A stretch of 49,862 nucleotides of DNA, taken from Lachnospiraceae bacterium. GTDB taxonomy: Bacteria; Bacillota; Clostridia; Lachnospirales; Lachnospiraceae. Location: NCBI GenBank assembly GCA_017448245.1, contig JAFSLV010000031.1, forward strand, positions 1 to 49,862, in the 5' to 3' direction. The translations under genes and the position numbers were made by a program. This document shows positions 1-49,862 of this stretch, piece by piece (the stretch's first letter is position 1; every line of letters starts with the position of its first letter). The notes under the pieces were generated by a model. The model had not been told where the DNA came from and searched no databases. It saw nothing but the letters and a program-made list of their open reading frames with translations.

Positions 1-1
1 A

Positions 2-70
2 AAGGAGGGCATGTATTCAGGAAGATTACAGGCGGTTATAACAGCAGATGATTTGTTTAAAAAGAATTAA
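2..70 (+). CDS. C-terminal end of a gene cut by the window edge
   Basis: The frame is open from the first base and ends at TAA (68-70), giving a tail KEG-MYSGRLQAVITADDLFKKN. An ATG at 11 sits only two bases after AAAGGAGG, too close for that to work as a normal ribosome binding site. I therefore read the region as interior codons of a longer protein that begins left of the window, not as a 19-residue peptide. The tail is too short to assign to a family. Confidence 0.35.
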   Translation, partial: KEGMYSGRLQAVITADDLFKKN

Positions 71-395
71 AGTGCGCTAAATCGCGAAGGAATTTACGGA
101 TATAGCGCAGTAAGTGGCTGTATGTAAAGGCAAAAAGTCGGGTTTTTGAGGTGCGGCGGGACAGGACGGAACAATACGGAACGGGATGTAAAAGCGTCCT
201 GTACACGTTCCTAAGTCGCCTGAAACATTGATTTTTCGCCATTTTTTGTGAATGGAGCATTTATATTTGAACTGTTTTATGATATGATAAGAACAGTTTA
301 TTACTCGGAAACGTACAGGTTTTCGGGTGTGTATAGAATACAGGAAAAAGGCATAATCCCTGTTTAGAATGTATCTGTGAAGGGGAAACATAACT
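71..395. other. Intergenic region upstream of the kinase pair
   Basis: These 325 bases hold no convincing gene; the short frames across it have no ribosome binding site. It is AT-rich towards the kinase. It contains an inverted repeat at 270-298 (listed separately). AAGGGGA at 379-385, eleven bases before the ATG at 396, is the ribosome binding site of the kinase. No promoter with both good boxes could be placed; TAGAAT at 334-339 is a weak -10 candidate without a matching -35. Confidence 0.5.
270..298. repeat. Inverted repeat, possible operator or mRNA hairpin
   Basis: AACTGTT (270-276) is repeated in inverse as AACAGTT (292-298). The symmetry continues inward as TTAT/ATAA with one bulged G. 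It lies about 100 bases before the kinase start. It could be a regulator site or a leader hairpin. Nothing in the sequence decides between these. Confidence 0.4.
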
Positions 396-2978
396 ATGCT
401 GGAAAACCTTATTAATATTTATTCGTTATTCGCGACACTCACAGGTCTTATCCTGTGCTTTTTCTATTATGTTGCACATGTACGGCGTGAATATCAGTTG
501 CTGAATGGATTTCTGCTTGGAGATTTCCTAAGTAACTATTACTGGGTTGTATTTGTTTTTATTATGGGGGATTATCCGAACAGCTCCGAATTGATGGCAT
601 ATTTTGGCTGGAATGTCGGATATGTGATGCTTTTTTTGCTCGCATTGTATATCAGAGATCAGGATGCACGAAATTATTTTCATCCCCTTATGTTGATCCC
701 GATTCCGCTGAATATTGTGCAGTTTCTTTTGTACATCCAGTATGGCGGGTACTTTAATAATGCATGGCAAGGTATTTTCTGCACCCTGATCGCGGTATGC
801 AGTCTGCAGGGTATCCTTTTTAACAGGAGGCGTGCGGAAAAAAAATCAAATAATAATACTGCGTATATTCTGTTGTTATTGTATGTTGCGTTTCAATACG
901 GCGCTTTCACGGCGTCCTGCTTTGCCTGGCCTTCAGAGTGGTCAGATCCCTATAACTACTGCAATGTAATGCAATATACGATTAACATTTTCCTTCCGGT
1001 TGCTGTCGCAAGAATTCATGGGGACAGGATAAGAGAGACAAAGGAAAGCGATACGGCGGATTTCAGGAATACAATACGTGTAATTTTTGTCGCGGTGGTG
1101 ATTGGTGTTAGTATTTCCGGCTATTTGCTGGCGGGATGGATGCAGTCGCTTCTGAATGTCGAGACAGGGGGAATTCCTTCGGAAAGTGCCTCACGGATTA
1201 TTATGATCATGCTGTTTGTCATTTCTGTCGCTTTGTCAATTCTTGTTATCACAATTCTGATTGCACTCAGTCGGGGACAGATGGCGACACAGGACACATT
1301 CCTGACAGAAGATGACATGCCGGATAAATCGAATAAAATACAGCCGGAGAACGAGCCGGGACGAGGAGACACGGGAACAGATGATGGATCGGTAATTAAA
1401 GCGATCAATCGCAGGTGGAACCTGATTTTGCCGTTGCTTGTCACATTCTTTCTGATGATGCTGGTTGTGATCTACACATCACGTCAGTTTTACAGAATAT
1501 CTGTAGAAAGAAGTCTTGAGGACGCAATGGATAAATCATCCAGCACGGCGGAACAATTGCAGAACTATATGGATACTGCAAAAAGCGTACTCTGGGTAAC
1601 GGCGGATACCGTAAACTATATGCTTGCAAACGGCGAATCCGACAGAAACATTCTCCGCTATCTGGAGCAGGAAACAGAAAACCAGCAGGTGCAGTTTGAT
1701 GAAAACTATACCGGAGTGTACGGATACATACGTGGTCTATATATGGATGGTTCAGGCTGGGAGCCTCCTGCGGATTACGTACCATCGGAACGCGACTGGT
1801 ACATGGCGGCGGTGGATGCCGGGGGTGCTGTCACCATCGCACAGCCTTATGTGGATATGCAGACAGGATCGGTTGTTATTTCCATATGTAAGCAGTTAAA
1901 AGATCATCAGGGCAGTGTTCTTTCTCTGGATCTGATCATCGGATACATTCAGTCTGTTGTTGAAGAAACAGATGTCAGTGGTATCGGATATTGCTTCGTG
2001 CTGGACGGTGACGGAACCGTCATTGCGCATAGAGATACGCAGATGAACGGACAGAATATATATAATTATGAGTACGGTTCGGAAATCATGCAAAACACAC
2101 AACAGACAATGGACGGACACTTTGAAATGTATGTTGACGGGAAGTTGAGTACGGTAATCGTTCATAAGGTTATGGATCAGTGGAATGTAATCATTGTGAT
2201 AGAGAACAGGGAGATGTTTGCAGACGTTAACCGTGTGCTTGTCATGAATATCCTGACATTCTTAATTGTGTTTATACTGATCGCTGCCTTTTACTCGATT
2301 TCTTATCGGAGAGAAGAAAGGAGTAACCGGAAAGCGCATGATCTGAGAATCAGTGAACAGCAGAAATCCTATGAAGCGGAGATTCTGAGACTTGAAAAAC
2401 AATCCGCAGATGCCGCTAACGAGGCTAAAAGTAATTTCCTCGCGGATATGTCCCATGAGATCCGAACGCCGATCAACGCGGTGCTGGGCATGAATGAGAT
2501 GATCTTAAGGGAAAGCGACAATCACCGGATCACGACATTCGCGCGCAACGTGGAAAGCGCCGGAAAAAACCTGCTCTCCATCATCAATGATATTCTTGAT
2601 TTTTCCAAGATCGAGGCGGGAAAAATGGAGATCGTAGAGGCACCGTATCAGCTGTCTTCGGTGCTCAATGATGTCAGCAACATGATCACCTTCCGCGCCC
2701 GCAGCAAGGACCTGGAATTTCATGTGGACGTGGATGAAAGCATTCCGGACAGTCTCTACGGCGACGAAGTCCGTGTGCGCCAGATCATCACAAACCTGTT
2801 GACGAATGCGGTGAAATACACGCATGAGGGAAGCGTGACGCTTGTCGTAAGGGGGGAAAGAACCCCTCATCCGTCTGCTTCGCAGCCACCTTCCCCCAAG
2901 GGGAAGGCGGGGAGCAGCACCCACCTGCCGCGCAGGGAGAAGACGGGGCGCAGCGGACGCCAGTTGTCGGCGGGGTGA
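396..2978 (+). CDS. Hybrid histidine kinase, N-terminal part (gene broken in ATPase domain)
   Basis: This is a membrane sensor kinase fragment of 860 residues. It begins with a block of hydrophobic helices (about 1-300). A further membrane helix (about 343-360) leads into an extracellular dCache-type sensor (about 362-612, with the ERDWYMAAVDAG and QPYVDMQTG signatures). A second helix (about 614-632) and a short coiled coil lead to the HisKA box MSHEIRTPINAV, with the phosphorylated histidine at 687. The ATPase N box (NLLTNAVKY) is present, but the frame then runs into a repeat-derived stretch rich in Pro, Ser, Arg and Gly and stops. The G1 and G2 boxes, receiver and HPt domain follow in another frame (2975-4159). 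The last roughly 40 residues are therefore foreign. Ribosome binding site AAGGGGA at 379-385. As it stands the protein should not bind ATP properly unless the second half complements it. Confidence 0.85.
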   Translation: MLENLINIYSLFATLTGLILCFFYYVAHVRREYQLLNGFLLGDFLSNYYWVVFVFIMGDYPNSSELMAYFGWNVGYVMLFLLALYIRDQDARNYFHPLMLIPIPLNIVQFLLYIQYGGYFNNAWQGIFCTLIAVCSLQGILFNRRRAEKKSNNNTAYILLLLYVAFQYGAFTASCFAWPSEWSDPYNYCNVMQYTINIFLPVAVARIHGDRIRETKESDTADFRNTIRVIFVAVVIGVSISGYLLAGWMQSLLNVETGGIPSESASRIIMIMLFVISVALSILVITILIALSRGQMATQDTFLTEDDMPDKSNKIQPENEPGRGDTGTDDGSVIKAINRRWNLILPLLVTFFLMMLVVIYTSRQFYRISVERSLEDAMDKSSSTAEQLQNYMDTAKSVLWVTADTVNYMLANGESDRNILRYLEQETENQQVQFDENYTGVYGYIRGLYMDGSGWEPPADYVPSERDWYMAAVDAGGAVTIAQPYVDMQTGSVVISICKQLKDHQGSVLSLDLIIGYIQSVVEETDVSGIGYCFVLDGDGTVIAHRDTQMNGQNIYNYEYGSEIMQNTQQTMDGHFEMYVDGKLSTVIVHKVMDQWNVIIVIENREMFADVNRVLVMNILTFLIVFILIAAFYSISYRREERSNRKAHDLRISEQQKSYEAEILRLEKQSADAANEAKSNFLADMSHEIRTPINAVLGMNEMILRESDNHRITTFARNVESAGKNLLSIINDILDFSKIEAGKMEIVEAPYQLSSVLNDVSNMITFRARSKDLEFHVDVDESIPDSLYGDEVRVRQIITNLLTNAVKYTHEGSVTLVVRGERTPHPSASQPPSPKGKAGSSTHLPRREKTGRSGRQLSAG
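2861..2912. repeat. REP-like palindromic repeat inserted in kinase gene
   Basis: The stretch contains two adjacent hairpins: CTGC/GCAG around TTC (2876-2886) and CCTTCCCC/GGGGAAGG around CAA (2889-2907). It follows directly after the codons RGER that the paralogue downstream also has. Paired short palindromes of this kind, with a CCCTCATCCGTC lead, are in my knowledge common dispersed repeats in gut Clostridia. After the repeat, coding similarity resumes in a different frame (roughly from GAGCAGCACC on), so the insertion or its boundary changed the reading frame by one. Exact ends are estimated. Confidence 0.65.
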
Positions 2979-4159
2979 CGCTCATGATCGACGTCAGGGA
3001 CACCGGCATCGGGATTAAGGAAGAGGACCTCGGAAACCTGTTTACCAAGTTCGGCCGTGTGGACCTTGTGCAGACGAATACGATAGAGGGAACGGGTCTC
3101 GGCCTTGCCATCACCGAGAATCTGCTGCTGATGATGCAGGGGGATATCAAAGTGCAGAGCGTTTACGGAGAGGGCTCCACCTTCTCCGTCCGGATCCCGC
3201 AGGGGGTCGTCAGCGAAGAAGCGATCGGCGATTTCCACCGGCGGTATGAGGACGGATTGAAAGCGATGAAGGCATATCACGAGTCCTTCCGTGCGCCGGA
3301 CGCGCATGTGCTCGTCGTGGATGACACGGAGCTCAATCTCGTGGTCATCGAGGGACTCTTAAAGACCACGGAGGTGCGGCTGGATACGGCCGCGGGCGGC
3401 GAGGAGGCGCTGGCCCTGTGCAAAAAGACGGCCTATGATCTGATTCTTCTGGATCAGCGGATGCCGCGCATGAACGGAACGGAAACGCTGCAGCACATCC
3501 GCACGCAGGAAAACGGACGCAACAGGGAAACGCCCGTGATCTGCCTTACGGCCGACGCGGTGCAGGGCGCAAGAGAGCGGTATCTGGCCGAAGGCTTCTC
3601 CGGCTATCTGTCCAAGCCCGTGGAAGGTCCCGCGCTGGAGTCGGCACTTATGGAGTACCTGCCGTCGGAGAAGATCCTGCGCACGGCGGAGGGCGACAGT
3701 TCTGCGCAGATCGCTGCACCGCATCCAGATGACAGTGGTTCTGCGCCGACCGGAGCGGAGCGGAGACAGGTGGCAGCGCCGCAGGCGCTGACGGATGACT
3801 ACACAGGACGTGTGTCCATGAACACTCCGGCATCTCATGACGAACACGGATGTGAGGAATGCCGGAATGTGATGGAGGTGTCATCCGTGCAGGCGGCCTA
3901 CGATGGCATTCCCGCGCTTGATTACGCGCAGGCCAAGGAATATCTCACTTCGGATGAACTGATTGAAAAAACGCTCAGTACGTTTTACGACAACCTCCGC
4001 GACACCACGGACGCGATCGAGCGTTCGTTGCGGGAGGAAGACTATGACAACTTCACCATCCGGGTACATGCGCTGAAATCAAGCGCCCGCCTGATCGGTG
4101 CGGCAGAAATATCGGCGCTGGCGGCAAGACTGGAGGAATGCGGGGATGCGGTCCGTTAA
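2975..4159 (+). CDS. Hybrid histidine kinase, C-terminal part (ATPase end, receiver, HPt)
   Basis: Second half of the broken kinase, 394 residues. It starts in the ATPase domain just before the G1 box (RDTGIGI), then has G2 (GTGLGLAI). A receiver domain follows (about 107-225, phospho-acceptor Asp160 in LLDQRMPRMNG) and then an HPt domain (about 305-394) with the phosphorylatable His365 in VHALKSSARL. GTG at 2975 overlaps the TGA of the first half (GTGA), so coupled re-initiation is conceivable; there is only a weak GGCGGGG upstream. The same frame is open further upstream and reads coding-like residues (QRTPVVGGVTLMI), so this GTG is probably just an internal codon of the ancestral gene. The HPt domain stops right after LEECGDAVR, earlier than is usual for this family. 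The missing tail resembles the tail of the next gene. Confidence 0.8.
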   Translation: MTLMIDVRDTGIGIKEEDLGNLFTKFGRVDLVQTNTIEGTGLGLAITENLLLMMQGDIKVQSVYGEGSTFSVRIPQGVVSEEAIGDFHRRYEDGLKAMKAYHESFRAPDAHVLVVDDTELNLVVIEGLLKTTEVRLDTAAGGEEALALCKKTAYDLILLDQRMPRMNGTETLQHIRTQENGRNRETPVICLTADAVQGARERYLAEGFSGYLSKPVEGPALESALMEYLPSEKILRTAEGDSSAQIAAPHPDDSGSAPTGAERRQVAAPQALTDDYTGRVSMNTPASHDEHGCEECRNVMEVSSVQAAYDGIPALDYAQAKEYLTSDELIEKTLSTFYDNLRDTTDAIERSLREEDYDNFTIRVHALKSSARLIGAAEISALAARLEECGDAVR

Positions 4160-4180
4160 CGGAAGGAAAGGGACCAAACA

Positions 4181-7100
4181 GTGAGAGACATGACCGTGAT
4201 GGAAGCGTTCCGCGGTCTCTTTGTGGATCTAACGGCGCTCATATTTAATATCGTGCTGTTGTTCATTGTCCGCGCACAACGGGGCAAGGAATACAAAACC
4301 GTGCAGTTCCGCAATCTGGCGGTTATTGTGTTTTTTGCTAACGCACTGTCACAGACGTGGGTCTTTCTGGCGCGGGCGGATCTTCCCGTGCCGCCGGCCA
4401 TGATCCTGTTTACGCAGCTTGTGGCTTATATGCTCAATCTCTTCGTGGTCTACTTTTTCACACTCTATGTGGAAAAACTCACACAGCAGGAGAAAGGATA
4501 CAGGAATCACCTGCACCGCGTCAACTATGCCGTGATGATCGTCATGGGGATCAGTGTGGTCATCTACTTTGTCGTGTCATTGCCGCACCTTGGCGCGCCT
4601 GGGCGCCTTCCCTATGCCACCGGGTGGTTCCGGATGTTTGCCGGTTTTGCGGCGGAGTTTTATTTTCTGATTTACGCGATGACAATGCTGATCGGCAGAA
4701 CCGGCATGAACGCAAGAACAAAGCGCATCCTGCCTGGCGTATTTGCGCTGACCTTCTCCACGCTGATTCTGCAGGCCGTGATCGGTCTGATGCCGCGCCT
4801 CGATTACCTGGGGCCGACGCTGGCGCTGTTTATTTTTTACTTTACCGTTGAAACATCCGATTACCTGAATCTCATGCGCACCAGACAGGAGCTGGAGGAG
4901 GAGACCAGACGAACGGCGCTGCTGCAGGCCTTTTCGGAAAAGGTTGCGACGCAGGGCAGGGCGCTGCTCGGCTTGAATGAACTGATTCTCAGGGACAGCC
5001 ACGAGGAGAAGGTGCTGATGTATGCGCGCAACGTGGAGCGCACGGGAAAGGAGCTCGTGGCGGTGGCGTCCAATATGCCCGCCCTGCAGCGTAAGGCAGA
5101 AGGGCGTGCGGATGAGGCCGTTCGTGTCGTTCGCGAGGAAGCGCTTCCTGCGGACACCGGCATCAAGGCAGAGGGAAAGGCGGAGAAGAAACCCCTTGCG
5201 GCACGTATATCCGACATCGGTAGATATGGCTCGACAAAGGATGAATATGAAAGCTGCCGTGAGAGCATCCTGATCTGGAACGAAAAGAGCAGTCGCATTA
5301 TTATATCCCTGTCCTTCTATGGATTTGTGCTGGCGTTTCTGGCAACGATCGTTATGAATGTCATGAAGGAATTCCGCCCGGCGTTTGTCCTGTTCTTCTG
5401 TGTCACCGGGGTCTGCTATTTTCCGAGTCTGTTTGCAAGGAGATTTTTTCATAAACACGCGACACTGATGGCGTATACGGGCATGGTGATCATCCTGTCA
5501 TTCGCGATCATGACGGGTTCGATGCATGCAACGGAGCGCGCGATCGACTATCCGATCATGCTGATCTGGTTAAGCCTCCTGATTGTGGACAATGCCTTCC
5601 GCATGACGGGGCTGATCGTGGTGATGGATGCCGCATGCTTCACGATGCTGTTTCTGACAAAGGACTTAAGCATCGCGCAGCGCGATATGTATAACATCCT
5701 GATGTACAGCGCCCTCGTGATTGTCGGCCACTTTCTGTTACAGCGGAACCGGATGAATGAAATGATGGCGGCTGGCCGTTATGAAGCGGTACAGACACAG
5801 CTGCTGTCAACGACGGAGCGTTTACAGGAGGCGACGGAACAGGCCACGAGAGCCAGCCACTCCAAATCGGATTTCCTCGCGAACATGTCGCACGAGATCC
5901 GTACGCCGATCAATGCCGTGCTCGGGATGAACGAAATGATCCTCAGGGAGAGCCGGGATGAAAAGATCAGACTGTATGCGCATAACGTGGAAAGCGCCGG
6001 GAAAAATCTGCTGTCCATCATCAATGATATTCTGGATTTCAGCAAGATCGAGGCGGGCCGGATGGAACTCGCAAAGGGGGAATATCATCTTTCCGCGGTA
6101 TTAAACGATGTCAGCAACATGATCGTTTTCCGTGCGCGCGCCAAGGATCTGGCCTTTCATGTCAACGTGGACGAAAGCCTGCCGGATGTGCTGTACGGGG
6201 ATGAGGTGCGAATCAGACAGGTCATCACCAACATTTTAAACAATGCCGTAAAATATACGAATGAGGGAAGCGTGACGCTTACGGTGCGCGGGGAGCGCAA
6301 AGCGGCCCACGCGGCCATGCAAAGGGAACACGACAGCGTTATCGGGCAGCTGGATCTGATCGTTGCTGTTGCGGATACCGGTATCGGCATCCGGGAAGAA
6401 GACAAAGAGAAGCTGTTTACCAAGTTTGAACGCGTCGACCTCACGCAGACCAATACGATCGAGGGAACGGGCTTAGGACTTGCCATCACGCAGAGTCTGC
6501 TGGAACTGATGGACGGTACTGTGTATGTCGACAGCGTCTACGGAGAAGGCAGCATCTTTACGATCCGGATTCCGCAGGGGATTGTAAGCGAGGAAGCGAT
6601 CGGGGATTTCCGTGAGAAAACGGAGCAGAACGTACAGGAATCGGAAGCGTACAGCGAAACCTTCCGTGCGCCGGATGCACGGATCCTTGTGGTGGATGAC
6701 ACGGAGATGAACCTCGTCGTGATGGAGGGTCTGTTAAAGCAGACGGAGCTTGGGATCGATACCGCGACGGGCGGACGGCAGGCGCTGCAAATGACGAAAG
6801 ATACGCCGTATGACCTGATTCTGATGGACCAGCGGATGCCGGAGATGGACGGGACACAAACGCTGCAGGGCATTCGTGCGCAGGAAGGCGGCAGCAACCA
6901 AAACACGCCTGTCATCTGTCTGACCGCGGATGCGGTACAGGGAGCAAGGGACAGATATCTTGCGGAGGGCTTCACGGATTATCTGACCAAGCCGGTGGAG
7001 ATTTTGTCCTTGGAGGCGGCACTGATGAAATATCTGCCGCAGGAAATGGTGGAGCGCGTGAAGAAACGCGGTACGAAGGCAAGTCAAAGCCCGCAGGTAC

Positions 7101-7507
7101 AGGCGGTCGCAGACAGCAAAGCGCCTGTTTCCGCAGAGAGCGGCACAACGGCTTACGCAGATAGCGGAAAGGAGTGGGCGCAGGAGGAAGCCCTGCGCTT
7201 TATGAGGGAAGACACGCCGAAGCTGCTTGCTTCCCTGCGTGAGCTGGAGACGTCTCTCCGTCCGTTTTTACAAAAGGCAGATGAGCCGGATGAAGATCTC
7301 CCGGAGATTTCACAGGAAGAACTGAACGAATTGTACGAGGCGATAACCGAGTTTATCGAAGTTTATGATCAGGATGGAATCTTAAGACTCTTGCAGCAGA
7401 CGCACGGTTACCGCATTCCGGAGGATGACCGCAAGAAGCTGGAACAGGTTCGGAAGTGCGCAGTGGGTTCCGACTGGAACGGATTGAAAGAGGCAATGAA
7501 CGGATAG
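4181..7507 (+). CDS. Hybrid histidine kinase with two sensor modules
   Basis: 1108-residue membrane kinase. Residues about 8-225 form a 7TM sensor. Residues about 255-295 (GRALLGLNELILRDS) match the region after an H box but have lost the HEIRTP histidine motif, so they look like a dead HisKA remnant. A second membrane block (about 365-525) is followed by an intact HisKA (MSHEIRTPINAV, His571). A complete HATPase follows (N box NILNNAVKY, G1 ADTGIGI, G2 GTGLGLAI), then a receiver (Asp883 in LMDQRMPEMDG). The C-terminus (about 995-1108, EEALRFMREDTP onward) matches what usually follows an HPt domain, but no HPt histidine motif (HALKSSA) is present. GTG start with GGAAGGAAAGG 10-20 bases upstream; ATG at 4190 is an alternative. 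It lies 21 bases after the broken paralogue and the two are very similar from the H box to the receiver, which fits a tandem duplication. Confidence 0.9.
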   Translation: MRDMTVMEAFRGLFVDLTALIFNIVLLFIVRAQRGKEYKTVQFRNLAVIVFFANALSQTWVFLARADLPVPPAMILFTQLVAYMLNLFVVYFFTLYVEKLTQQEKGYRNHLHRVNYAVMIVMGISVVIYFVVSLPHLGAPGRLPYATGWFRMFAGFAAEFYFLIYAMTMLIGRTGMNARTKRILPGVFALTFSTLILQAVIGLMPRLDYLGPTLALFIFYFTVETSDYLNLMRTRQELEEETRRTALLQAFSEKVATQGRALLGLNELILRDSHEEKVLMYARNVERTGKELVAVASNMPALQRKAEGRADEAVRVVREEALPADTGIKAEGKAEKKPLAARISDIGRYGSTKDEYESCRESILIWNEKSSRIIISLSFYGFVLAFLATIVMNVMKEFRPAFVLFFCVTGVCYFPSLFARRFFHKHATLMAYTGMVIILSFAIMTGSMHATERAIDYPIMLIWLSLLIVDNAFRMTGLIVVMDAACFTMLFLTKDLSIAQRDMYNILMYSALVIVGHFLLQRNRMNEMMAAGRYEAVQTQLLSTTERLQEATEQATRASHSKSDFLANMSHEIRTPINAVLGMNEMILRESRDEKIRLYAHNVESAGKNLLSIINDILDFSKIEAGRMELAKGEYHLSAVLNDVSNMIVFRARAKDLAFHVNVDESLPDVLYGDEVRIRQVITNILNNAVKYTNEGSVTLTVRGERKAAHAAMQREHDSVIGQLDLIVAVADTGIGIREEDKEKLFTKFERVDLTQTNTIEGTGLGLAITQSLLELMDGTVYVDSVYGEGSIFTIRIPQGIVSEEAIGDFREKTEQNVQESEAYSETFRAPDARILVVDDTEMNLVVMEGLLKQTELGIDTATGGRQALQMTKDTPYDLILMDQRMPEMDGTQTLQGIRAQEGGSNQNTPVICLTADAVQGARDRYLAEGFTDYLTKPVEILSLEAALMKYLPQEMVERVKKRGTKASQSPQVQAVADSKAPVSAESGTTAYADSGKEWAQEEALRFMREDTPKLLASLRELETSLRPFLQKADEPDEDLPEISQEELNELYEAITEFIEVYDQDGILRLLQQTHGYRIPEDDRKKLEQVRKCAVGSDWNGLKEAMNG

Positions 7508-7549
7508 ACTGAAGATGAGGTTGTGTAAAAAAAGGATAAGGAAAGCGTG

Positions 7550-7571
7550 ACGGTCGGGTAAAACCGGCCGT
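7550..7571 (+). terminator. Probable terminator of the kinase gene
   Basis: ACGGTCGG and CCGGCCGT pair over eight bases (one G-T wobble) around GTAAAA. The T-tract is short (TTGCCTTT), so termination may be incomplete. Confidence 0.5.
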
Positions 7572-7672
7572 TGCCTTTATGAAGAATAGATGAAGCATCT
7601 CTGATTGAGGATACATTGCAAGGGTGCAGATTATATGCAATAGTATAATATCTGAATGAGGAAGTCTTTAAA

Positions 7673-7687
7673 GTCACAAATTGTGAC
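7673..7687. promoter_or_regulatory. Palindromic operator candidate
   Basis: GTCACAA-A-TTGTGAC is a perfect seven-base inverted repeat around one base. It lies about 24 bases after a TATAAT (7644-7649) and just before a ribosome binding site and a tiny frame, the place expected for a repressor site. The regulator is unknown. Confidence 0.45.
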
Positions 7688-7703
7688 CTTAAACGAGGAG
7701 ATC

Positions 7704-7751
7704 ATGAATCTGCCTAAAATCGGTACCGAGGTAGTTTGGAAATATAAGTGA
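7704..7751 (+). CDS. Possible 15-residue leader peptide or gene relic
   Basis: ATG at 7704 follows GAGGAG (7695-7700) at a usable distance and encodes MNLPKIGTEVVWKYK. Its TGA is followed at once by another tiny frame (7754-7795, MSRLYCFCADNRV) that ends inside the toxin-antitoxin -10 box. I do not recognise the peptide. It may be a leader peptide under the palindrome at 7673-7687 or the start of a decayed gene. Confidence 0.25.
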   Translation: MNLPKIGTEVVWKYK

Positions 7752-7766
7752 GATGAGCCGTTTATA

Positions 7767-7795
7767 TTGCTTTTGTGCGGACAATCGTGTATAAT
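7767..7795 (+). promoter_or_regulatory. Promoter of the toxin-antitoxin operon
   Basis: TTGCTT (7767-7772), a 17-base spacer and a perfect TATAAT (7790-7795), 30 bases before the antitoxin ATG. Confidence 0.7.
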
Positions 7796-7825
7796 TGATG
7801 TATTCGAGGGAAGGAGGTATCGGCG

Positions 7826-8134
7826 ATGGCACAGAAATCTGCAAATCTGTACGCTCGAATAGAGCCGGATGTAAAAGAACAGGCCGAAAGTATTCTTTCT
7901 GCGTTGGGGGTTCCTGCCTCTAATGCGATCAATATGTTTTATAAACAGATTATTTTAACCAAGGGAATCCCTTTTAAGGTCGCATTACCTGCCACGAAAC
8001 CGCTTGTGTTATCGGAGTTAAGCGAAGCTGAGTTGTCGGAGGAGCTGGAGAAGGGATATGCGGATATGAAAGCGGGACGCGTTAAGCCGGCAAAAGAAGT
8101 GTTTGCAAGCATCCGTAAGAAAAGGTCAAAATGA
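7826..8134 (+). CDS. RelB/DinJ-family antitoxin
   Basis: 102-residue antitoxin of a type II toxin-antitoxin pair. It should bind and neutralise the toxin encoded next to it and repress the shared promoter. The N-terminal half (about 1-55, ANLYARIEPDVKEQAESIL through NAINMFYKQIILTKGIPF) has the ribbon-helix-helix layout typical of RelB/DinJ proteins. The C-terminal half (SELSEAELSEELEKGYADMKAG) is a charged helix of the toxin-binding kind. Start supported by GGAAGGAGG eight bases before ATG. Its last bases overlap the toxin start (ATGA), which fits coupled translation. Confidence 0.9.
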   Translation: MAQKSANLYARIEPDVKEQAESILSALGVPASNAINMFYKQIILTKGIPFKVALPATKPLVLSELSEAELSEELEKGYADMKAGRVKPAKEVFASIRKKRSK

Positions 8135-8487
8135 AATCTTACGCTGTTGTAATAACCGATGAAGCCGAAATGGATTTGCAGGCGATATTTGATTATATTG
8201 CCTTTGAACTATTGTCCCCGGAAAATGCCGATTCTCAATTAACACGTATTGAAGAAGCAATAGAGAAGGCCGGCGCGTCCCCGGAAAAGTATCGACGCTA
8301 TGAGAAAGAGCCGTGGCATAGTCGGAACCTGCGCCTTTTTCCGGTCGACAATTATGGTGTGTTTTATATACCGGATGAAGCGAAAAAGACAGTCACTATA
8401 ATACGAGTCATCTACGGCGGACGAGATATAGATAAGGAGTTAAATCGGCTGTCAGAAAAGAGTACAAAGAAAAAATCTAAAAAGTAA
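8131..8487 (+). CDS. RelE/ParE-family toxin
   Basis: 118-residue toxin partner of the antitoxin just upstream, overlapping it by four bases. The RelE/ParE fold is recognisable: the N-terminal segment VVITDEAEMDLQAIFDYIAFEL, the central RRYEKEPWHSRNLRLFPVDNYGVFY and the C-terminal strand KTVTIIRVIYGGRDI. RelE members cut ribosome-bound mRNA and ParE members poison gyrase; the sequence alone does not say which applies here. A lysine-rich tail (STKKKSKK) extends beyond the fold. No separate promoter is seen. Confidence 0.88.
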   Translation: MKSYAVVITDEAEMDLQAIFDYIAFELLSPENADSQLTRIEEAIEKAGASPEKYRRYEKEPWHSRNLRLFPVDNYGVFYIPDEAKKTVTIIRVIYGGRDIDKELNRLSEKSTKKKSKK

Positions 8488-8519
8488 TCATAACTGCTCA
8501 TAACAGAGGAGAGCATTTA

Positions 8520-8786
8520 TTGTGGATGGAAGCAATGGGCAAGCAATCGCCCATCATCATTGTGGTGGAAGACCCCGAGGTGAAAAAGCAGTTGTCGCAG
8601 ATGAACGCGGCGGCAGACCTCGGCGTTGCAAGCTGCTGGGGGCATCGCGCCAAAGAAGAGTTTGAAAGTGAGGAAGGCCGATTACGTTTACAGGATCTGA
8701 GCCTCAAAAGAAGGCGTGTAAGAAAAAGGGCAGCTTCGGCTGCTCTTTTTTTCATGGAAATGACAACAGGACAAAATGCTTTTTGA
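8520..8786 (+). CDS. Hypothetical or decayed small protein after the toxin gene
   Basis: An 88-codon frame begins with TTG at 8520 (ATG at 8526 is the next choice), six bases after AGAGGAGAG, a good ribosome binding site, and could be the third gene of the toxin-antitoxin operon. Residues about 8-50 (QSPIIIVVEDPEVKKQLSQ, AAADLGVASCWGHRAK) look protein-like, but I do not recognise the family. Against a functional full-length gene: a strong terminator hairpin (8724-8752) lies inside its last third, and the tail after it (AASAALFF) is just the translated hairpin. It is probably a truncated remnant. Confidence 0.35.
   Translation: MWMEAMGKQSPIIIVVEDPEVKKQLSQMNAAADLGVASCWGHRAKEEFESEEGRLRLQDLSLKRRRVRKRAASAALFFMEMTTGQNAF
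8724..8752 (+). terminator. Strong intrinsic terminator
   Basis: AGGGCAGC and GCTGCTCT pair (one mismatch) around a TTCG tetraloop, with five As before and a run of seven Ts after. It ends the toxin-antitoxin transcript. The A-tract lets it also work, less well, on the other strand for the barstar gene. Confidence 0.85.
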
Positions 8787-8872
8787 CAGAAACGAAAAGA
8801 AAAAACACGCAGACCGGTGCTTGCAGAGGTGTCTTATGAAGATTCCCGGTCCTCGTATAATGGGCAACAGGC

Positions 8873-9181
8873 CTACGCCTGTAAAACGCACAGATGCGGA
8901 TTGTCAAATTCCGCATCGGTAAAGGTAAGGAGGAGTTTATCCAGATAGACGGACAGTTCGCTCCCTGCTGAAGTGGGAGCGTCGTCGTCCGCCGCGTCTG
9001 CCATGGACCTTTCCGGGAATATGACGGCGACGCAGGTATCTTCCGATATCTCGCACAGAAGATCGTAGAGCGCATCGAGGTTACGTCCGTAATGGGAGGG
9101 AAAGTCAAAGGCTTCCTGCAGCACATCGTGCAGGCCTTCCCGTTCCGTGCAGTTTCTCAGATCCGCGATTACTTTTCTCAT
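8873..9181 (-). CDS. Barstar-family ribonuclease inhibitor
   Basis: 102-residue cytoplasmic inhibitor expected to block the barnase encoded just upstream on the same strand. The family signature is clear at about residues 30-42: HYGRNLDALYDLL, matching barstar YGENLDALWDCL and keeping the two aspartates (barstar Asp35 and Asp39) that plug the barnase active site. The N-terminal strand MRKVIADL and the C-terminal strand NPHLCVLQA frame the fold. An insertion (ERSMADAADDDAPTSAGS) replaces part of the middle. Good ribosome binding site AAGGAAAGAGG before ATG. A gap of 87 bases separates it from the barnase stop, so the two probably share one transcript. A small ACAGGC/GCCTGT hairpin overlaps its stop codon. 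Confidence 0.88.
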   Translation of the reverse strand: MRKVIADLRNCTEREGLHDVLQEAFDFPSHYGRNLDALYDLLCEISEDTCVAVIFPERSMADAADDDAPTSAGSELSVYLDKLLLTFTDAEFDNPHLCVLQA

Positions 9182-9268
9182 ATGCCTCTTTCCTTATGTG
9201 ACAGGGACTGTAAAACAGCGCTTATCGCAGAGCGTGTACGCGGCAGAGCCTGCCAAAACAGTGCGTGA

Positions 9269-9811
9269 CTAATACAGCTGCTCGAAGGACGCGTAGTGGT
9301 CTGCGGTATAGAAGATCAGGCCGTCATCGGAGTAGACGAGGCGTTTGGCGCCGCGGCGCCCGCCGTGGTAGTCGATGTCGCATTCATAATAGGTGCGGCC
9401 GGGGGCGTCGGGGAGGAGTCCCTCACGGTTGCCGAAGCGGTCACCGCCGATCGACATACCGGGGAGGACGTCCTGCAGATTGCCTTTCTCCGCGTCCCAG
9501 CCGGCTTCCCTTGCCTCCTGCTTGGTGACAAAATTGGGCGGGAGCGTGCCGTAGGTATGCAGATAGAGTGCCACATCCTCCGCGGAGGTATAAGAAGCCT
9601 CCTGTGCGGGCACATCCTGTGCGGATGCGGACTCTCCCGCGGAAGACGAATCGTCCGGTGCGGCAGCAGTCTCCTGCGAGGACGCAGCCGGTGCGGCAGT
9701 CGCTCCCGGGGCAGCCGGTGCCGTTCCCGGTTGCCGCGCACAGCCCCACAATATAAGAAGCAGGGCCACCGGTATACCGATAGTTTTTAGCGTCTTTTGA
9801 AAAATCTTCAT
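9269..9811 (-). CDS. Barnase-family ribonuclease anchored as a lipoprotein
   Basis: 180-residue secreted ribonuclease. Signal peptide with LLILWGC, giving a lipidated Cys24; then an Ala/Pro/Ser-rich linker (about 25-73); then a complete barnase domain (about 74-180). The domain aligns with Bacillus amyloliquefaciens barnase with a constant offset of 70: Lys97, Glu143, Arg153, Arg157 and His172 correspond to barnase Lys27, Glu73, Arg83, Arg87 and His102. All catalytic residues are therefore kept. Barnase of Bacillus is released freely, whereas this one should stay on the outer face of the membrane unless shed. No Shine-Dalgarno site precedes the ATG; instead a -10 box lies seven bases upstream (see promoter 9819-9848). 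Barstar follows 87 bases downstream. Confidence 0.93.
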   Translation of the reverse strand: MKIFQKTLKTIGIPVALLLILWGCARQPGTAPAAPGATAAPAASSQETAAAPDDSSSAGESASAQDVPAQEASYTSAEDVALYLHTYGTLPPNFVTKQEAREAGWDAEKGNLQDVLPGMSIGGDRFGNREGLLPDAPGRTYYECDIDYHGGRRGAKRLVYSDDGLIFYTADHYASFEQLY

Positions 9812-9818
9812 TATATGT

Positions 9819-9848
9819 ATTTTAGCTTACACCCCGGCCCAAGTGCAA
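9819..9848 (-). promoter_or_regulatory. Barnase promoter, apparently giving a leaderless mRNA
   Basis: Read on the minus strand: TTGCAC (9848-9843), an 18-base spacer and TAAAAT (9824-9819), then seven bases to the ATG at 9811. Transcription would begin at or next to the start codon, which fits the missing ribosome binding site. Confidence 0.55.
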
Positions 9849-9895
9849 ACGGGACAGAGGGAATAATATAAACTATCATATTTACAAAATAATAA

Positions 9896-9927
9896 TTGAC
9901 AAGCACTTATTTTTATGATAATATAAT
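9896..9927 (+). promoter_or_regulatory. Promoter candidate of the flagellin-like gene
   Basis: A perfect TTGACA (9896-9901) is followed by TAATAT at a 17-base spacing (9919-9924) or a perfect TATAAT at 20 bases (9922-9927). The region resembles a main-sigma promoter, not a flagellar sigma-28 one. Confidence 0.55.
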
Positions 9928-9974
9928 CCCGGCGAAATGTCTTTACACCCGCCGCACGTCACATGGAGGTGGTT

Positions 9975-10721
9975 ATGGGCGCGATTAACGGCATCAGCGG
10001 ATTCAATTATTACACCAATTATCCGGGGATTTACAGCAATCCCTCGGATGCGGCGATTGCCGAGAAGACCTCGGCGCAGGTGCGCGGCATCGACCAGGGC
10101 ACCGAGAATCTCAAGGACGCACAGTCCGTGACGAGGATCGCCGACGGCGCGATGGAGGAGGTCACCGAATACCTGCAGCGCATCAGGGAGCTGGCACTCA
10201 AGTCGATGAACGACGCGGTGTACGGCGCGGACGAAAAGCGCATGATGCAGGACGAGATCGACCAGCTCAAGCAGGGCATCGCCGATATTGCGGGCAATAC
10301 GACCTTCAATGAGCATCAGCTCCTCGACGGCACCAAAGAGGGTGATTTTGAGATCATGGCGGGCGGCAAGGGCCCGACGGAGCGCGTGACGCCCGGCAAC
10401 ATGACGCTGGAGTCGCTCGGCATCAAGGACTTTGATGTTACAAAGAGTTTTAACTTAAAGGACATCGACAATGCGTTAAAGACCGTGTCGCAGCAGCGCG
10501 GCACGCAGGGCGCACAGTCCAACCGCATCGATCATGCGATTGCGTACAACCAGCTCTCCTCCTACAACCACGTGGCATCGTTCAAGGAGGATGATCTGGG
10601 CGGCGAGCTCAAAAAGGCAGACGAGATGCACCGCAACCGTGTACTCGAGACCGCACGCATCATGATGCAGAAGAGGCAGGAGGAACAACAGAGGCAGCAG
10701 ACGAGTAACCTCTTCATCTAA
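9975..10721 (+). CDS. Short flagellin-like protein
   Basis: About 248 residues. The central part (about 35-110, IDQGTENLKDAQSVTRIADGA through NTTFNEHQLLDG) matches the conserved N-terminal D1 helix region of flagellins. The C-terminal part (LKDIDNALKTVSQQRGTQGAQSNRIDH) matches the opposite conserved helix. The usual first 25 or so D0 residues are replaced by an unrelated GAINGISGFNYYTNYPG segment, and the C-terminus is a Gln-rich helix (QKRQEEQQRQQTSNLF). It is thus unlikely to pack like a standard filament flagellin. I chose ATG 9975 because GGAGG (9965-9969) sits five bases upstream; ATG 9963 would overlap that site. No other flagellar genes are nearby. A terminator follows. Confidence 0.82.
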   Translation: MGAINGISGFNYYTNYPGIYSNPSDAAIAEKTSAQVRGIDQGTENLKDAQSVTRIADGAMEEVTEYLQRIRELALKSMNDAVYGADEKRMMQDEIDQLKQGIADIAGNTTFNEHQLLDGTKEGDFEIMAGGKGPTERVTPGNMTLESLGIKDFDVTKSFNLKDIDNALKTVSQQRGTQGAQSNRIDHAIAYNQLSSYNHVASFKEDDLGGELKKADEMHRNRVLETARIMMQKRQEEQQRQQTSNLFI

Positions 10722-10754
10722 GATCGCTTTTCCTTACATAATGCATCCATATAC

Positions 10755-10795
10755 CGCAAAAAGCCGCTTTCCTTCTCCGGGAGCGGTTTTTTGCG
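10755..10795. terminator. Intrinsic terminator, possibly bidirectional
   Basis: CGCAAAAAGCCGCT (10755-10768) pairs with AGCGGTTTTTTGCG (10782-10795) with a single mismatch, giving a GC stem flanked by an A-tract and a T-tract. It ends the flagellin-like transcript. Confidence 0.85.
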
Positions 10796-10807
10796 CGCCT
10801 TCTTTTA

Positions 10808-10816
10808 TGTTATACT
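10808..10816 (+). promoter_or_regulatory. Extended -10 promoter of the clostripain-like gene
   Basis: TGT followed by TATACT (10811-10816) is an extended -10 box. No good -35 is seen. It lies about 40 bases before the ATG at 10855. Confidence 0.45.
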
Positions 10817-10854
10817 GATACAGGCAGAGGCAGGAGTAAGGAAAGGAATCTTCC

Positions 10855-13800
10855 ATGCATACAAAAAGAAAAGCAAGGGCCGCACGTCTGGCCGCCATGC
10901 TCGCGATGACGATCGCGCTGACCGGATGCGGCGCAAAAGCGCCCGCTCCCGTACCGGAGGCAGGCGGTATCAAATCGGACGACATCAAACCGGGAGAGGG
11001 CTCACAGGGCGCGGGAGCTGTCATCGACATCGATACCTCCGACAATATCTTTCAGCCGGTATCGGGGACGGATGCCGTGCAGCCGGAGAGAGACAATACG
11101 ATCATGATCTATCTCGTCGGCACCAACCTGGAGACCGACGGACAGGCGGCCTCGCGCGATCTGATCGAGATGCAGGAGAGCGGCGTGGATACGGATACGG
11201 CCAACGTCGTCGTCTGCACGGGAGGAACGAGGGGCTGGTGGCTCGACATCTCTTCCGATGCCAACGGCATCTACCGCGTCGCGGACGGGGAGCTCGCCCA
11301 TGAGGCAAGGACGAGAAAGCTCTCCAACATGGGAGATCCGGGGACGCTGGCCGATTTCCTCGATTACAGTGTCACGCACTATCCCGCCAAAAACTATACG
11401 CTGATCTTTTGGAATCACGGCCTTGGCCCCGTGCAGGGCTTTTGCTATGACGAGATCTATGCCGACATGATGGAGCCCGCAGAGCTCAAGGCCGCACTCG
11501 ATGCCAGCGCCTTTTCTTCCGCGGCGCGTCTTTCGATCGTCGGCTTTGACGCCTGCCTCATGGCGAGCTTTGAGATGGCAAAACTCCTTTCTCCTTACGC
11601 GGATTACATGATCGCCTCGCAGGAGGTGGAGAGCGCCTACGGCTGGAACTTTTCTTTCCTCGACGCGTACAATGACACCCCCGCACAGGAAGAGATCGCG
11701 GAAGAGATCGTCACACGTTATGCGGCCTTTTATGAGGAAAACAGGACCTCGTATTTCAATCCGGACGTGACGCTCTCGGTGCTCGATCTGTCCCGCGTCG
11801 AAGAGGTCTCGCGCGCAATCGACGATCTCTTTTCCGGGATGGAGAAGGATCTGCAAAACGGCGCCTTCCGTGAGCTCAGTGCGGTGCGCGCAAAGACCAA
11901 GGGCTTTGGGATCGCCGCTTCCGGAGGCACGGCGGAGAGTCTCGATCTGGTGGACATGGGGGACTTTGCCGCTCGCATGGAAGAGAAATATCCCGCGCAG
12001 GCAAAGGCGCTTGCGGAAGCGGTCTCTTCCTTTGTCGTGCACCGCGTCTCCAATGTCTCCAATGCGTGCGGTGTGTCGCTCTATTATCCTTTCTTTAACC
12101 GGGTTCTTTTCGAGCATTACGGCATGGAGCCTCTTACGGGTTACGACATGCCGGAAGGCTATCTGCGTTATATGCGGCTCTTTACGGATGCCTGGATCTC
12201 GGGCGAGATACCGGGAACGGAAAAAGAAGAAGAGGAGGACGAGGTACAGACGGTCTTTGCTTCTTTTGACAGGGGGCAGAGCACGACGGACGGCGTGACG
12301 CTTGCGCTGACTAAAGAACAGATCCGGCTCAGCGACCGCATCCGTTATACGGTCTTCTACGAGTCGGACCCCGGGGTCCTCGTTCCGATCGTCATCCACT
12401 GCGACCTCGCGCCGGATGAGGAAGGCAATCTCTTTGTACCGGTCACGCAGCCGCTCTTTGCCGCGGCGACCGACATCGACGATTCCTCGATCTGGCCTGT
12501 CATGCAGATGTCTGCCGATGAGACGCGCAATGTTTACCAGACACTCAATACGCAGATGCACAATACGTATGAGTTTTTCCCGTGGGGCGACGTCGACAAT
12601 TACAACGTGACCTTTGCGGAGAACAGTGACGGTTCGCTCCATATCATGGATGTCGAGCGCAACGAGGATGTCTTTGATCCGGAGACGGTGGCCGTCCATA
12701 ACGGCAGGGAAACGGTGGACGTGGGCAACTGGGATTATATCGCCTATACGATCCGTGGCTATATCGAGACGAGAGACGAAAACGGCGACATCCTCCCGTT
12801 CTACGAGTGGGAGCGGGATACGTGGACGTGGACGAATTTCCTGCAGCTCGACCGCACCTTCCGTTTTGAAAGCGTGCCGATCTCGGAGCTGTCGGAAAAG
12901 AAATACGTGCAGATCCTCGTGCGTGACGTCACGGGCGAGATCCATGCGTCGGACCTCCTCGAATTGCAGGACGCGGCGATTCCGCGGACGGATGTCGTCA
13001 CAACGCCGCAGGGAGAGATGAGCTTCCTGGTCTATGAAGACCATGCGATGCTACAGGCTTATGCAGGGACCGATACGCAGATCACGATCCCGCAGACCGT
13101 CGCGGGACAGCCGGTGACGCTGATCGATGCCTATGTCTTTGACGGAAACGAGACGATTACGTCCGTCCGGATCCCCGACACGGTGGAGATCATCGGCTCC
13201 GGTGCTTTCCGCGGCTGTACGGCGCTCGAAGAAGTCAATATCCCGCAGAATCTGAAGACGCTCGAGGGCGACTGCTTCTCGAGATGTAAGTCGCTCGCGG
13301 ATATCACGCTGCCCGAAGGCTTAGAGATCATCGATGTCTATGCGCTCGGTCATACCGCGATCACCTCGATCCATATCCCCGCTTCCGTGCGGGAGATCCG
13401 TGCGGGTGCCTTTGCGGACTGCGAACAGCTCACGACGATCACGACGGAAACGGAAGAGTATTATAAGAGTGTCGGAAACGTTCTCTATACGGCGGACGGA
13501 AGCGTCCTCGTACAGTATCCGGAAGGGCTCTCCGATACGATCGTGATCACGGAAGGCACAAAAGAGATCCTCGACTATGCCTTTGCGTCCAACGACGTCA
13601 TCAGGAGCGTGACGTATCCCGCGACGCTCGAAGAGATCGGTGAATTTGCCTTTTACGAAACGCCGCGACTGACGGACGCGTTTGTTTTTCCGGAGTCGCT
13701 GATGCGTATCGGTGCCGGTGCGTTCTACTCGTTCTTTTCCGGTTCGGATGCGGACATCGATGAGCTGGCATTTGGCAGGAATCTCACGGAGATCGGCAAG

Positions 13801-14811
13801 GACGCTTTTTCCGGGCGACGCATCCGTGCGGTCACGGTCGATGCGGCCAATGCGCGCTATGCCTCGGTCGACGGCGCGCTGACCAATAAGGCAAAGGACC
13901 TGCTGCTCTTTGTGCCGGCAGGGATTGCCGGGACATACCGGATCCCGGACGGGATCGTCTCCGTCAATGACAATGCCTTTTCGGTGAGCAGCGAAATCGA
14001 GGAACTGGTCGTTCCGGACAGCGTGATCTATCTGGGCGGTTATACGATTCCCGGCAGCCGCATCACGATCGGCGCGGGCGTCATGGAATGGAAGAGCGTC
14101 AATTCGATCAGCTATGACGAGATCGTCATCTCCGAAGAAAACCCGTACTTCCGCGTCGCGGACGGCATCATCTATGACAAGGACATGACCGTGCTGCACC
14201 GCTATCCGCTGAGTGCGGGCGGCACCTCATATACGGTGCCGGAGGGTGTGGTGACGATCGCGTCCGGTGCGATCACCAATACGGATCTGCAGACCCTGTC
14301 GCTCCCTTCTACCCTGGAGGAGGGGATACAGACCTATTACGGAAGCAACAATTTCTTCCTGCTCCATGATCTGAGACAGATCAACGTCGCGGAAGGAAAT
14401 ACGACCTACAAGTCCGTGAACGGCATCGTCTATTCCGCGGACGGCACGACCCTCTATGTGATCCCGCAGCAGGCGGGAGAAAGAGTGGAGATCGAAGAGG
14501 GTGTCACGCATGTCGCGGGCAGTGCGCTCTATGAGATCTCTTCCACGATGGAGATCTATCTCCCGGAGGGTGTCACGCAGATCGACCACATGATCACCTA
14601 TATCACGCCGCCCTATGATGACGACGGTTCGATGCATGTGGAACTCTACATCCCCGCTTCCGTCGAGACGATCGACGCTCGGATGCTGGGCAACGAGGCG
14701 AGAGATATCGCAAGAGGAGAAGAGAGCGTACTGACGATCCATACGCCCGCGGGCTGCACGGCAGACCGTCATTTCCGCGCGATGGGGTTGAAGGTGGTCA
14801 ATGATTACTAA
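10855..14811 (+). CDS. Clostripain-family peptidase lipoprotein with leucine-rich repeats
   Basis: 1318-residue surface lipoprotein. Signal peptide ending ALTGC (lipidated Cys25). A C11 clostripain-type peptidase domain covers about 80-460, with the catalytic pair His188 (WNHGLG) and Cys234 (GFDACLMA). These enzymes cut after basic residues and are often activated by self-cleavage. A beta-rich middle region (about 460-720) follows. The rest (about 730-1318) consists of BspA/Treponema-type leucine-rich repeats, with units such as SVRIPDTVEIIGSGAFRGC and linking GNVLYTADGSVLVQYPEG segments. BspA-type repeats usually bind proteins or host surfaces, so the enzyme may be targeted by them. Ribosome binding site GGAGTAAGGAAAGG before ATG; promoter candidate at 10808-10816. 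The SGNH gene starts 18 bases after its stop and is probably co-transcribed. Confidence 0.9.
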   Translation: MHTKRKARAARLAAMLAMTIALTGCGAKAPAPVPEAGGIKSDDIKPGEGSQGAGAVIDIDTSDNIFQPVSGTDAVQPERDNTIMIYLVGTNLETDGQAASRDLIEMQESGVDTDTANVVVCTGGTRGWWLDISSDANGIYRVADGELAHEARTRKLSNMGDPGTLADFLDYSVTHYPAKNYTLIFWNHGLGPVQGFCYDEIYADMMEPAELKAALDASAFSSAARLSIVGFDACLMASFEMAKLLSPYADYMIASQEVESAYGWNFSFLDAYNDTPAQEEIAEEIVTRYAAFYEENRTSYFNPDVTLSVLDLSRVEEVSRAIDDLFSGMEKDLQNGAFRELSAVRAKTKGFGIAASGGTAESLDLVDMGDFAARMEEKYPAQAKALAEAVSSFVVHRVSNVSNACGVSLYYPFFNRVLFEHYGMEPLTGYDMPEGYLRYMRLFTDAWISGEIPGTEKEEEEDEVQTVFASFDRGQSTTDGVTLALTKEQIRLSDRIRYTVFYESDPGVLVPIVIHCDLAPDEEGNLFVPVTQPLFAAATDIDDSSIWPVMQMSADETRNVYQTLNTQMHNTYEFFPWGDVDNYNVTFAENSDGSLHIMDVERNEDVFDPETVAVHNGRETVDVGNWDYIAYTIRGYIETRDENGDILPFYEWERDTWTWTNFLQLDRTFRFESVPISELSEKKYVQILVRDVTGEIHASDLLELQDAAIPRTDVVTTPQGEMSFLVYEDHAMLQAYAGTDTQITIPQTVAGQPVTLIDAYVFDGNETITSVRIPDTVEIIGSGAFRGCTALEEVNIPQNLKTLEGDCFSRCKSLADITLPEGLEIIDVYALGHTAITSIHIPASVREIRAGAFADCEQLTTITTETEEYYKSVGNVLYTADGSVLVQYPEGLSDTIVITEGTKEILDYAFASNDVIRSVTYPATLEEIGEFAFYETPRLTDAFVFPESLMRIGAGAFYSFFSGSDADIDELAFGRNLTEIGKDAFSGRRIRAVTVDAANARYASVDGALTNKAKDLLLFVPAGIAGTYRIPDGIVSVNDNAFSVSSEIEELVVPDSVIYLGGYTIPGSRITIGAGVMEWKSVNSISYDEIVISEENPYFRVADGIIYDKDMTVLHRYPLSAGGTSYTVPEGVVTIASGAITNTDLQTLSLPSTLEEGIQTYYGSNNFFLLHDLRQINVAEGNTTYKSVNGIVYSADGTTLYVIPQQAGERVEIEEGVTHVAGSALYEISSTMEIYLPEGVTQIDHMITYITPPYDDDGSMHVELYIPASVETIDARMLGNEARDIARGEESVLTIHTPAGCTADRHFRAMGLKVVNDY

Positions 14812-14829
14812 GAAAAGAAGGGAGCGGGC

Positions 14830-15585
14830 ATGATCCATTTTCTGTTGCGCAATCTGCAAAAGATATGGCTGATGATCCCAGTGGTTTTGGCATCGACCGT
14901 GATCCCCGGCGTGCAGGCGCCTGTGCAGGAGACGACGGTCACGGTGGAAACGCCCGCGCCTCCCGTCGAAACCCCTCCTGCGCAGCAGCCTCAGCCGGTA
15001 CAGCCTCCCCCGCAGCAACCCGCGCCTGTGCCGCAGGAAGCGCCGGCACCGGAGTCCGCGCAGCAGACGCAGGGAAACGGCCGCGTCCTCTTTGTCGGGG
15101 ATTCGCGCACGATCGACATGTTTGCGGATTCCGATCAGGAGATCCGCGGCGCGGATGCCTCGGGCATCACCGTCTATGCGCTGCACGGTGCCGCCTGTAA
15201 TTATCTCGTGAGTGTGATCGACAGCGTGGGCCGTCAGAGCTTTGATACGCTTGTTACCTGGATGGGTGCCAATGACGGCGGCTCCTTTGCCGCCTATGAA
15301 ACGCTCTATAACTCTCTTTTGGCGGAGGGAAAGAAGATCATCGTCTGCACGGCGGGTCCGACGCAGGATGAGACCCTCGCGTCCTACGATCATCCCCGGT
15401 ATGAAAACAGCAACATGATCGCGCTCAATCAGCAGATGGTCGCCTGGGCCAATGCCAACGGCGTGCGGGTCATCGATCTGTACGGCTACTGTGCCGCCAA
15501 TATCACGATCGATCCGGCGGACGGGATCCATTATCTGCCCCGCCCGACGAGTGCGATCTGGAGCGTGATTCTCTCACATCTGTAA
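14830..15585 (+). CDS. SGNH/GDSL-type hydrolase with proline-rich linker
   Basis: 251-residue exported protein: N-terminal hydrophobic segment (about 12-30), a Pro/Gln-rich linker (about 31-80) and an SGNH hydrolase fold. Block I is LFVGDSRTIDMF with nucleophile Ser92, the Gly/Asn block is MGANDGG (Gly146, Asn148) and the final block DGIHY supplies Asp231 and His234. Such enzymes remove acyl groups from cell-wall sugars, glycans or lipids; the substrate cannot be read here. AAGGGAG precedes the ATG. It follows the clostripain-type gene by 18 bases and ends three bases before the convergent DUF2339 gene. Confidence 0.85.
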   Translation: MIHFLLRNLQKIWLMIPVVLASTVIPGVQAPVQETTVTVETPAPPVETPPAQQPQPVQPPPQQPAPVPQEAPAPESAQQTQGNGRVLFVGDSRTIDMFADSDQEIRGADASGITVYALHGAACNYLVSVIDSVGRQSFDTLVTWMGANDGGSFAAYETLYNSLLAEGKKIIVCTAGPTQDETLASYDHPRYENSNMIALNQQMVAWANANGVRVIDLYGYCAANITIDPADGIHYLPRPTSAIWSVILSHL

Positions 15586-15588
15586 GCA

Positions 15589-17772
15589 TCAGCGCGGAGG
15601 CTGCTGCACCGGCGGCTGCTGCGTCTGCGGCAGTTCCTTCAGCCGCTTTTCCAGACGGATATAGAGGAAGGAGATGACGAGCGCAAGGATGCCGGATACG
15701 AGGAAGAGCAGGATCCGTTGCGTGTCCAAAAGCTCCGCAAAATCAAACAGCGCAATCTTAAAGCAGGTCACGATCGCAAGCGAGAGTCCGTAGATGCGCA
15801 CCGTGCGTTCCCGGAAGAAAAATCCCGCAGCCACCGCGGCGATCGAGAGCGCCATCAGCACGATCGAGATCACGACCGGCACCGACACCCTGACGACCAG
15901 TGTCATATAGGTCAGATAGGCAAAGAGGAGGATCAGCCGGAATCTCTCCCCGAAGACCCGGACCTTTCCCGCGAAAAAGACCGTCAGGATGAGGCCGGAC
16001 GCAAGGAAAAAGAGATAGGGCAGCACCTCCGTATGCCGCGCGATGAGCGAAAGATGCAAAAAGGTGACCGGGATAAACGCAAACGCAAAGACTTGCGGAT
16101 GCACCCCTTCACGCATGGCGGGCAAAAGATACGCGACCAAAAGGATCAGCGCGATCGCAAAGGAAGGTACCGCCGTGATCATCTGATAATCCATATCCGT
16201 GAGCGTCGGCACGCTGCGGATATAACCGAAGCAGACATAGACAATTGTCAGCACAAGGATCGCCGTATGGAAGGTATGTGTGACGAAAAAGGAGGCCAGC
16301 AGTGCCGCGGCAAGCAGCCACCACATCCATCGCGTGTAGTCCGCAGAGCCATAGGCAATGGGAATGGAGATCATGGAGAGCGTGCCGCAGACGGCAATGA
16401 TCGTGATCGCAAGATGCCTCTTTTCAAACCGTCCGAAGGTATGCAGCAGAACGGAGAGCGCCAAGCAGACGAGCGCACAGATCATATGCAGTGCGGGCAA
16501 CTGATAGCCGGCCAGGAATGACGCATACAGAAACTGCAGCATCACCATGAAGAGCGCTTCGTCAGGGGCCTCTTTTTTGCGCATAAGGCGCAGGGCCGCA
16601 CCCGCCGCATACGGCAGTGACAGAATCGTTGCCGCAAGCAGGAGGAAGGCGGAATAGTCCCGTCCCATGCGCATGAGATAAAAGAAAGTCAACGCGATGA
16701 ACGCGAGAAACCCGCCCGCGATCAGCAGGAAATACCGGAACGTGGTATCGGGTTTTCTGAAAACGATCAGCAGTACATGGACAAGGAGCGCAAAGAAGAC
16801 CGGCAGCAGATACAACAGATCCGTGCCGGTCGTGGAAACGGCGCGGTACTGGTGCATCACAAAGGCGAGGGAAAACAGCCCGAAGGATGCCGCCTGAAAG
16901 AGATCCGCGATATGGCGGTTCCTGACCACGGGCAGAAAGACCGCGGCGAGGTTGACGATCGCGATGATCAGCGTGATGTTGACAAAGACCGGCAGCGCCA
17001 TCCGGTCCCCGTACGGAAAGAGCGTGACGAGGATCCCCAGATGCAGGATGATGCGCATCACACAGGAGTCCCTGTTTTTGGATAAAAACAGCGCAAAGAC
17101 CGTAATCGCGACGACGATGCCGATGCTGATGACGGGGCCGATCGTATGGAGATAAAGATAATTGACCACGGTCGAAGCGTAGAGACCGATCAGCGCAAGC
17201 GCGGTCAGTATCTGCGAAAAACGCTCGATCTTTTTGCGGACGAAGAGCTCCGAAACCGGAATCAGCGCCGCAAAGATCACATACAGGAAGAGTCCCTGGA
17301 GCGAGCGGGACAGCATCGTCGTTCCGAAGAGGACGAGGGCCGCGATCACGAAGAGCACGCCGATGACCGAGAGGACACTGGCGCCGACCGCAAACTCGAT
17401 GTTGCGATCTTTTTTGCCCTGCGATACGGGACGTACGGCATCGAGGGGCGGCGCGACGCGCGGCGCGGGCATCCGGTAGATGGAGGCGGCGGCGTGCGGT
17501 GCCCCGTGTTGCGCGGGCGGTATCTGCGGTGCCCAGGACGGCGCGGGGGATCTGTGCGCAGGCTGTTGCGGCATCTGAGGCTGTGAGGGACGTGCCTGCT
17601 GTATCTGCGGCTGTGAGGGACGCGCCTGCGGCGCCTGCTGTGTCATCGGCCCCGGTGCGGGCATCCGCCCGGTTTCGAGATGAACCACACGCTCCTCGAT
17701 CCGTGAGACCGTCTGCAGCAGGAGGTCCATCTTGTGGTGGAGTTCTGTAAGATCCTGTTTTTCTTCGCTCAT
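15589..17772 (-). CDS. DUF2339-type polytopic membrane protein
   Basis: 727 residues. A short coiled-coil start (about 1-35, LHHKMDLLLQTVSRIEERVVHLE) is followed by a Pro/Gln/Ala-rich segment (about 36-115) containing a near-duplicated QARPSQPQ unit. About 20 hydrophobic helices then run from about 125 to 710. This layout, with a charged coiled coil, a low-complexity linker and very many helices, is that of the DUF2339 predicted membrane proteins, whose function is not established. Start supported by GGAGGAAGGG six bases before ATG. It is transcribed divergently from the gene at 17857 and converges with the SGNH gene. Confidence 0.8.
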   Translation of the reverse strand: MSEEKQDLTELHHKMDLLLQTVSRIEERVVHLETGRMPAPGPMTQQAPQARPSQPQIQQARPSQPQMPQQPAHRSPAPSWAPQIPPAQHGAPHAAASIYRMPAPRVAPPLDAVRPVSQGKKDRNIEFAVGASVLSVIGVLFVIAALVLFGTTMLSRSLQGLFLYVIFAALIPVSELFVRKKIERFSQILTALALIGLYASTVVNYLYLHTIGPVISIGIVVAITVFALFLSKNRDSCVMRIILHLGILVTLFPYGDRMALPVFVNITLIIAIVNLAAVFLPVVRNRHIADLFQAASFGLFSLAFVMHQYRAVSTTGTDLLYLLPVFFALLVHVLLIVFRKPDTTFRYFLLIAGGFLAFIALTFFYLMRMGRDYSAFLLLAATILSLPYAAGAALRLMRKKEAPDEALFMVMLQFLYASFLAGYQLPALHMICALVCLALSVLLHTFGRFEKRHLAITIIAVCGTLSMISIPIAYGSADYTRWMWWLLAAALLASFFVTHTFHTAILVLTIVYVCFGYIRSVPTLTDMDYQMITAVPSFAIALILLVAYLLPAMREGVHPQVFAFAFIPVTFLHLSLIARHTEVLPYLFFLASGLILTVFFAGKVRVFGERFRLILLFAYLTYMTLVVRVSVPVVISIVLMALSIAAVAAGFFFRERTVRIYGLSLAIVTCFKIALFDFAELLDTQRILLFLVSGILALVISFLYIRLEKRLKELPQTQQPPVQQPPR

Positions 17773-17840
17773 ATGTTCCCTTCCTCCCGTGATTCTTACT
17801 GTCTGTCAAGTCCCGCAGGATGCAAAAAGGTTGCAAAGTA

Positions 17841-17849
17841 TGATATAAT
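17841..17849 (+). promoter_or_regulatory. Extended -10 promoter, apparently leaderless
   Basis: TGA followed by a perfect TATAAT (17844-17849) is an extended -10 box. The ATG at 17857 lies seven bases after it, so the transcript should begin at the start codon. No Shine-Dalgarno site is present. Confidence 0.5.
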
Positions 17850-17856
17850 GCACGAC

Positions 17857-18846
17857 ATGGAATGGAGGTTTTCGATACCGGAGGCCGAGGATACCGCAAG
17901 ACTTGCGCCGTATTTTTGCCTGCGGCCCTGTAAGGCCTGTGAGAGCGGCTATCTGGATTATTTTCTTTGGGCGGATTATTACCGCGTGCGTTACATGACG
18001 GTCAAAGACGAGGCGCTTTTGATTGTGATGAAGAATGACCGCGAGTATTTTGCCGCACTCCCGTATTGTAAAGAAGAACATCTGCCGGAGTATTTTGAGG
18101 TGTTGCGCGTCTTTTTCAATGACGTGCTCGAGCAGCCCTTCAAGATCTATCTGGCGGACGAGGAGGGCGTGCGCGCGCTCGGACTCTTTGACAACGCGGA
18201 CTATTACGTGCGCGAGGAGGAGGATTTCCGGGATTATCTCTATGACGCACAGGAGCTGAAGACCCTGCCCGGCAGAAAGTTTCAGAAGAAACGCAATCTG
18301 ATCAACAAGTTTCTCAAGGATTACGAGGGGCGGTGGGCCTACCGCACGCTTGGCTGCGACGACAGGGACGAGGTGATCGCGTTTCTCGACCGTTGGTTTC
18401 CTGCGCACGGGGACGAGGCGTCGGACGGTGCTGCGTCGCTCACATCGGAGCGCGAAGGGCTCGTCCGCATCCTTGCGGATTGCTGCAGCATGTGCTACCG
18501 GATCGGCGCGGTCACGATCGATGACCGGATCGAGGCGATCAGCATCGGCACGTACAATCCGGTCGAGGAGATGGCGGTCGTCTCCGTCGAAAAGGCGGAT
18601 CCCGGCATTCCCGGCCTCTACCAGCTGATCAACCGCGAATTTCTCGTGCACGCGTTTCCGGAAGCGAGGCTCGTCAACCGCGAGGACGATGTGGGACTGG
18701 CGGGAGTGAGGCAGGCCAAGATGAGTTATCATCCGGTCGGTTTTGAAAAAAAATACATGGTGGTGCAAAAGGAATTCAGGGGCAGACGCGTGGATCTGAC
18801 CGATCCGTACGAGGAAGAGGTCAGCCATTATCAGAATCAGGCATAA
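17857..18846 (+). CDS. DUF2156 protein related to phosphatidylglycerol lysyltransferase C-domain
   Basis: 329 residues, soluble. The sequence matches the double-GNAT domain of the LPG synthase C-terminal family (DUF2156): CESGYLDYFLWADYY near the start, the KKRNLINKFLKDYEGRW segment in the middle and INREFLVHAFPEARLVNRE with DDVGLAGVRQAKMSYHP near the end. Relatives transfer amino acids from tRNA to lipids or small acceptors; lacking the membrane flippase part, this protein probably has a soluble acceptor. Start: a frame without stops extends upstream, but the -10 box TATAAT at 17844-17849 overlaps ATG 17848, so I chose ATG 17857. It heads a co-directional run with the PHP gene 20 bases on and NagB after that. 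Confidence 0.82.
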   Translation: MEWRFSIPEAEDTARLAPYFCLRPCKACESGYLDYFLWADYYRVRYMTVKDEALLIVMKNDREYFAALPYCKEEHLPEYFEVLRVFFNDVLEQPFKIYLADEEGVRALGLFDNADYYVREEEDFRDYLYDAQELKTLPGRKFQKKRNLINKFLKDYEGRWAYRTLGCDDRDEVIAFLDRWFPAHGDEASDGAASLTSEREGLVRILADCCSMCYRIGAVTIDDRIEAISIGTYNPVEEMAVVSVEKADPGIPGLYQLINREFLVHAFPEARLVNREDDVGLAGVRQAKMSYHPVGFEKKYMVVQKEFRGRRVDLTDPYEEEVSHYQNQA

Positions 18847-18866
18847 GAACGTATACAGGGAGACGC

Positions 18867-19736
18867 ATGGTCGATCTGCACACACATACCAATAAGTCGG
18901 ACGGGACGTATACACCGCGGGAACTCATGGACTATGCGGTGCAAAAGGGCTTAAAGGCGATTGCCATAACCGACCATGACACGACGGACGGGATCGACGA
19001 GGCCTTTGACCACATCCGGGAAAAGAATCTTTTGCTCGAGCTCATTCCGGGAACCGAGTTTTCGACGGTCTGGCAGATGGAGGAGCGGGAGCAGGAGATC
19101 CATGTCGTCGGACTCTTTGTCGATTACAAACAGGACGCCTATGCCGCGCATCTCAAGGGATATATCGAATCGCGCGTGGTGAGAAACCGCAAGATGTGTG
19201 AGCTGCTGACACAGGCGGGGATGCCGGTGACACCCGAAGCGCTGGAGGAGGCCAATCCCGGTGCCGTGATCACGCGTGCGCACTTTGGCAGATATCTGCT
19301 CGAACAGGGCTACGTCCGGACGAGAAAGGAAGCCTTTGACCGCTACATCGGCGAGGGCTGCCCCTGCTTTATCCCGCGCAGGAAGGTCACGCCCTTTGAG
19401 GCGGTGCGGGTCATTCTCCATGCGGGCGGCGTGCCGGTGCTGGCGCATCCGATGCTCTATCATCTGACGGAAGAGGAGCTCAGGCGTCTTGCCCGCGAGA
19501 TGAAGGAGGCGGGGCTCGTCGGGATCGAAGCGCTCTATTCCACGCATACGCGGGAGGAGGAGCGGCTCATCAGGCGGATCGCAAAGGAATACGATCTGTG
19601 CGTTTCGGGCGGCAGCGATTTTCACGGCGCCAACAAACCGGGACTGGATCTCGCGACGGGATACGGGAGCCTGTTTGTCCCGGATGACATACTGGAAACA
19701 CTCAGACAACACAAGGGAAAGCAAGGGAATCGGTAA
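18867..19736 (+). CDS. PHP-domain phosphoesterase
   Basis: 289-residue metal-dependent phosphoesterase of the PHP family. The metal-binding motifs are intact: DLHTHTNKSDG (His5, His7), ITDHDTTDG (Asp36, His37, Asp38), PGTEFS, a His in VLAHPMLYH and GGSDFHG near the end. The closest relatives by motif are the TrpH/YciV-type enzymes that remove phosphate from nucleoside 3',5'-bisphosphates, so a role in nucleotide or RNA turnover is likely but not proven. AGGGAGA precedes the ATG. It lies 20 bases after the DUF2156 gene. Confidence 0.88.
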   Translation: MVDLHTHTNKSDGTYTPRELMDYAVQKGLKAIAITDHDTTDGIDEAFDHIREKNLLLELIPGTEFSTVWQMEEREQEIHVVGLFVDYKQDAYAAHLKGYIESRVVRNRKMCELLTQAGMPVTPEALEEANPGAVITRAHFGRYLLEQGYVRTRKEAFDRYIGEGCPCFIPRRKVTPFEAVRVILHAGGVPVLAHPMLYHLTEEELRRLAREMKEAGLVGIEALYSTHTREEERLIRRIAKEYDLCVSGGSDFHGANKPGLDLATGYGSLFVPDDILETLRQHKGKQGNR

Positions 19737-19776
19737 GGCCTGTTTTTAAAGGCCGGACAATCATAAGGAGGATGCC

Positions 19777-20535
19777 ATGATACGTATCTACAAAGCAAAA
19801 GACTATGAAGCGATGAGCCATATGGCGGCGGATTTTATCGCGTCGCAGATCATTCTCAAGCCGAACTGCGTGCTGGGGCTCGCGACCGGCACGACGCCGA
19901 TCGGTACCTACAACTGGCTCCGCAAAAAGTACGAGGACGGAAGGCTCGATTTTTCCGAGGTGCATACGGTCAATCTCGACGAGTATGTGGGTCTTGCGGG
20001 TGACGATCCCAACAGCTACCGGTACTTTATGAATACGTATCTGTTTGACCATGTCAACATCGACAAATTTTCGACGCATGTCGAGGACGGCACGGCCAAG
20101 AGTCTCAAAAAGGAATGCCAGAGATATGAAAAGCTGATCCGTTCGCTCGGCGGCGTCGATCTGCAGCTGCTGGGCATCGGCAACAACGGACATATCGGCT
20201 TCTGCGAGCCGGCGGACGCTTTTTCGCGCGTGACGCATATCGAAAATCTCACGGAGTCCACGATTCAGGCCAACAGCCGGCTCTTTGAGGATATCTCGCA
20301 GGTGCCCACGCGTGCGCTCACGATGGGCGTCGGCACGATCATGCGTGCCAGAAGGATCCTGCTCATCGCGTCCGGCAGCGCCAAGCAGGATGCGATCCGC
20401 GATTCGTTCTTTGGGGACATCACGCCGCGCGTGCCGGCCAGTGCGCTGCAGCTGCATCAGGATGTCACCGTGATCGCGGACGAAGAGGCGCTTGCCAAAT
20501 GCGACATGGGAGATGATGACGTGATCGTCGTCTGA
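19777..20535 (+). CDS. nagB: Glucosamine-6-phosphate deaminase
   Basis: 252 residues, normal length for the shorter Gram-positive form. The enzyme converts glucosamine 6-phosphate to fructose 6-phosphate and ammonia, letting amino sugars from mucin or cell wall enter glycolysis. Key motifs: substrate loop ATGTTPIGTY (36-45), NLDEYVGL with the catalytic Asp68, and GIGNNGHIGFCEP with Asn137, His139 and Glu144, in place of the E. coli Asp141, His143 and Glu148; Asn at that place is usual in Bacillus-type enzymes. Strong AAGGAGG seven bases before ATG. No nagA is present in the window. Confidence 0.95.
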   Translation: MIRIYKAKDYEAMSHMAADFIASQIILKPNCVLGLATGTTPIGTYNWLRKKYEDGRLDFSEVHTVNLDEYVGLAGDDPNSYRYFMNTYLFDHVNIDKFSTHVEDGTAKSLKKECQRYEKLIRSLGGVDLQLLGIGNNGHIGFCEPADAFSRVTHIENLTESTIQANSRLFEDISQVPTRALTMGVGTIMRARRILLIASGSAKQDAIRDSFFGDITPRVPASALQLHQDVTVIADEEALAKCDMGDDDVIVV

Positions 20536-20594
20536 GTCATCCGGCAGCAGGAGAGATCATACAGGATACACAAGGGTACAACAGGAGGGAGTAT

Positions 20595-23500
20595 ATGATG
20601 AAAAAGAACAGGATGAGGACAGGTCATGCCCTGGTTGCGCTGCTGCTCGTTGCGGGGCTCATTGCGGGATGCGGCGGAGGTTCCGATACACCGGAGCGAG
20701 TCTCGACACAGGAGGCTTCCACACAGCAGACGGAAGAAGAGCCCGCAGAGGATGTGACGGAGGAAGAGGAGCCCGAAGAGGCTTCCGCGATCGAGGGCTT
20801 TCCCGCGCCCGGTGAAGTCGTCGAGGGCTTTGCGTTTGTGGAGGCGCGCGAGTTTCCGGTGATCAATGCGGACATCGGTCTGTTCGAGCATGAACAGACC
20901 GGCGCCAGGCTGATGTTTATCCGCAATGACGATACCAACCGCTCCTTTAATCTGACCTTTATGACGCGCGCGATCGACAATACGGGTCTGCCGCATGTCT
21001 TTGAGCATGCGACGCTCGGCGGAAGCGAAAAGTATCCGTCGAAGAATCTCTTTTTCAATCTCAGCTACCAGACCTACCAGACATTTATGAACGCGATGAC
21101 CTATGACGTCATGACGTCGTATCCGGTGGCGTCGCTTTCGGAAGCGCAGCTGTTAAAGCTGGCGGATTTCTATACCGACAGCTGTCTGCATCCGATGATC
21201 ATGACGGACGAGTCGATCTACCGCGAGGAAGCATGGAGATACCGTCTCGATGACGCGGACGCGCCGCTGACCATGGAAGGCACGGTCTATTCCGAGATGC
21301 TCGGTGCGATGGACCGTTCGAGCTGGTCCTATCAGAACGCGCTCAGGGAATCCTTCCCCGGATCGACGATCGGCAATATCTCCGGCGGCGACCCCGCCTT
21401 TATCCCGGAGATGACCTATGAATCGCTCAGGGACTATCACGATATGTATTATCATCCCTCCAATTGCATCGCCTATCTCTACGGCGACATCGAGGATTAT
21501 ACGGCATTTTTAAAGCTGCTCGACGAAGCGTTTGCGGAGTATGAGAAAAAGGAATTTACCTTTGAGGATACGGAGTATACACCGATCGAAGAGGCGGTGG
21601 TCGCGGAGTATCCTTTTGCGGCGGCGGCCGGTACCAGCACCGACCACGCGACGGACATCTATTATTCCTTTGTCTGCCGCGACATGACCGACGAGGAGCT
21701 GCATTACATGGATTATCTGATGGTGCTGTTCGGCGCGGACGCGTCGGATCTGTCACAGCGCTTGAAGACGGAGCTGCCCAACGGTCTCTTTACGGCCGGC
21801 ATGGTCTATTCGGGACCGGAGCCGCTCGTCGTCTTTATGCTCGAGAACGTCGAGCGCACGGATGCGGAGACGTTTAAAAACATCGTGGACGAAGAGATCG
21901 TATCGATGATCGAAAACGGATTCCCCGCGGAGCTCGTGGAGGGCGTCATGGCGACGCAGGAGCTCGAAAATAAAATCGTCCGTGAGCAGGCGAACGTTGG
22001 TGTCGAATTTGTCCAGGAGATGGCGTACAACTATGCGATCTCTTTTGATCCCTGGTATCTCCTCATCGATTATGAAGCGGTGACGATGATGGATCAGTGG
22101 AACGAGGACGGATCGTTCCGGGATACCGCGGAAAAATATCTGACGGAGACGGAGCTCACGACGCTGGTGACGACCTATACGGAGCCCGGGCTCAAGGAAG
22201 AACAGGAAGAGGCGCTCGCGCAGGAGCTCGCACAGATCAAGGAGGACATGACGGAGGAGGAGATCGAAGCGCTCGTTGCGCAGACCGATGCGGAAGAAGC
22301 GGAGGAAAGCGAAGAGGAAGCGGAAGAGACGGAGGATTATGTCAAGATGCTCACGGCGGTCACGGTCGACGAACTGCCGGAGGAGATCAAGGAATATGAC
22401 ATCACCGATGAAACCGCCGAAGAGGACAATATCCGTATGCTCTATGCGGTGGCCGGTGTCGACGGGGTCGGCATCAACCAGGTGATGCTCGACGCACAGG
22501 GAATTGCGCAGGAGGATCTGCATTATCTCAATCTCTTTACGCAGCTGACCTCGTATCTCGATACGACGGAGCACACGAGGGGCGAGATCGAGACGCTTTC
22601 GACCAGATATCTCTACAGCGGTTCGGTCAATGTGAGTCTGCAGCAGCCGGAGGAGACCGTGCATCCGTATCTGTCCTTTTCCTGGATCGCCAATACGGAG
22701 GATCTCGAAGAGGGATACGATCTGATGAACGAGATCATCTTTTCCTTAAAACTCGATGACGCAAAGAAGCTGGCGGAGAGCGTATCCTCGATCCGCTCGA
22801 CCCTGCGCTCTTCGATCAACGCGGCACCGCACCAGATCGCGGCGATCCGGGGGCTCGGACTCTATGACGATTACTACCGGATGAGCTCTTATCTGAACGG
22901 CGTCGATTACTATCTGTTCTTAGAGGAGGTCGAGGCCGCGCTCGAAGAGGACGCGGACGCCGTGATCGAGCGTCTGACACAGATACAGACGCAGCTCCAC
23001 AACCGCACCAATGCCGTCGTCTTCTTTGCGGGCGATGAGGAATACATCGAAACCAACAAGACACTCGCGGAGACATTTCTCGATGCGCTCGATGCCGAAG
23101 AGATCGAGCCCGTATCCTATGCGCTCGAAGCGCCGGCCGCGGAGGAGGCGCTGATCATCGAATCCAATGTCCAGTACAACGGCATCTTTGCGGGCTTTGA
23201 AGAGATGGGACTCGAAGAATACAGCGCGGACATGGAGGTCTTTACCTCCCTCGTGCTCGACCAGCTGCTGTATCCGCTGCTGCGCGACCAGTACGGAGCC
23301 TACAGCGTGATGCACGGTATCATCGAGGACAGCGGCATGTATCTGCTGACGTACCGCGACCCCAATATCGAGCAGACCTTTGCGGTCTATCAGACTCTGA
23401 CGGAGGAGCTCGAAGCGCAGGAATGGGATCAGGAGACGATCGACGGATATATCATGAGTACCTATGCCTACTACGCTATGCCGGAGGGCGAGCTGTCGGG

Positions 23501-24092
23501 CGCCATCAGTGCGCTGTCACTGGCCTTTGTCGGGGAGTCGCAGGACTATTTCCTCACGCAGATGCGCAAGATCAAGGAGACGACACCGGAGACGATACTC
23601 GGCTATGCGGGGATCTATGACAGGGCGATCGAGAACGGGTCGCTCTCGACGACGGGAAGCGCGGGCGCGATCGGCGCGGTCGAGGATATGTATACGTCCG
23701 TCCGCAATCCGTTCGGCGCCGCGGATCTGTCGGACGCGGCCTTCAGTGATCTCGCGGAAGACGATCCCAATTACGAATACGTGATGGCGGCCTATCAGGC
23801 AGGCTACATGCAGCCAAAGGACGAGGAGACCTTCGGTGTCGCGGACGATGCGACGGTCGGGGAATTTGCCCTGGCGCTCTTTACGCTGCTGGGCGGCTCC
23901 GGCACCGAGGACGACGCGGTTTCGATGCTTGCGGAAGCGGGGCTGCTTCCGAAAAATGCCAAGGCTTCCGATCCGCTCACCGTGCCGGTGCTCGAAGCAC
24001 TGGGGGCCGGCGGTGACATCGACTGGAGCGAGTATGTCGCGGGCGACGTGGTCACGCGCGGCGAGCTCGCACGGATTCTGATGGAAGAGTAA
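20595..24092 (+). CDS. M16C-family metalloprotease lipoprotein with SLH-like tail
   Basis: 1165 residues. Lipoprotein signal (GLIAGC, Cys26), an acidic Glu/Thr-rich spacer (about 30-68), then the insulinase/PreP fold. The inverted zinc motif HVFEH (His134, Glu137, His138) and the third ligand region VYSEM (Glu234) are intact, so it should be an active peptidase of the presequence-protease subfamily (M16C). A very acidic hinge (about 535-585) joins the two halves, as in PreP. The last 110 or so residues (from YEYVMAAYQAGYMQP) resemble S-layer-homology repeats, with a TRGELARILM end, suggesting extra cell-wall anchoring. AGGAGGG six bases before ATG; ATG 20598 is an alternative. Confidence 0.9.
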   Translation: MMKKNRMRTGHALVALLLVAGLIAGCGGGSDTPERVSTQEASTQQTEEEPAEDVTEEEEPEEASAIEGFPAPGEVVEGFAFVEAREFPVINADIGLFEHEQTGARLMFIRNDDTNRSFNLTFMTRAIDNTGLPHVFEHATLGGSEKYPSKNLFFNLSYQTYQTFMNAMTYDVMTSYPVASLSEAQLLKLADFYTDSCLHPMIMTDESIYREEAWRYRLDDADAPLTMEGTVYSEMLGAMDRSSWSYQNALRESFPGSTIGNISGGDPAFIPEMTYESLRDYHDMYYHPSNCIAYLYGDIEDYTAFLKLLDEAFAEYEKKEFTFEDTEYTPIEEAVVAEYPFAAAAGTSTDHATDIYYSFVCRDMTDEELHYMDYLMVLFGADASDLSQRLKTELPNGLFTAGMVYSGPEPLVVFMLENVERTDAETFKNIVDEEIVSMIENGFPAELVEGVMATQELENKIVREQANVGVEFVQEMAYNYAISFDPWYLLIDYEAVTMMDQWNEDGSFRDTAEKYLTETELTTLVTTYTEPGLKEEQEEALAQELAQIKEDMTEEEIEALVAQTDAEEAEESEEEAEETEDYVKMLTAVTVDELPEEIKEYDITDETAEEDNIRMLYAVAGVDGVGINQVMLDAQGIAQEDLHYLNLFTQLTSYLDTTEHTRGEIETLSTRYLYSGSVNVSLQQPEETVHPYLSFSWIANTEDLEEGYDLMNEIIFSLKLDDAKKLAESVSSIRSTLRSSINAAPHQIAAIRGLGLYDDYYRMSSYLNGVDYYLFLEEVEAALEEDADAVIERLTQIQTQLHNRTNAVVFFAGDEEYIETNKTLAETFLDALDAEEIEPVSYALEAPAAEEALIIESNVQYNGIFAGFEEMGLEEYSADMEVFTSLVLDQLLYPLLRDQYGAYSVMHGIIEDSGMYLLTYRDPNIEQTFAVYQTLTEELEAQEWDQETIDGYIMSTYAYYAMPEGELSGAISALSLAFVGESQDYFLTQMRKIKETTPETILGYAGIYDRAIENGSLSTTGSAGAIGAVEDMYTSVRNPFGAADLSDAAFSDLAEDDPNYEYVMAAYQAGYMQPKDEETFGVADDATVGEFALALFTLLGGSGTEDDAVSMLAEAGLLPKNAKASDPLTVPVLEALGAGGDIDWSEYVAGDVVTRGELARILMEE

Positions 24093-24181
24093 GCAGGATG
24101 CGTTTCCGGTTTATTTTGAGAACAGTCCCGATTGATTTCTGAACAATTATGCACGAAGAATGATATTTTGTAAAAAAGGGA

Positions 24182-24211
24182 TTGACAAGCCCCCTGAGGG
24201 GGGCGTATGAT
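24182..24211 (+). promoter_or_regulatory. Promoter of the ytrA-type operon with a palindromic spacer
   Basis: TTGACA (24182-24187) and TATGAT (24206-24211) are 18 bases apart. The spacer contains GCCCCC-TGAG-GGGGGC (24189-24204), a six-base GC inverted repeat filling almost the whole spacer. A dyad inside a long spacer is the layout of promoters controlled by MerR-type activators, although no MerR gene is nearby. Confidence 0.7.
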
Positions 24212-24214
24212 CTT

Positions 24215-24239
24215 AGTGTACTAACCGAAATAGTACACT
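24215..24239. promoter_or_regulatory. YtrA-type operator
   Basis: AGTGTA-N13-TACACT, with nine-base perfect arms AGTGTACTA/TAGTACACT. This is the spacing and sequence of the Bacillus YtrA operator. It lies directly after the -10 box, where the GntR-family repressor encoded next would block initiation (autorepression). Confidence 0.85.
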
Positions 24240-24307
24240 TGTGACAACGGTGTCATGATCTTGTGTCTGCGGATGCGTAAGACACCTGATGTTGTGAGGA
24301 GATGCCA

Positions 24308-24691
24308 TTGCAGCTGATTGATTACCGGGACAGCCGGCCGATCTTTGAACAGATCGTCGACAATTTCAAAATGCAGATTCTGATGGGTGTGCTGGTCCCG
24401 GACGAGCAGATCCCTTCCGTGCGCACGCTCGCCGTGGAGCTCTCCGCCAATCCCAATACCATCCAGAAGGCCTACGGCGTATTGGAACGTGAGGGTTATA
24501 TCTACACGGTCAAGGGGAAGGGCGCGTTTGTGCGCGGCGATGAAAAATTAAAAGAGGACAAGAAGATGGAACTGGCAAGGCGCCTTAAGGCACTCTACCG
24601 CGAGGCGGACGCACTGGGACTCGCGCCCGAAGAGATCCGGGAGCTTGCGCTCGGCATGGAGGATCCGGAGGTGCCGGCGATGTCGGCATAA
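24308..24691 (+). CDS. GntR-family repressor, YtrA subfamily
   Basis: 127 residues from the TTG at 24308. A winged helix-turn-helix fills the N-terminal two thirds (IFEQIVDNFKMQILMG, VRTLAVELSANPNTIQKAY, GYIYTVKGKGAFV). A short C-terminal dimer helix (KMELARRLKALYREADALGL) follows in place of a large effector domain; that is the YtrA type, usually tied to ABC transporters. ATG 24302 abuts GAGGAG (24296-24301) with no spacing, while TTG 24308 has six bases, so I prefer TTG. It should bind the operator at 24215-24239 and control the genes downstream. The ATPase gene starts five bases after its stop. Confidence 0.9.
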   Translation: MQLIDYRDSRPIFEQIVDNFKMQILMGVLVPDEQIPSVRTLAVELSANPNTIQKAYGVLEREGYIYTVKGKGAFVRGDEKLKEDKKMELARRLKALYREADALGLAPEEIRELALGMEDPEVPAMSA

Positions 24692-24696
24692 TATCT

Positions 24697-25602
24697 ATGA
24701 TTGAAGCACTGACACTGACAAAAGCATACGGACGCACGACCGCGCTCAACCGCATCGGGTTGACCATCGAAGACGGCGAGATCTTCGGGCTCGTCGGCAC
24801 GAACGGTGCGGGCAAGTCGACGCTTCTCAGACTGATCGCGGGAGTGTTGCGGCCCACGGAGGGCAGCGTCACGCTCGATGCGCGTCCCGTCTACGACAAC
24901 CCCGCGGTCAAGCGCGAGATCTTTTTCGTGCCGGACGAAGCGTACTTTTTTACCAACAGTACGCCGCTCGAGATGATGCGCTACTATGCGATGATGTATC
25001 CGTCCTTTGACGAGATGCACTGCCTGAAGCTCCTCGGGAGCTTTTCCCTCGATCCGCGCAGGAAGATCGCGGAATTCAGCAAGGGCATGAAGAAGCAGCT
25101 CTTCATCTGCCTGGGGGTCGCCGCGCACGTGCGCTATCTCCTGCTCGACGAGACCTTTGACGGACTCGATCCGATCGCGAGGCAGGGTGCCAAGTCCATC
25201 TTTGCGGGACAGATGGCGGATGAGTCCCTCACGATCGTCATCGCCTCGCACTCGCTTCGGGAGCTCGAGGACATCTGTGACCACGTGGGACTCCTGCACG
25301 AGGGCGGCGTTTTGCTCTCGCGCGACGTCGAGTCGATGAAGCTCGGACTGCAGAAGGTACAGTGTGTCTTTGCGAGCGAGGAGGAAGCGGACAAGGTCCT
25401 TGCGGATGCGGAGGTCCTCGTGCACGATGTGCGCGGCAGGCTCCATACGATCACGCTGCGCGGAACACGCGAGGAAACACAGGCGAGGCTGGACAGGGCA
25501 CAGACGGTATTTACGGAGATGCTGACACTTTCTCTTGAGGAAGTATTTATTTCGGAAACGGAGGCGGCGGGTTATGACGTCAAAAAGTTCATCCTTGATT
25601 AA
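24697..25602 (+). CDS. ABC transporter ATP-binding protein
   Basis: 301 residues. Walker A GTNGAGKST (34-42), signature FSKGMKKQ (127-134) in place of LSGGQ, Walker B YLLLDETFDGLDP (Asp151, Glu152) and an H-loop in IVIASHSLRELED. The degenerate signature and about 75 residues after the H-loop are usual for YtrB/EcsA-like ATPases that work with large membrane partners. No ribosome binding site of its own; the start lies five bases after the repressor stop, so translation is probably coupled. Its end overlaps the permease start by 29 bases. Confidence 0.92.
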   Translation: MIEALTLTKAYGRTTALNRIGLTIEDGEIFGLVGTNGAGKSTLLRLIAGVLRPTEGSVTLDARPVYDNPAVKREIFFVPDEAYFFTNSTPLEMMRYYAMMYPSFDEMHCLKLLGSFSLDPRRKIAEFSKGMKKQLFICLGVAAHVRYLLLDETFDGLDPIARQGAKSIFAGQMADESLTIVIASHSLRELEDICDHVGLLHEGGVLLSRDVESMKLGLQKVQCVFASEEEADKVLADAEVLVHDVRGRLHTITLRGTREETQARLDRAQTVFTEMLTLSLEEVFISETEAAGYDVKKFILD

Positions 25603-27802
25603 GCCGCTTTCACGCAGGGCGATCCTGCGCGAGATGACGATGCGCAGACTCTGGGCGGTGGCTTTTTCGCTCATCCCGATGCTGCTCGTCTATCCCGCGG
25701 CCTGCGCGGTGATGCTGGCGGGCGGACGCAATTACATGAATACCATGACACAGTACGGCGAGGTGTTTGACCGCAAGGTCTATCTGTCCACGAGGCTGGC
25801 ATCGTTTTTCGAAAACGGCAGTGTTGCCGTAGTGGTTGTGGTCTTTCTCGGCATACTGCTCGGGCTGCAGGGCTTTGCGTTTCTGTTTTCGACGCAGCAG
25901 GTCGACTTTTTCGAATCGCAGCCGATGAGCAGGAGACAGCGGTTTTTGCGGATTACGTCGCACAGCCTGCTGATATTTCTGACCGTGGAGCTGTTGAGTC
26001 TCTTTCTGACGCTGCTGACCGGTGCCGCGCTCGGCGCACTCTCGGAGATCGTTCTGTATGAAGCGGTATATGCGCTGATCAGGGATCTGTGTACCTTCCT
26101 TGCGGTATATATGGTGGCGGTACTGGCCGCGATGATCACGGGCAATCTCGTCTATGCGATCATCATCTGCGTGTATCTGCTTATCTATCAGATCACGGCC
26201 GCCATGGTTATCACCGACTATATGTCACGGTTTTTCAGGACCTTTGCGCACGGATATACGGAGCTCGGCGCGCCGTTGAGCGTGCCGTGGCATCTGACGC
26301 AGATCATGAGGCTGCATGACGAAGCGGGTCTTGTATCCGTCAGCGGCGTGACGCTGACGAGTCCCCTTGTCCGCTTCGGCAATATGCTGCGTACCTGCGC
26401 GCCGCATATCTTCGGACTCCTTCTGATCTCCCTGATTATGGGAGCGCTGTCCTATATCGCGTACAAAAAAAGACGCGCGGAGGACGCGGGAGCGACGCTG
26501 GTCGCGTATCCTCTGCATGTCGCCGTCAAATTCGGTGCGTCCGTGCTCGGCGCGCTCCTTGCGGGATCGTTTCTCAGGATTCTCTCCTACGGTTACGGCG
26601 ATGACGCTTCCTCGTTTTTCGGTCTTGCGGTCGCCGTCCTGATGAGTGCCGCGCTGATCGCGATGATCACGGAGGCGATGTACCGCAGGGGCGTGCGGTA
26701 TGCGTTGAAGGGCGCGGTGCATCTGCCGGTGATCCTCGCGCTGACCTATCTGATCCTTCTGGTCTTCAAGCTCGACGTCATCGGTTATGACCGCTTTACG
26801 CCGACTGCGGCGCGCGTCGAGAGCTGTGCGCTTCTTTCGAACACCAATTACTATTATGGGGACAATGTCTGTATCGGAGAGAACGGTGACATCATCGGGA
26901 GCGCTTCGGATTTTGCGGAAAAATACATGTATCTGACCGACATCGACGCGATCGCGGAGCTCGTCATGATCGATCGCGAGACCTTTGGCAATCTGACCGA
27001 GGAGGAGATCTATGATATCCCGGGAAGAGACCACACCCTGCTCTACCGGATGAAAAACGGAGAAAAAAAATACCGCACCGTCCGCATCCCCTATGCCGCG
27101 GACGAGGAACTGATGGAGCGGATCGTCGGCAGCGAACCGTATAAAAACGGTTCCGAGCAGGTCTGTCACGACCAGGCGCTCGTATCGCTCGCTTCCACAA
27201 CGGGCAGACTCCTCTATGACAGCGGTGCACAGACCAGGGAGGCAGAGGGAGCGCTGTATGAGGAATTTGCCGAATGCTTCCGCGCGGATCTGGCCAACCG
27301 CACGTACCGCGAGATGCGTGACGAGCAGGTGGAGGGCTATGTGCTCTTTGAATATACGGCATCCAACCGCAGCACACGATGGATTTCGTTTTCGGTCTAT
27401 CCTTCCTATGAGGAGACGATCGCCTTTTTGAAAAAGCACCGTCTGTATACGGAGAGATATGTCTCCGCGGAGGATGTGCGCTCGATCGATATCGAGTACG
27501 GTTACGAAACGGAACAGACACAGATGATCAACGGGGAAGGCTATACCGACTGGCAATGGGAGACGGTGCGATTTACCGGAAAAGAGGAGATCGAGGCGAT
27601 TCTCTCCGCGCTCGTGTCCGACCGGATGCTGAGCCCCTGGTTTGACCGCACGCGGGTGCTGGAGCAGATATATGTCACGGCGATCAATTATGATATGGAA
27701 CCGGGCGCCGTCTCTTCCGGCATGTATCATCCGGCGGACTGGACGGGGCGCTATCTGCTGAAGGACAGGCTCCCCGGCTTCCTCGAGGAATATGTCAGAT
27801 GA
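25574..27802 (+). CDS. ABC transporter permease with large extracytoplasmic domain
   Basis: 742 residues from ATG 25574, chosen because GGAGGCGG lies just upstream; the frame is open further left but inside the ATPase gene. About six helices in the first 300 residues, two or three more around 325-410, then a roughly 330-residue soluble domain facing outward (from LDVIGYDRFTPTAARVESC). The soluble part resembles the DUF6449-type tail found on permeases beside YtrA regulators. The pair probably exports or senses cell-envelope-active compounds; the substrate is unknown. Its TGA overlaps the ATG of the next gene (ATGA). Confidence 0.82.
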   Translation: MTSKSSSLIKPLSRRAILREMTMRRLWAVAFSLIPMLLVYPAACAVMLAGGRNYMNTMTQYGEVFDRKVYLSTRLASFFENGSVAVVVVVFLGILLGLQGFAFLFSTQQVDFFESQPMSRRQRFLRITSHSLLIFLTVELLSLFLTLLTGAALGALSEIVLYEAVYALIRDLCTFLAVYMVAVLAAMITGNLVYAIIICVYLLIYQITAAMVITDYMSRFFRTFAHGYTELGAPLSVPWHLTQIMRLHDEAGLVSVSGVTLTSPLVRFGNMLRTCAPHIFGLLLISLIMGALSYIAYKKRRAEDAGATLVAYPLHVAVKFGASVLGALLAGSFLRILSYGYGDDASSFFGLAVAVLMSAALIAMITEAMYRRGVRYALKGAVHLPVILALTYLILLVFKLDVIGYDRFTPTAARVESCALLSNTNYYYGDNVCIGENGDIIGSASDFAEKYMYLTDIDAIAELVMIDRETFGNLTEEEIYDIPGRDHTLLYRMKNGEKKYRTVRIPYAADEELMERIVGSEPYKNGSEQVCHDQALVSLASTTGRLLYDSGAQTREAEGALYEEFAECFRADLANRTYREMRDEQVEGYVLFEYTASNRSTRWISFSVYPSYEETIAFLKKHRLYTERYVSAEDVRSIDIEYGYETEQTQMINGEGYTDWQWETVRFTGKEEIEAILSALVSDRMLSPWFDRTRVLEQIYVTAINYDMEPGAVSSGMYHPADWTGRYLLKDRLPGFLEEYVR

Positions 27803-28725
27803 AGATCGCCGCGCTGCTTGCGGAAAACGCAAGGAAAAAAGTGCATACGGAAAAGAGCTCCCGGATGACGAGAAAGGCCAGGTACCTCTCGCTTGCGTAT
27901 CTGTCGCCCTCGCTGATCGGCGTGCTGACATTTTTTGTCGTGCCTTTTATGGTGGTCGTCTATTACGCGCTCGTCAACAATCCGGTGCAGGCGGAATTTG
28001 TGGGGCTGAGCAACTTTATCAGTGTATGGAATAACCGGGCGTTTCAGCGTGCGGCGGAGAATTCGCTGTTGTTTTCCGCAATCGCGGTGCCGCTCGCGGT
28101 GGTGCTGTCGCTGCTGCTGGCGGTCGTGATGGAATCAAAGATCCCTTTTAAGAGCCGCTTCCGTACCTTTTTCCTCTCGCCGATCATGGTGCCGATCGCA
28201 TCGGTTGTACTGATCTGGCAGGTGCTGTTTCATTTCAACGGCATCGTCAACGAGTGGATGCGGATGATCGGCGCGGGCAAGATCGACTGGCTCAAATCGG
28301 AATACGCGCTGATCCCGGTCGTGTTGCTGTTTTTGTGGAAAAACTTAGGCTACAACATGATCCTCTTTATGGCGGCGCTCTCGAGCGTGCCGGGGGATCT
28401 GATCGAGGTGGCCGCACTCGAGGGCGCGACCAAGTGGCAGATCTTCTACAAGATCAAGCTGCGCTATCTCTCGTCGACGATTCTGTTTGTGGCGATCATG
28501 TCGCTCATCAGCTCGTTCAAGGTATTCCGCGAGGTCTACCTGCTGGCGGGGGATTATCCGTATGATTCGCTGTACATGCTGCAGCATTACATGAACAATA
28601 CGTTCAATTCGCTCGATTACCAGAAGCTCTCCGCCGCGGCGATCATCATGTCACTTGTCATCATCGTGCTGTTCTTTGTGATGTACAAGGCGGAGGACAT
28701 CTACGGAAAGGACGTGGAGGGGTGA
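27799..28725 (+). CDS. Sugar-type ABC transporter permease (MalF/UgpA-like)
   Basis: 308 residues, six membrane helices. The EAA loop that contacts the ATPase is clear: EVAALEGATKWQIFYKIKLRYL region, about 200-221. The first 30 residues are charged and cytoplasmic (KKVHTEKSSRMTRKARYL). By family it imports oligosaccharides or similar solutes with a MalG-type partner, which follows at 28830. No dedicated sugar-importer ATPase of the MalK/MsmX type is in the window, so a shared ATPase encoded elsewhere is likely. ATGA overlap with the upstream permease. The stop lies in the first unit of a 14-base tandem repeat. Confidence 0.9.
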   Translation: MKIAALLAENARKKVHTEKSSRMTRKARYLSLAYLSPSLIGVLTFFVVPFMVVVYYALVNNPVQAEFVGLSNFISVWNNRAFQRAAENSLLFSAIAVPLAVVLSLLLAVVMESKIPFKSRFRTFFLSPIMVPIASVVLIWQVLFHFNGIVNEWMRMIGAGKIDWLKSEYALIPVVLLFLWKNLGYNMILFMAALSSVPGDLIEVAALEGATKWQIFYKIKLRYLSSTILFVAIMSLISSFKVFREVYLLAGDYPYDSLYMLQHYMNNTFNSLDYQKLSAAAIIMSLVIIVLFFVMYKAEDIYGKDVEG

Positions 28726-28809
28726 ACGCTCCGGGGTGAACGCTCCGGGGTGAACGCTCCGGGGGAGCGTTCACGGGTGCGCTTTGACGCGCCGGGCGCG
28801 TCAGCACCC
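28719..28809. repeat. Three 14-base tandem repeats and two hairpins between permease genes
   Basis: GGGGTGAACGCTCC occurs three times without change (28719-28760). It is followed by its inverse, forming an 11-base-pair stem GTGAACGCTCC/GGAGCGTTCAC around GGG (28750-28774). A second hairpin has perfect nine-base arms TGACGCGCC/GGCGCGTCA (28785-28803), inside GGGTGC/GCACCC. There is no T-run, so these are not classic terminators; they may set the mRNA ratio of the two permeases or be repeat-element debris. Confidence 0.85.
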
Positions 28810-28829
28810 CGGGGAATCACGGGAAAGTG

Positions 28830-29729
28830 ATGACTAAAAGAAAAAAACGTATCATCGGAAATATCGAAATCGGCATCGGCACACTGATCTGTGCGTTTTT
28901 TGCCGTGCTCTTCCTTGCGCCGATCATCCTCACGATCACCAACTCCTTTATGAGCGCGCAGGAGATCAGCGCCAATTACGGCACGGTCTTTGCGACGACG
29001 CAGACGGGCGGCAGGGTCTTTATCTCAAAGACCGTGACCCTCAAATTCATTCCGGACATGGTGAGCTTTACGCAGTACATCAACGTGCTGCTCAAGAGCC
29101 CCGAGTATCTGCTCAAATTCTGGAACTCGGTGATCTACGTCGTGCCGATCGTGGTGTTCCAGCTGTTTGTGGCGGCGCTGGCTTCGTACGGATTTGCGAG
29201 ATACGAGGGACGCGTGCGCAGTATCATCTTTTTCTTCTATGTGATACTGATGCTGATGCCCTATCAGGTGACGCTCGTGCCCAATTTCCTCGTGTCGAAC
29301 TGGCTGCATCTGACGGGCACCAGATGGGCGATCTGGCTGCCCGGCATCTTCAGTCCGTTTGCGGTCTATCTGCTGACCAAATTTATCCGCAAGATCCCGT
29401 ACTCGGTGATCGAGGCGGCGCAGATCGACGGGGCGAGCGAGTGGCAGATTTTTTCCAGAGTCTGCATGCCGTTGTGCAAGGGGGGCATCTTTTCGATCGC
29501 CATCCTGATCTTTATCGATTACTGGAACATGGTGGAGCAGCCGCTGATCCTGCTGGCGGACGACGAGCTGCATCCGCTGTCGGTGTTTTTGTCAAGAATC
29601 AACGCGGGAGAGATCTCGCTTGCGTTTGCGGTCGCGGTGATCTACATGGTGCCGCCACTGCTGATGTTTCTGTACGGTGAGGATTATCTCGTGGAGGGGA
29701 TCACCTACCAGGGCGGCATCAAAGGGTAG
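28830..29729 (+). CDS. Sugar-type ABC transporter permease (MalG-like)
   Basis: 299 residues, six membrane helices. The first periplasmic-side loop is unusually long (about 35-105). The EAA loop reads EAAQIDGASEWQIFSRVCMP (about 190-210) and is followed by the IDYWNMVEQP helix typical of MalG partners. I chose ATG 28830; the GTG one codon earlier (28827) would also work with GGGAAAG upstream, which is a weak ribosome binding site. It pairs with the MalF-like protein encoded upstream and probably uses the solute-binding lipoprotein at 32599-35310. Confidence 0.9.
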   Translation: MTKRKKRIIGNIEIGIGTLICAFFAVLFLAPIILTITNSFMSAQEISANYGTVFATTQTGGRVFISKTVTLKFIPDMVSFTQYINVLLKSPEYLLKFWNSVIYVVPIVVFQLFVAALASYGFARYEGRVRSIIFFFYVILMLMPYQVTLVPNFLVSNWLHLTGTRWAIWLPGIFSPFAVYLLTKFIRKIPYSVIEAAQIDGASEWQIFSRVCMPLCKGGIFSIAILIFIDYWNMVEQPLILLADDELHPLSVFLSRINAGEISLAFAVAVIYMVPPLLMFLYGEDYLVEGITYQGGIKG

Positions 29730-29767
29730 GATGCCGCAGTCGTAACAGCTGACAGGGGGAAAAGAAA

Positions 29768-31492
29768 ATGGAACAGGCAACCGAAAACGAAAAGAAGGTG
29801 CAAAAGCGCAAGGACCGGATCAAGAATGTGCTGATCGTATTCCTGGTCGTGATGCTGCTGCTCACGTTCTTTTCGGGGACGATCCAGAACTGGTCACTGC
29901 CCGAGGTCGCGACGGCCTACGTGCAGTCCGGCACGATCTCGCCGCAGATCCGGGCCTCCGGGACGGTCGAGGCGGACGATCCGTACAACATCGTGCTGAC
30001 GGAGACGAGGAAGATCGCATCCGTTGCGGTCAGGGTCGGCGACGAGGTCAAAAAGGACGACGTGATCTATTATCTGGAGGACGCGGAGTCGACGGAGCTC
30101 GAGGAGGCGGAGAAGAGACTGCGTACGGCGGAGCTTGATTTTGAGCTCACGCTCTTCGGGGAAAACGTCACGGACGCGACGATCTTGCGCGCGAGCAACG
30201 GACAGGTCGCGTCGATCAGCGAATACCGCACGCGTCTTGCGGATGTCAACGCAAGACTCCTCGCGGCGGAGGAAGCGGACAAATCGGTGCAGGCGAGGAT
30301 CGATGCGCTGACGCTTGATTATAACCGCAGGATCGCTTCGCTCGGGGAAGCGGATACGAGCGCGCAGCAGTATTCGAATGCCGAGGCGGAAGCGGAGGTC
30401 GCAAGGCTCAATAACGAGAGGACCGCGCAGGAGGCGATCGTGACGGCCAAACAGGCGGAGATGACGGCAAATATGGTGGAGGATCCTCTGGGGAGCGGGA
30501 ATTTCAGACCGCCGAGCGATACGGATCCTGCGGAAGCCACGCAGCACGCGGCATACACCGCCGCAGAGACGGCACGCAACGACGCGCAGAGCCAGATCAA
30601 CAACATCAACGCGCGGATCAGCGAGCTCAATAACCGCATCGCCAACAATACCCGCGACGCGTCCCAGATCACCACGCAGACCGCGCAGCAAAAGGCGCAG
30701 ATCGAGCAGGAATACACGCTCGCCAAGCTCGCCCTCGATACGGAGAAGGCACAAACCGCGGCGGCACTCGAAGAGGTGACGGCGGAGCGCGCGGAGCTCT
30801 TAGGATCGATCAGCAACGAGATCACGCTCTATAATAAGCTCCAGGAGGTCGAGGACGCACGCAGGGAGGTCGATCGTCTCAGGGAGCGCACGACGGGCGC
30901 CACGGTCAACGCACCCGTTGAGGGCACGGTGACGAGCCTTGCCTATGTCGCGGGACAGTCGACCAAGCCGGACGAGACGGCGGCCGTCATCCAGGTCGCC
31001 GGCAAGGCGATGACGATGTCGGTTTCGGTGACGGCGGAACAGGCCAAGAGCCTGAAGACCGGCGACATGGTCGATCCGCAGAACGCCTGGGCCTACAGCT
31101 CTTTTAAGGCACAGATCTCTTCGATCCGGCCCGATCCGCAGGATCCCGCGGGCAAGCGGATCGTGACGATCACCATCGATACGCCGGAGGTGCAGGCGGG
31201 ACAGACCGTCAACATCCGGATGGGCGAGGGACAGCGCAACTATGAAATGACGATTCCCAACTCCGCGATCCGTGAGGACAACAACGGCAAGTTCATCCTC
31301 ATCATCAACGAGCGTTCGTCACCGCTGCGCAACCGCTATATCGCACAGCGTGTCGATGTGGATGTCGTCGCACAGGATGATACGACGAGCGCCATCACCG
31401 CGGCACTCGAGGGCTACGAATACGTGATCACGACGGCTTCCGCGCCGATCCGCTCGGGACAGGAAGTGCGTCTGGCAAATACCGGTTATTAA
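29768..31492 (+). CDS. HlyD/RND-type membrane fusion protein (adaptor subunit)
   Basis: 574 residues. One N-terminal membrane helix (about 20-40), a biotinyl-lipoyl half-motif (GTISPQIRASGTVEADDP, VRVGDEVKKDDVIYYL), a long coiled-coil hairpin (about 105-375, rich in Ala, Glu, Arg and Gln), the second half (VNAPVEGTVTSLAYVAGQ) and beta-barrel domains to the end. Such adaptors bridge an exporter such as MacB to the outside. In a one-membrane cell the hairpin would project into the wall. AGGGGGAAAAG before ATG. It lies between importer-type permeases and a MacB-type core domain, an unusual setting. Confidence 0.88.
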   Translation: MEQATENEKKVQKRKDRIKNVLIVFLVVMLLLTFFSGTIQNWSLPEVATAYVQSGTISPQIRASGTVEADDPYNIVLTETRKIASVAVRVGDEVKKDDVIYYLEDAESTELEEAEKRLRTAELDFELTLFGENVTDATILRASNGQVASISEYRTRLADVNARLLAAEEADKSVQARIDALTLDYNRRIASLGEADTSAQQYSNAEAEAEVARLNNERTAQEAIVTAKQAEMTANMVEDPLGSGNFRPPSDTDPAEATQHAAYTAAETARNDAQSQINNINARISELNNRIANNTRDASQITTQTAQQKAQIEQEYTLAKLALDTEKAQTAAALEEVTAERAELLGSISNEITLYNKLQEVEDARREVDRLRERTTGATVNAPVEGTVTSLAYVAGQSTKPDETAAVIQVAGKAMTMSVSVTAEQAKSLKTGDMVDPQNAWAYSSFKAQISSIRPDPQDPAGKRIVTITIDTPEVQAGQTVNIRMGEGQRNYEMTIPNSAIREDNNGKFILIINERSSPLRNRYIAQRVDVDVVAQDDTTSAITAALEGYEYVITTASAPIRSGQEVRLANTGY

Positions 31493-31500
31493 GAGAAAGC

Positions 31501-32574
31501 ATGTACAAGGTACGGATCAAAAAACCAAACCGCAGACAGATCGTACAGATCGCCGTTGTCGCTGCCTGCCTCCTGCTCTGGCTGGTATTGCAGCTGGTGC
31601 GGACGCATACGATACGTTCCGTCGGTGACATCCGGGGCGCCGAGCGTTTTGCGCCGGAGGGCGGCTATGCGCAGATCGGCTGTTACTTTGCGGACACGGC
31701 GGGCGCTTCGATCGACCGTTATTCGGAATTTTCCTTCCTGATCGACCAGGCGCTGACCCAAAACGCGATCGAGGCAAAGGAGCCGGACGCGAGGCTCTTT
31801 GTCGACTGCTACACGGTCGAGGGAGCGGTTACGATATCGCGCGCGGGGAAAAACGCGGAGGCCACGGCGATCGGAACGGGCGGTGATTTCTTTTTCCTGC
31901 ATCCCCTGGAACTCGTGAGCGGACAGTATTACAGTCCGGATGCGCTCACGGAGGACCAGATCCTGATCGACGAGCATCTGGCGTGGCAGCTCTTTGGCGG
32001 CAACGATGTTGCGGGACTGAGCGTCAATATCGGCGGCAAGCCCCACATCGTGCGCGGCGTCGTGCGGCGTGCGGAAGGGAGACTGAGGGAAAAGGCGGGC
32101 GCTTTTGAGGCGCTGGTCTGGCTGCCCGCGGAGTCGCTCAGAGAAAACGGGATGCTGCGCGCCGGCAACGAGTCGATGACCTGCTATGAGGTCGTTATGC
32201 CGGATCCGGTCAGGGATTTTGCCGTGACGCAGGTGCGGGAAGCCTTCCGGATGGAAGAGGGACAGGCGGAGATCATCGATCATACGACGCGCTTTTCCAA
32301 TTTCAGGCTGCTCGATGTCCTCAGGGAATATGACATCCGCAGCATGATGAACCAGGCGATCCGTTATCCTTATTGGGAAAATATCGCGCGCAGCAGGGAG
32401 GATTTTCTGGCGCTGGTGATGGTGCTGCAGGCGCTCTTCCTCGCGATCCCCATCGTGCTGCTGACGGTGAAGATCGTATGCGCCTACCGGAACAAAACAT
32501 GGCGTGCCGCCGAAGTCTTTTCCGGCATCGGTGATTGTATATACGGCATGAGAGTTAAAAGAAAGAAAACATAA
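31501..32574 (+). CDS. Stand-alone MacB-type extracytoplasmic core domain, membrane anchored at both ends
   Basis: 357 residues: one helix near the N-terminus (about 14-33), an external domain (about 36-300) and one helix near the C-terminus (about 302-325) ending in a basic tail. The external part has the features of the MacB periplasmic core domain: LVSGQYYSPDALTEDQILIDEHLAWQLFG, then VAGLSVNIGGKPHIVRGVV. MacB/FtsX permeases normally have three more helices after this domain; these are absent and no MacB ATPase is nearby. It starts eight bases after the adaptor stop with only AGAGAAAG as ribosome binding site. It may act as a static partner of the adaptor. Confidence 0.75.
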   Translation: MYKVRIKKPNRRQIVQIAVVAACLLLWLVLQLVRTHTIRSVGDIRGAERFAPEGGYAQIGCYFADTAGASIDRYSEFSFLIDQALTQNAIEAKEPDARLFVDCYTVEGAVTISRAGKNAEATAIGTGGDFFFLHPLELVSGQYYSPDALTEDQILIDEHLAWQLFGGNDVAGLSVNIGGKPHIVRGVVRRAEGRLREKAGAFEALVWLPAESLRENGMLRAGNESMTCYEVVMPDPVRDFAVTQVREAFRMEEGQAEIIDHTTRFSNFRLLDVLREYDIRSMMNQAIRYPYWENIARSREDFLALVMVLQALFLAIPIVLLTVKIVCAYRNKTWRAAEVFSGIGDCIYGMRVKRKKT

Positions 32575-32598
32575 GCAAGAAGGAGAAAGGAACAGGGT

Positions 32599-35310
32599 AT
32601 GAAAAAGAAGACAACCATGATGCGGCTGGCCGCCTGCCTTTTGGCGGCAGTGATGCTCGGTGCCTGCGGAGGCGGCGGGAATGCCGGATCCTCCGAAAGT
32701 ACGGGCCAGGGGGGCACGGGCTCCGGCGGCGGACGTCAGGAAGGGACGGTCAACAAGGATCTCGTCTACCGGGAAGAAGAGGTGACATTTTCGGACAGCT
32801 CCATACGGATGGATGAGCTCAGCCGTCCCGTGTTTAAGGACGGAAGGGTCTATTCCGCGGGCAATCACTATGAAGAGATGCCGTTGGGCCCGGAAGGCGA
32901 AATGCCCGAAGGAGGGGAGATGCCTCCGGAAGGGGAGATGCCCGAAGGAGGAGAGGCTCCCGCGGAAGGTGAAATTCCGCCCGGAGACGGAATGCCTCCG
33001 GAAGATCCTGCGGAAGTGGTTGGCCATTCCGTCTTTTACCGGATTGATTTTTCTCCGGAGGGCGGCGATGTCAACCGGATCGTGCTCGATGACAATGTCA
33101 CCGATTATTATTACGGCAGCGAGTGCTTTGATAACGAATACAATATGTATACCGTCAAGACGATCTACGGGGAGCGCACGGGAGAGGACGACGTGCTCTT
33201 TTATGAGATGCTCAACAGCTCGGGCGCAGGCGGCGGTGCCATGATGATGCCCGCGGGAGGCGGCGAACCCCCTTCGGACACCGGAGAGATGGAGGATGAG
33301 CTGCCCGCACCCGCAGAGGAAGAGGTGACGGAAGAAGAGACGCGGGAAGTGACGGAAGAAACGGAAGAAACCGGGACCGGAGAGCCCGGCATGGAGATGC
33401 CCGTATGGGACGATATGGGTCCGGCTGCCGAGCAGTACTTCCTGATGAAATATGACGCGGAAGGCAATGTTGTCTTTGAAACGCAGATGCAGCCGCCGGC
33501 CAATGCCGATTTTTACAGCATCGGCTCGATGGTGCATGTGGAGGATGTCGGTGTGCTCGTGAGCAGTAATACCGGAATCGATCTCTACAGCGAGGAGGAC
33601 GGCTCTTTTATCAAGACCGTGTACGAGACCGACCAGTGGCCCGACATGCTCGTCAACGGCAAGGGCGAGGTCTTTATCATGGGCTTTGAGCAGGGCGGCA
33701 TACGCATGCAGCAATTTGACCCGGAAAAGGGCGAGATGGATGCGGGCGAGATGCTCCCCGACAGGATGTGGATGTATGATATCTACAGCATGAAGCCGGG
33801 ACTGTCTTCGGACTTTCTTTTGACGGATGAAAGCGGCATCTACACGTGGAACGTCGGGGACGATGCGCCGGAGCGGATCGTGAGCTATATCGATTCGGAT
33901 TTGGATATCAATTATATCAATAACTATGTGCAGCTGAGCGAGACGGAATTTTTCCTCTTCTATTTCAGGGAGTCGGAGACGATGGACGCGCCTTCCACGG
34001 TCGTCTGCAGCAGGCTGACCAAGGTACCGCCGGAGGAGGTGGCCGACAAGACGGTGCTGACGCTCGGCACCAACTGGATCAGCTCCGAGGTGCGGCGCGA
34101 GGTGGTCAATTTTAACCGGACCAACGATACCTACCGGATCAGTGTGATCGACTATTCCAAATATATCACGGAGGGCAACTGGGACGCCGGCTATGCGCAG
34201 ATGAACCAGGACATCATCTCCGGCAATGCGCCCGACCTGATGATCCTCGAGAGCGCCGTGCAGATCGAATCGTATGAGGCCAAGGGGATCCTCGAGCCGC
34301 TCGATGAGTATTTTGCCAATGATCCGGAGATCTCACTGGACAATTACATGACCAATGTGTTTGATGCCTACCGCTACCGTGACAAGCTCTACATGGTCAT
34401 CCCGACCTTCAGTGCGCGTTCGTATGTGATGAAAAAGAAATTTGCCGATTCGATCGACAGATGGGACTACGAGACGCTCACAAGGATGGTCAATGACATG
34501 GGGCTCAAGTATGACGAGCTCTTCGGCTGGCCGATGTCGAACGAGGACTTCGTACAGATGGCCATCCTGCTCGATGTGCAGTCCTTTGTCGACTGGGGCG
34601 AACAGCGGGCCAAGTTTGACACAAAAGAATTTATCGATCTGCTCAATTTTGCGGGGAATTTCCCGTCCCGGGACCAGATTCCGGACAACTGGTGGGAAGA
34701 GGGAGACCGCGAGACGTATTTCCGCAACGACCGGTCGATTCTGACGCAGGCGTATTATGACAGCTTTGAAGAGTATGCGCAGATGCGTTACGGCGTCTTT
34801 GGCGAGGAGGTTGCCTTTATCGGTTTCCCGAGAGAGGGCGGCGAAGGCGGCAGCACCGTGATGGCGGGAATGCAGCTGGCGATGAATGCCAAGGCCAAGG
34901 ACAAGGACGCGTGCTGGCAGTTCATGCGCAGATTCCTGCTGGACGAGTATCAGGACCGTTATATCGGGAGTTACGGCCTGCCGGTCGGCAAAAAGCAGCT
35001 CGAGGCCAAGGCCGAGCGCGCGATGGAGCGGCAGTTCTGGATCAACGAGGCGACCGGGGAAAAGGTGTATTACGACAACACCTATTATCTCGGCGGCGAG
35101 GAGATCACGATCCCTCCGCTGACGCAGGAGGACGTGGATCAGTGCATGGCACTCTTTGAGAGCCTGGACGCGCCCTACAGCTATAATGAAAAAATGATGG
35201 AGATGGTGATGGAAGAGATCACGCCGTTCTTCAAGGGACAAAAGAGCGCGGAGGAGGTCGCGCGGATCATCCAGTCCAAGATGCAGGTCTATATCGACGA
35301 GAACTCGTAA
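32599..35310 (+). CDS. Large extracellular solute-binding lipoprotein with propeller-like N-domain
   Basis: 903 residues. Signal peptide with VMLGAC (lipidated Cys23), Gly/Ser-rich spacer, then an N-terminal beta-rich region (about 50-480) interrupted by a run of GEMPEGGEMPPEGEMPEGG-type repeats (about 93-136) and an acidic Glu/Thr stretch (about 233-265). The repeating strand pattern suggests a propeller. The C-terminal part (from KTVLTLGTNWISSEVRREVV, about 485-903) is a family-1 solute-binding protein of the kind that serves MalF/MalG-type importers. AAGGAG and AAAGGA precede the ATG. It is the last gene of the run from 24308, and a repeat-derived hairpin follows. The ligand is not readable. 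Confidence 0.88.
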   Translation: MKKKTTMMRLAACLLAAVMLGACGGGGNAGSSESTGQGGTGSGGGRQEGTVNKDLVYREEEVTFSDSSIRMDELSRPVFKDGRVYSAGNHYEEMPLGPEGEMPEGGEMPPEGEMPEGGEAPAEGEIPPGDGMPPEDPAEVVGHSVFYRIDFSPEGGDVNRIVLDDNVTDYYYGSECFDNEYNMYTVKTIYGERTGEDDVLFYEMLNSSGAGGGAMMMPAGGGEPPSDTGEMEDELPAPAEEEVTEEETREVTEETEETGTGEPGMEMPVWDDMGPAAEQYFLMKYDAEGNVVFETQMQPPANADFYSIGSMVHVEDVGVLVSSNTGIDLYSEEDGSFIKTVYETDQWPDMLVNGKGEVFIMGFEQGGIRMQQFDPEKGEMDAGEMLPDRMWMYDIYSMKPGLSSDFLLTDESGIYTWNVGDDAPERIVSYIDSDLDINYINNYVQLSETEFFLFYFRESETMDAPSTVVCSRLTKVPPEEVADKTVLTLGTNWISSEVRREVVNFNRTNDTYRISVIDYSKYITEGNWDAGYAQMNQDIISGNAPDLMILESAVQIESYEAKGILEPLDEYFANDPEISLDNYMTNVFDAYRYRDKLYMVIPTFSARSYVMKKKFADSIDRWDYETLTRMVNDMGLKYDELFGWPMSNEDFVQMAILLDVQSFVDWGEQRAKFDTKEFIDLLNFAGNFPSRDQIPDNWWEEGDRETYFRNDRSILTQAYYDSFEEYAQMRYGVFGEEVAFIGFPREGGEGGSTVMAGMQLAMNAKAKDKDACWQFMRRFLLDEYQDRYIGSYGLPVGKKQLEAKAERAMERQFWINEATGEKVYYDNTYYLGGEEITIPPLTQEDVDQCMALFESLDAPYSYNEKMMEMVMEEITPFFKGQKSAEEVARIIQSKMQVYIDENS

Positions 35311-35334
35311 TCCGGCATGTGCCGGTGTGCCTGT

Positions 35335-35382
35335 GGGGACGGTTCTCAGTGGACGGAAAAAAAGCCGCCGGGAACCGTCCCC
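35335..35382. repeat. Dispersed palindromic repeat, copy 1
   Basis: GGGGACGGTTCTC (35335-35347) faces GGGAACCGTCCCC (35370-35382): 12 of 13 bases pair. TTTTGACCGAAAAG follows, so it may also terminate the transport operon. The GAACCGTCCCC core and the TTGACCGAAAA segment recur at 36796-36842. Repeats with this core commonly accompany REP-type Y1 transposases. Confidence 0.75.
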
Positions 35383-35403
35383 TTTTGACCGAAAAGAAAC
35401 GTA

Positions 35404-35432
35404 TTGACGCGCAGGGGACGTGACGGTATGAT
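35404..35432 (+). promoter_or_regulatory. Promoter of the SGNH lipoprotein gene, apparently leaderless
   Basis: TTGACG (35404-35409), a 17-base spacer and TATGAT (35427-35432). Seven bases later comes ATG 35440. The -10 box overlaps the earlier ATG 35428, so a transcript from here would begin at 35440 without a leader. Confidence 0.6.
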
Positions 35433-35439
35433 TTTGTAC

Positions 35440-36813
35440 ATGAATGCGATACACAGAATCCGGTACAACCCGGCGTTTTTTTTGTCCTGCTGTCTTACGG
35501 TCTGCTGTCTTATGTGCGGCTGCGCATCAGATACCGCAACGCCCGGTTCCGCGGGTGGCGCTGCTGAGGCGCAGGATGCCCGGGAGAGTGCGGGACAGGA
35601 CGCGTTTCCCATGCTCACGCGGGACAATTTTGACCATGTCCGTTATGCGGAGGACTATCCCGATCTGAAGGACGCTTTCGGTTACGATGCCGACGCGTTG
35701 TGGCAGCATTTTATCACGCTCGGTCTGAGGGAAGGGCGTCTCTATCATTCAACGGATCCCGAAGTGGAGGAGATCATCACCGGATTTGACGGGGAAAAGA
35801 AACTGGCGCTGAGGCAGGCACTCCTCGGAGAGTCGCCTGCCGAGGCCGATTTCGAGATGATCTTACCGGAGCTCACGGACGGCGAGGTGCTGTCGTCGCT
35901 TTCGATTGATTATGAGGATTACCTCACGCGCTATCCCGATGTGCGGGCACTCTGCGGAGAGGATCCCTCTTTGATCCGTGCACACATCTGGGAAACGGGA
36001 CTGCGGGAGAGAAGAGAAATCCACATGACCGATCCCGGAGAAGAGCAGATCATCGCGTCGGGAGATGCGCAGGCATATGCGCAGCTCTTTCAGCTGTACC
36101 GGAATCCGTACGTGCTCGGCGGCGTTTCCTTCCGGGCGGATGCCGGGGAAGAGGAGGCGCCGTCTGCTTCTGCGGGAGACGGCCCGGTGGAGGCGGCACC
36201 GCAGCGCATCGTATGCATCGGCGATTCCGTGATGGCCGGTTTTCAAAATGTCTGCGCGGACAGTGAAGAAGCACTGTTCCAGTCGTTTATGTTCCTTGCG
36301 ACGCACGGATACAGCTGCGAGCTCGCACTTGAAGAATCCGGGAACGGCTATCATCCCATGTACCGGGGAAAGAAGGTGCCGCTGTGGGAGTCAGTTCCCG
36401 CAAGCGGCGCGGATACGGCATTTTTCTTTCTGGGGATGATGGACCTGTCCGAAGGCAGAACCGTCGAAGAGGTCGCGGATATGTATGCCGCATTGCTCGA
36501 CCGGATCAAAGAAGCGGCGCCGGATCTCAAAATCGTAATCATCAGCCTCACGTACGTATACGGCGGCATGGGGCGCGAGACGCTCAACAGCGCAAAGATC
36601 GCCGCACTCAACGGTATGCTGTATGAGCTGGCGCTCGATAACGGATGGGGATTTATCGATGTCGCCTATCCTCTTTCCGACGGCGAAGGCAATCTCACGC
36701 CGGAATACTCACAGGACGAACAGACGCATATCATCCCTGCGGGGTATGAGATCTGGAAGCTGTGCATCAGGTCGTATCTGGCGCGGCAGGCCGCTGAGAA
36801 CCGTCCCCGTTGA
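35440..36813 (+). CDS. SGNH/GDSL hydrolase lipoprotein
   Basis: 457 residues from ATG 35440 (ATG 35428 possible). Signal peptide with CLMCGC, two candidate lipid cysteines in a Cys-rich segment. An N-terminal domain (about 45-205) contains two similar units, RYAEDYPDLKDAFGYDADALWQHFITLGLREGR and YLTRYPDVRALCGEDPSLIRAHIWETGLREGR-like, each resembling a short wall-associated repeat. The SGNH domain follows (from VCIGDSVMAGF, with the final Asp/His in DEQTHIIPAGY). The last residues ENRPR and the stop codon are read from a dispersed repeat (36796-36842), so the original C-terminus may have been longer. It probably deacylates a wall or capsule glycan. It stands alone between two repeat copies. 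Confidence 0.82.
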   Translation: MNAIHRIRYNPAFFLSCCLTVCCLMCGCASDTATPGSAGGAAEAQDARESAGQDAFPMLTRDNFDHVRYAEDYPDLKDAFGYDADALWQHFITLGLREGRLYHSTDPEVEEIITGFDGEKKLALRQALLGESPAEADFEMILPELTDGEVLSSLSIDYEDYLTRYPDVRALCGEDPSLIRAHIWETGLRERREIHMTDPGEEQIIASGDAQAYAQLFQLYRNPYVLGGVSFRADAGEEEAPSASAGDGPVEAAPQRIVCIGDSVMAGFQNVCADSEEALFQSFMFLATHGYSCELALEESGNGYHPMYRGKKVPLWESVPASGADTAFFFLGMMDLSEGRTVEEVADMYAALLDRIKEAAPDLKIVIISLTYVYGGMGRETLNSAKIAALNGMLYELALDNGWGFIDVAYPLSDGEGNLTPEYSQDEQTHIIPAGYEIWKLCIRSYLARQAAENRPR

Positions 36814-36842
36814 CCGAAAACAAGCCAATGAGAACCGTCCCC
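36796..36842. repeat. Dispersed repeat, copy 2 (two direct half-sites)
   Basis: GAGAACCGTCCCC occurs at 36796-36808 and again at 36830-36842, separated by TTGACCGAAAA-containing sequence shared with copy 1. The TGA inside (36811-36813) ends the SGNH lipoprotein gene. It lies between convergent genes. Confidence 0.75.
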
Positions 36843-36851
36843 TTTGGCACA

Positions 36852-37211
36852 TCAGGCGATGTTGCGGGTGGCGATGACATCGACGCCGGTGTCGGCGACG
36901 TTTTCGATGATGACGTCGCCGATCCGGACGGGGGCCTTCGCGCGTGTGTGGTTGATCACGTCCATGACGCGGAAAATATCGGATTTGGGGACGTCCGCGG
37001 CGGTCTTGACGGGAAGGCGCGTCATCGGTGCGCCTTCGACGATGACGGTGCTCGTCACGATGCGCGTCGGGTTGGTGACTTCTTTTCTGGCGTAGGTATC
37101 GCCGATCTTACAGGTATTGCCCGTGACATTCACGATCTGCCCGCCGTTCATCTCGACGGTGACCGTGCAGCCCATGGGGCAGCCGATACAGGTCAGTTCT
37201 CTTTTTTCCAT
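36852..37211 (-). CDS. DUF1667 small cysteine protein of the glycerol cluster
   Basis: 119 residues. The N-terminus carries CIGCPMGC and a later Cys (Cys8, Cys11, Cys15, Cys34), a four-cysteine set of the sort that holds an iron-sulfur cluster, as in the small N-domain of molybdopterin oxidoreductases. DUF1667 proteins are encoded with GlpA-like and FAD oxidoreductases in Clostridia, where they probably pass electrons as the third subunit. AAAGGAAGA before ATG. It lies 65 bases after the FAD oxidoreductase on the same strand and is the last gene of the operon. Confidence 0.88.
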   Translation of the reverse strand: MEKRELTCIGCPMGCTVTVEMNGGQIVNVTGNTCKIGDTYARKEVTNPTRIVTSTVIVEGAPMTRLPVKTAADVPKSDIFRVMDVINHTRAKAPVRIGDVIIENVADTGVDVIATRNIA

Positions 37212-37276
37212 AATGCAGGATCTTCCTTTCTTACGGGCGATGTGCCGGCACGCGGTGCACGGCCGGCAGCATGCAC

Positions 37277-38545
37277 TTATTCGTTTTCAATCGTGACGGT
37301 GATTTCCTTTAACCCTTCATGTGCGGTGAGCTGTTCTTTTTTGAGTATCACCTGCTCCATCTCGCCGGGCGCGATCACGCGTTTTTTGAGATGCGTCACA
37401 CGCTCGTCGCCGAGATATACCGAAACGTAGGCGTCCTTGTAGACTGCACCTACACGGAAGCGGATGGTCAAAAGATCGCCCAGCCGGTCGCACTGAACGG
37501 TCGAGGGTACGGTGTATCTCGCACCGCCCGTCGCCCTGACCGTGATCGTATCCTCTTTCCGTGAAGCCCGCACGTTGCCGAGACAATAGGCGGCGGCATG
37601 CGCACCGGCCCGCACCGCTTCCTCCGACACATAGTCGACGAGGTCATGCACGTGCAGCACGTTGCCGCAGGCAAAGACGCCCTCGAGAGAGGTCTCAAAG
37701 GATTCGTTGACTGTGGGTCCTCCCGTCACCGGATGCATCTCAACGCCGGCTTCACGGGACAGCTCGTTTTCCGGAATCAGTCCCGTAGACAAAAGGAGCG
37801 TATCGCAGGGATAACAGACCTCGGTGCCGGGGATCGGTTTGTTTTTTTCGTCCACTTCGGCGATCGTCACACCGCGCACCCGGTCCTTGCCGTCGATATC
37901 GACGACGGTGTGGGACAAAAGAAGCGGGATATCATAGTCGTTGAGACACTGCACGATATTGCGCTTTAAGCCTCCGCTGTAAGGCATGAGCTCCGCGACG
38001 CACTGCACGTGCGCGCCTTCAAAGGTCATGCGCCTGGCCATGATGAGGCCGATATCGCCAGAGCCCAGGATGACGACCTCCCGGCCCGGCATAAAGCCTT
38101 CGATATTGACGAGACGTTGTGCGGTGCCCGCGGAATAGATCCCTGCCGGGCGGTAGCCCGGGATGTTGAGTGCGCCTCTCGGGCGCTCCCGGCAGCCCAT
38201 CGCAAGCACGACCGCTTTGGCATGAATCGTAAACATGCCGTCCGTGCGGTTCATGGCGGTCACGGTTTTGTCCGGCGCGATATCCATGACCATCGTATCC
38301 GTTTTGTAATCGATGCCCGCTTCGAGGACACGGTCGATGTAACGCGCGGCATATTCGGGGCCGGTCAGTTCTTCCTTAAATGTATGCAGACCGAACCCGT
38401 TATGAATGCACTGGTTGAGGATGCCTCCGAGGACGGAGTCGCGCTCTAAGATCACGACGCTGTCACAGCCTGCTTCTTTGGCGGAAAGCGCGGCGGCAAG
38501 TCCCGCGGGTCCTCCTCCGACGATCACGATTTCATAATCCTTCAT
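37277..38545 (-). CDS. FAD-dependent oxidoreductase of the glycerol cluster
   Basis: 422 residues. FAD-binding Rossmann motif VGGGPAGLAAALSAKEAG at the N-terminus and a second nucleotide motif ILGSGDIGLIMARR near residue 160, with the closing ATG-type motif around VFACGNVLHVHD. A short C-terminal domain (about 340-422) follows. It is probably the NAD(P)H- or electron-accepting subunit that works with the GlpA-like protein and DUF1667. Start lies in the end of the upstream gene (ATGA overlap), with GGAGGAGGTG ahead of the ATG. Confidence 0.9.
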   Translation of the reverse strand: MKDYEIVIVGGGPAGLAAALSAKEAGCDSVVILERDSVLGGILNQCIHNGFGLHTFKEELTGPEYAARYIDRVLEAGIDYKTDTMVMDIAPDKTVTAMNRTDGMFTIHAKAVVLAMGCRERPRGALNIPGYRPAGIYSAGTAQRLVNIEGFMPGREVVILGSGDIGLIMARRMTFEGAHVQCVAELMPYSGGLKRNIVQCLNDYDIPLLLSHTVVDIDGKDRVRGVTIAEVDEKNKPIPGTEVCYPCDTLLLSTGLIPENELSREAGVEMHPVTGGPTVNESFETSLEGVFACGNVLHVHDLVDYVSEEAVRAGAHAAAYCLGNVRASRKEDTITVRATGGARYTVPSTVQCDRLGDLLTIRFRVGAVYKDAYVSVYLGDERVTHLKKRVIAPGEMEQVILKKEQLTAHEGLKEITVTIENE

Positions 38546-39993
38546 CTGATCACACCTCCTCCCGCTTTGGTCTGTCCAAAGACCATGACACTCTGTCTGC
38601 CGGACTTGGTAATCTCATCCATCGGAAGGTCGAGCTCGCGGTGGAGGATTTCCATGACGCGCGGCGAACAAAAGCCGGCCTGACAGCGCCCCATGCCGGC
38701 GCGTGTCCTGCGCTTGATGCCGTCCAGACTCCTGGCACCGAGCGGACGCCTGATCGCGTCGATGATCTCACCTTCGGAGATCGTCTCGCAGCGGCAGATG
38801 ATCGTGCCGTAGGCGGGATTCTCTTTGATGAGCGCATTTCTTTTTTCGATATCGATCCCGACGGGCTTGAGGACATCCTTGCGGATGCCGTTCCAGCCGC
38901 TCTTTTCCCTGAGTGACATTTTTTCTTTCATGAGATTGCCGATGTATTCGCCGATGGCGGGGGCGGAGGTGAGTCCCGGCGATTCGATGCCCGCACAGTC
39001 GATAAAGTGCGGTGCGTCCTCCGGTTCGCCGAGGACAAATTCGTGTCCGTCCTCATGGGCGCGCAGTCCGGCAAAAGAGGTGATGACCTTGCGGATCGGC
39101 AGATCTTTGACATACGCAGAGGCGCCGGCGATCAGCGTGTCGATCCCTTCCGCGGTCGTTGCGGTCGCTTCGAGATTGTCGATGTCGATCGCGGTGGGGC
39201 CGACCATGAGATTGCCGTGGATGGTGGGCGTGACGAGGATGCCTTTGCCCATCGCGGTCGGCTGCGGAAAAATCGTGTGTGACACATGCGTACCGGCCTC
39301 GCGGTCGAGCAGGCAGTAATCGCCGCGGCGAGGCACGATGTGGAGCTGCTTCGTGCTGACACGGTTATGAAAATCGGCGGAGTAGACACCTGCCGCGTTG
39401 ATGACGTAACGGGTGACGATCGGTCCCGTGCTGGTCGTTAAGTGCCAGTTGCCTTCGGCATTACGCAGCAGCGCGTCGACGCGGGTATTGAAACGGAACT
39501 CCACGCCGTTTTGTGCGGCGCATTCGGCCATCGCGATCGTGAGGCGGAACGGACAGATGATGCCGCTCGAGGGTGCGTAGAGCGCACAGACCGCGTCATC
39601 CGAAAGATTGGGTTCCATCCGGTGCAGTTCTTCTTTTTCGACGATGCGCAGTCCCTCGACGCCGTTTTTTTCGCCGCGCGCAAGCAGCGCATTCAGGCCG
39701 TCACGCTGCGTTTCGTCGATGCATACGACGAAGGCGCCGTTTCTTTTGAAGGGGATGTCGAGATCGCGTGCGAGATCATCCATCATCCGGTTGCCGCGTA
39801 CGTTCATCTGCGCCATGAGGCTGCCTTCCGCGGCGTCGAAGCCCGCGTGAACGATGGCCGAATTGGCCTTGGAGGTGCCGCAGCATACATCCTCCTCCCG
39901 GTCGACGACGAGAACAGAGGCATCGTAACGCGAAAGCTCTCTTGCGATCGCGCAGCCCGATACTCCCGCGCCGATTACTACAATGTCATACAT
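38542..39993 (-). CDS. GlpA-like glycerol-3-phosphate dehydrogenase with BFD [2Fe-2S] domain
   Basis: 483 residues. FAD motif VIGAGVSGCAIARELSRYD at the N-terminus, a DAO-type oxidoreductase fold to about 370, and a C-terminal BFD-like domain with cysteines in IICRCET and GMGRCQAGFC for an iron-sulfur cluster. Given glpK next to it, the substrate is most likely sn-glycerol 3-phosphate, oxidised to dihydroxyacetone phosphate without oxygen. The DAO fold is also shared by L-2-hydroxyglutarate oxidases, which is the alternative. AGGAGGATC before ATG. Gap of 21 bases to glpK upstream. Confidence 0.88.
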   Translation of the reverse strand: MYDIVVIGAGVSGCAIARELSRYDASVLVVDREEDVCCGTSKANSAIVHAGFDAAEGSLMAQMNVRGNRMMDDLARDLDIPFKRNGAFVVCIDETQRDGLNALLARGEKNGVEGLRIVEKEELHRMEPNLSDDAVCALYAPSSGIICPFRLTIAMAECAAQNGVEFRFNTRVDALLRNAEGNWHLTTSTGPIVTRYVINAAGVYSADFHNRVSTKQLHIVPRRGDYCLLDREAGTHVSHTIFPQPTAMGKGILVTPTIHGNLMVGPTAIDIDNLEATATTAEGIDTLIAGASAYVKDLPIRKVITSFAGLRAHEDGHEFVLGEPEDAPHFIDCAGIESPGLTSAPAIGEYIGNLMKEKMSLREKSGWNGIRKDVLKPVGIDIEKRNALIKENPAYGTIICRCETISEGEIIDAIRRPLGARSLDGIKRRTRAGMGRCQAGFCSPRVMEILHRELDLPMDEITKSGRQSVMVFGQTKAGGGVIR

Positions 39994-40014
39994 AGTTGAT
40001 CCTCCTGAATCTTT

Positions 40015-41535
<1,521 letters not shown>

Positions 41536-41537
41536 TC

Positions 41538-41588
41538 AAAAAAGAGCGCCTCCAACATACCACCCCCCGGTGGCTGTTGCCGCGCTCT
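41538..41588 (-). terminator. glpK leader terminator, expected target of GlpP antitermination
   Basis: On the minus strand AGAGCGC (41588-41582) and GCGCTCT (41549-41543) pair, followed by a run of Ts (41543-41538). Nested inside is AACA-TA-CCACC-CCCC-GGTGG-C-TGTT as written on the plus strand, a second stem. It lies between the promoter and glpK, and GlpP is encoded directly upstream, so glycerol-3-phosphate-bound GlpP probably allows read-through. Confidence 0.75.
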
Positions 41589-41617
41589 CTTCTCAAGCAT
41601 CATATTCAGATAATGCT

Positions 41618-41646
41618 ATTTTAACAAAACGAAATGTAGTTGTAAA
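41618..41646 (-). promoter_or_regulatory. Promoter of glpK operon
   Basis: Minus strand: TTTACA (41646-41641), 17-base spacer, TAAAAT (41623-41618), with a TGT before the -10 (extended -10). No clear catabolite-repression (cre) box was found beside it. Confidence 0.75.
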
Positions 41647-41701
41647 CAGCAAATAGCCGCAAATCTATCAGACAATTCGGTATATTGTATAAATAATTTA
41701 C

Positions 41702-42268
41702 TCAGACCTCCCACAAGGCGCTTTTGGTGGTCGAGACGCTGATGGCGCCGGCGTCGAGCGCATGAAGTATGTCTTCCTTGTCCAGGATGAGGCCGCCCGC
41801 AATCAGCGGGACGCGGCACAGCTCATGCACCCTCCGGACGACCTTGGGCATGGGTCCCGGCAGGATCTCCACGCAGTCCGGATGCGCCAGATCACACTGG
41901 TGTGTCACATTTTCGAGCGACATGGAATCGAGCATGAAGATGCGCAGTACCGTCAGCAGGCCGATCGAGCGGGCATGCCGGATGAGGGAGGGATGCGTCG
42001 AGAGGATCCCGTCCGCCTGCACCTGTTCCTTTATATAATCGACACTGATCTCCTTGCCGGAGAGACCGCCGATCAGATCGATATGCACAAGGGCGAGCTT
42101 GCCCTGTTCCTTTACGCGTGCCACGATGTCAATGATCGTGCGCAGATCGCCGTACAGAATAAAGACGACGCCGATATCGGAGGCCAGGGCGCGCGCGAGG
42201 CCTTCCTCATTTTTGACCGCCGCGATCACGGGGGTCGCTTCGAGTTGTTCTGTCAGTCTGCGTGGCAT
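41702..42268 (-). CDS. glpP: Glycerol-3-phosphate-responsive antiterminator
   Basis: 188 residues, normal length. Motifs of GlpP: TPVIAAVKNEEGLARAL at the start, VHIDLIGGLSGKEISVDYI, GILSTHPSLIRHARSIGLLTVLRIFMLDS, EILPGPMPKVV and AGGLILDKEDILHALDAGAISVSTT. It is a TIM-barrel RNA-binding protein that senses glycerol 3-phosphate and prevents termination in glp leaders; the glpK leader hairpin lies just downstream. Start has GAGGA five bases before ATG. It is divergent from the PBP gene, with overlapping promoters. Confidence 0.95.
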   Translation of the reverse strand: MPRRLTEQLEATPVIAAVKNEEGLARALASDIGVVFILYGDLRTIIDIVARVKEQGKLALVHIDLIGGLSGKEISVDYIKEQVQADGILSTHPSLIRHARSIGLLTVLRIFMLDSMSLENVTHQCDLAHPDCVEILPGPMPKVVRRVHELCRVPLIAGGLILDKEDILHALDAGAISVSTTKSALWEV

Positions 42269-42285
42269 ACAATCCTCATGTTTTG

Positions 42286-42294
42286 TGTTATAAT
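42286..42294 (+). promoter_or_regulatory. Extended -10 promoter of the PBP gene
   Basis: TGT followed by TATAAT (42289-42294). The ATG at 42304 comes nine bases later and has no ribosome binding site, so the mRNA would have a leader of about two or three bases at most. Confidence 0.55.
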
Positions 42295-42303
42295 AGACAC
42301 GTT

Positions 42304-45063
42304 ATGGATTATACAAAAAGAGGTGTAAAAAGACAAGAGCGGGAGATTCTGGGCCTTTCGGAAAAACTCTACCGCAAGCTGTCGGTGATGATCTTTAATG
42401 TCGCCATCGTCGTGATGATTGCGGCGATCGCGATATCGGGGGCATTGGGGCTGGGCGCTTTCCGCGGCATGCTGCAGTCGGCGCCGGACATCACGGGTCT
42501 GTCCGTGACGCCAAGGGGTTATTCCACCTTTGTCTATGATACCGAGGGCAATCAGATCGCCAAGCTCGTCTCCGCGGATTCCAACCGTATCCCCGTGAGC
42601 TGGGAGATGATCCCGCAGACCATGAAGGATGCCTTTGTCGCGATCGAGGACGAGCGCTTTTACCAGCACAACGGCATCGATATCTACGGTATCATCCGTG
42701 CCTTCTTTACGGGACTCGAGAGCGGCGAATTCAATCAGGGCGCATCGACGATCACGCAGCAGCTGCTCAAGAACAACGTCTTTACCGACTGGATCGGGCA
42801 GGAGGGCGTCGCCAAATACAAGCGTAAGGTACAGGAGTGGTTCCTGGCCATACAGCTCGAAAAGACGATGTCCAAGGATGACATCCTGCTCAATTACATG
42901 AACACGGTCAACCTCGGGCAGAACACGCTCGGCGTGCAGGCCGCGGCACTGCGTTATTTCGGCAAGTCCGTGTCGGAGCTGACGCTTTCGGAGTCCGCCT
43001 GTATCGCGGGCATCACGCAGAATCCTTCCGGCTATAATCCGATCTCGCATCCGGAGGCCAACGCACAGCGCCGCACCCGTGTCCTCAACAACATGAAGGA
43101 GCAGGGGTACATCACGGAAGCGGAATACCAGCAGGCGATGGCGGACGATGTCTACAGCCGCATCCAGGTCGTCAACCGCGAACAGGAGGGCAGCGACATC
43201 ACGAGTTATTTTGTGGATGCGCTCACCGTTGCGCTTCTCGAGGACCTGATGGCGCTCGGTTACAGCGAGACGCAGGCCTTTGCGCTGATGTACGCGGGAG
43301 GCTTAAAGATCTATTCGACGCAGGATCCGAGGATCCAGCAGATCGCAGACGAGGTCTTTGCCAATCCGGACAATTTCCCGCCGTATACGCAGATTCTTTT
43401 GTCCTATGCGCTTACGATCGAAAAGGCGGACGGGACGCTGGAGAATCATTCGCAGGAAATGCTGGAAACGTATTTCAAACAGTTCAATGCCAATTACAAC
43501 CGCCTCTACGCAACGGAGGAAGAGGCCTATGCCGCGGTCGAGGAGTACAAGACGGCCGTGATGGCGGAGGGTGATTCCGTTCTGGACGAGCGTGTGACGC
43601 TCACGCTGCAGCCGCAGGCGTCGCTGACGATTTCCGACCAGCGCACGGGTTATGTCGTGGCCATGGTCGGCGGACGCGGGCAAAAGACGGCCTCGCGTAC
43701 CCTGAACCGTGCGACGGATACGACGAGGCAGCCGGGCAGCTGCTTCAAGGTGGTATCGACCTTTGTACCCGCGCTGGATGACGCGGGCTTTACGCTCGCT
43801 TCAACGATCAATGACGCGCCGTTTGCGTATGAAAACGGTCGCCTCGTGCGCAACCACTGGGGCGGGGAGTATCGCGGCATGTATACGATCCGCAACGCGA
43901 TCCGCGACTCCGCCAATGTCGTGACGGTTAAAACGCTGACCTGGATCACGCCGCAGCTCGGCTATGATTATCTGCAGAATTTCGGATTTACGACGCTGGT
44001 CGGTTCCGAACAGATCGGAACGGAGATCTACTCCGACATCCAGCAGTCGCTGGCGCTCGGCGGTATCACGCACGGTGTCACCAATGTTGAGCTCAATGCC
44101 GCCTATGCGGCGATGGCCAACGGCGGCGTCTACTGTAAGCCGGTCTATTATACAAGGGTCGAGGATGCGCAGGGCAATGTGCTGATCGACCATACGACGC
44201 CGGAGACGCACCGCGTGATGAAGGAGACGACGGCATGGCTGATCACGAGCGCCATGCAGGATGTGGTCCGCGGCGGAACGGGCGGCCTCACCAATTTCGG
44301 CACGACCGCGATCGCGGGAAAAACGGGTACCACCACGGACAACAAGGACGTGTGGTTTTCCGGCTATACGGATTATTATACGGCAACGACCTGGGTCGGC
44401 TATGACAATAACCAGCAGCTGATCAATACGTCGGTGGCGAGCACGCTCTGGCGGAAGGTCATGGAGCCCGTGCATGCGGGACTCGAGTGGAGGGATTTTA
44501 CGCAGCCTGCGGGACTCGTGCAGGCGACGGTATGCTCGATTTCCGGCAAGCTCTGCGTGCCGGGCTTGTGTGACGCGACACAGAATACCGAATGGTTTGA
44601 AGAGGGGACGGTTCCGGAGGAGACCTGTGACCAGCATATCGCGGGTGAGATCTGCGTGATGACGCACCGCGAGGCCAACAGCTTTTGTCCGTTCCGGCAG
44701 GCGGGTGCCGCGTGGCTTCCGCCGGTGGAGCCGGAGGCGGTCGCCAAGGGGACGAGGGCGGCAGCAGGTGTCGCGGCGGACGAATCGGATATCCGGATCG
44801 AGACCGACGAAAACGGAAATGAGCGGGTCGTGCGCAATCTGTGCGAGCATGACGAGGCCTTCTGGTCGAGACCGGATGCGGAGCAGGTGATCTATAACCA
44901 GACGATGGAATTCCTCAAGACCAACGGGCAGTCGGATGAACAGGCCGCACAGACGGCGGGGCCTTTTGCGCATGACTGCGTCGAGCAGTTTGCCAAGGAC
45001 CATACGGTGCGCAGGTTCTTCCCGCCGCCGGCGGAGGAAGGCGGAGGCGGAGACGGAGAGTAG
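42304..45063 (+). CDS. Class A penicillin-binding protein (transglycosylase/transpeptidase)
   Basis: 919 residues. Cytoplasmic start (1-30), one membrane helix (about 31-55), a GT51 glycosyltransferase domain with the catalytic Glu115 in EDERFYQHNG and GASTITQQLLKN, then a transpeptidase domain with SCFK (Ser479, Lys482), SAN (in RDSANVV) and KTG (Lys673). It polymerises and cross-links peptidoglycan on the outer face of the membrane. A C-terminal extension (about 745-919) contains several Cys pairs (CSISGKLCVPGLC, CDQHIAGEICV) and a Gly/Pro/Glu tail. I chose ATG 42304; the frame is open upstream, but a -10 box precedes this ATG and no Shine-Dalgarno site exists for any upstream start. Confidence 0.93.
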   Translation: MDYTKRGVKRQEREILGLSEKLYRKLSVMIFNVAIVVMIAAIAISGALGLGAFRGMLQSAPDITGLSVTPRGYSTFVYDTEGNQIAKLVSADSNRIPVSWEMIPQTMKDAFVAIEDERFYQHNGIDIYGIIRAFFTGLESGEFNQGASTITQQLLKNNVFTDWIGQEGVAKYKRKVQEWFLAIQLEKTMSKDDILLNYMNTVNLGQNTLGVQAAALRYFGKSVSELTLSESACIAGITQNPSGYNPISHPEANAQRRTRVLNNMKEQGYITEAEYQQAMADDVYSRIQVVNREQEGSDITSYFVDALTVALLEDLMALGYSETQAFALMYAGGLKIYSTQDPRIQQIADEVFANPDNFPPYTQILLSYALTIEKADGTLENHSQEMLETYFKQFNANYNRLYATEEEAYAAVEEYKTAVMAEGDSVLDERVTLTLQPQASLTISDQRTGYVVAMVGGRGQKTASRTLNRATDTTRQPGSCFKVVSTFVPALDDAGFTLASTINDAPFAYENGRLVRNHWGGEYRGMYTIRNAIRDSANVVTVKTLTWITPQLGYDYLQNFGFTTLVGSEQIGTEIYSDIQQSLALGGITHGVTNVELNAAYAAMANGGVYCKPVYYTRVEDAQGNVLIDHTTPETHRVMKETTAWLITSAMQDVVRGGTGGLTNFGTTAIAGKTGTTTDNKDVWFSGYTDYYTATTWVGYDNNQQLINTSVASTLWRKVMEPVHAGLEWRDFTQPAGLVQATVCSISGKLCVPGLCDATQNTEWFEEGTVPEETCDQHIAGEICVMTHREANSFCPFRQAGAAWLPPVEPEAVAKGTRAAAGVAADESDIRIETDENGNERVVRNLCEHDEAFWSRPDAEQVIYNQTMEFLKTNGQSDEQAAQTAGPFAHDCVEQFAKDHTVRRFFPPPAEEGGGGDGE
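42308..42336 (-). promoter_or_regulatory. Promoter of glpP
   Basis: Minus strand: TTGTCT (42336-42331), 17-base spacer, TATAAT (42313-42308). It lies inside the first codons of the divergent PBP gene. Its start point would fall near 42301, the same place as that of the PBP transcript. Confidence 0.6.
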
Positions 45064-45065
45064 CG

Positions 45066-45704
45066 TCAGGAGGGGATCGGAAGGTAGAGCGGATCGCTTT
45101 CGGATATATCGATATTTCCGTTAAAAATATTCGTTAAATCGTTTACATAGAGAGCGACGTGCGCTTCGGGGACAAATACCTCAAAGCGCACGTTTTCTTC
45201 ATAGACGGGAGCTCCCGGATCGATCTGTTTTTCCCGGAAGTAATGCAGGACAGTGGCCACGTGCGCATAATCCGAGGTAAAGGAAATCGTACGGCCCATC
45301 GTATACGTGACGATGTCCGCGCGAGCACAGGCCTCCTGTGCGGCCTGCGTGTAGGCGCGCGTGAGGCCTCCGGTCCCGAGGAGCGTGCCACCGAAATAGC
45401 GCGTAACGACGATGAGCACATCGGTGAGCCGCGCACCGGTCAGCACCCGGAGAATCGGTCTGCCCGCGGTGCCCTGCGGCTCGCCGTTGTCCGAGGCACG
45501 CTGAAACGCACCGTCGCTTCCGAGGATATAGCCAAAGCAATGGTGTCTCGCGTCGTGATATTTTTTTTGCACTTCCGTGATACGCGCCTGCGCCTGCGCT
45601 TCGGTAGTGACGGGAAAGATGTCACCGATGAAGCGGGAGTTCTTTTCCGTGATCTCCGCGGAGGCGGCGCTTAGGACCGTGCGGTAGTCGTAAGGTGCCT
45701 GCAT
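45066..45704 (-). CDS. YigZ/IMPACT-family protein
   Basis: 212 residues from ATG 45704. Family signature: EKNSRFIGDIFPVTTEAQAQ, KYHDARHHCFGYILG, RASDNGEPQGTAGRPIL and VVTRYFGGTLLGTGGLTRAY. The fold has an N-terminal IMPACT domain and a small C-terminal domain; the molecular role is not settled. A second ATG at 45719 is overlapped by the -10 box of a good promoter (45718-45746), so 45704 is preferred; neither has a ribosome binding site. It converges with the PBP gene with two bases between stops. Confidence 0.9.
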   Translation of the reverse strand: MQAPYDYRTVLSAASAEITEKNSRFIGDIFPVTTEAQAQARITEVQKKYHDARHHCFGYILGSDGAFQRASDNGEPQGTAGRPILRVLTGARLTDVLIVVTRYFGGTLLGTGGLTRAYTQAAQEACARADIVTYTMGRTISFTSDYAHVATVLHYFREKQIDPGAPVYEENVRFEVFVPEAHVALYVNDLTNIFNGNIDISESDPLYLPIPS

Positions 45705-45717
45705 GGTTTGTATGCGC

Positions 45718-45746
45718 ATTGTATTTCAAATCGGGGAAAAAATCAA
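45718..45746 (-). promoter_or_regulatory. Promoter of the YigZ gene, very short leader
   Basis: Minus strand: TTGATT (45746-45741), 17-base spacer, TACAAT (45723-45718). The preferred ATG is 13 bases beyond, leaving a leader of about six bases and no Shine-Dalgarno site. Confidence 0.6.
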
Positions 45747-45752
45747 CCATAC

Positions 45753-45880
45753 ACACGAGCCACGCAAGGACAAGATTTGCTTTGCAAATCTTGTCCCGCG
45801 GCTGTCGCCGCATGCATACACGAGCCACGCCAGTACAAGATTTGCTTTGCAAATCTTGTCCCGCGGCTGTCGCCGCATGA
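45753..45880. repeat. Two tandem 65-base repeats with nested hairpins
   Basis: Units 45753-45817 and 45818-45880 differ at only two positions up to their last few bases. Each contains a perfect hairpin ACAAGATTTGC-TTT-GCAAATCTTGT and a second, GCGGC-TGT-CGCCGC. Their first bases, ACGAGCCACGC, recur in inverse at about 45944-45954 beside the tRNA. No protein is encoded. The block lies between the YigZ promoter and the tRNA terminator. Confidence 0.9.
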
Positions 45881-45881
45881 C

Positions 45882-45940
45882 AAAAGAAACGCACACACCA
45901 CCCTGCGAGTAAACTCGCGGTTGGTGTCTGCGTTTCTTTT
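45882..45940. terminator. Large bidirectional terminator hairpin downstream of tRNA-Thr
   Basis: AAAAGAAACGCA (45882-45893) and TGCGTTTCTTTT (45929-45940) are perfect complements. An inner stem ACACCA/TGGTGT and a tip GCGAGT-AA-ACTCGC follow. On the minus strand it ends the tRNA transcript with TTTCTTTT. Confidence 0.8.
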
Positions 45941-45964
45941 TCGCGTGGCTCGTAGCTACGCGAG

Positions 45965-46037
45965 AGCTGCTGACGGGAATCGGACCCGTGACCTCCGCAC
46001 TACCAATGCGACGCACTACCGACTGTGCTACAGCAGC
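45965..46037 (-). tRNA. tRNA-Thr (anticodon GGU)
   Basis: 73 bases. Acceptor stem GCTGCTG/CAGCAGC (seven perfect pairs), D-stem GCAC/GTGC with loop AGTCGGTA, anticodon stem TCGCA/TGCGG with loop TTGGTAG (anticodon GGT in DNA), five-base variable loop AGGTC, T-stem ACGGG/CCCGT. The discriminator base is T and CCA is not encoded. The T-loop reads TCCGATT, so position 55 is C where nearly all tRNAs have T (pseudouridine in RNA). Promoter at 46073-46101. Confidence 0.95.
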
Positions 46038-46072
46038 ATCCGTGACGATCCAGAAGATGCGCCACGTCAATC

Positions 46073-46101
46073 ATTCTACCAAACGGCCTATGCTTTGTCA
46101 A
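46073..46101 (-). promoter_or_regulatory. Promoter of tRNA-Thr
   Basis: Minus strand: TTGACA (46101-46096), 17-base spacer, TAGAAT (46078-46073), 35 bases before the mature tRNA. Confidence 0.85.
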
Positions 46102-46167
46102 TGAAGACGGGCCGTCCGCAAAGCAGGCGGACATCCGCGGAATTCACATATCTTTCACAAAAAAGCA

Positions 46168-46196
46168 ATGACAAAACCGCCGGTCGGGTGTATGAT
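46168..46196 (+). promoter_or_regulatory. Promoter of the pyridoxamine kinase gene
   Basis: ATGACA (46168-46173), 17-base spacer, TATGAT (46191-46196). AAAGGAG follows at 46221-46227. Confidence 0.6.
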
Positions 46197-46232
46197 GAAA
46201 AGCGGTATTTTTTTGTGAATAAAGGAGTACGA

Positions 46233-47063
46233 ATGATGAAGAGAGTATTGACAATACAGGATATCTCCTGCCTCGGAAAATGTTCCGTCACGATTGCGCT
46301 GCCGGTGATCTCCGCGCTCGGGGTCGAGTGCGTGATCCTGCCGACGGCCGTGCTGTCGACGCATACGATGTTCCGGAATTTTACCTGCAAGGATCTGTCC
46401 GACCAGATCGAACCCGTCTGCCGGCACTGGCAGTCGGAAAACGTGCATTTTGACGCGATCTATACCGGATATCTGGGCACGGCGGAACAGATCGACCAGA
46501 TGAAGACGCTGTTTGCGACGTTTCGCGCAGAGGATACAACCATCATCGTCGATCCTGTCATGGCGGACAACGGCAGACTCTATCCGGCCTTTGACATGGC
46601 ATATGCCAAAAAGAACGCGGAGCTGTGTGCGCATGCGGACATCATCGTTCCCAATATCACGGAGGCGTGCTTTATGACCGGCACGGAGTACAGGGAGACC
46701 TATGACGAGGCCTATATCAAAGAGCTGCTTTCGGCACTCAACGATCTGGGCGCACGCATCTCGGTGCTGACCGGTGTCTCCCTCTCGGAAGGAAAGACCG
46801 GCGTCATGGGATATGACCGGGACAAAGACGCGTACTATGTCTACCAGAATGACAGGGTCGATGCCACGTATCACGGCACGGGTGATCTCTTTTCTTCGAC
46901 CTGTGTCGGAGAGATGATGCGGGGAAAGAGCTGGCAGGACGCGATGCGGATCGCCGCGGACTATACGGCGCATACGATCCGCGTGACGCTCGACAATCCG
47001 GAAAAGCCGTGGTACGGCGTGGATTTTGAAAAGACGCTGCCTGAGCTCATGCAGGCGGAATAA
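46233..47063 (+). CDS. Pyridoxamine/pyridoxal kinase, PdxY-like
   Basis: 276 residues. Ribokinase-fold kinase: QDISCLGKCSVTIALPVISALG at the N-terminus (substrate side), YTGYLGTAEQI, VDPVMADNGRLYP, PNITEACFMTG and the C-terminal anion-hole motif HGTGDLFSS with the catalytic Asp. It phosphorylates pyridoxal or pyridoxamine for pyridoxal phosphate salvage. The frame is open further left across the tRNA and repeat block, but that part is non-coding. ATG 46233 has AAAGGAG five bases upstream; ATG 46236 is equally possible. Confidence 0.92.
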   Translation: MMKRVLTIQDISCLGKCSVTIALPVISALGVECVILPTAVLSTHTMFRNFTCKDLSDQIEPVCRHWQSENVHFDAIYTGYLGTAEQIDQMKTLFATFRAEDTTIIVDPVMADNGRLYPAFDMAYAKKNAELCAHADIIVPNITEACFMTGTEYRETYDEAYIKELLSALNDLGARISVLTGVSLSEGKTGVMGYDRDKDAYYVYQNDRVDATYHGTGDLFSSTCVGEMMRGKSWQDAMRIAADYTAHTIRVTLDNPEKPWYGVDFEKTLPELMQAE

Positions 47064-47108
47064 ATCATACGCGTTTACTCCCCGCATCCGGAATGTAAAG
47101 GAGAGTAA

Positions 47109-47139
47109 AAAAGACCGCGGCGCACGGCCGCGGTCTTTT
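47109..47139. terminator. Bidirectional terminator between convergent genes
   Basis: AAAAGACCGCGGC (47109-47121) and GCCGCGGTCTTTT (47127-47139) are perfect 13-base complements around GCACG. With A-tract and T-tract it serves both the pyridoxamine kinase (plus) and acetate kinase (minus) transcripts. Confidence 0.93.
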
Positions 47140-47180
47140 GATTTCACATGAAGCGGTTGCCCGGTCGGGACACGCTTCCT

Positions 47181-48377
47181 TTATTTGACGAGCGCCACCG
47201 TATCTCTTGCGATCGCAAGCTCTTCGTTGGTCGGAACAACATAGACCTGCACCCTGGAATCGGGGGTCGAAATCCGGATCTCCTCGCCGCGCTTTTTGTT
47301 TGCTTCCTCATCCAGCGTGATACCGAGGAAGTCGATGCGGTCCACGATCTTTTGGCGGACAAACCCAGAGTTTTCGCCGACGCCCGCCGTGAAGCAGATA
47401 ACGTCCACGCCGTCCAGCGCCGCCGCATAGGCGCCGATGTACTTGACGACGCGGTAGACAAAGCCTTCGATCGCGCGCTTTCCACCGGCGTTGCCCTCGT
47501 TATAACCCTTTTCGAGATCGCGGAAATCGCTGCCAAGGCCCGCGGAGAGTCCGAGGACACCGGATTTTTTATTGAGGATGTTTTCCACCTCGGCAACGGA
47601 GAGATTTTCTTTTTTGCAGATATACTCGACGATCGAGGCATCGAGATCGCCGCTGCGCGTTCCCATGATGAGGCCTTCGAGCGGGGTCAGGCCCATCGAT
47701 GTGTCGATGCACTTGCCGTTCCTGACGGCGGAGATGGAGGCGCCGTTGCCCAGGTGGCAGACGATCGTCTTCAGGTCCTCTTTTTTCTTGCCGAGGATCT
47801 CCGCAATGCGTGCGCTCACATAGGCGTGGCTCGTTCCGTGGAAGCCGTAGCGGCGGATGCGGTATTTTTCGTAGTATTCATAAGGAAGGGCATACAGATA
47901 CGCCTCCTCCGGCATCGTCTGATGGAAGGCCGTATCAAAGACCGCCACCATCGGGACACCGGGCATCAGCGCTTCGCAGGCATTGACGCCGATGAGGTTG
48001 GCGGGATTGTGCAGCGGCGCGAGATCCGATACTTCCTCGATGGCTTTTTTGACTTCGTCGTTGATGATGACGGACTGCGTGAATTTCTCACCGCCGTGGA
48101 CGATGCGGTGGCCGACCGCACCGATCTCGGAGAGTGATTTGACAACGCCCGTCTTTTCGTTCGTCAGATAAGAGATGACGAGCTCGATCGCTTTTTTGTG
48201 ATCGGGCATCTCGATCTGTTGCTCCTCTTTTTCGCCGCCCTCGGGCGCATAGGAGATGATGCCGCCGTCGATACCGATGCGCTCGCACAACCCCTTGGCG
48301 ATGACGCCCTCGGTGTCGGAATCGATCAGCTGGTATTTCAGTGAGGAAGAACCGCAGTTGATGACCAGAACCTTCAT
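47181..48377 (-). CDS. ackA: Acetate kinase
   Basis: 398 residues, full length. Start [19 protein letters not shown]; catalytic and binding motifs [64 protein letters not shown] and FTAGVGENS are all present. It converts acetyl phosphate and ADP to acetate and ATP, the final ATP-yielding step of acetate fermentation. No pta gene lies in the window. AAAGGGG before ATG; promoter at 48448-48476. Divergent from tmcAL. Confidence 0.97.
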
Positions 48378-48399
48378 TCGTTTGTACCCCTTTCTTATC

Positions 48400-48428
48400 T
48401 TGTATTCGTGAGAAAATTAGGCTATAAT
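48400..48428 (+). promoter_or_regulatory. Promoter of tmcAL
   Basis: TTGTAT (48400-48405), 17-base spacer, TATAAT (48423-48428), about 50 bases before the ATG at 48478. It lies within the 5' leader of the divergent ackA transcript. Confidence 0.6.
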
Positions 48429-48447
48429 CTGAAAGCCGCACAGTATA

Positions 48448-48476
48448 AGTATAACGATTAAAGAACCGGTTGACAA
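48448..48476 (-). promoter_or_regulatory. Promoter of ackA
   Basis: Minus strand: TTGTCA (48476-48471), 17-base spacer, TATACT (48453-48448). It ends one base before the tmcAL start codon and lies inside the tmcAL leader, so the two transcripts overlap. Confidence 0.65.
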
Positions 48477-48477
48477 G

Positions 48478-49686
48478 ATGAAAACAGTTGCAGTCATCGC
48501 GGAATTCAATCCGTTTCATAACGGCCATGCGGGGATCCTGCGCAAGGCAAAAGAAATCACGGGAGCCGATTATTGTCTCGTCGTCATGAGCGGGGACTTT
48601 TGCCAGCGCGGGGAAGCGGCGCTCATCGAAAAATACACGCGCACGCGCATGGCGCTGGCCAACGGCGCGGATGCGGTCTTTGAGCTGCCCCATTACTACG
48701 CGCTCGGCAGTGCCGAGTATTTTGCTCTCGGTGCGGTATCGCTGCTGCAGAAACTCGGTGTTGTCGATACGCTCGTCTTTGGTTCGGAGTGCGCACAGAT
48801 CGGGCGCCTGCACACGATTGCCAGGATACTTGCGGACGAGCCGCCGGCTTTCCGTCTGCATCTGCAGCGTAACTTAAAGCAGGGGGACGATTTTCCGACG
48901 GCGCGCATGAAGGCGCTTGCGATCTGTATGCCGGAGGACAAAAAGGGCGCAAAGCTCATCGAGGAGAAAAACAATCTTCTCGGTGTCGAGTATATCAAGC
49001 AGATCATGAAGCTAAAGGCAAGGATCGAGCCCGTGACGGTCAAGCGGACCGCGGGCGTGGACGCGTTTTCGATCCGGCAGTCGCTTCTTTCCCAGCAAAA
49101 GCGCATCCGCAAGGCACAGATGCCGGAGAGCTGCGCGATGCTGCTGCGCGACTATCCTTCCCATGCGGGGCATGCCTATGCCGTGCAGGAGGAGATCTTT
49201 CCGGGGCTTGTGCATGTGCTCTCCCTCGAAAACGAAGAGGGTGTGGCCAAAATCGCGGACGTCGGACCGGAGCTGGCGGCAAGGATCTACAAAACGCTGC
49301 CGGGCGTGCTGAACCTGCAGGATTTTATTGCGGCGCTGCATACCAAGGATCTCACACAGGCCAGGGTGCGCAGGGCACTGATGCATATCTTTTTGCACAT
49401 GCCGCAGTCGTCTTATGACACGCTGCTCAGGAAGCGTACGGTCTATGCGCGCGTGCTCGGATTTAAAAAGAGCGCGTCGCCCCTGCTCAACCGGATCAAG
49501 GCGGAGGGAAAGGTGCCGCTGATCACCAGGCTCGCGCAGGCAAAGAAGCAGCTTGCGGATGATCCGCAGGCACTGACGCTGCTCAGGGAGGATATCCGCG
49601 CTTCTTTTGTATATGACCGGTGCTTTTTGAAGAAGGAGGCCTATCCGGTCAGGAGCGAGTACGAAAAGCAGCTGATCATTGTATAG
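48478..49686 (+). CDS. tmcAL: tRNA(Met) cytidine acetate ligase
   Basis: 402 residues. Nucleotidyltransferase N-domain with AEFNPFHNGHAGIL (HIGH-like motif), VVMSGDFCQRGEAAL, KYTRTRMALANGADAVFELP and FGSECAQ; a helical C-domain binds tRNA. TmcAL activates acetate with ATP and forms N4-acetylcytidine at position 34 of elongator tRNA-Met. It lies back to back with acetate kinase, as is common in Firmicutes. No clear Shine-Dalgarno site precedes the ATG. Confidence 0.95.
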   Translation: MKTVAVIAEFNPFHNGHAGILRKAKEITGADYCLVVMSGDFCQRGEAALIEKYTRTRMALANGADAVFELPHYYALGSAEYFALGAVSLLQKLGVVDTLVFGSECAQIGRLHTIARILADEPPAFRLHLQRNLKQGDDFPTARMKALAICMPEDKKGAKLIEEKNNLLGVEYIKQIMKLKARIEPVTVKRTAGVDAFSIRQSLLSQQKRIRKAQMPESCAMLLRDYPSHAGHAYAVQEEIFPGLVHVLSLENEEGVAKIADVGPELAARIYKTLPGVLNLQDFIAALHTKDLTQARVRRALMHIFLHMPQSSYDTLLRKRTVYARVLGFKKSASPLLNRIKAEGKVPLITRLAQAKKQLADDPQALTLLREDIRASFVYDRCFLKKEAYPVRSEYEKQLIIV

Positions 49687-49765
49687 CGGCCATCCCGCGG
49701 AGGGGCTGCGGGCACGTCCGCTAATGGAGTAAAGAAAGTGTCAGTTGAATAAAAAATAAAAGAAA
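49687..49765. other. Boundary between chromosomal genes and an AT-rich segment
   Basis: Up to about 49723 the DNA is GC-rich and can fold as AGCGG/CCGCT around CCCGC/GCGGG, without a T-run. From about 49740 it becomes AT-rich (AAAAAATAAAAG), unlike the rest of the window, which suggests the edge of an acquired segment near 49735. Confidence 0.4.
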
Positions 49766-49831
49766 GAGAGTATCTCACCTTTGGGTATAATGGTTTTGGG
49801 AAAAAAATACCTTTAAAAGGGGGATACTCTC
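49766..49831 (+). promoter_or_regulatory. Hairpin that hides a ribosome binding site, with internal promoter box
   Basis: GAGAGTATCTC-A-CCTTT (49766-49782) pairs with AAAGGGGGATACTCTC (49816-49831) with one G-T wobble and one bulged A. The right arm contains the ribosome binding site AAAGGGGG and ends at the ATG (49832). TATAAT at 49786-49791 lies inside the loop, so transcripts starting there lack the left arm and stay translatable. Confidence 0.65.
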
Positions 49832-49862
49832 ATGGATTTTATTGTACCACTTCTTGAAGATT
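49832..49862 (+). CDS. Start of a gene cut by the window edge, perhaps a transposase
   Basis: ATG plus nine codons (MDFIVPLLED) before the window ends. AAAGGGGG lies eight bases upstream. The residues are too few to name a family. The AT-rich surroundings and the site-hiding hairpin upstream resemble the 5' ends of insertion-sequence transposase genes; this is inference. Confidence 0.4.
   Translation, partial: MDFIVPLLED

Follow-up and report, generated by a model that had tools for sequence, protein, structure and literature searches.

Gene content and organisation of the locus

The analysed window is a stretch of 49,862 nucleotides (contig JAFSLV010000031.1) from a Butyrivibrio-like bacterium, in which the following features, all on the forward strand, were assigned:

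24182..24211, +: candidate promoter TTGACA-18-TATGAT preceding the eight genes (11/12, match to the consensus only)
24302..24691, +: YtrA/PmtR-like regulator of the GntR family, optional module (Pfam GntR, 8.8e-13)
24697..25602, +: exporter-type ABC ATPase (PmtA/DrrA-like), optional module (ABC_tran, 4.3e-23; NCBIfam matches under their cut-offs)
25571..27802, +: DUF6449-like polytopic membrane protein, optional module (DUF6449, 2.7e-4, under the curated cut-off; hydropathy)
27799..28725, +: MalF-like importer permease, core (BPD_transp_1, 2.6e-17; conserved partner in related loci)
28827..29729, +: importer permease resembling MalG, from a distinct subfamily, core (BPD_transp_1, 5.3e-12)
29768..31492, +: H, an HlyD/RND-type adaptor with an N-terminal transmembrane segment, core (HlyD_3, 4.7e-8, above cut-off)
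31501..32574, +: M, a MacB-like core protein arranged TM1 - MacB_PCD - TM2, core (MacB_PCD, 5.3e-10)
32599..35310, +: 903-residue lipoprotein with a repeat-containing N-terminal part and a solute-binding domain (SBP_bac_1, 2.5e-8)

The first-pass annotation had described a single co-directional run, and the eight genes indeed follow one another with overlaps or gaps of no more than 101 bases, the DUF6449-like gene overlapping malF by 4 bases. The top NCBIfam match of the GntR product is PmtR, under its cut-off. The promoter match at 24182 is suggestive at most, because the total of 9 sites barely exceeds the shuffled mean of 5.7; the next good forward-strand site lies at 35404 (10/12), with a weaker one at 27925 (9/12).

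The adaptor and core genes recur with the permease genes

The first-pass annotation had treated the adaptor, the core domain, the permeases and the lipoprotein as one system, and a search for their co-occurrence elsewhere, which could have refuted this, did not, the association being near-complete in the loci examined. H adjoins M in 80/80 loci of named genomes, and the order MalF-MalG-H-M is kept in all 75 of those loci not cut by a contig end. An M-centred census of 123 regions gave 87 M genes near a cassette-type MalG gene, 86 of them with HlyD adjacent; a MalK-size ATPase accompanies nine of the 87 and an adjacent MacB-type ATPase none, nor does the window M itself contain one, in agreement with the earlier statement that no MacB ATPase is present. 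When MalG was the only query, H was found near 28 and M near 22 of the 29 genes scoring at least 228 bits, as against 0/4 for those at 193-226 bits, the dividing score having become apparent only with the results.

The set was found in numerous families of the class and also outside it, in genomes of a second class of the same phylum (f37, f57 and f105), and many of the loci belong to one genus. The MalF/MalG subfamily and H are kept together, M usually so, and a MalK-type ATPase is present in some families. Gene order is changed with the set retained in L316, L327 and L332. In L328, L331, L332, L335 and L337, no M was detected next to MalFG and an adaptor-like gene; of these five, all but L331 have short, low-scoring adaptor matches (30-52 bits). 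In L326 one copy has M with no full-length H of its own detected. In L152, an M-like domain is fused to an OppB-type permease and encoded between HlyD and OppC, as confirmed with Pfam; this fusion was found in one of seven genomes of its family searched, and three further OppB loci examined contained neither H nor M.

Flanking proteins were scanned for 77 of 128 downstream and 43 of 111 upstream candidates, and no glycoside hydrolase was found among the 25 commonest Pfam families of either set. Cassette neighbour genes are mostly of housekeeping kinds; a GH94 phosphorylase lies alongside the L313 cassette.

M lacks the coupling domain of MacB

M had been described as a membrane-anchored core domain lacking the rest of MacB. 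The MacB_PCD core and the lack of both an FtsX and an ATPase domain in the window M were confirmed, but the single anchor was not, as two hydrophobic segments (about residues 14-32 and 298-326) flank the core. The FtsX coupling domain (TM2-TM4) is missing from all cassette M rows in two comparisons (0/81 and 0/18), compared to its presence in 31/31 MacB control rows, 30 of them distinct. Four genes separate the upstream ABC ATPase of the window from M. The extracellular core of MacB is the part by which it meets the adaptor MacA. In a tree of selected rows, cassette M proteins stand apart from their ordinary relatives. The window M gave no match as a single-sequence query against genome contigs, where an alignment-based query succeeded, and a plasmid search with one M protein as query also gave no match.

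By its HlyD_3 match above cut-off, H would be classed with MacAB adaptors, yet a tree of selected rows places the cassette proteins in a clade apart from canonical adaptors (SH-aLRT 100). About 277 residues, presumably an alpha-hairpin, separate its two half-motifs. A uniquely long, wall-spanning hairpin was considered and rejected, since the inserts of cassette proteins (96-410 residues, median 211, n=37) and controls (79-317, median 160.5, n=16) have ranges that make length non-diagnostic. The wall conduit that hands on ligand, put forward in the first-pass annotation, may nevertheless be formed by H and M, but hairpin length does not distinguish these adaptors from controls. A search of 299 genomes at 1e-30 with the HlyD of G662 returned matches confined to its own genus.

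Permeases, ATPase and binding proteins

The paired BPD_transp_1 permeases with an EAA region are a feature of type I importers. In the EAA region of MalG, E196, A198, D201 and G202 are invariant in 17/17 aligned sequences and A197 is kept in at least 90%. The window MalG scored 545 bits, the second-ranking MalG in its genome 113 bits, and a tree of selected rows recovered a cassette clade of 37 rows (SH-aLRT 98). Rows mislabelled by the distance rule, L043_6948 and L135_4562 for MalG and L168_2323 for M, were present in the tree runs and set aside at reading. The earlier statement that no sugar ATPase is present holds for the operon and fails for the genome, which has three OB_MalK matches elsewhere; one of them lies in an orphan ATPase gene with no MalF/MalG-like gene within the surrounding 15 kb. 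Nine related cassettes carry a MalK-type ATPase in cis (OB_MalK above cut-off in 9/9), to which the orphan ATPase is 53-59% identical.

The solute-binding domain proposed for the 903-residue lipoprotein was verified by its SBP_bac_1 match and by the family profile, which hit CbpC (PDB 7x0o) at 4.3e-31. CbpC is the top PDB match of the cassette binding domains, others being YesO and oligosaccharide-binding proteins. Cys23 is invariant in 71/71 aligned lipoproteins, and a cassette may encode up to five binding lipoproteins. The propeller-like fold suggested for the N-terminal part is weakly supported: profile self-comparison revealed an internal repeat (E 1.8e-6), whereas propeller matches are weak, with NHL-type PDB matches at E 0.13-0.35, scattered weak Pfam matches in 42 relatives, some to propeller families, and no Pfam match up to E 0.1 for the window protein itself.

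The upstream trio is an optional module

The full GntR-ATPase-DUF6449 trio is present in 29 of the 80 named loci; of the 51 without it, 12 are cut short and 39 extend for 9.4 kb or more upstream of M. The trio is absent from the f5, f17, f18, f37, f57 and f105 cassettes examined and was not detected in 32 class-level regions. It appears to be an added, optional module, mainly of the Butyrivibrio branch, and signalling to the ABC pair, as suggested in the first-pass annotation, is not supported as a general function. In Ytr-type operons a GntR regulator, an ABC ATPase, a membrane protein and a MacB-like protein are encoded in one run. The window shares this run, but its M has neither FtsX nor an ATPase of its own and many cassette relatives lack the trio; the linkage is not the rule, as judged from the 39 loci with enough flank.

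Comparison with known systems

CUT1 importers, such as MalFGK2, UgpAEBC and the Bacillota systems served by MsmX/MsmK, have in common with the cassette MalF/MalG and a lipoprotein binding protein; their MalK-type ATPase, shared or in cis, has a counterpart in cis in nine cassettes and a putative one in the orphan of the window's genome. The cassette MalG forms a distinct subfamily, and no CUT1 importer is known to have an HlyD adaptor or a MacB core. These two parts are shared with MacAB-TolC and with the Gram-positive MacAB-like pumps YknXYZ and Spr0693-0695, from which the cassette differs in having importer permeases in place of the MacB ATPase and FtsX coupling domain. Among open-licence PMC papers, no paper was found on an importer with H and M; one lead, PMC12838199, was discarded since MACB there is a strain name.

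Transporter C of C. thermocellum (Cthe_2125-2128) is a probable relative. In the source passages available, it combines the importer permease genes msdC1 and msdC2 with CbpC, and a figure legend includes a gene of AcrA type with this organism's sugar ABC operons (PMC9601137); from gene counts, Cthe_2127 would be that acrA gene. Unlike the cassette, transporter C apparently has no M, because the operon as given there totals four genes. The CbpC chain in the PDB, at 438 residues, is without the N-terminal part of the window lipoprotein. A search of 249 genomes with CbpC at 1e-15 gave no match, in a sample without a known C. thermocellum relative.

A proposed importer with an exporter-derived accessory

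The near-complete co-occurrence, together with one natural M-OppB fusion, gives good support to the earlier suggestion that the adaptor and core work with the importer. We consider it somewhat better than an even bet that the cassette is a binding-protein-dependent CUT1 (MalFG) ABC importer with an exporter-derived extracellular accessory, in which an H collar sits on an M mount. MalFG would be powered by the orphan MalK/MsmX-like ATPase of the genome. M itself would not pump, because the coupling domain of MacB is missing; since it keeps the MacA-contacting core, it may instead be a mount on which an oligomeric HlyD collar is held above the outer face of MalFG. Such a collar would project into the wall zone and gather or guide the lipid-anchored binding proteins, which may then hand the ligand, most likely an oligosaccharide, to MalFG. 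Besides the co-occurrence and the fusion, this reading is favoured by the trees, the FtsX counts, the in-cassette MalK-type ATPases, the sugar-type matches of the binding domains and the GH94 gene; the loci lacking M or a full-length H, the single occurrence of the fusion, the commonest neighbour families devoid of glycoside hydrolases and the transporter C and CbpC results of PMC9601137 described below count against it. A bolder version, which we offer only tentatively, is that H collars on ATPase-less M form docking towers or intake ducts outside the cell, by which binding lipoproteins are concentrated on the importer permeases and ligand is passed inward across the wall zone. H-M would then be a portable unit attached at least twice, to MalFG and, by fusion, to OppBC, and would amount to the third, adaptor component of a kind of ABC importer.

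The ligand could be something other than sugar, namely a wall fragment, a peptide or an amphiphile. MacAB-type systems handle such molecules, which would make an adaptor and a MacB core useful. The M-like core fused to an OppB-type permease and the commonest neighbour families devoid of glycoside hydrolases fit such an importer. However, the binding domains resemble CbpC, YesO and oligosaccharide-binding proteins, GH94 accompanies the L313 cassette, and the CbpC-containing operon of C. thermocellum increased on xylose, according to the available part of PMC7471329, so that we regard a non-sugar ligand as unlikely.

It is likewise rather doubtful that the binding lipoproteins detect a ligand or the envelope state, with H and M relaying the signal via MalFG or the GntR-controlled ABC pair of Butyrivibrio. 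Such a sensor would agree with the housekeeping neighbours, with the 4-base overlap by which the window trio runs into malF and, within the excerpts of PMC9601137, with CbpC binding no tested sugar, its pocket being blocked by a loop, and with transporter C inactivation causing no growth defect on glucose, cellobiose or Avicel. By contrast, a review citing an older study, again in excerpt, reports that CbpC bound sugars from glucose to cellopentaose (0.28-0.49 uM) and assigns transporter C a part in cellodextrin uptake (PMC11212667). The nine in-cassette MalK-type ATPases and the conserved EAA region of MalG point to energised transport, and 39 named loci lack the trio although their flanks are long enough to show it.

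Textbooks assign adaptors and MacB cores to exporters, and in many loci of Butyrivibrio the ATPase and DUF6449-like genes are part of the run; an exporter formed by H and M with these two proteins, merely sharing the operon of the importer, is nevertheless very improbable, being disfavoured by the distribution of the trio, as MalF-MalG-H-M persists without it in other lineages, and by the natural fusion of M to an importer permease. That the neighbourhood was kept through common descent or coincidence, its genes being functionally unconnected, is scarcely credible: neighbour order can last in close relatives and one genus supplies many loci, but the set occurs in many families and a further class, in some with altered order, and H and M are both recovered by a search that uses neither.

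The preferred reading, an importer bearing an H collar on an M mount, raises a question for the bench, the role of H and M in uptake. Since the unusual combination turns up across many bacterial families, it resembles a little-noticed form of importer with an apparatus on the outside. Adaptors and MacB cores are conventionally presented as components of efflux; a widespread, clade-specific union of the two with importer permeases would mean that an extracellular accessory complex can belong to a Gram-positive importer, and that many gut-bacterial proteins annotated 'HlyD' or 'MacB' are not efflux pumps.

Gene run and its flanks

Gene calls and Pfam matches confirmed the co-directional run described in the first-pass annotation, in which a GntR regulator and an ABC pair precede MalF- and MalG-like permeases, an HlyD/RND-type adaptor (H), a MacB-like core protein without ATPase (M) and a lipoprotein. 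The window has a G+C content of 56%, and the features concerned are:

10855-14811, clostripain-family peptidase of 1318 aa with BspA-type leucine-rich repeats
20595-24092, peptidase of the M16C/PreP type carrying an SLH domain, adjoining the 5' side of the run
24182, promoter-like site
24302-35310, eight genes on the same strand, in order GntR, ABC ATPase, DUF6449-like membrane protein (below cut-off), BPD_transp_1 twice, HlyD, MacB_PCD, SBP_bac_1 lipoprotein
35404, next good promoter-like site, same strand

The two promoter-like sites are compatible with, if not proof of, a single transcript. In the regions of the two closest relatives, L031 and L032, an M16 protein lies immediately 5' of MalF, and the trio of GntR regulator, ABC ATPase and DUF6449-like protein was not found.

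Co-occurrence of H and M with the permeases

The window M found matches in 75 of 145 relatives, almost all of the same genus, and MalF-MalG-H-M stood in this order in 39 of the 40 regions examined from them, the remaining one (L054) being an ordinary MacB locus. A scan of named genomes, several of them shared with the 145-relative set, was confined to the best 80 of 531 relatives (from 595 candidate stretches), mostly Lachnospiraceae and including Butyrivibrio, Acetatifactor, Lachnotalea and Kineothrix. H adjoins M in all 80 of these loci; five are truncated where their contig stops, and the other 75 all carry MalF-MalG-H-M in order, with H split over two reading frames in two of them. Adaptor and core domain thus do recur with the permeases elsewhere, which is the co-occurrence that the first-pass annotation had proposed to search for. 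At 1e-8, an M profile matched 75 of 392 genomes of the order and 76 of 398 of the phylum, with high scores extending to further genera and families and a long low tail of ordinary MacB. Forty regions from these searches yielded cassettes in families f1, f2, f5, f17, f37 and f57; canonical HlyD-ATPase-MacB loci turned up at the low-scoring end.

A reverse search used a MalG profile made from cassette members and blind to H and M. With 1e-55 as threshold it matched 53 of the 391 genomes searched from the class, 58 times in all. Thirty-two regions spread across families were examined, containing 33 MalG genes above 150 bits. Among the 29 genes of at least 228 bits, H was near 28 (27 by script plus L316, the second L326 copy being credited with its neighbour's H) and M near 22, and the four genes at 193-226 bits had neither, a dividing score noticed after the fact rather than preset. 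The single high-scoring gene without H lies in L324, whose contig stops 145 bases past MalG; L324 and L325, two of the seven without M, sit at contig ends. The gene set is kept though its order varies: H-M-SBP-MalF-MalG in L316, SBP-SBP-H-M-MalF-MalG in L327 (SBP, solute-binding protein), and H preceding MalF in L332. Since L331 has a full-length H with MalF and MalG and no M, and M was not detected in L328, L332, L335 and L337, where H is matched weakly and over a short length, we infer that H is the primary partner of the permeases and M an added mount.

Reduction of M

A census of 123 regions contained 110 M-like proteins above 30 bits, 87 of them near a cassette-type MalG. HlyD is adjacent to 86 of these 87 (the exception being the second copy in L326) and a MalK-size ATPase to nine; none has an adjacent MacB-type ATPase or, by a simple pattern, the FtsX coupling motif. 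The other 23 have HlyD adjacent in 22 cases, a MacB-type ATPase in 13 and the FtsX motif in 11, and five of them (L145, L146, L148, L152 and L162) are not clearly canonical, comprising short contigs, a fragment, a fusion (L152) and a variant. Pfam FtsX was found in all 31 control rows (30 distinct proteins, chosen among low-scoring matches), in none of 81 M proteins from the window and the best 80 of 531 named relatives, and in none of 18 from distant cassettes, the rows being interrelated, many of one genus, and so not independent events. MacB_PCD was matched by 17 of these 18, two of which (L145 and L146) come from contigs not long enough to show the permeases.

M has two hydrophobic segments in the window and nearer relatives, and three to five in most f5, f18, f37 and f105 members examined, roughly like the four of MacB, yet with no FtsX match. 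The membrane-proximal motif YPYWENxAR, used as a search pattern, lies within the most conserved stretch of M outside the core. Longer M proteins occur in L046 (8588-10642, 684 residues), L045 (9140-10732, 530) and L136 (9590-11263, 557), the extra length in L045 and L046 being Ser/Gly/Asn-rich low-complexity inserts.

M-permease fusion

In L152 (9791-11773; genome G153, family f16, same order), a 660-residue protein follows HlyD and precedes an OppC-like gene. Its residues 4-216 score 94 bits with the M profile and 1.1e-5 with MacB_PCD (26.2 bits, cut-off 27), and residues 465-657 match BPD_transp_1 at 8.7e-40 as an OppB-type importer permease. This fusion of an M-like domain to a permease, seen once in a draft genome, argues that M works at an importer permease. 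Among seven genomes of f16 only its own gave a whole-length match, and neither H nor M was found in three other OppB loci examined.

Energy source

An ABC ATPase with a MalK-type domain (OB_MalK) lies inside nine cassettes of five families (f17, f57, f37, f105 and f182), all nine above cut-off. Three OB_MalK matches occur in the window's genome; among them, the ATPase on contig C7 is 53-59% identical to the nine, with no MalF/MalG-like gene found in the 15 kb around it. The operon itself holds no sugar ATPase, as the first-pass annotation noted. Given this orphan ATPase and the promiscuous msmK, to which passages of PMC12838199 assign the ATPase role in a cello-oligosaccharide transporter, an operon without its own sugar ATPase is an ordinary situation.

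Lipoprotein and ligand

All 71 aligned sequences keep Cys23 of the lipoprotein. Its N-terminal part has an internal repeat and matched no named domain; the nearest PDB entry to its binding domain is CbpC, the binding protein of C. thermocellum transporter C (7x0o, 4.3e-31), and CbpC likewise ranks first for the short binding proteins in cassettes L255 and L159. Several genomes of the window's genus (L044, L049, L050, L057, L063 and L070) carry three to five consecutive binding-lipoprotein genes 3' of M, some of these arrays being truncated where the examined region stops.

The role of CbpC is contested in the passages available. According to PMC9601137, CbpC bound none of the tested sugars, a loop blocking the pocket, and a transporter C mutant grows normally on glucose, cellobiose and Avicel, whereas the review PMC11212667 cites an older study of binding from glucose to cellopentaose and states that transporter C participates in cellodextrin uptake; PMC7471329 reports the CbpC operon up on xylose. 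Aligned with the cassette profile, CbpC has an eight-residue insertion absent from the profile. Housekeeping functions predominate among the scanned neighbours (77 downstream and 43 upstream genes, plus three in-cassette ATPases), with no glycoside hydrolase among the 25 commonest families of either tally; a GH94 phosphorylase lies downstream of the L313 cassette (14817-17306, family f200). An oligosaccharide is the likeliest, though unproven, ligand.

Descent of the cassette

The trees cover selected rows, were built with a fast method and carry long-branch warnings. The MalG tree unites 37 cassette rows (SH-aLRT 98) and separates them from generic MalG proteins, those of the window's genome included; two rows assigned to the cassette solely on distance lie outside this group, one being an ordinary MalG encoded nearby and the other probably a spurious frame. 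The window MalG scores 545 bits against 113 for the next MalG in its genome. The HlyD tree separates 37 cassette rows from 16 others (support 100), and in the M tree 17 ordinary rows and one mislabelled row cluster (support 100) to the exclusion of 37 cassette rows. The same groupings recur across trees (f1, the Lachnospiraceae type, with f17 and f57; f37 with f105; f5 with f18), the placement of f2 being less settled. This pattern fits inheritance of the cassette as one unit.

A proposed importer with an exporter-derived accessory

In the searchable literature, mostly at title and abstract level, no description of such an importer with its accessory was found. For the sugar ABC operons of C. 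thermocellum, one figure legend of PMC9601137 includes an AcrA gene, and the passages available from that paper gave no discussion of an AcrA-type adaptor. The first-pass annotation had envisaged adaptor and core domain as a conduit or scaffold serving the importer; that H and M go with the importer is supported, and their manner of working is a proposal, with M as mount and H as collar on the importer. The locus is best read as an ABC importer carrying an exporter-derived extracellular accessory.
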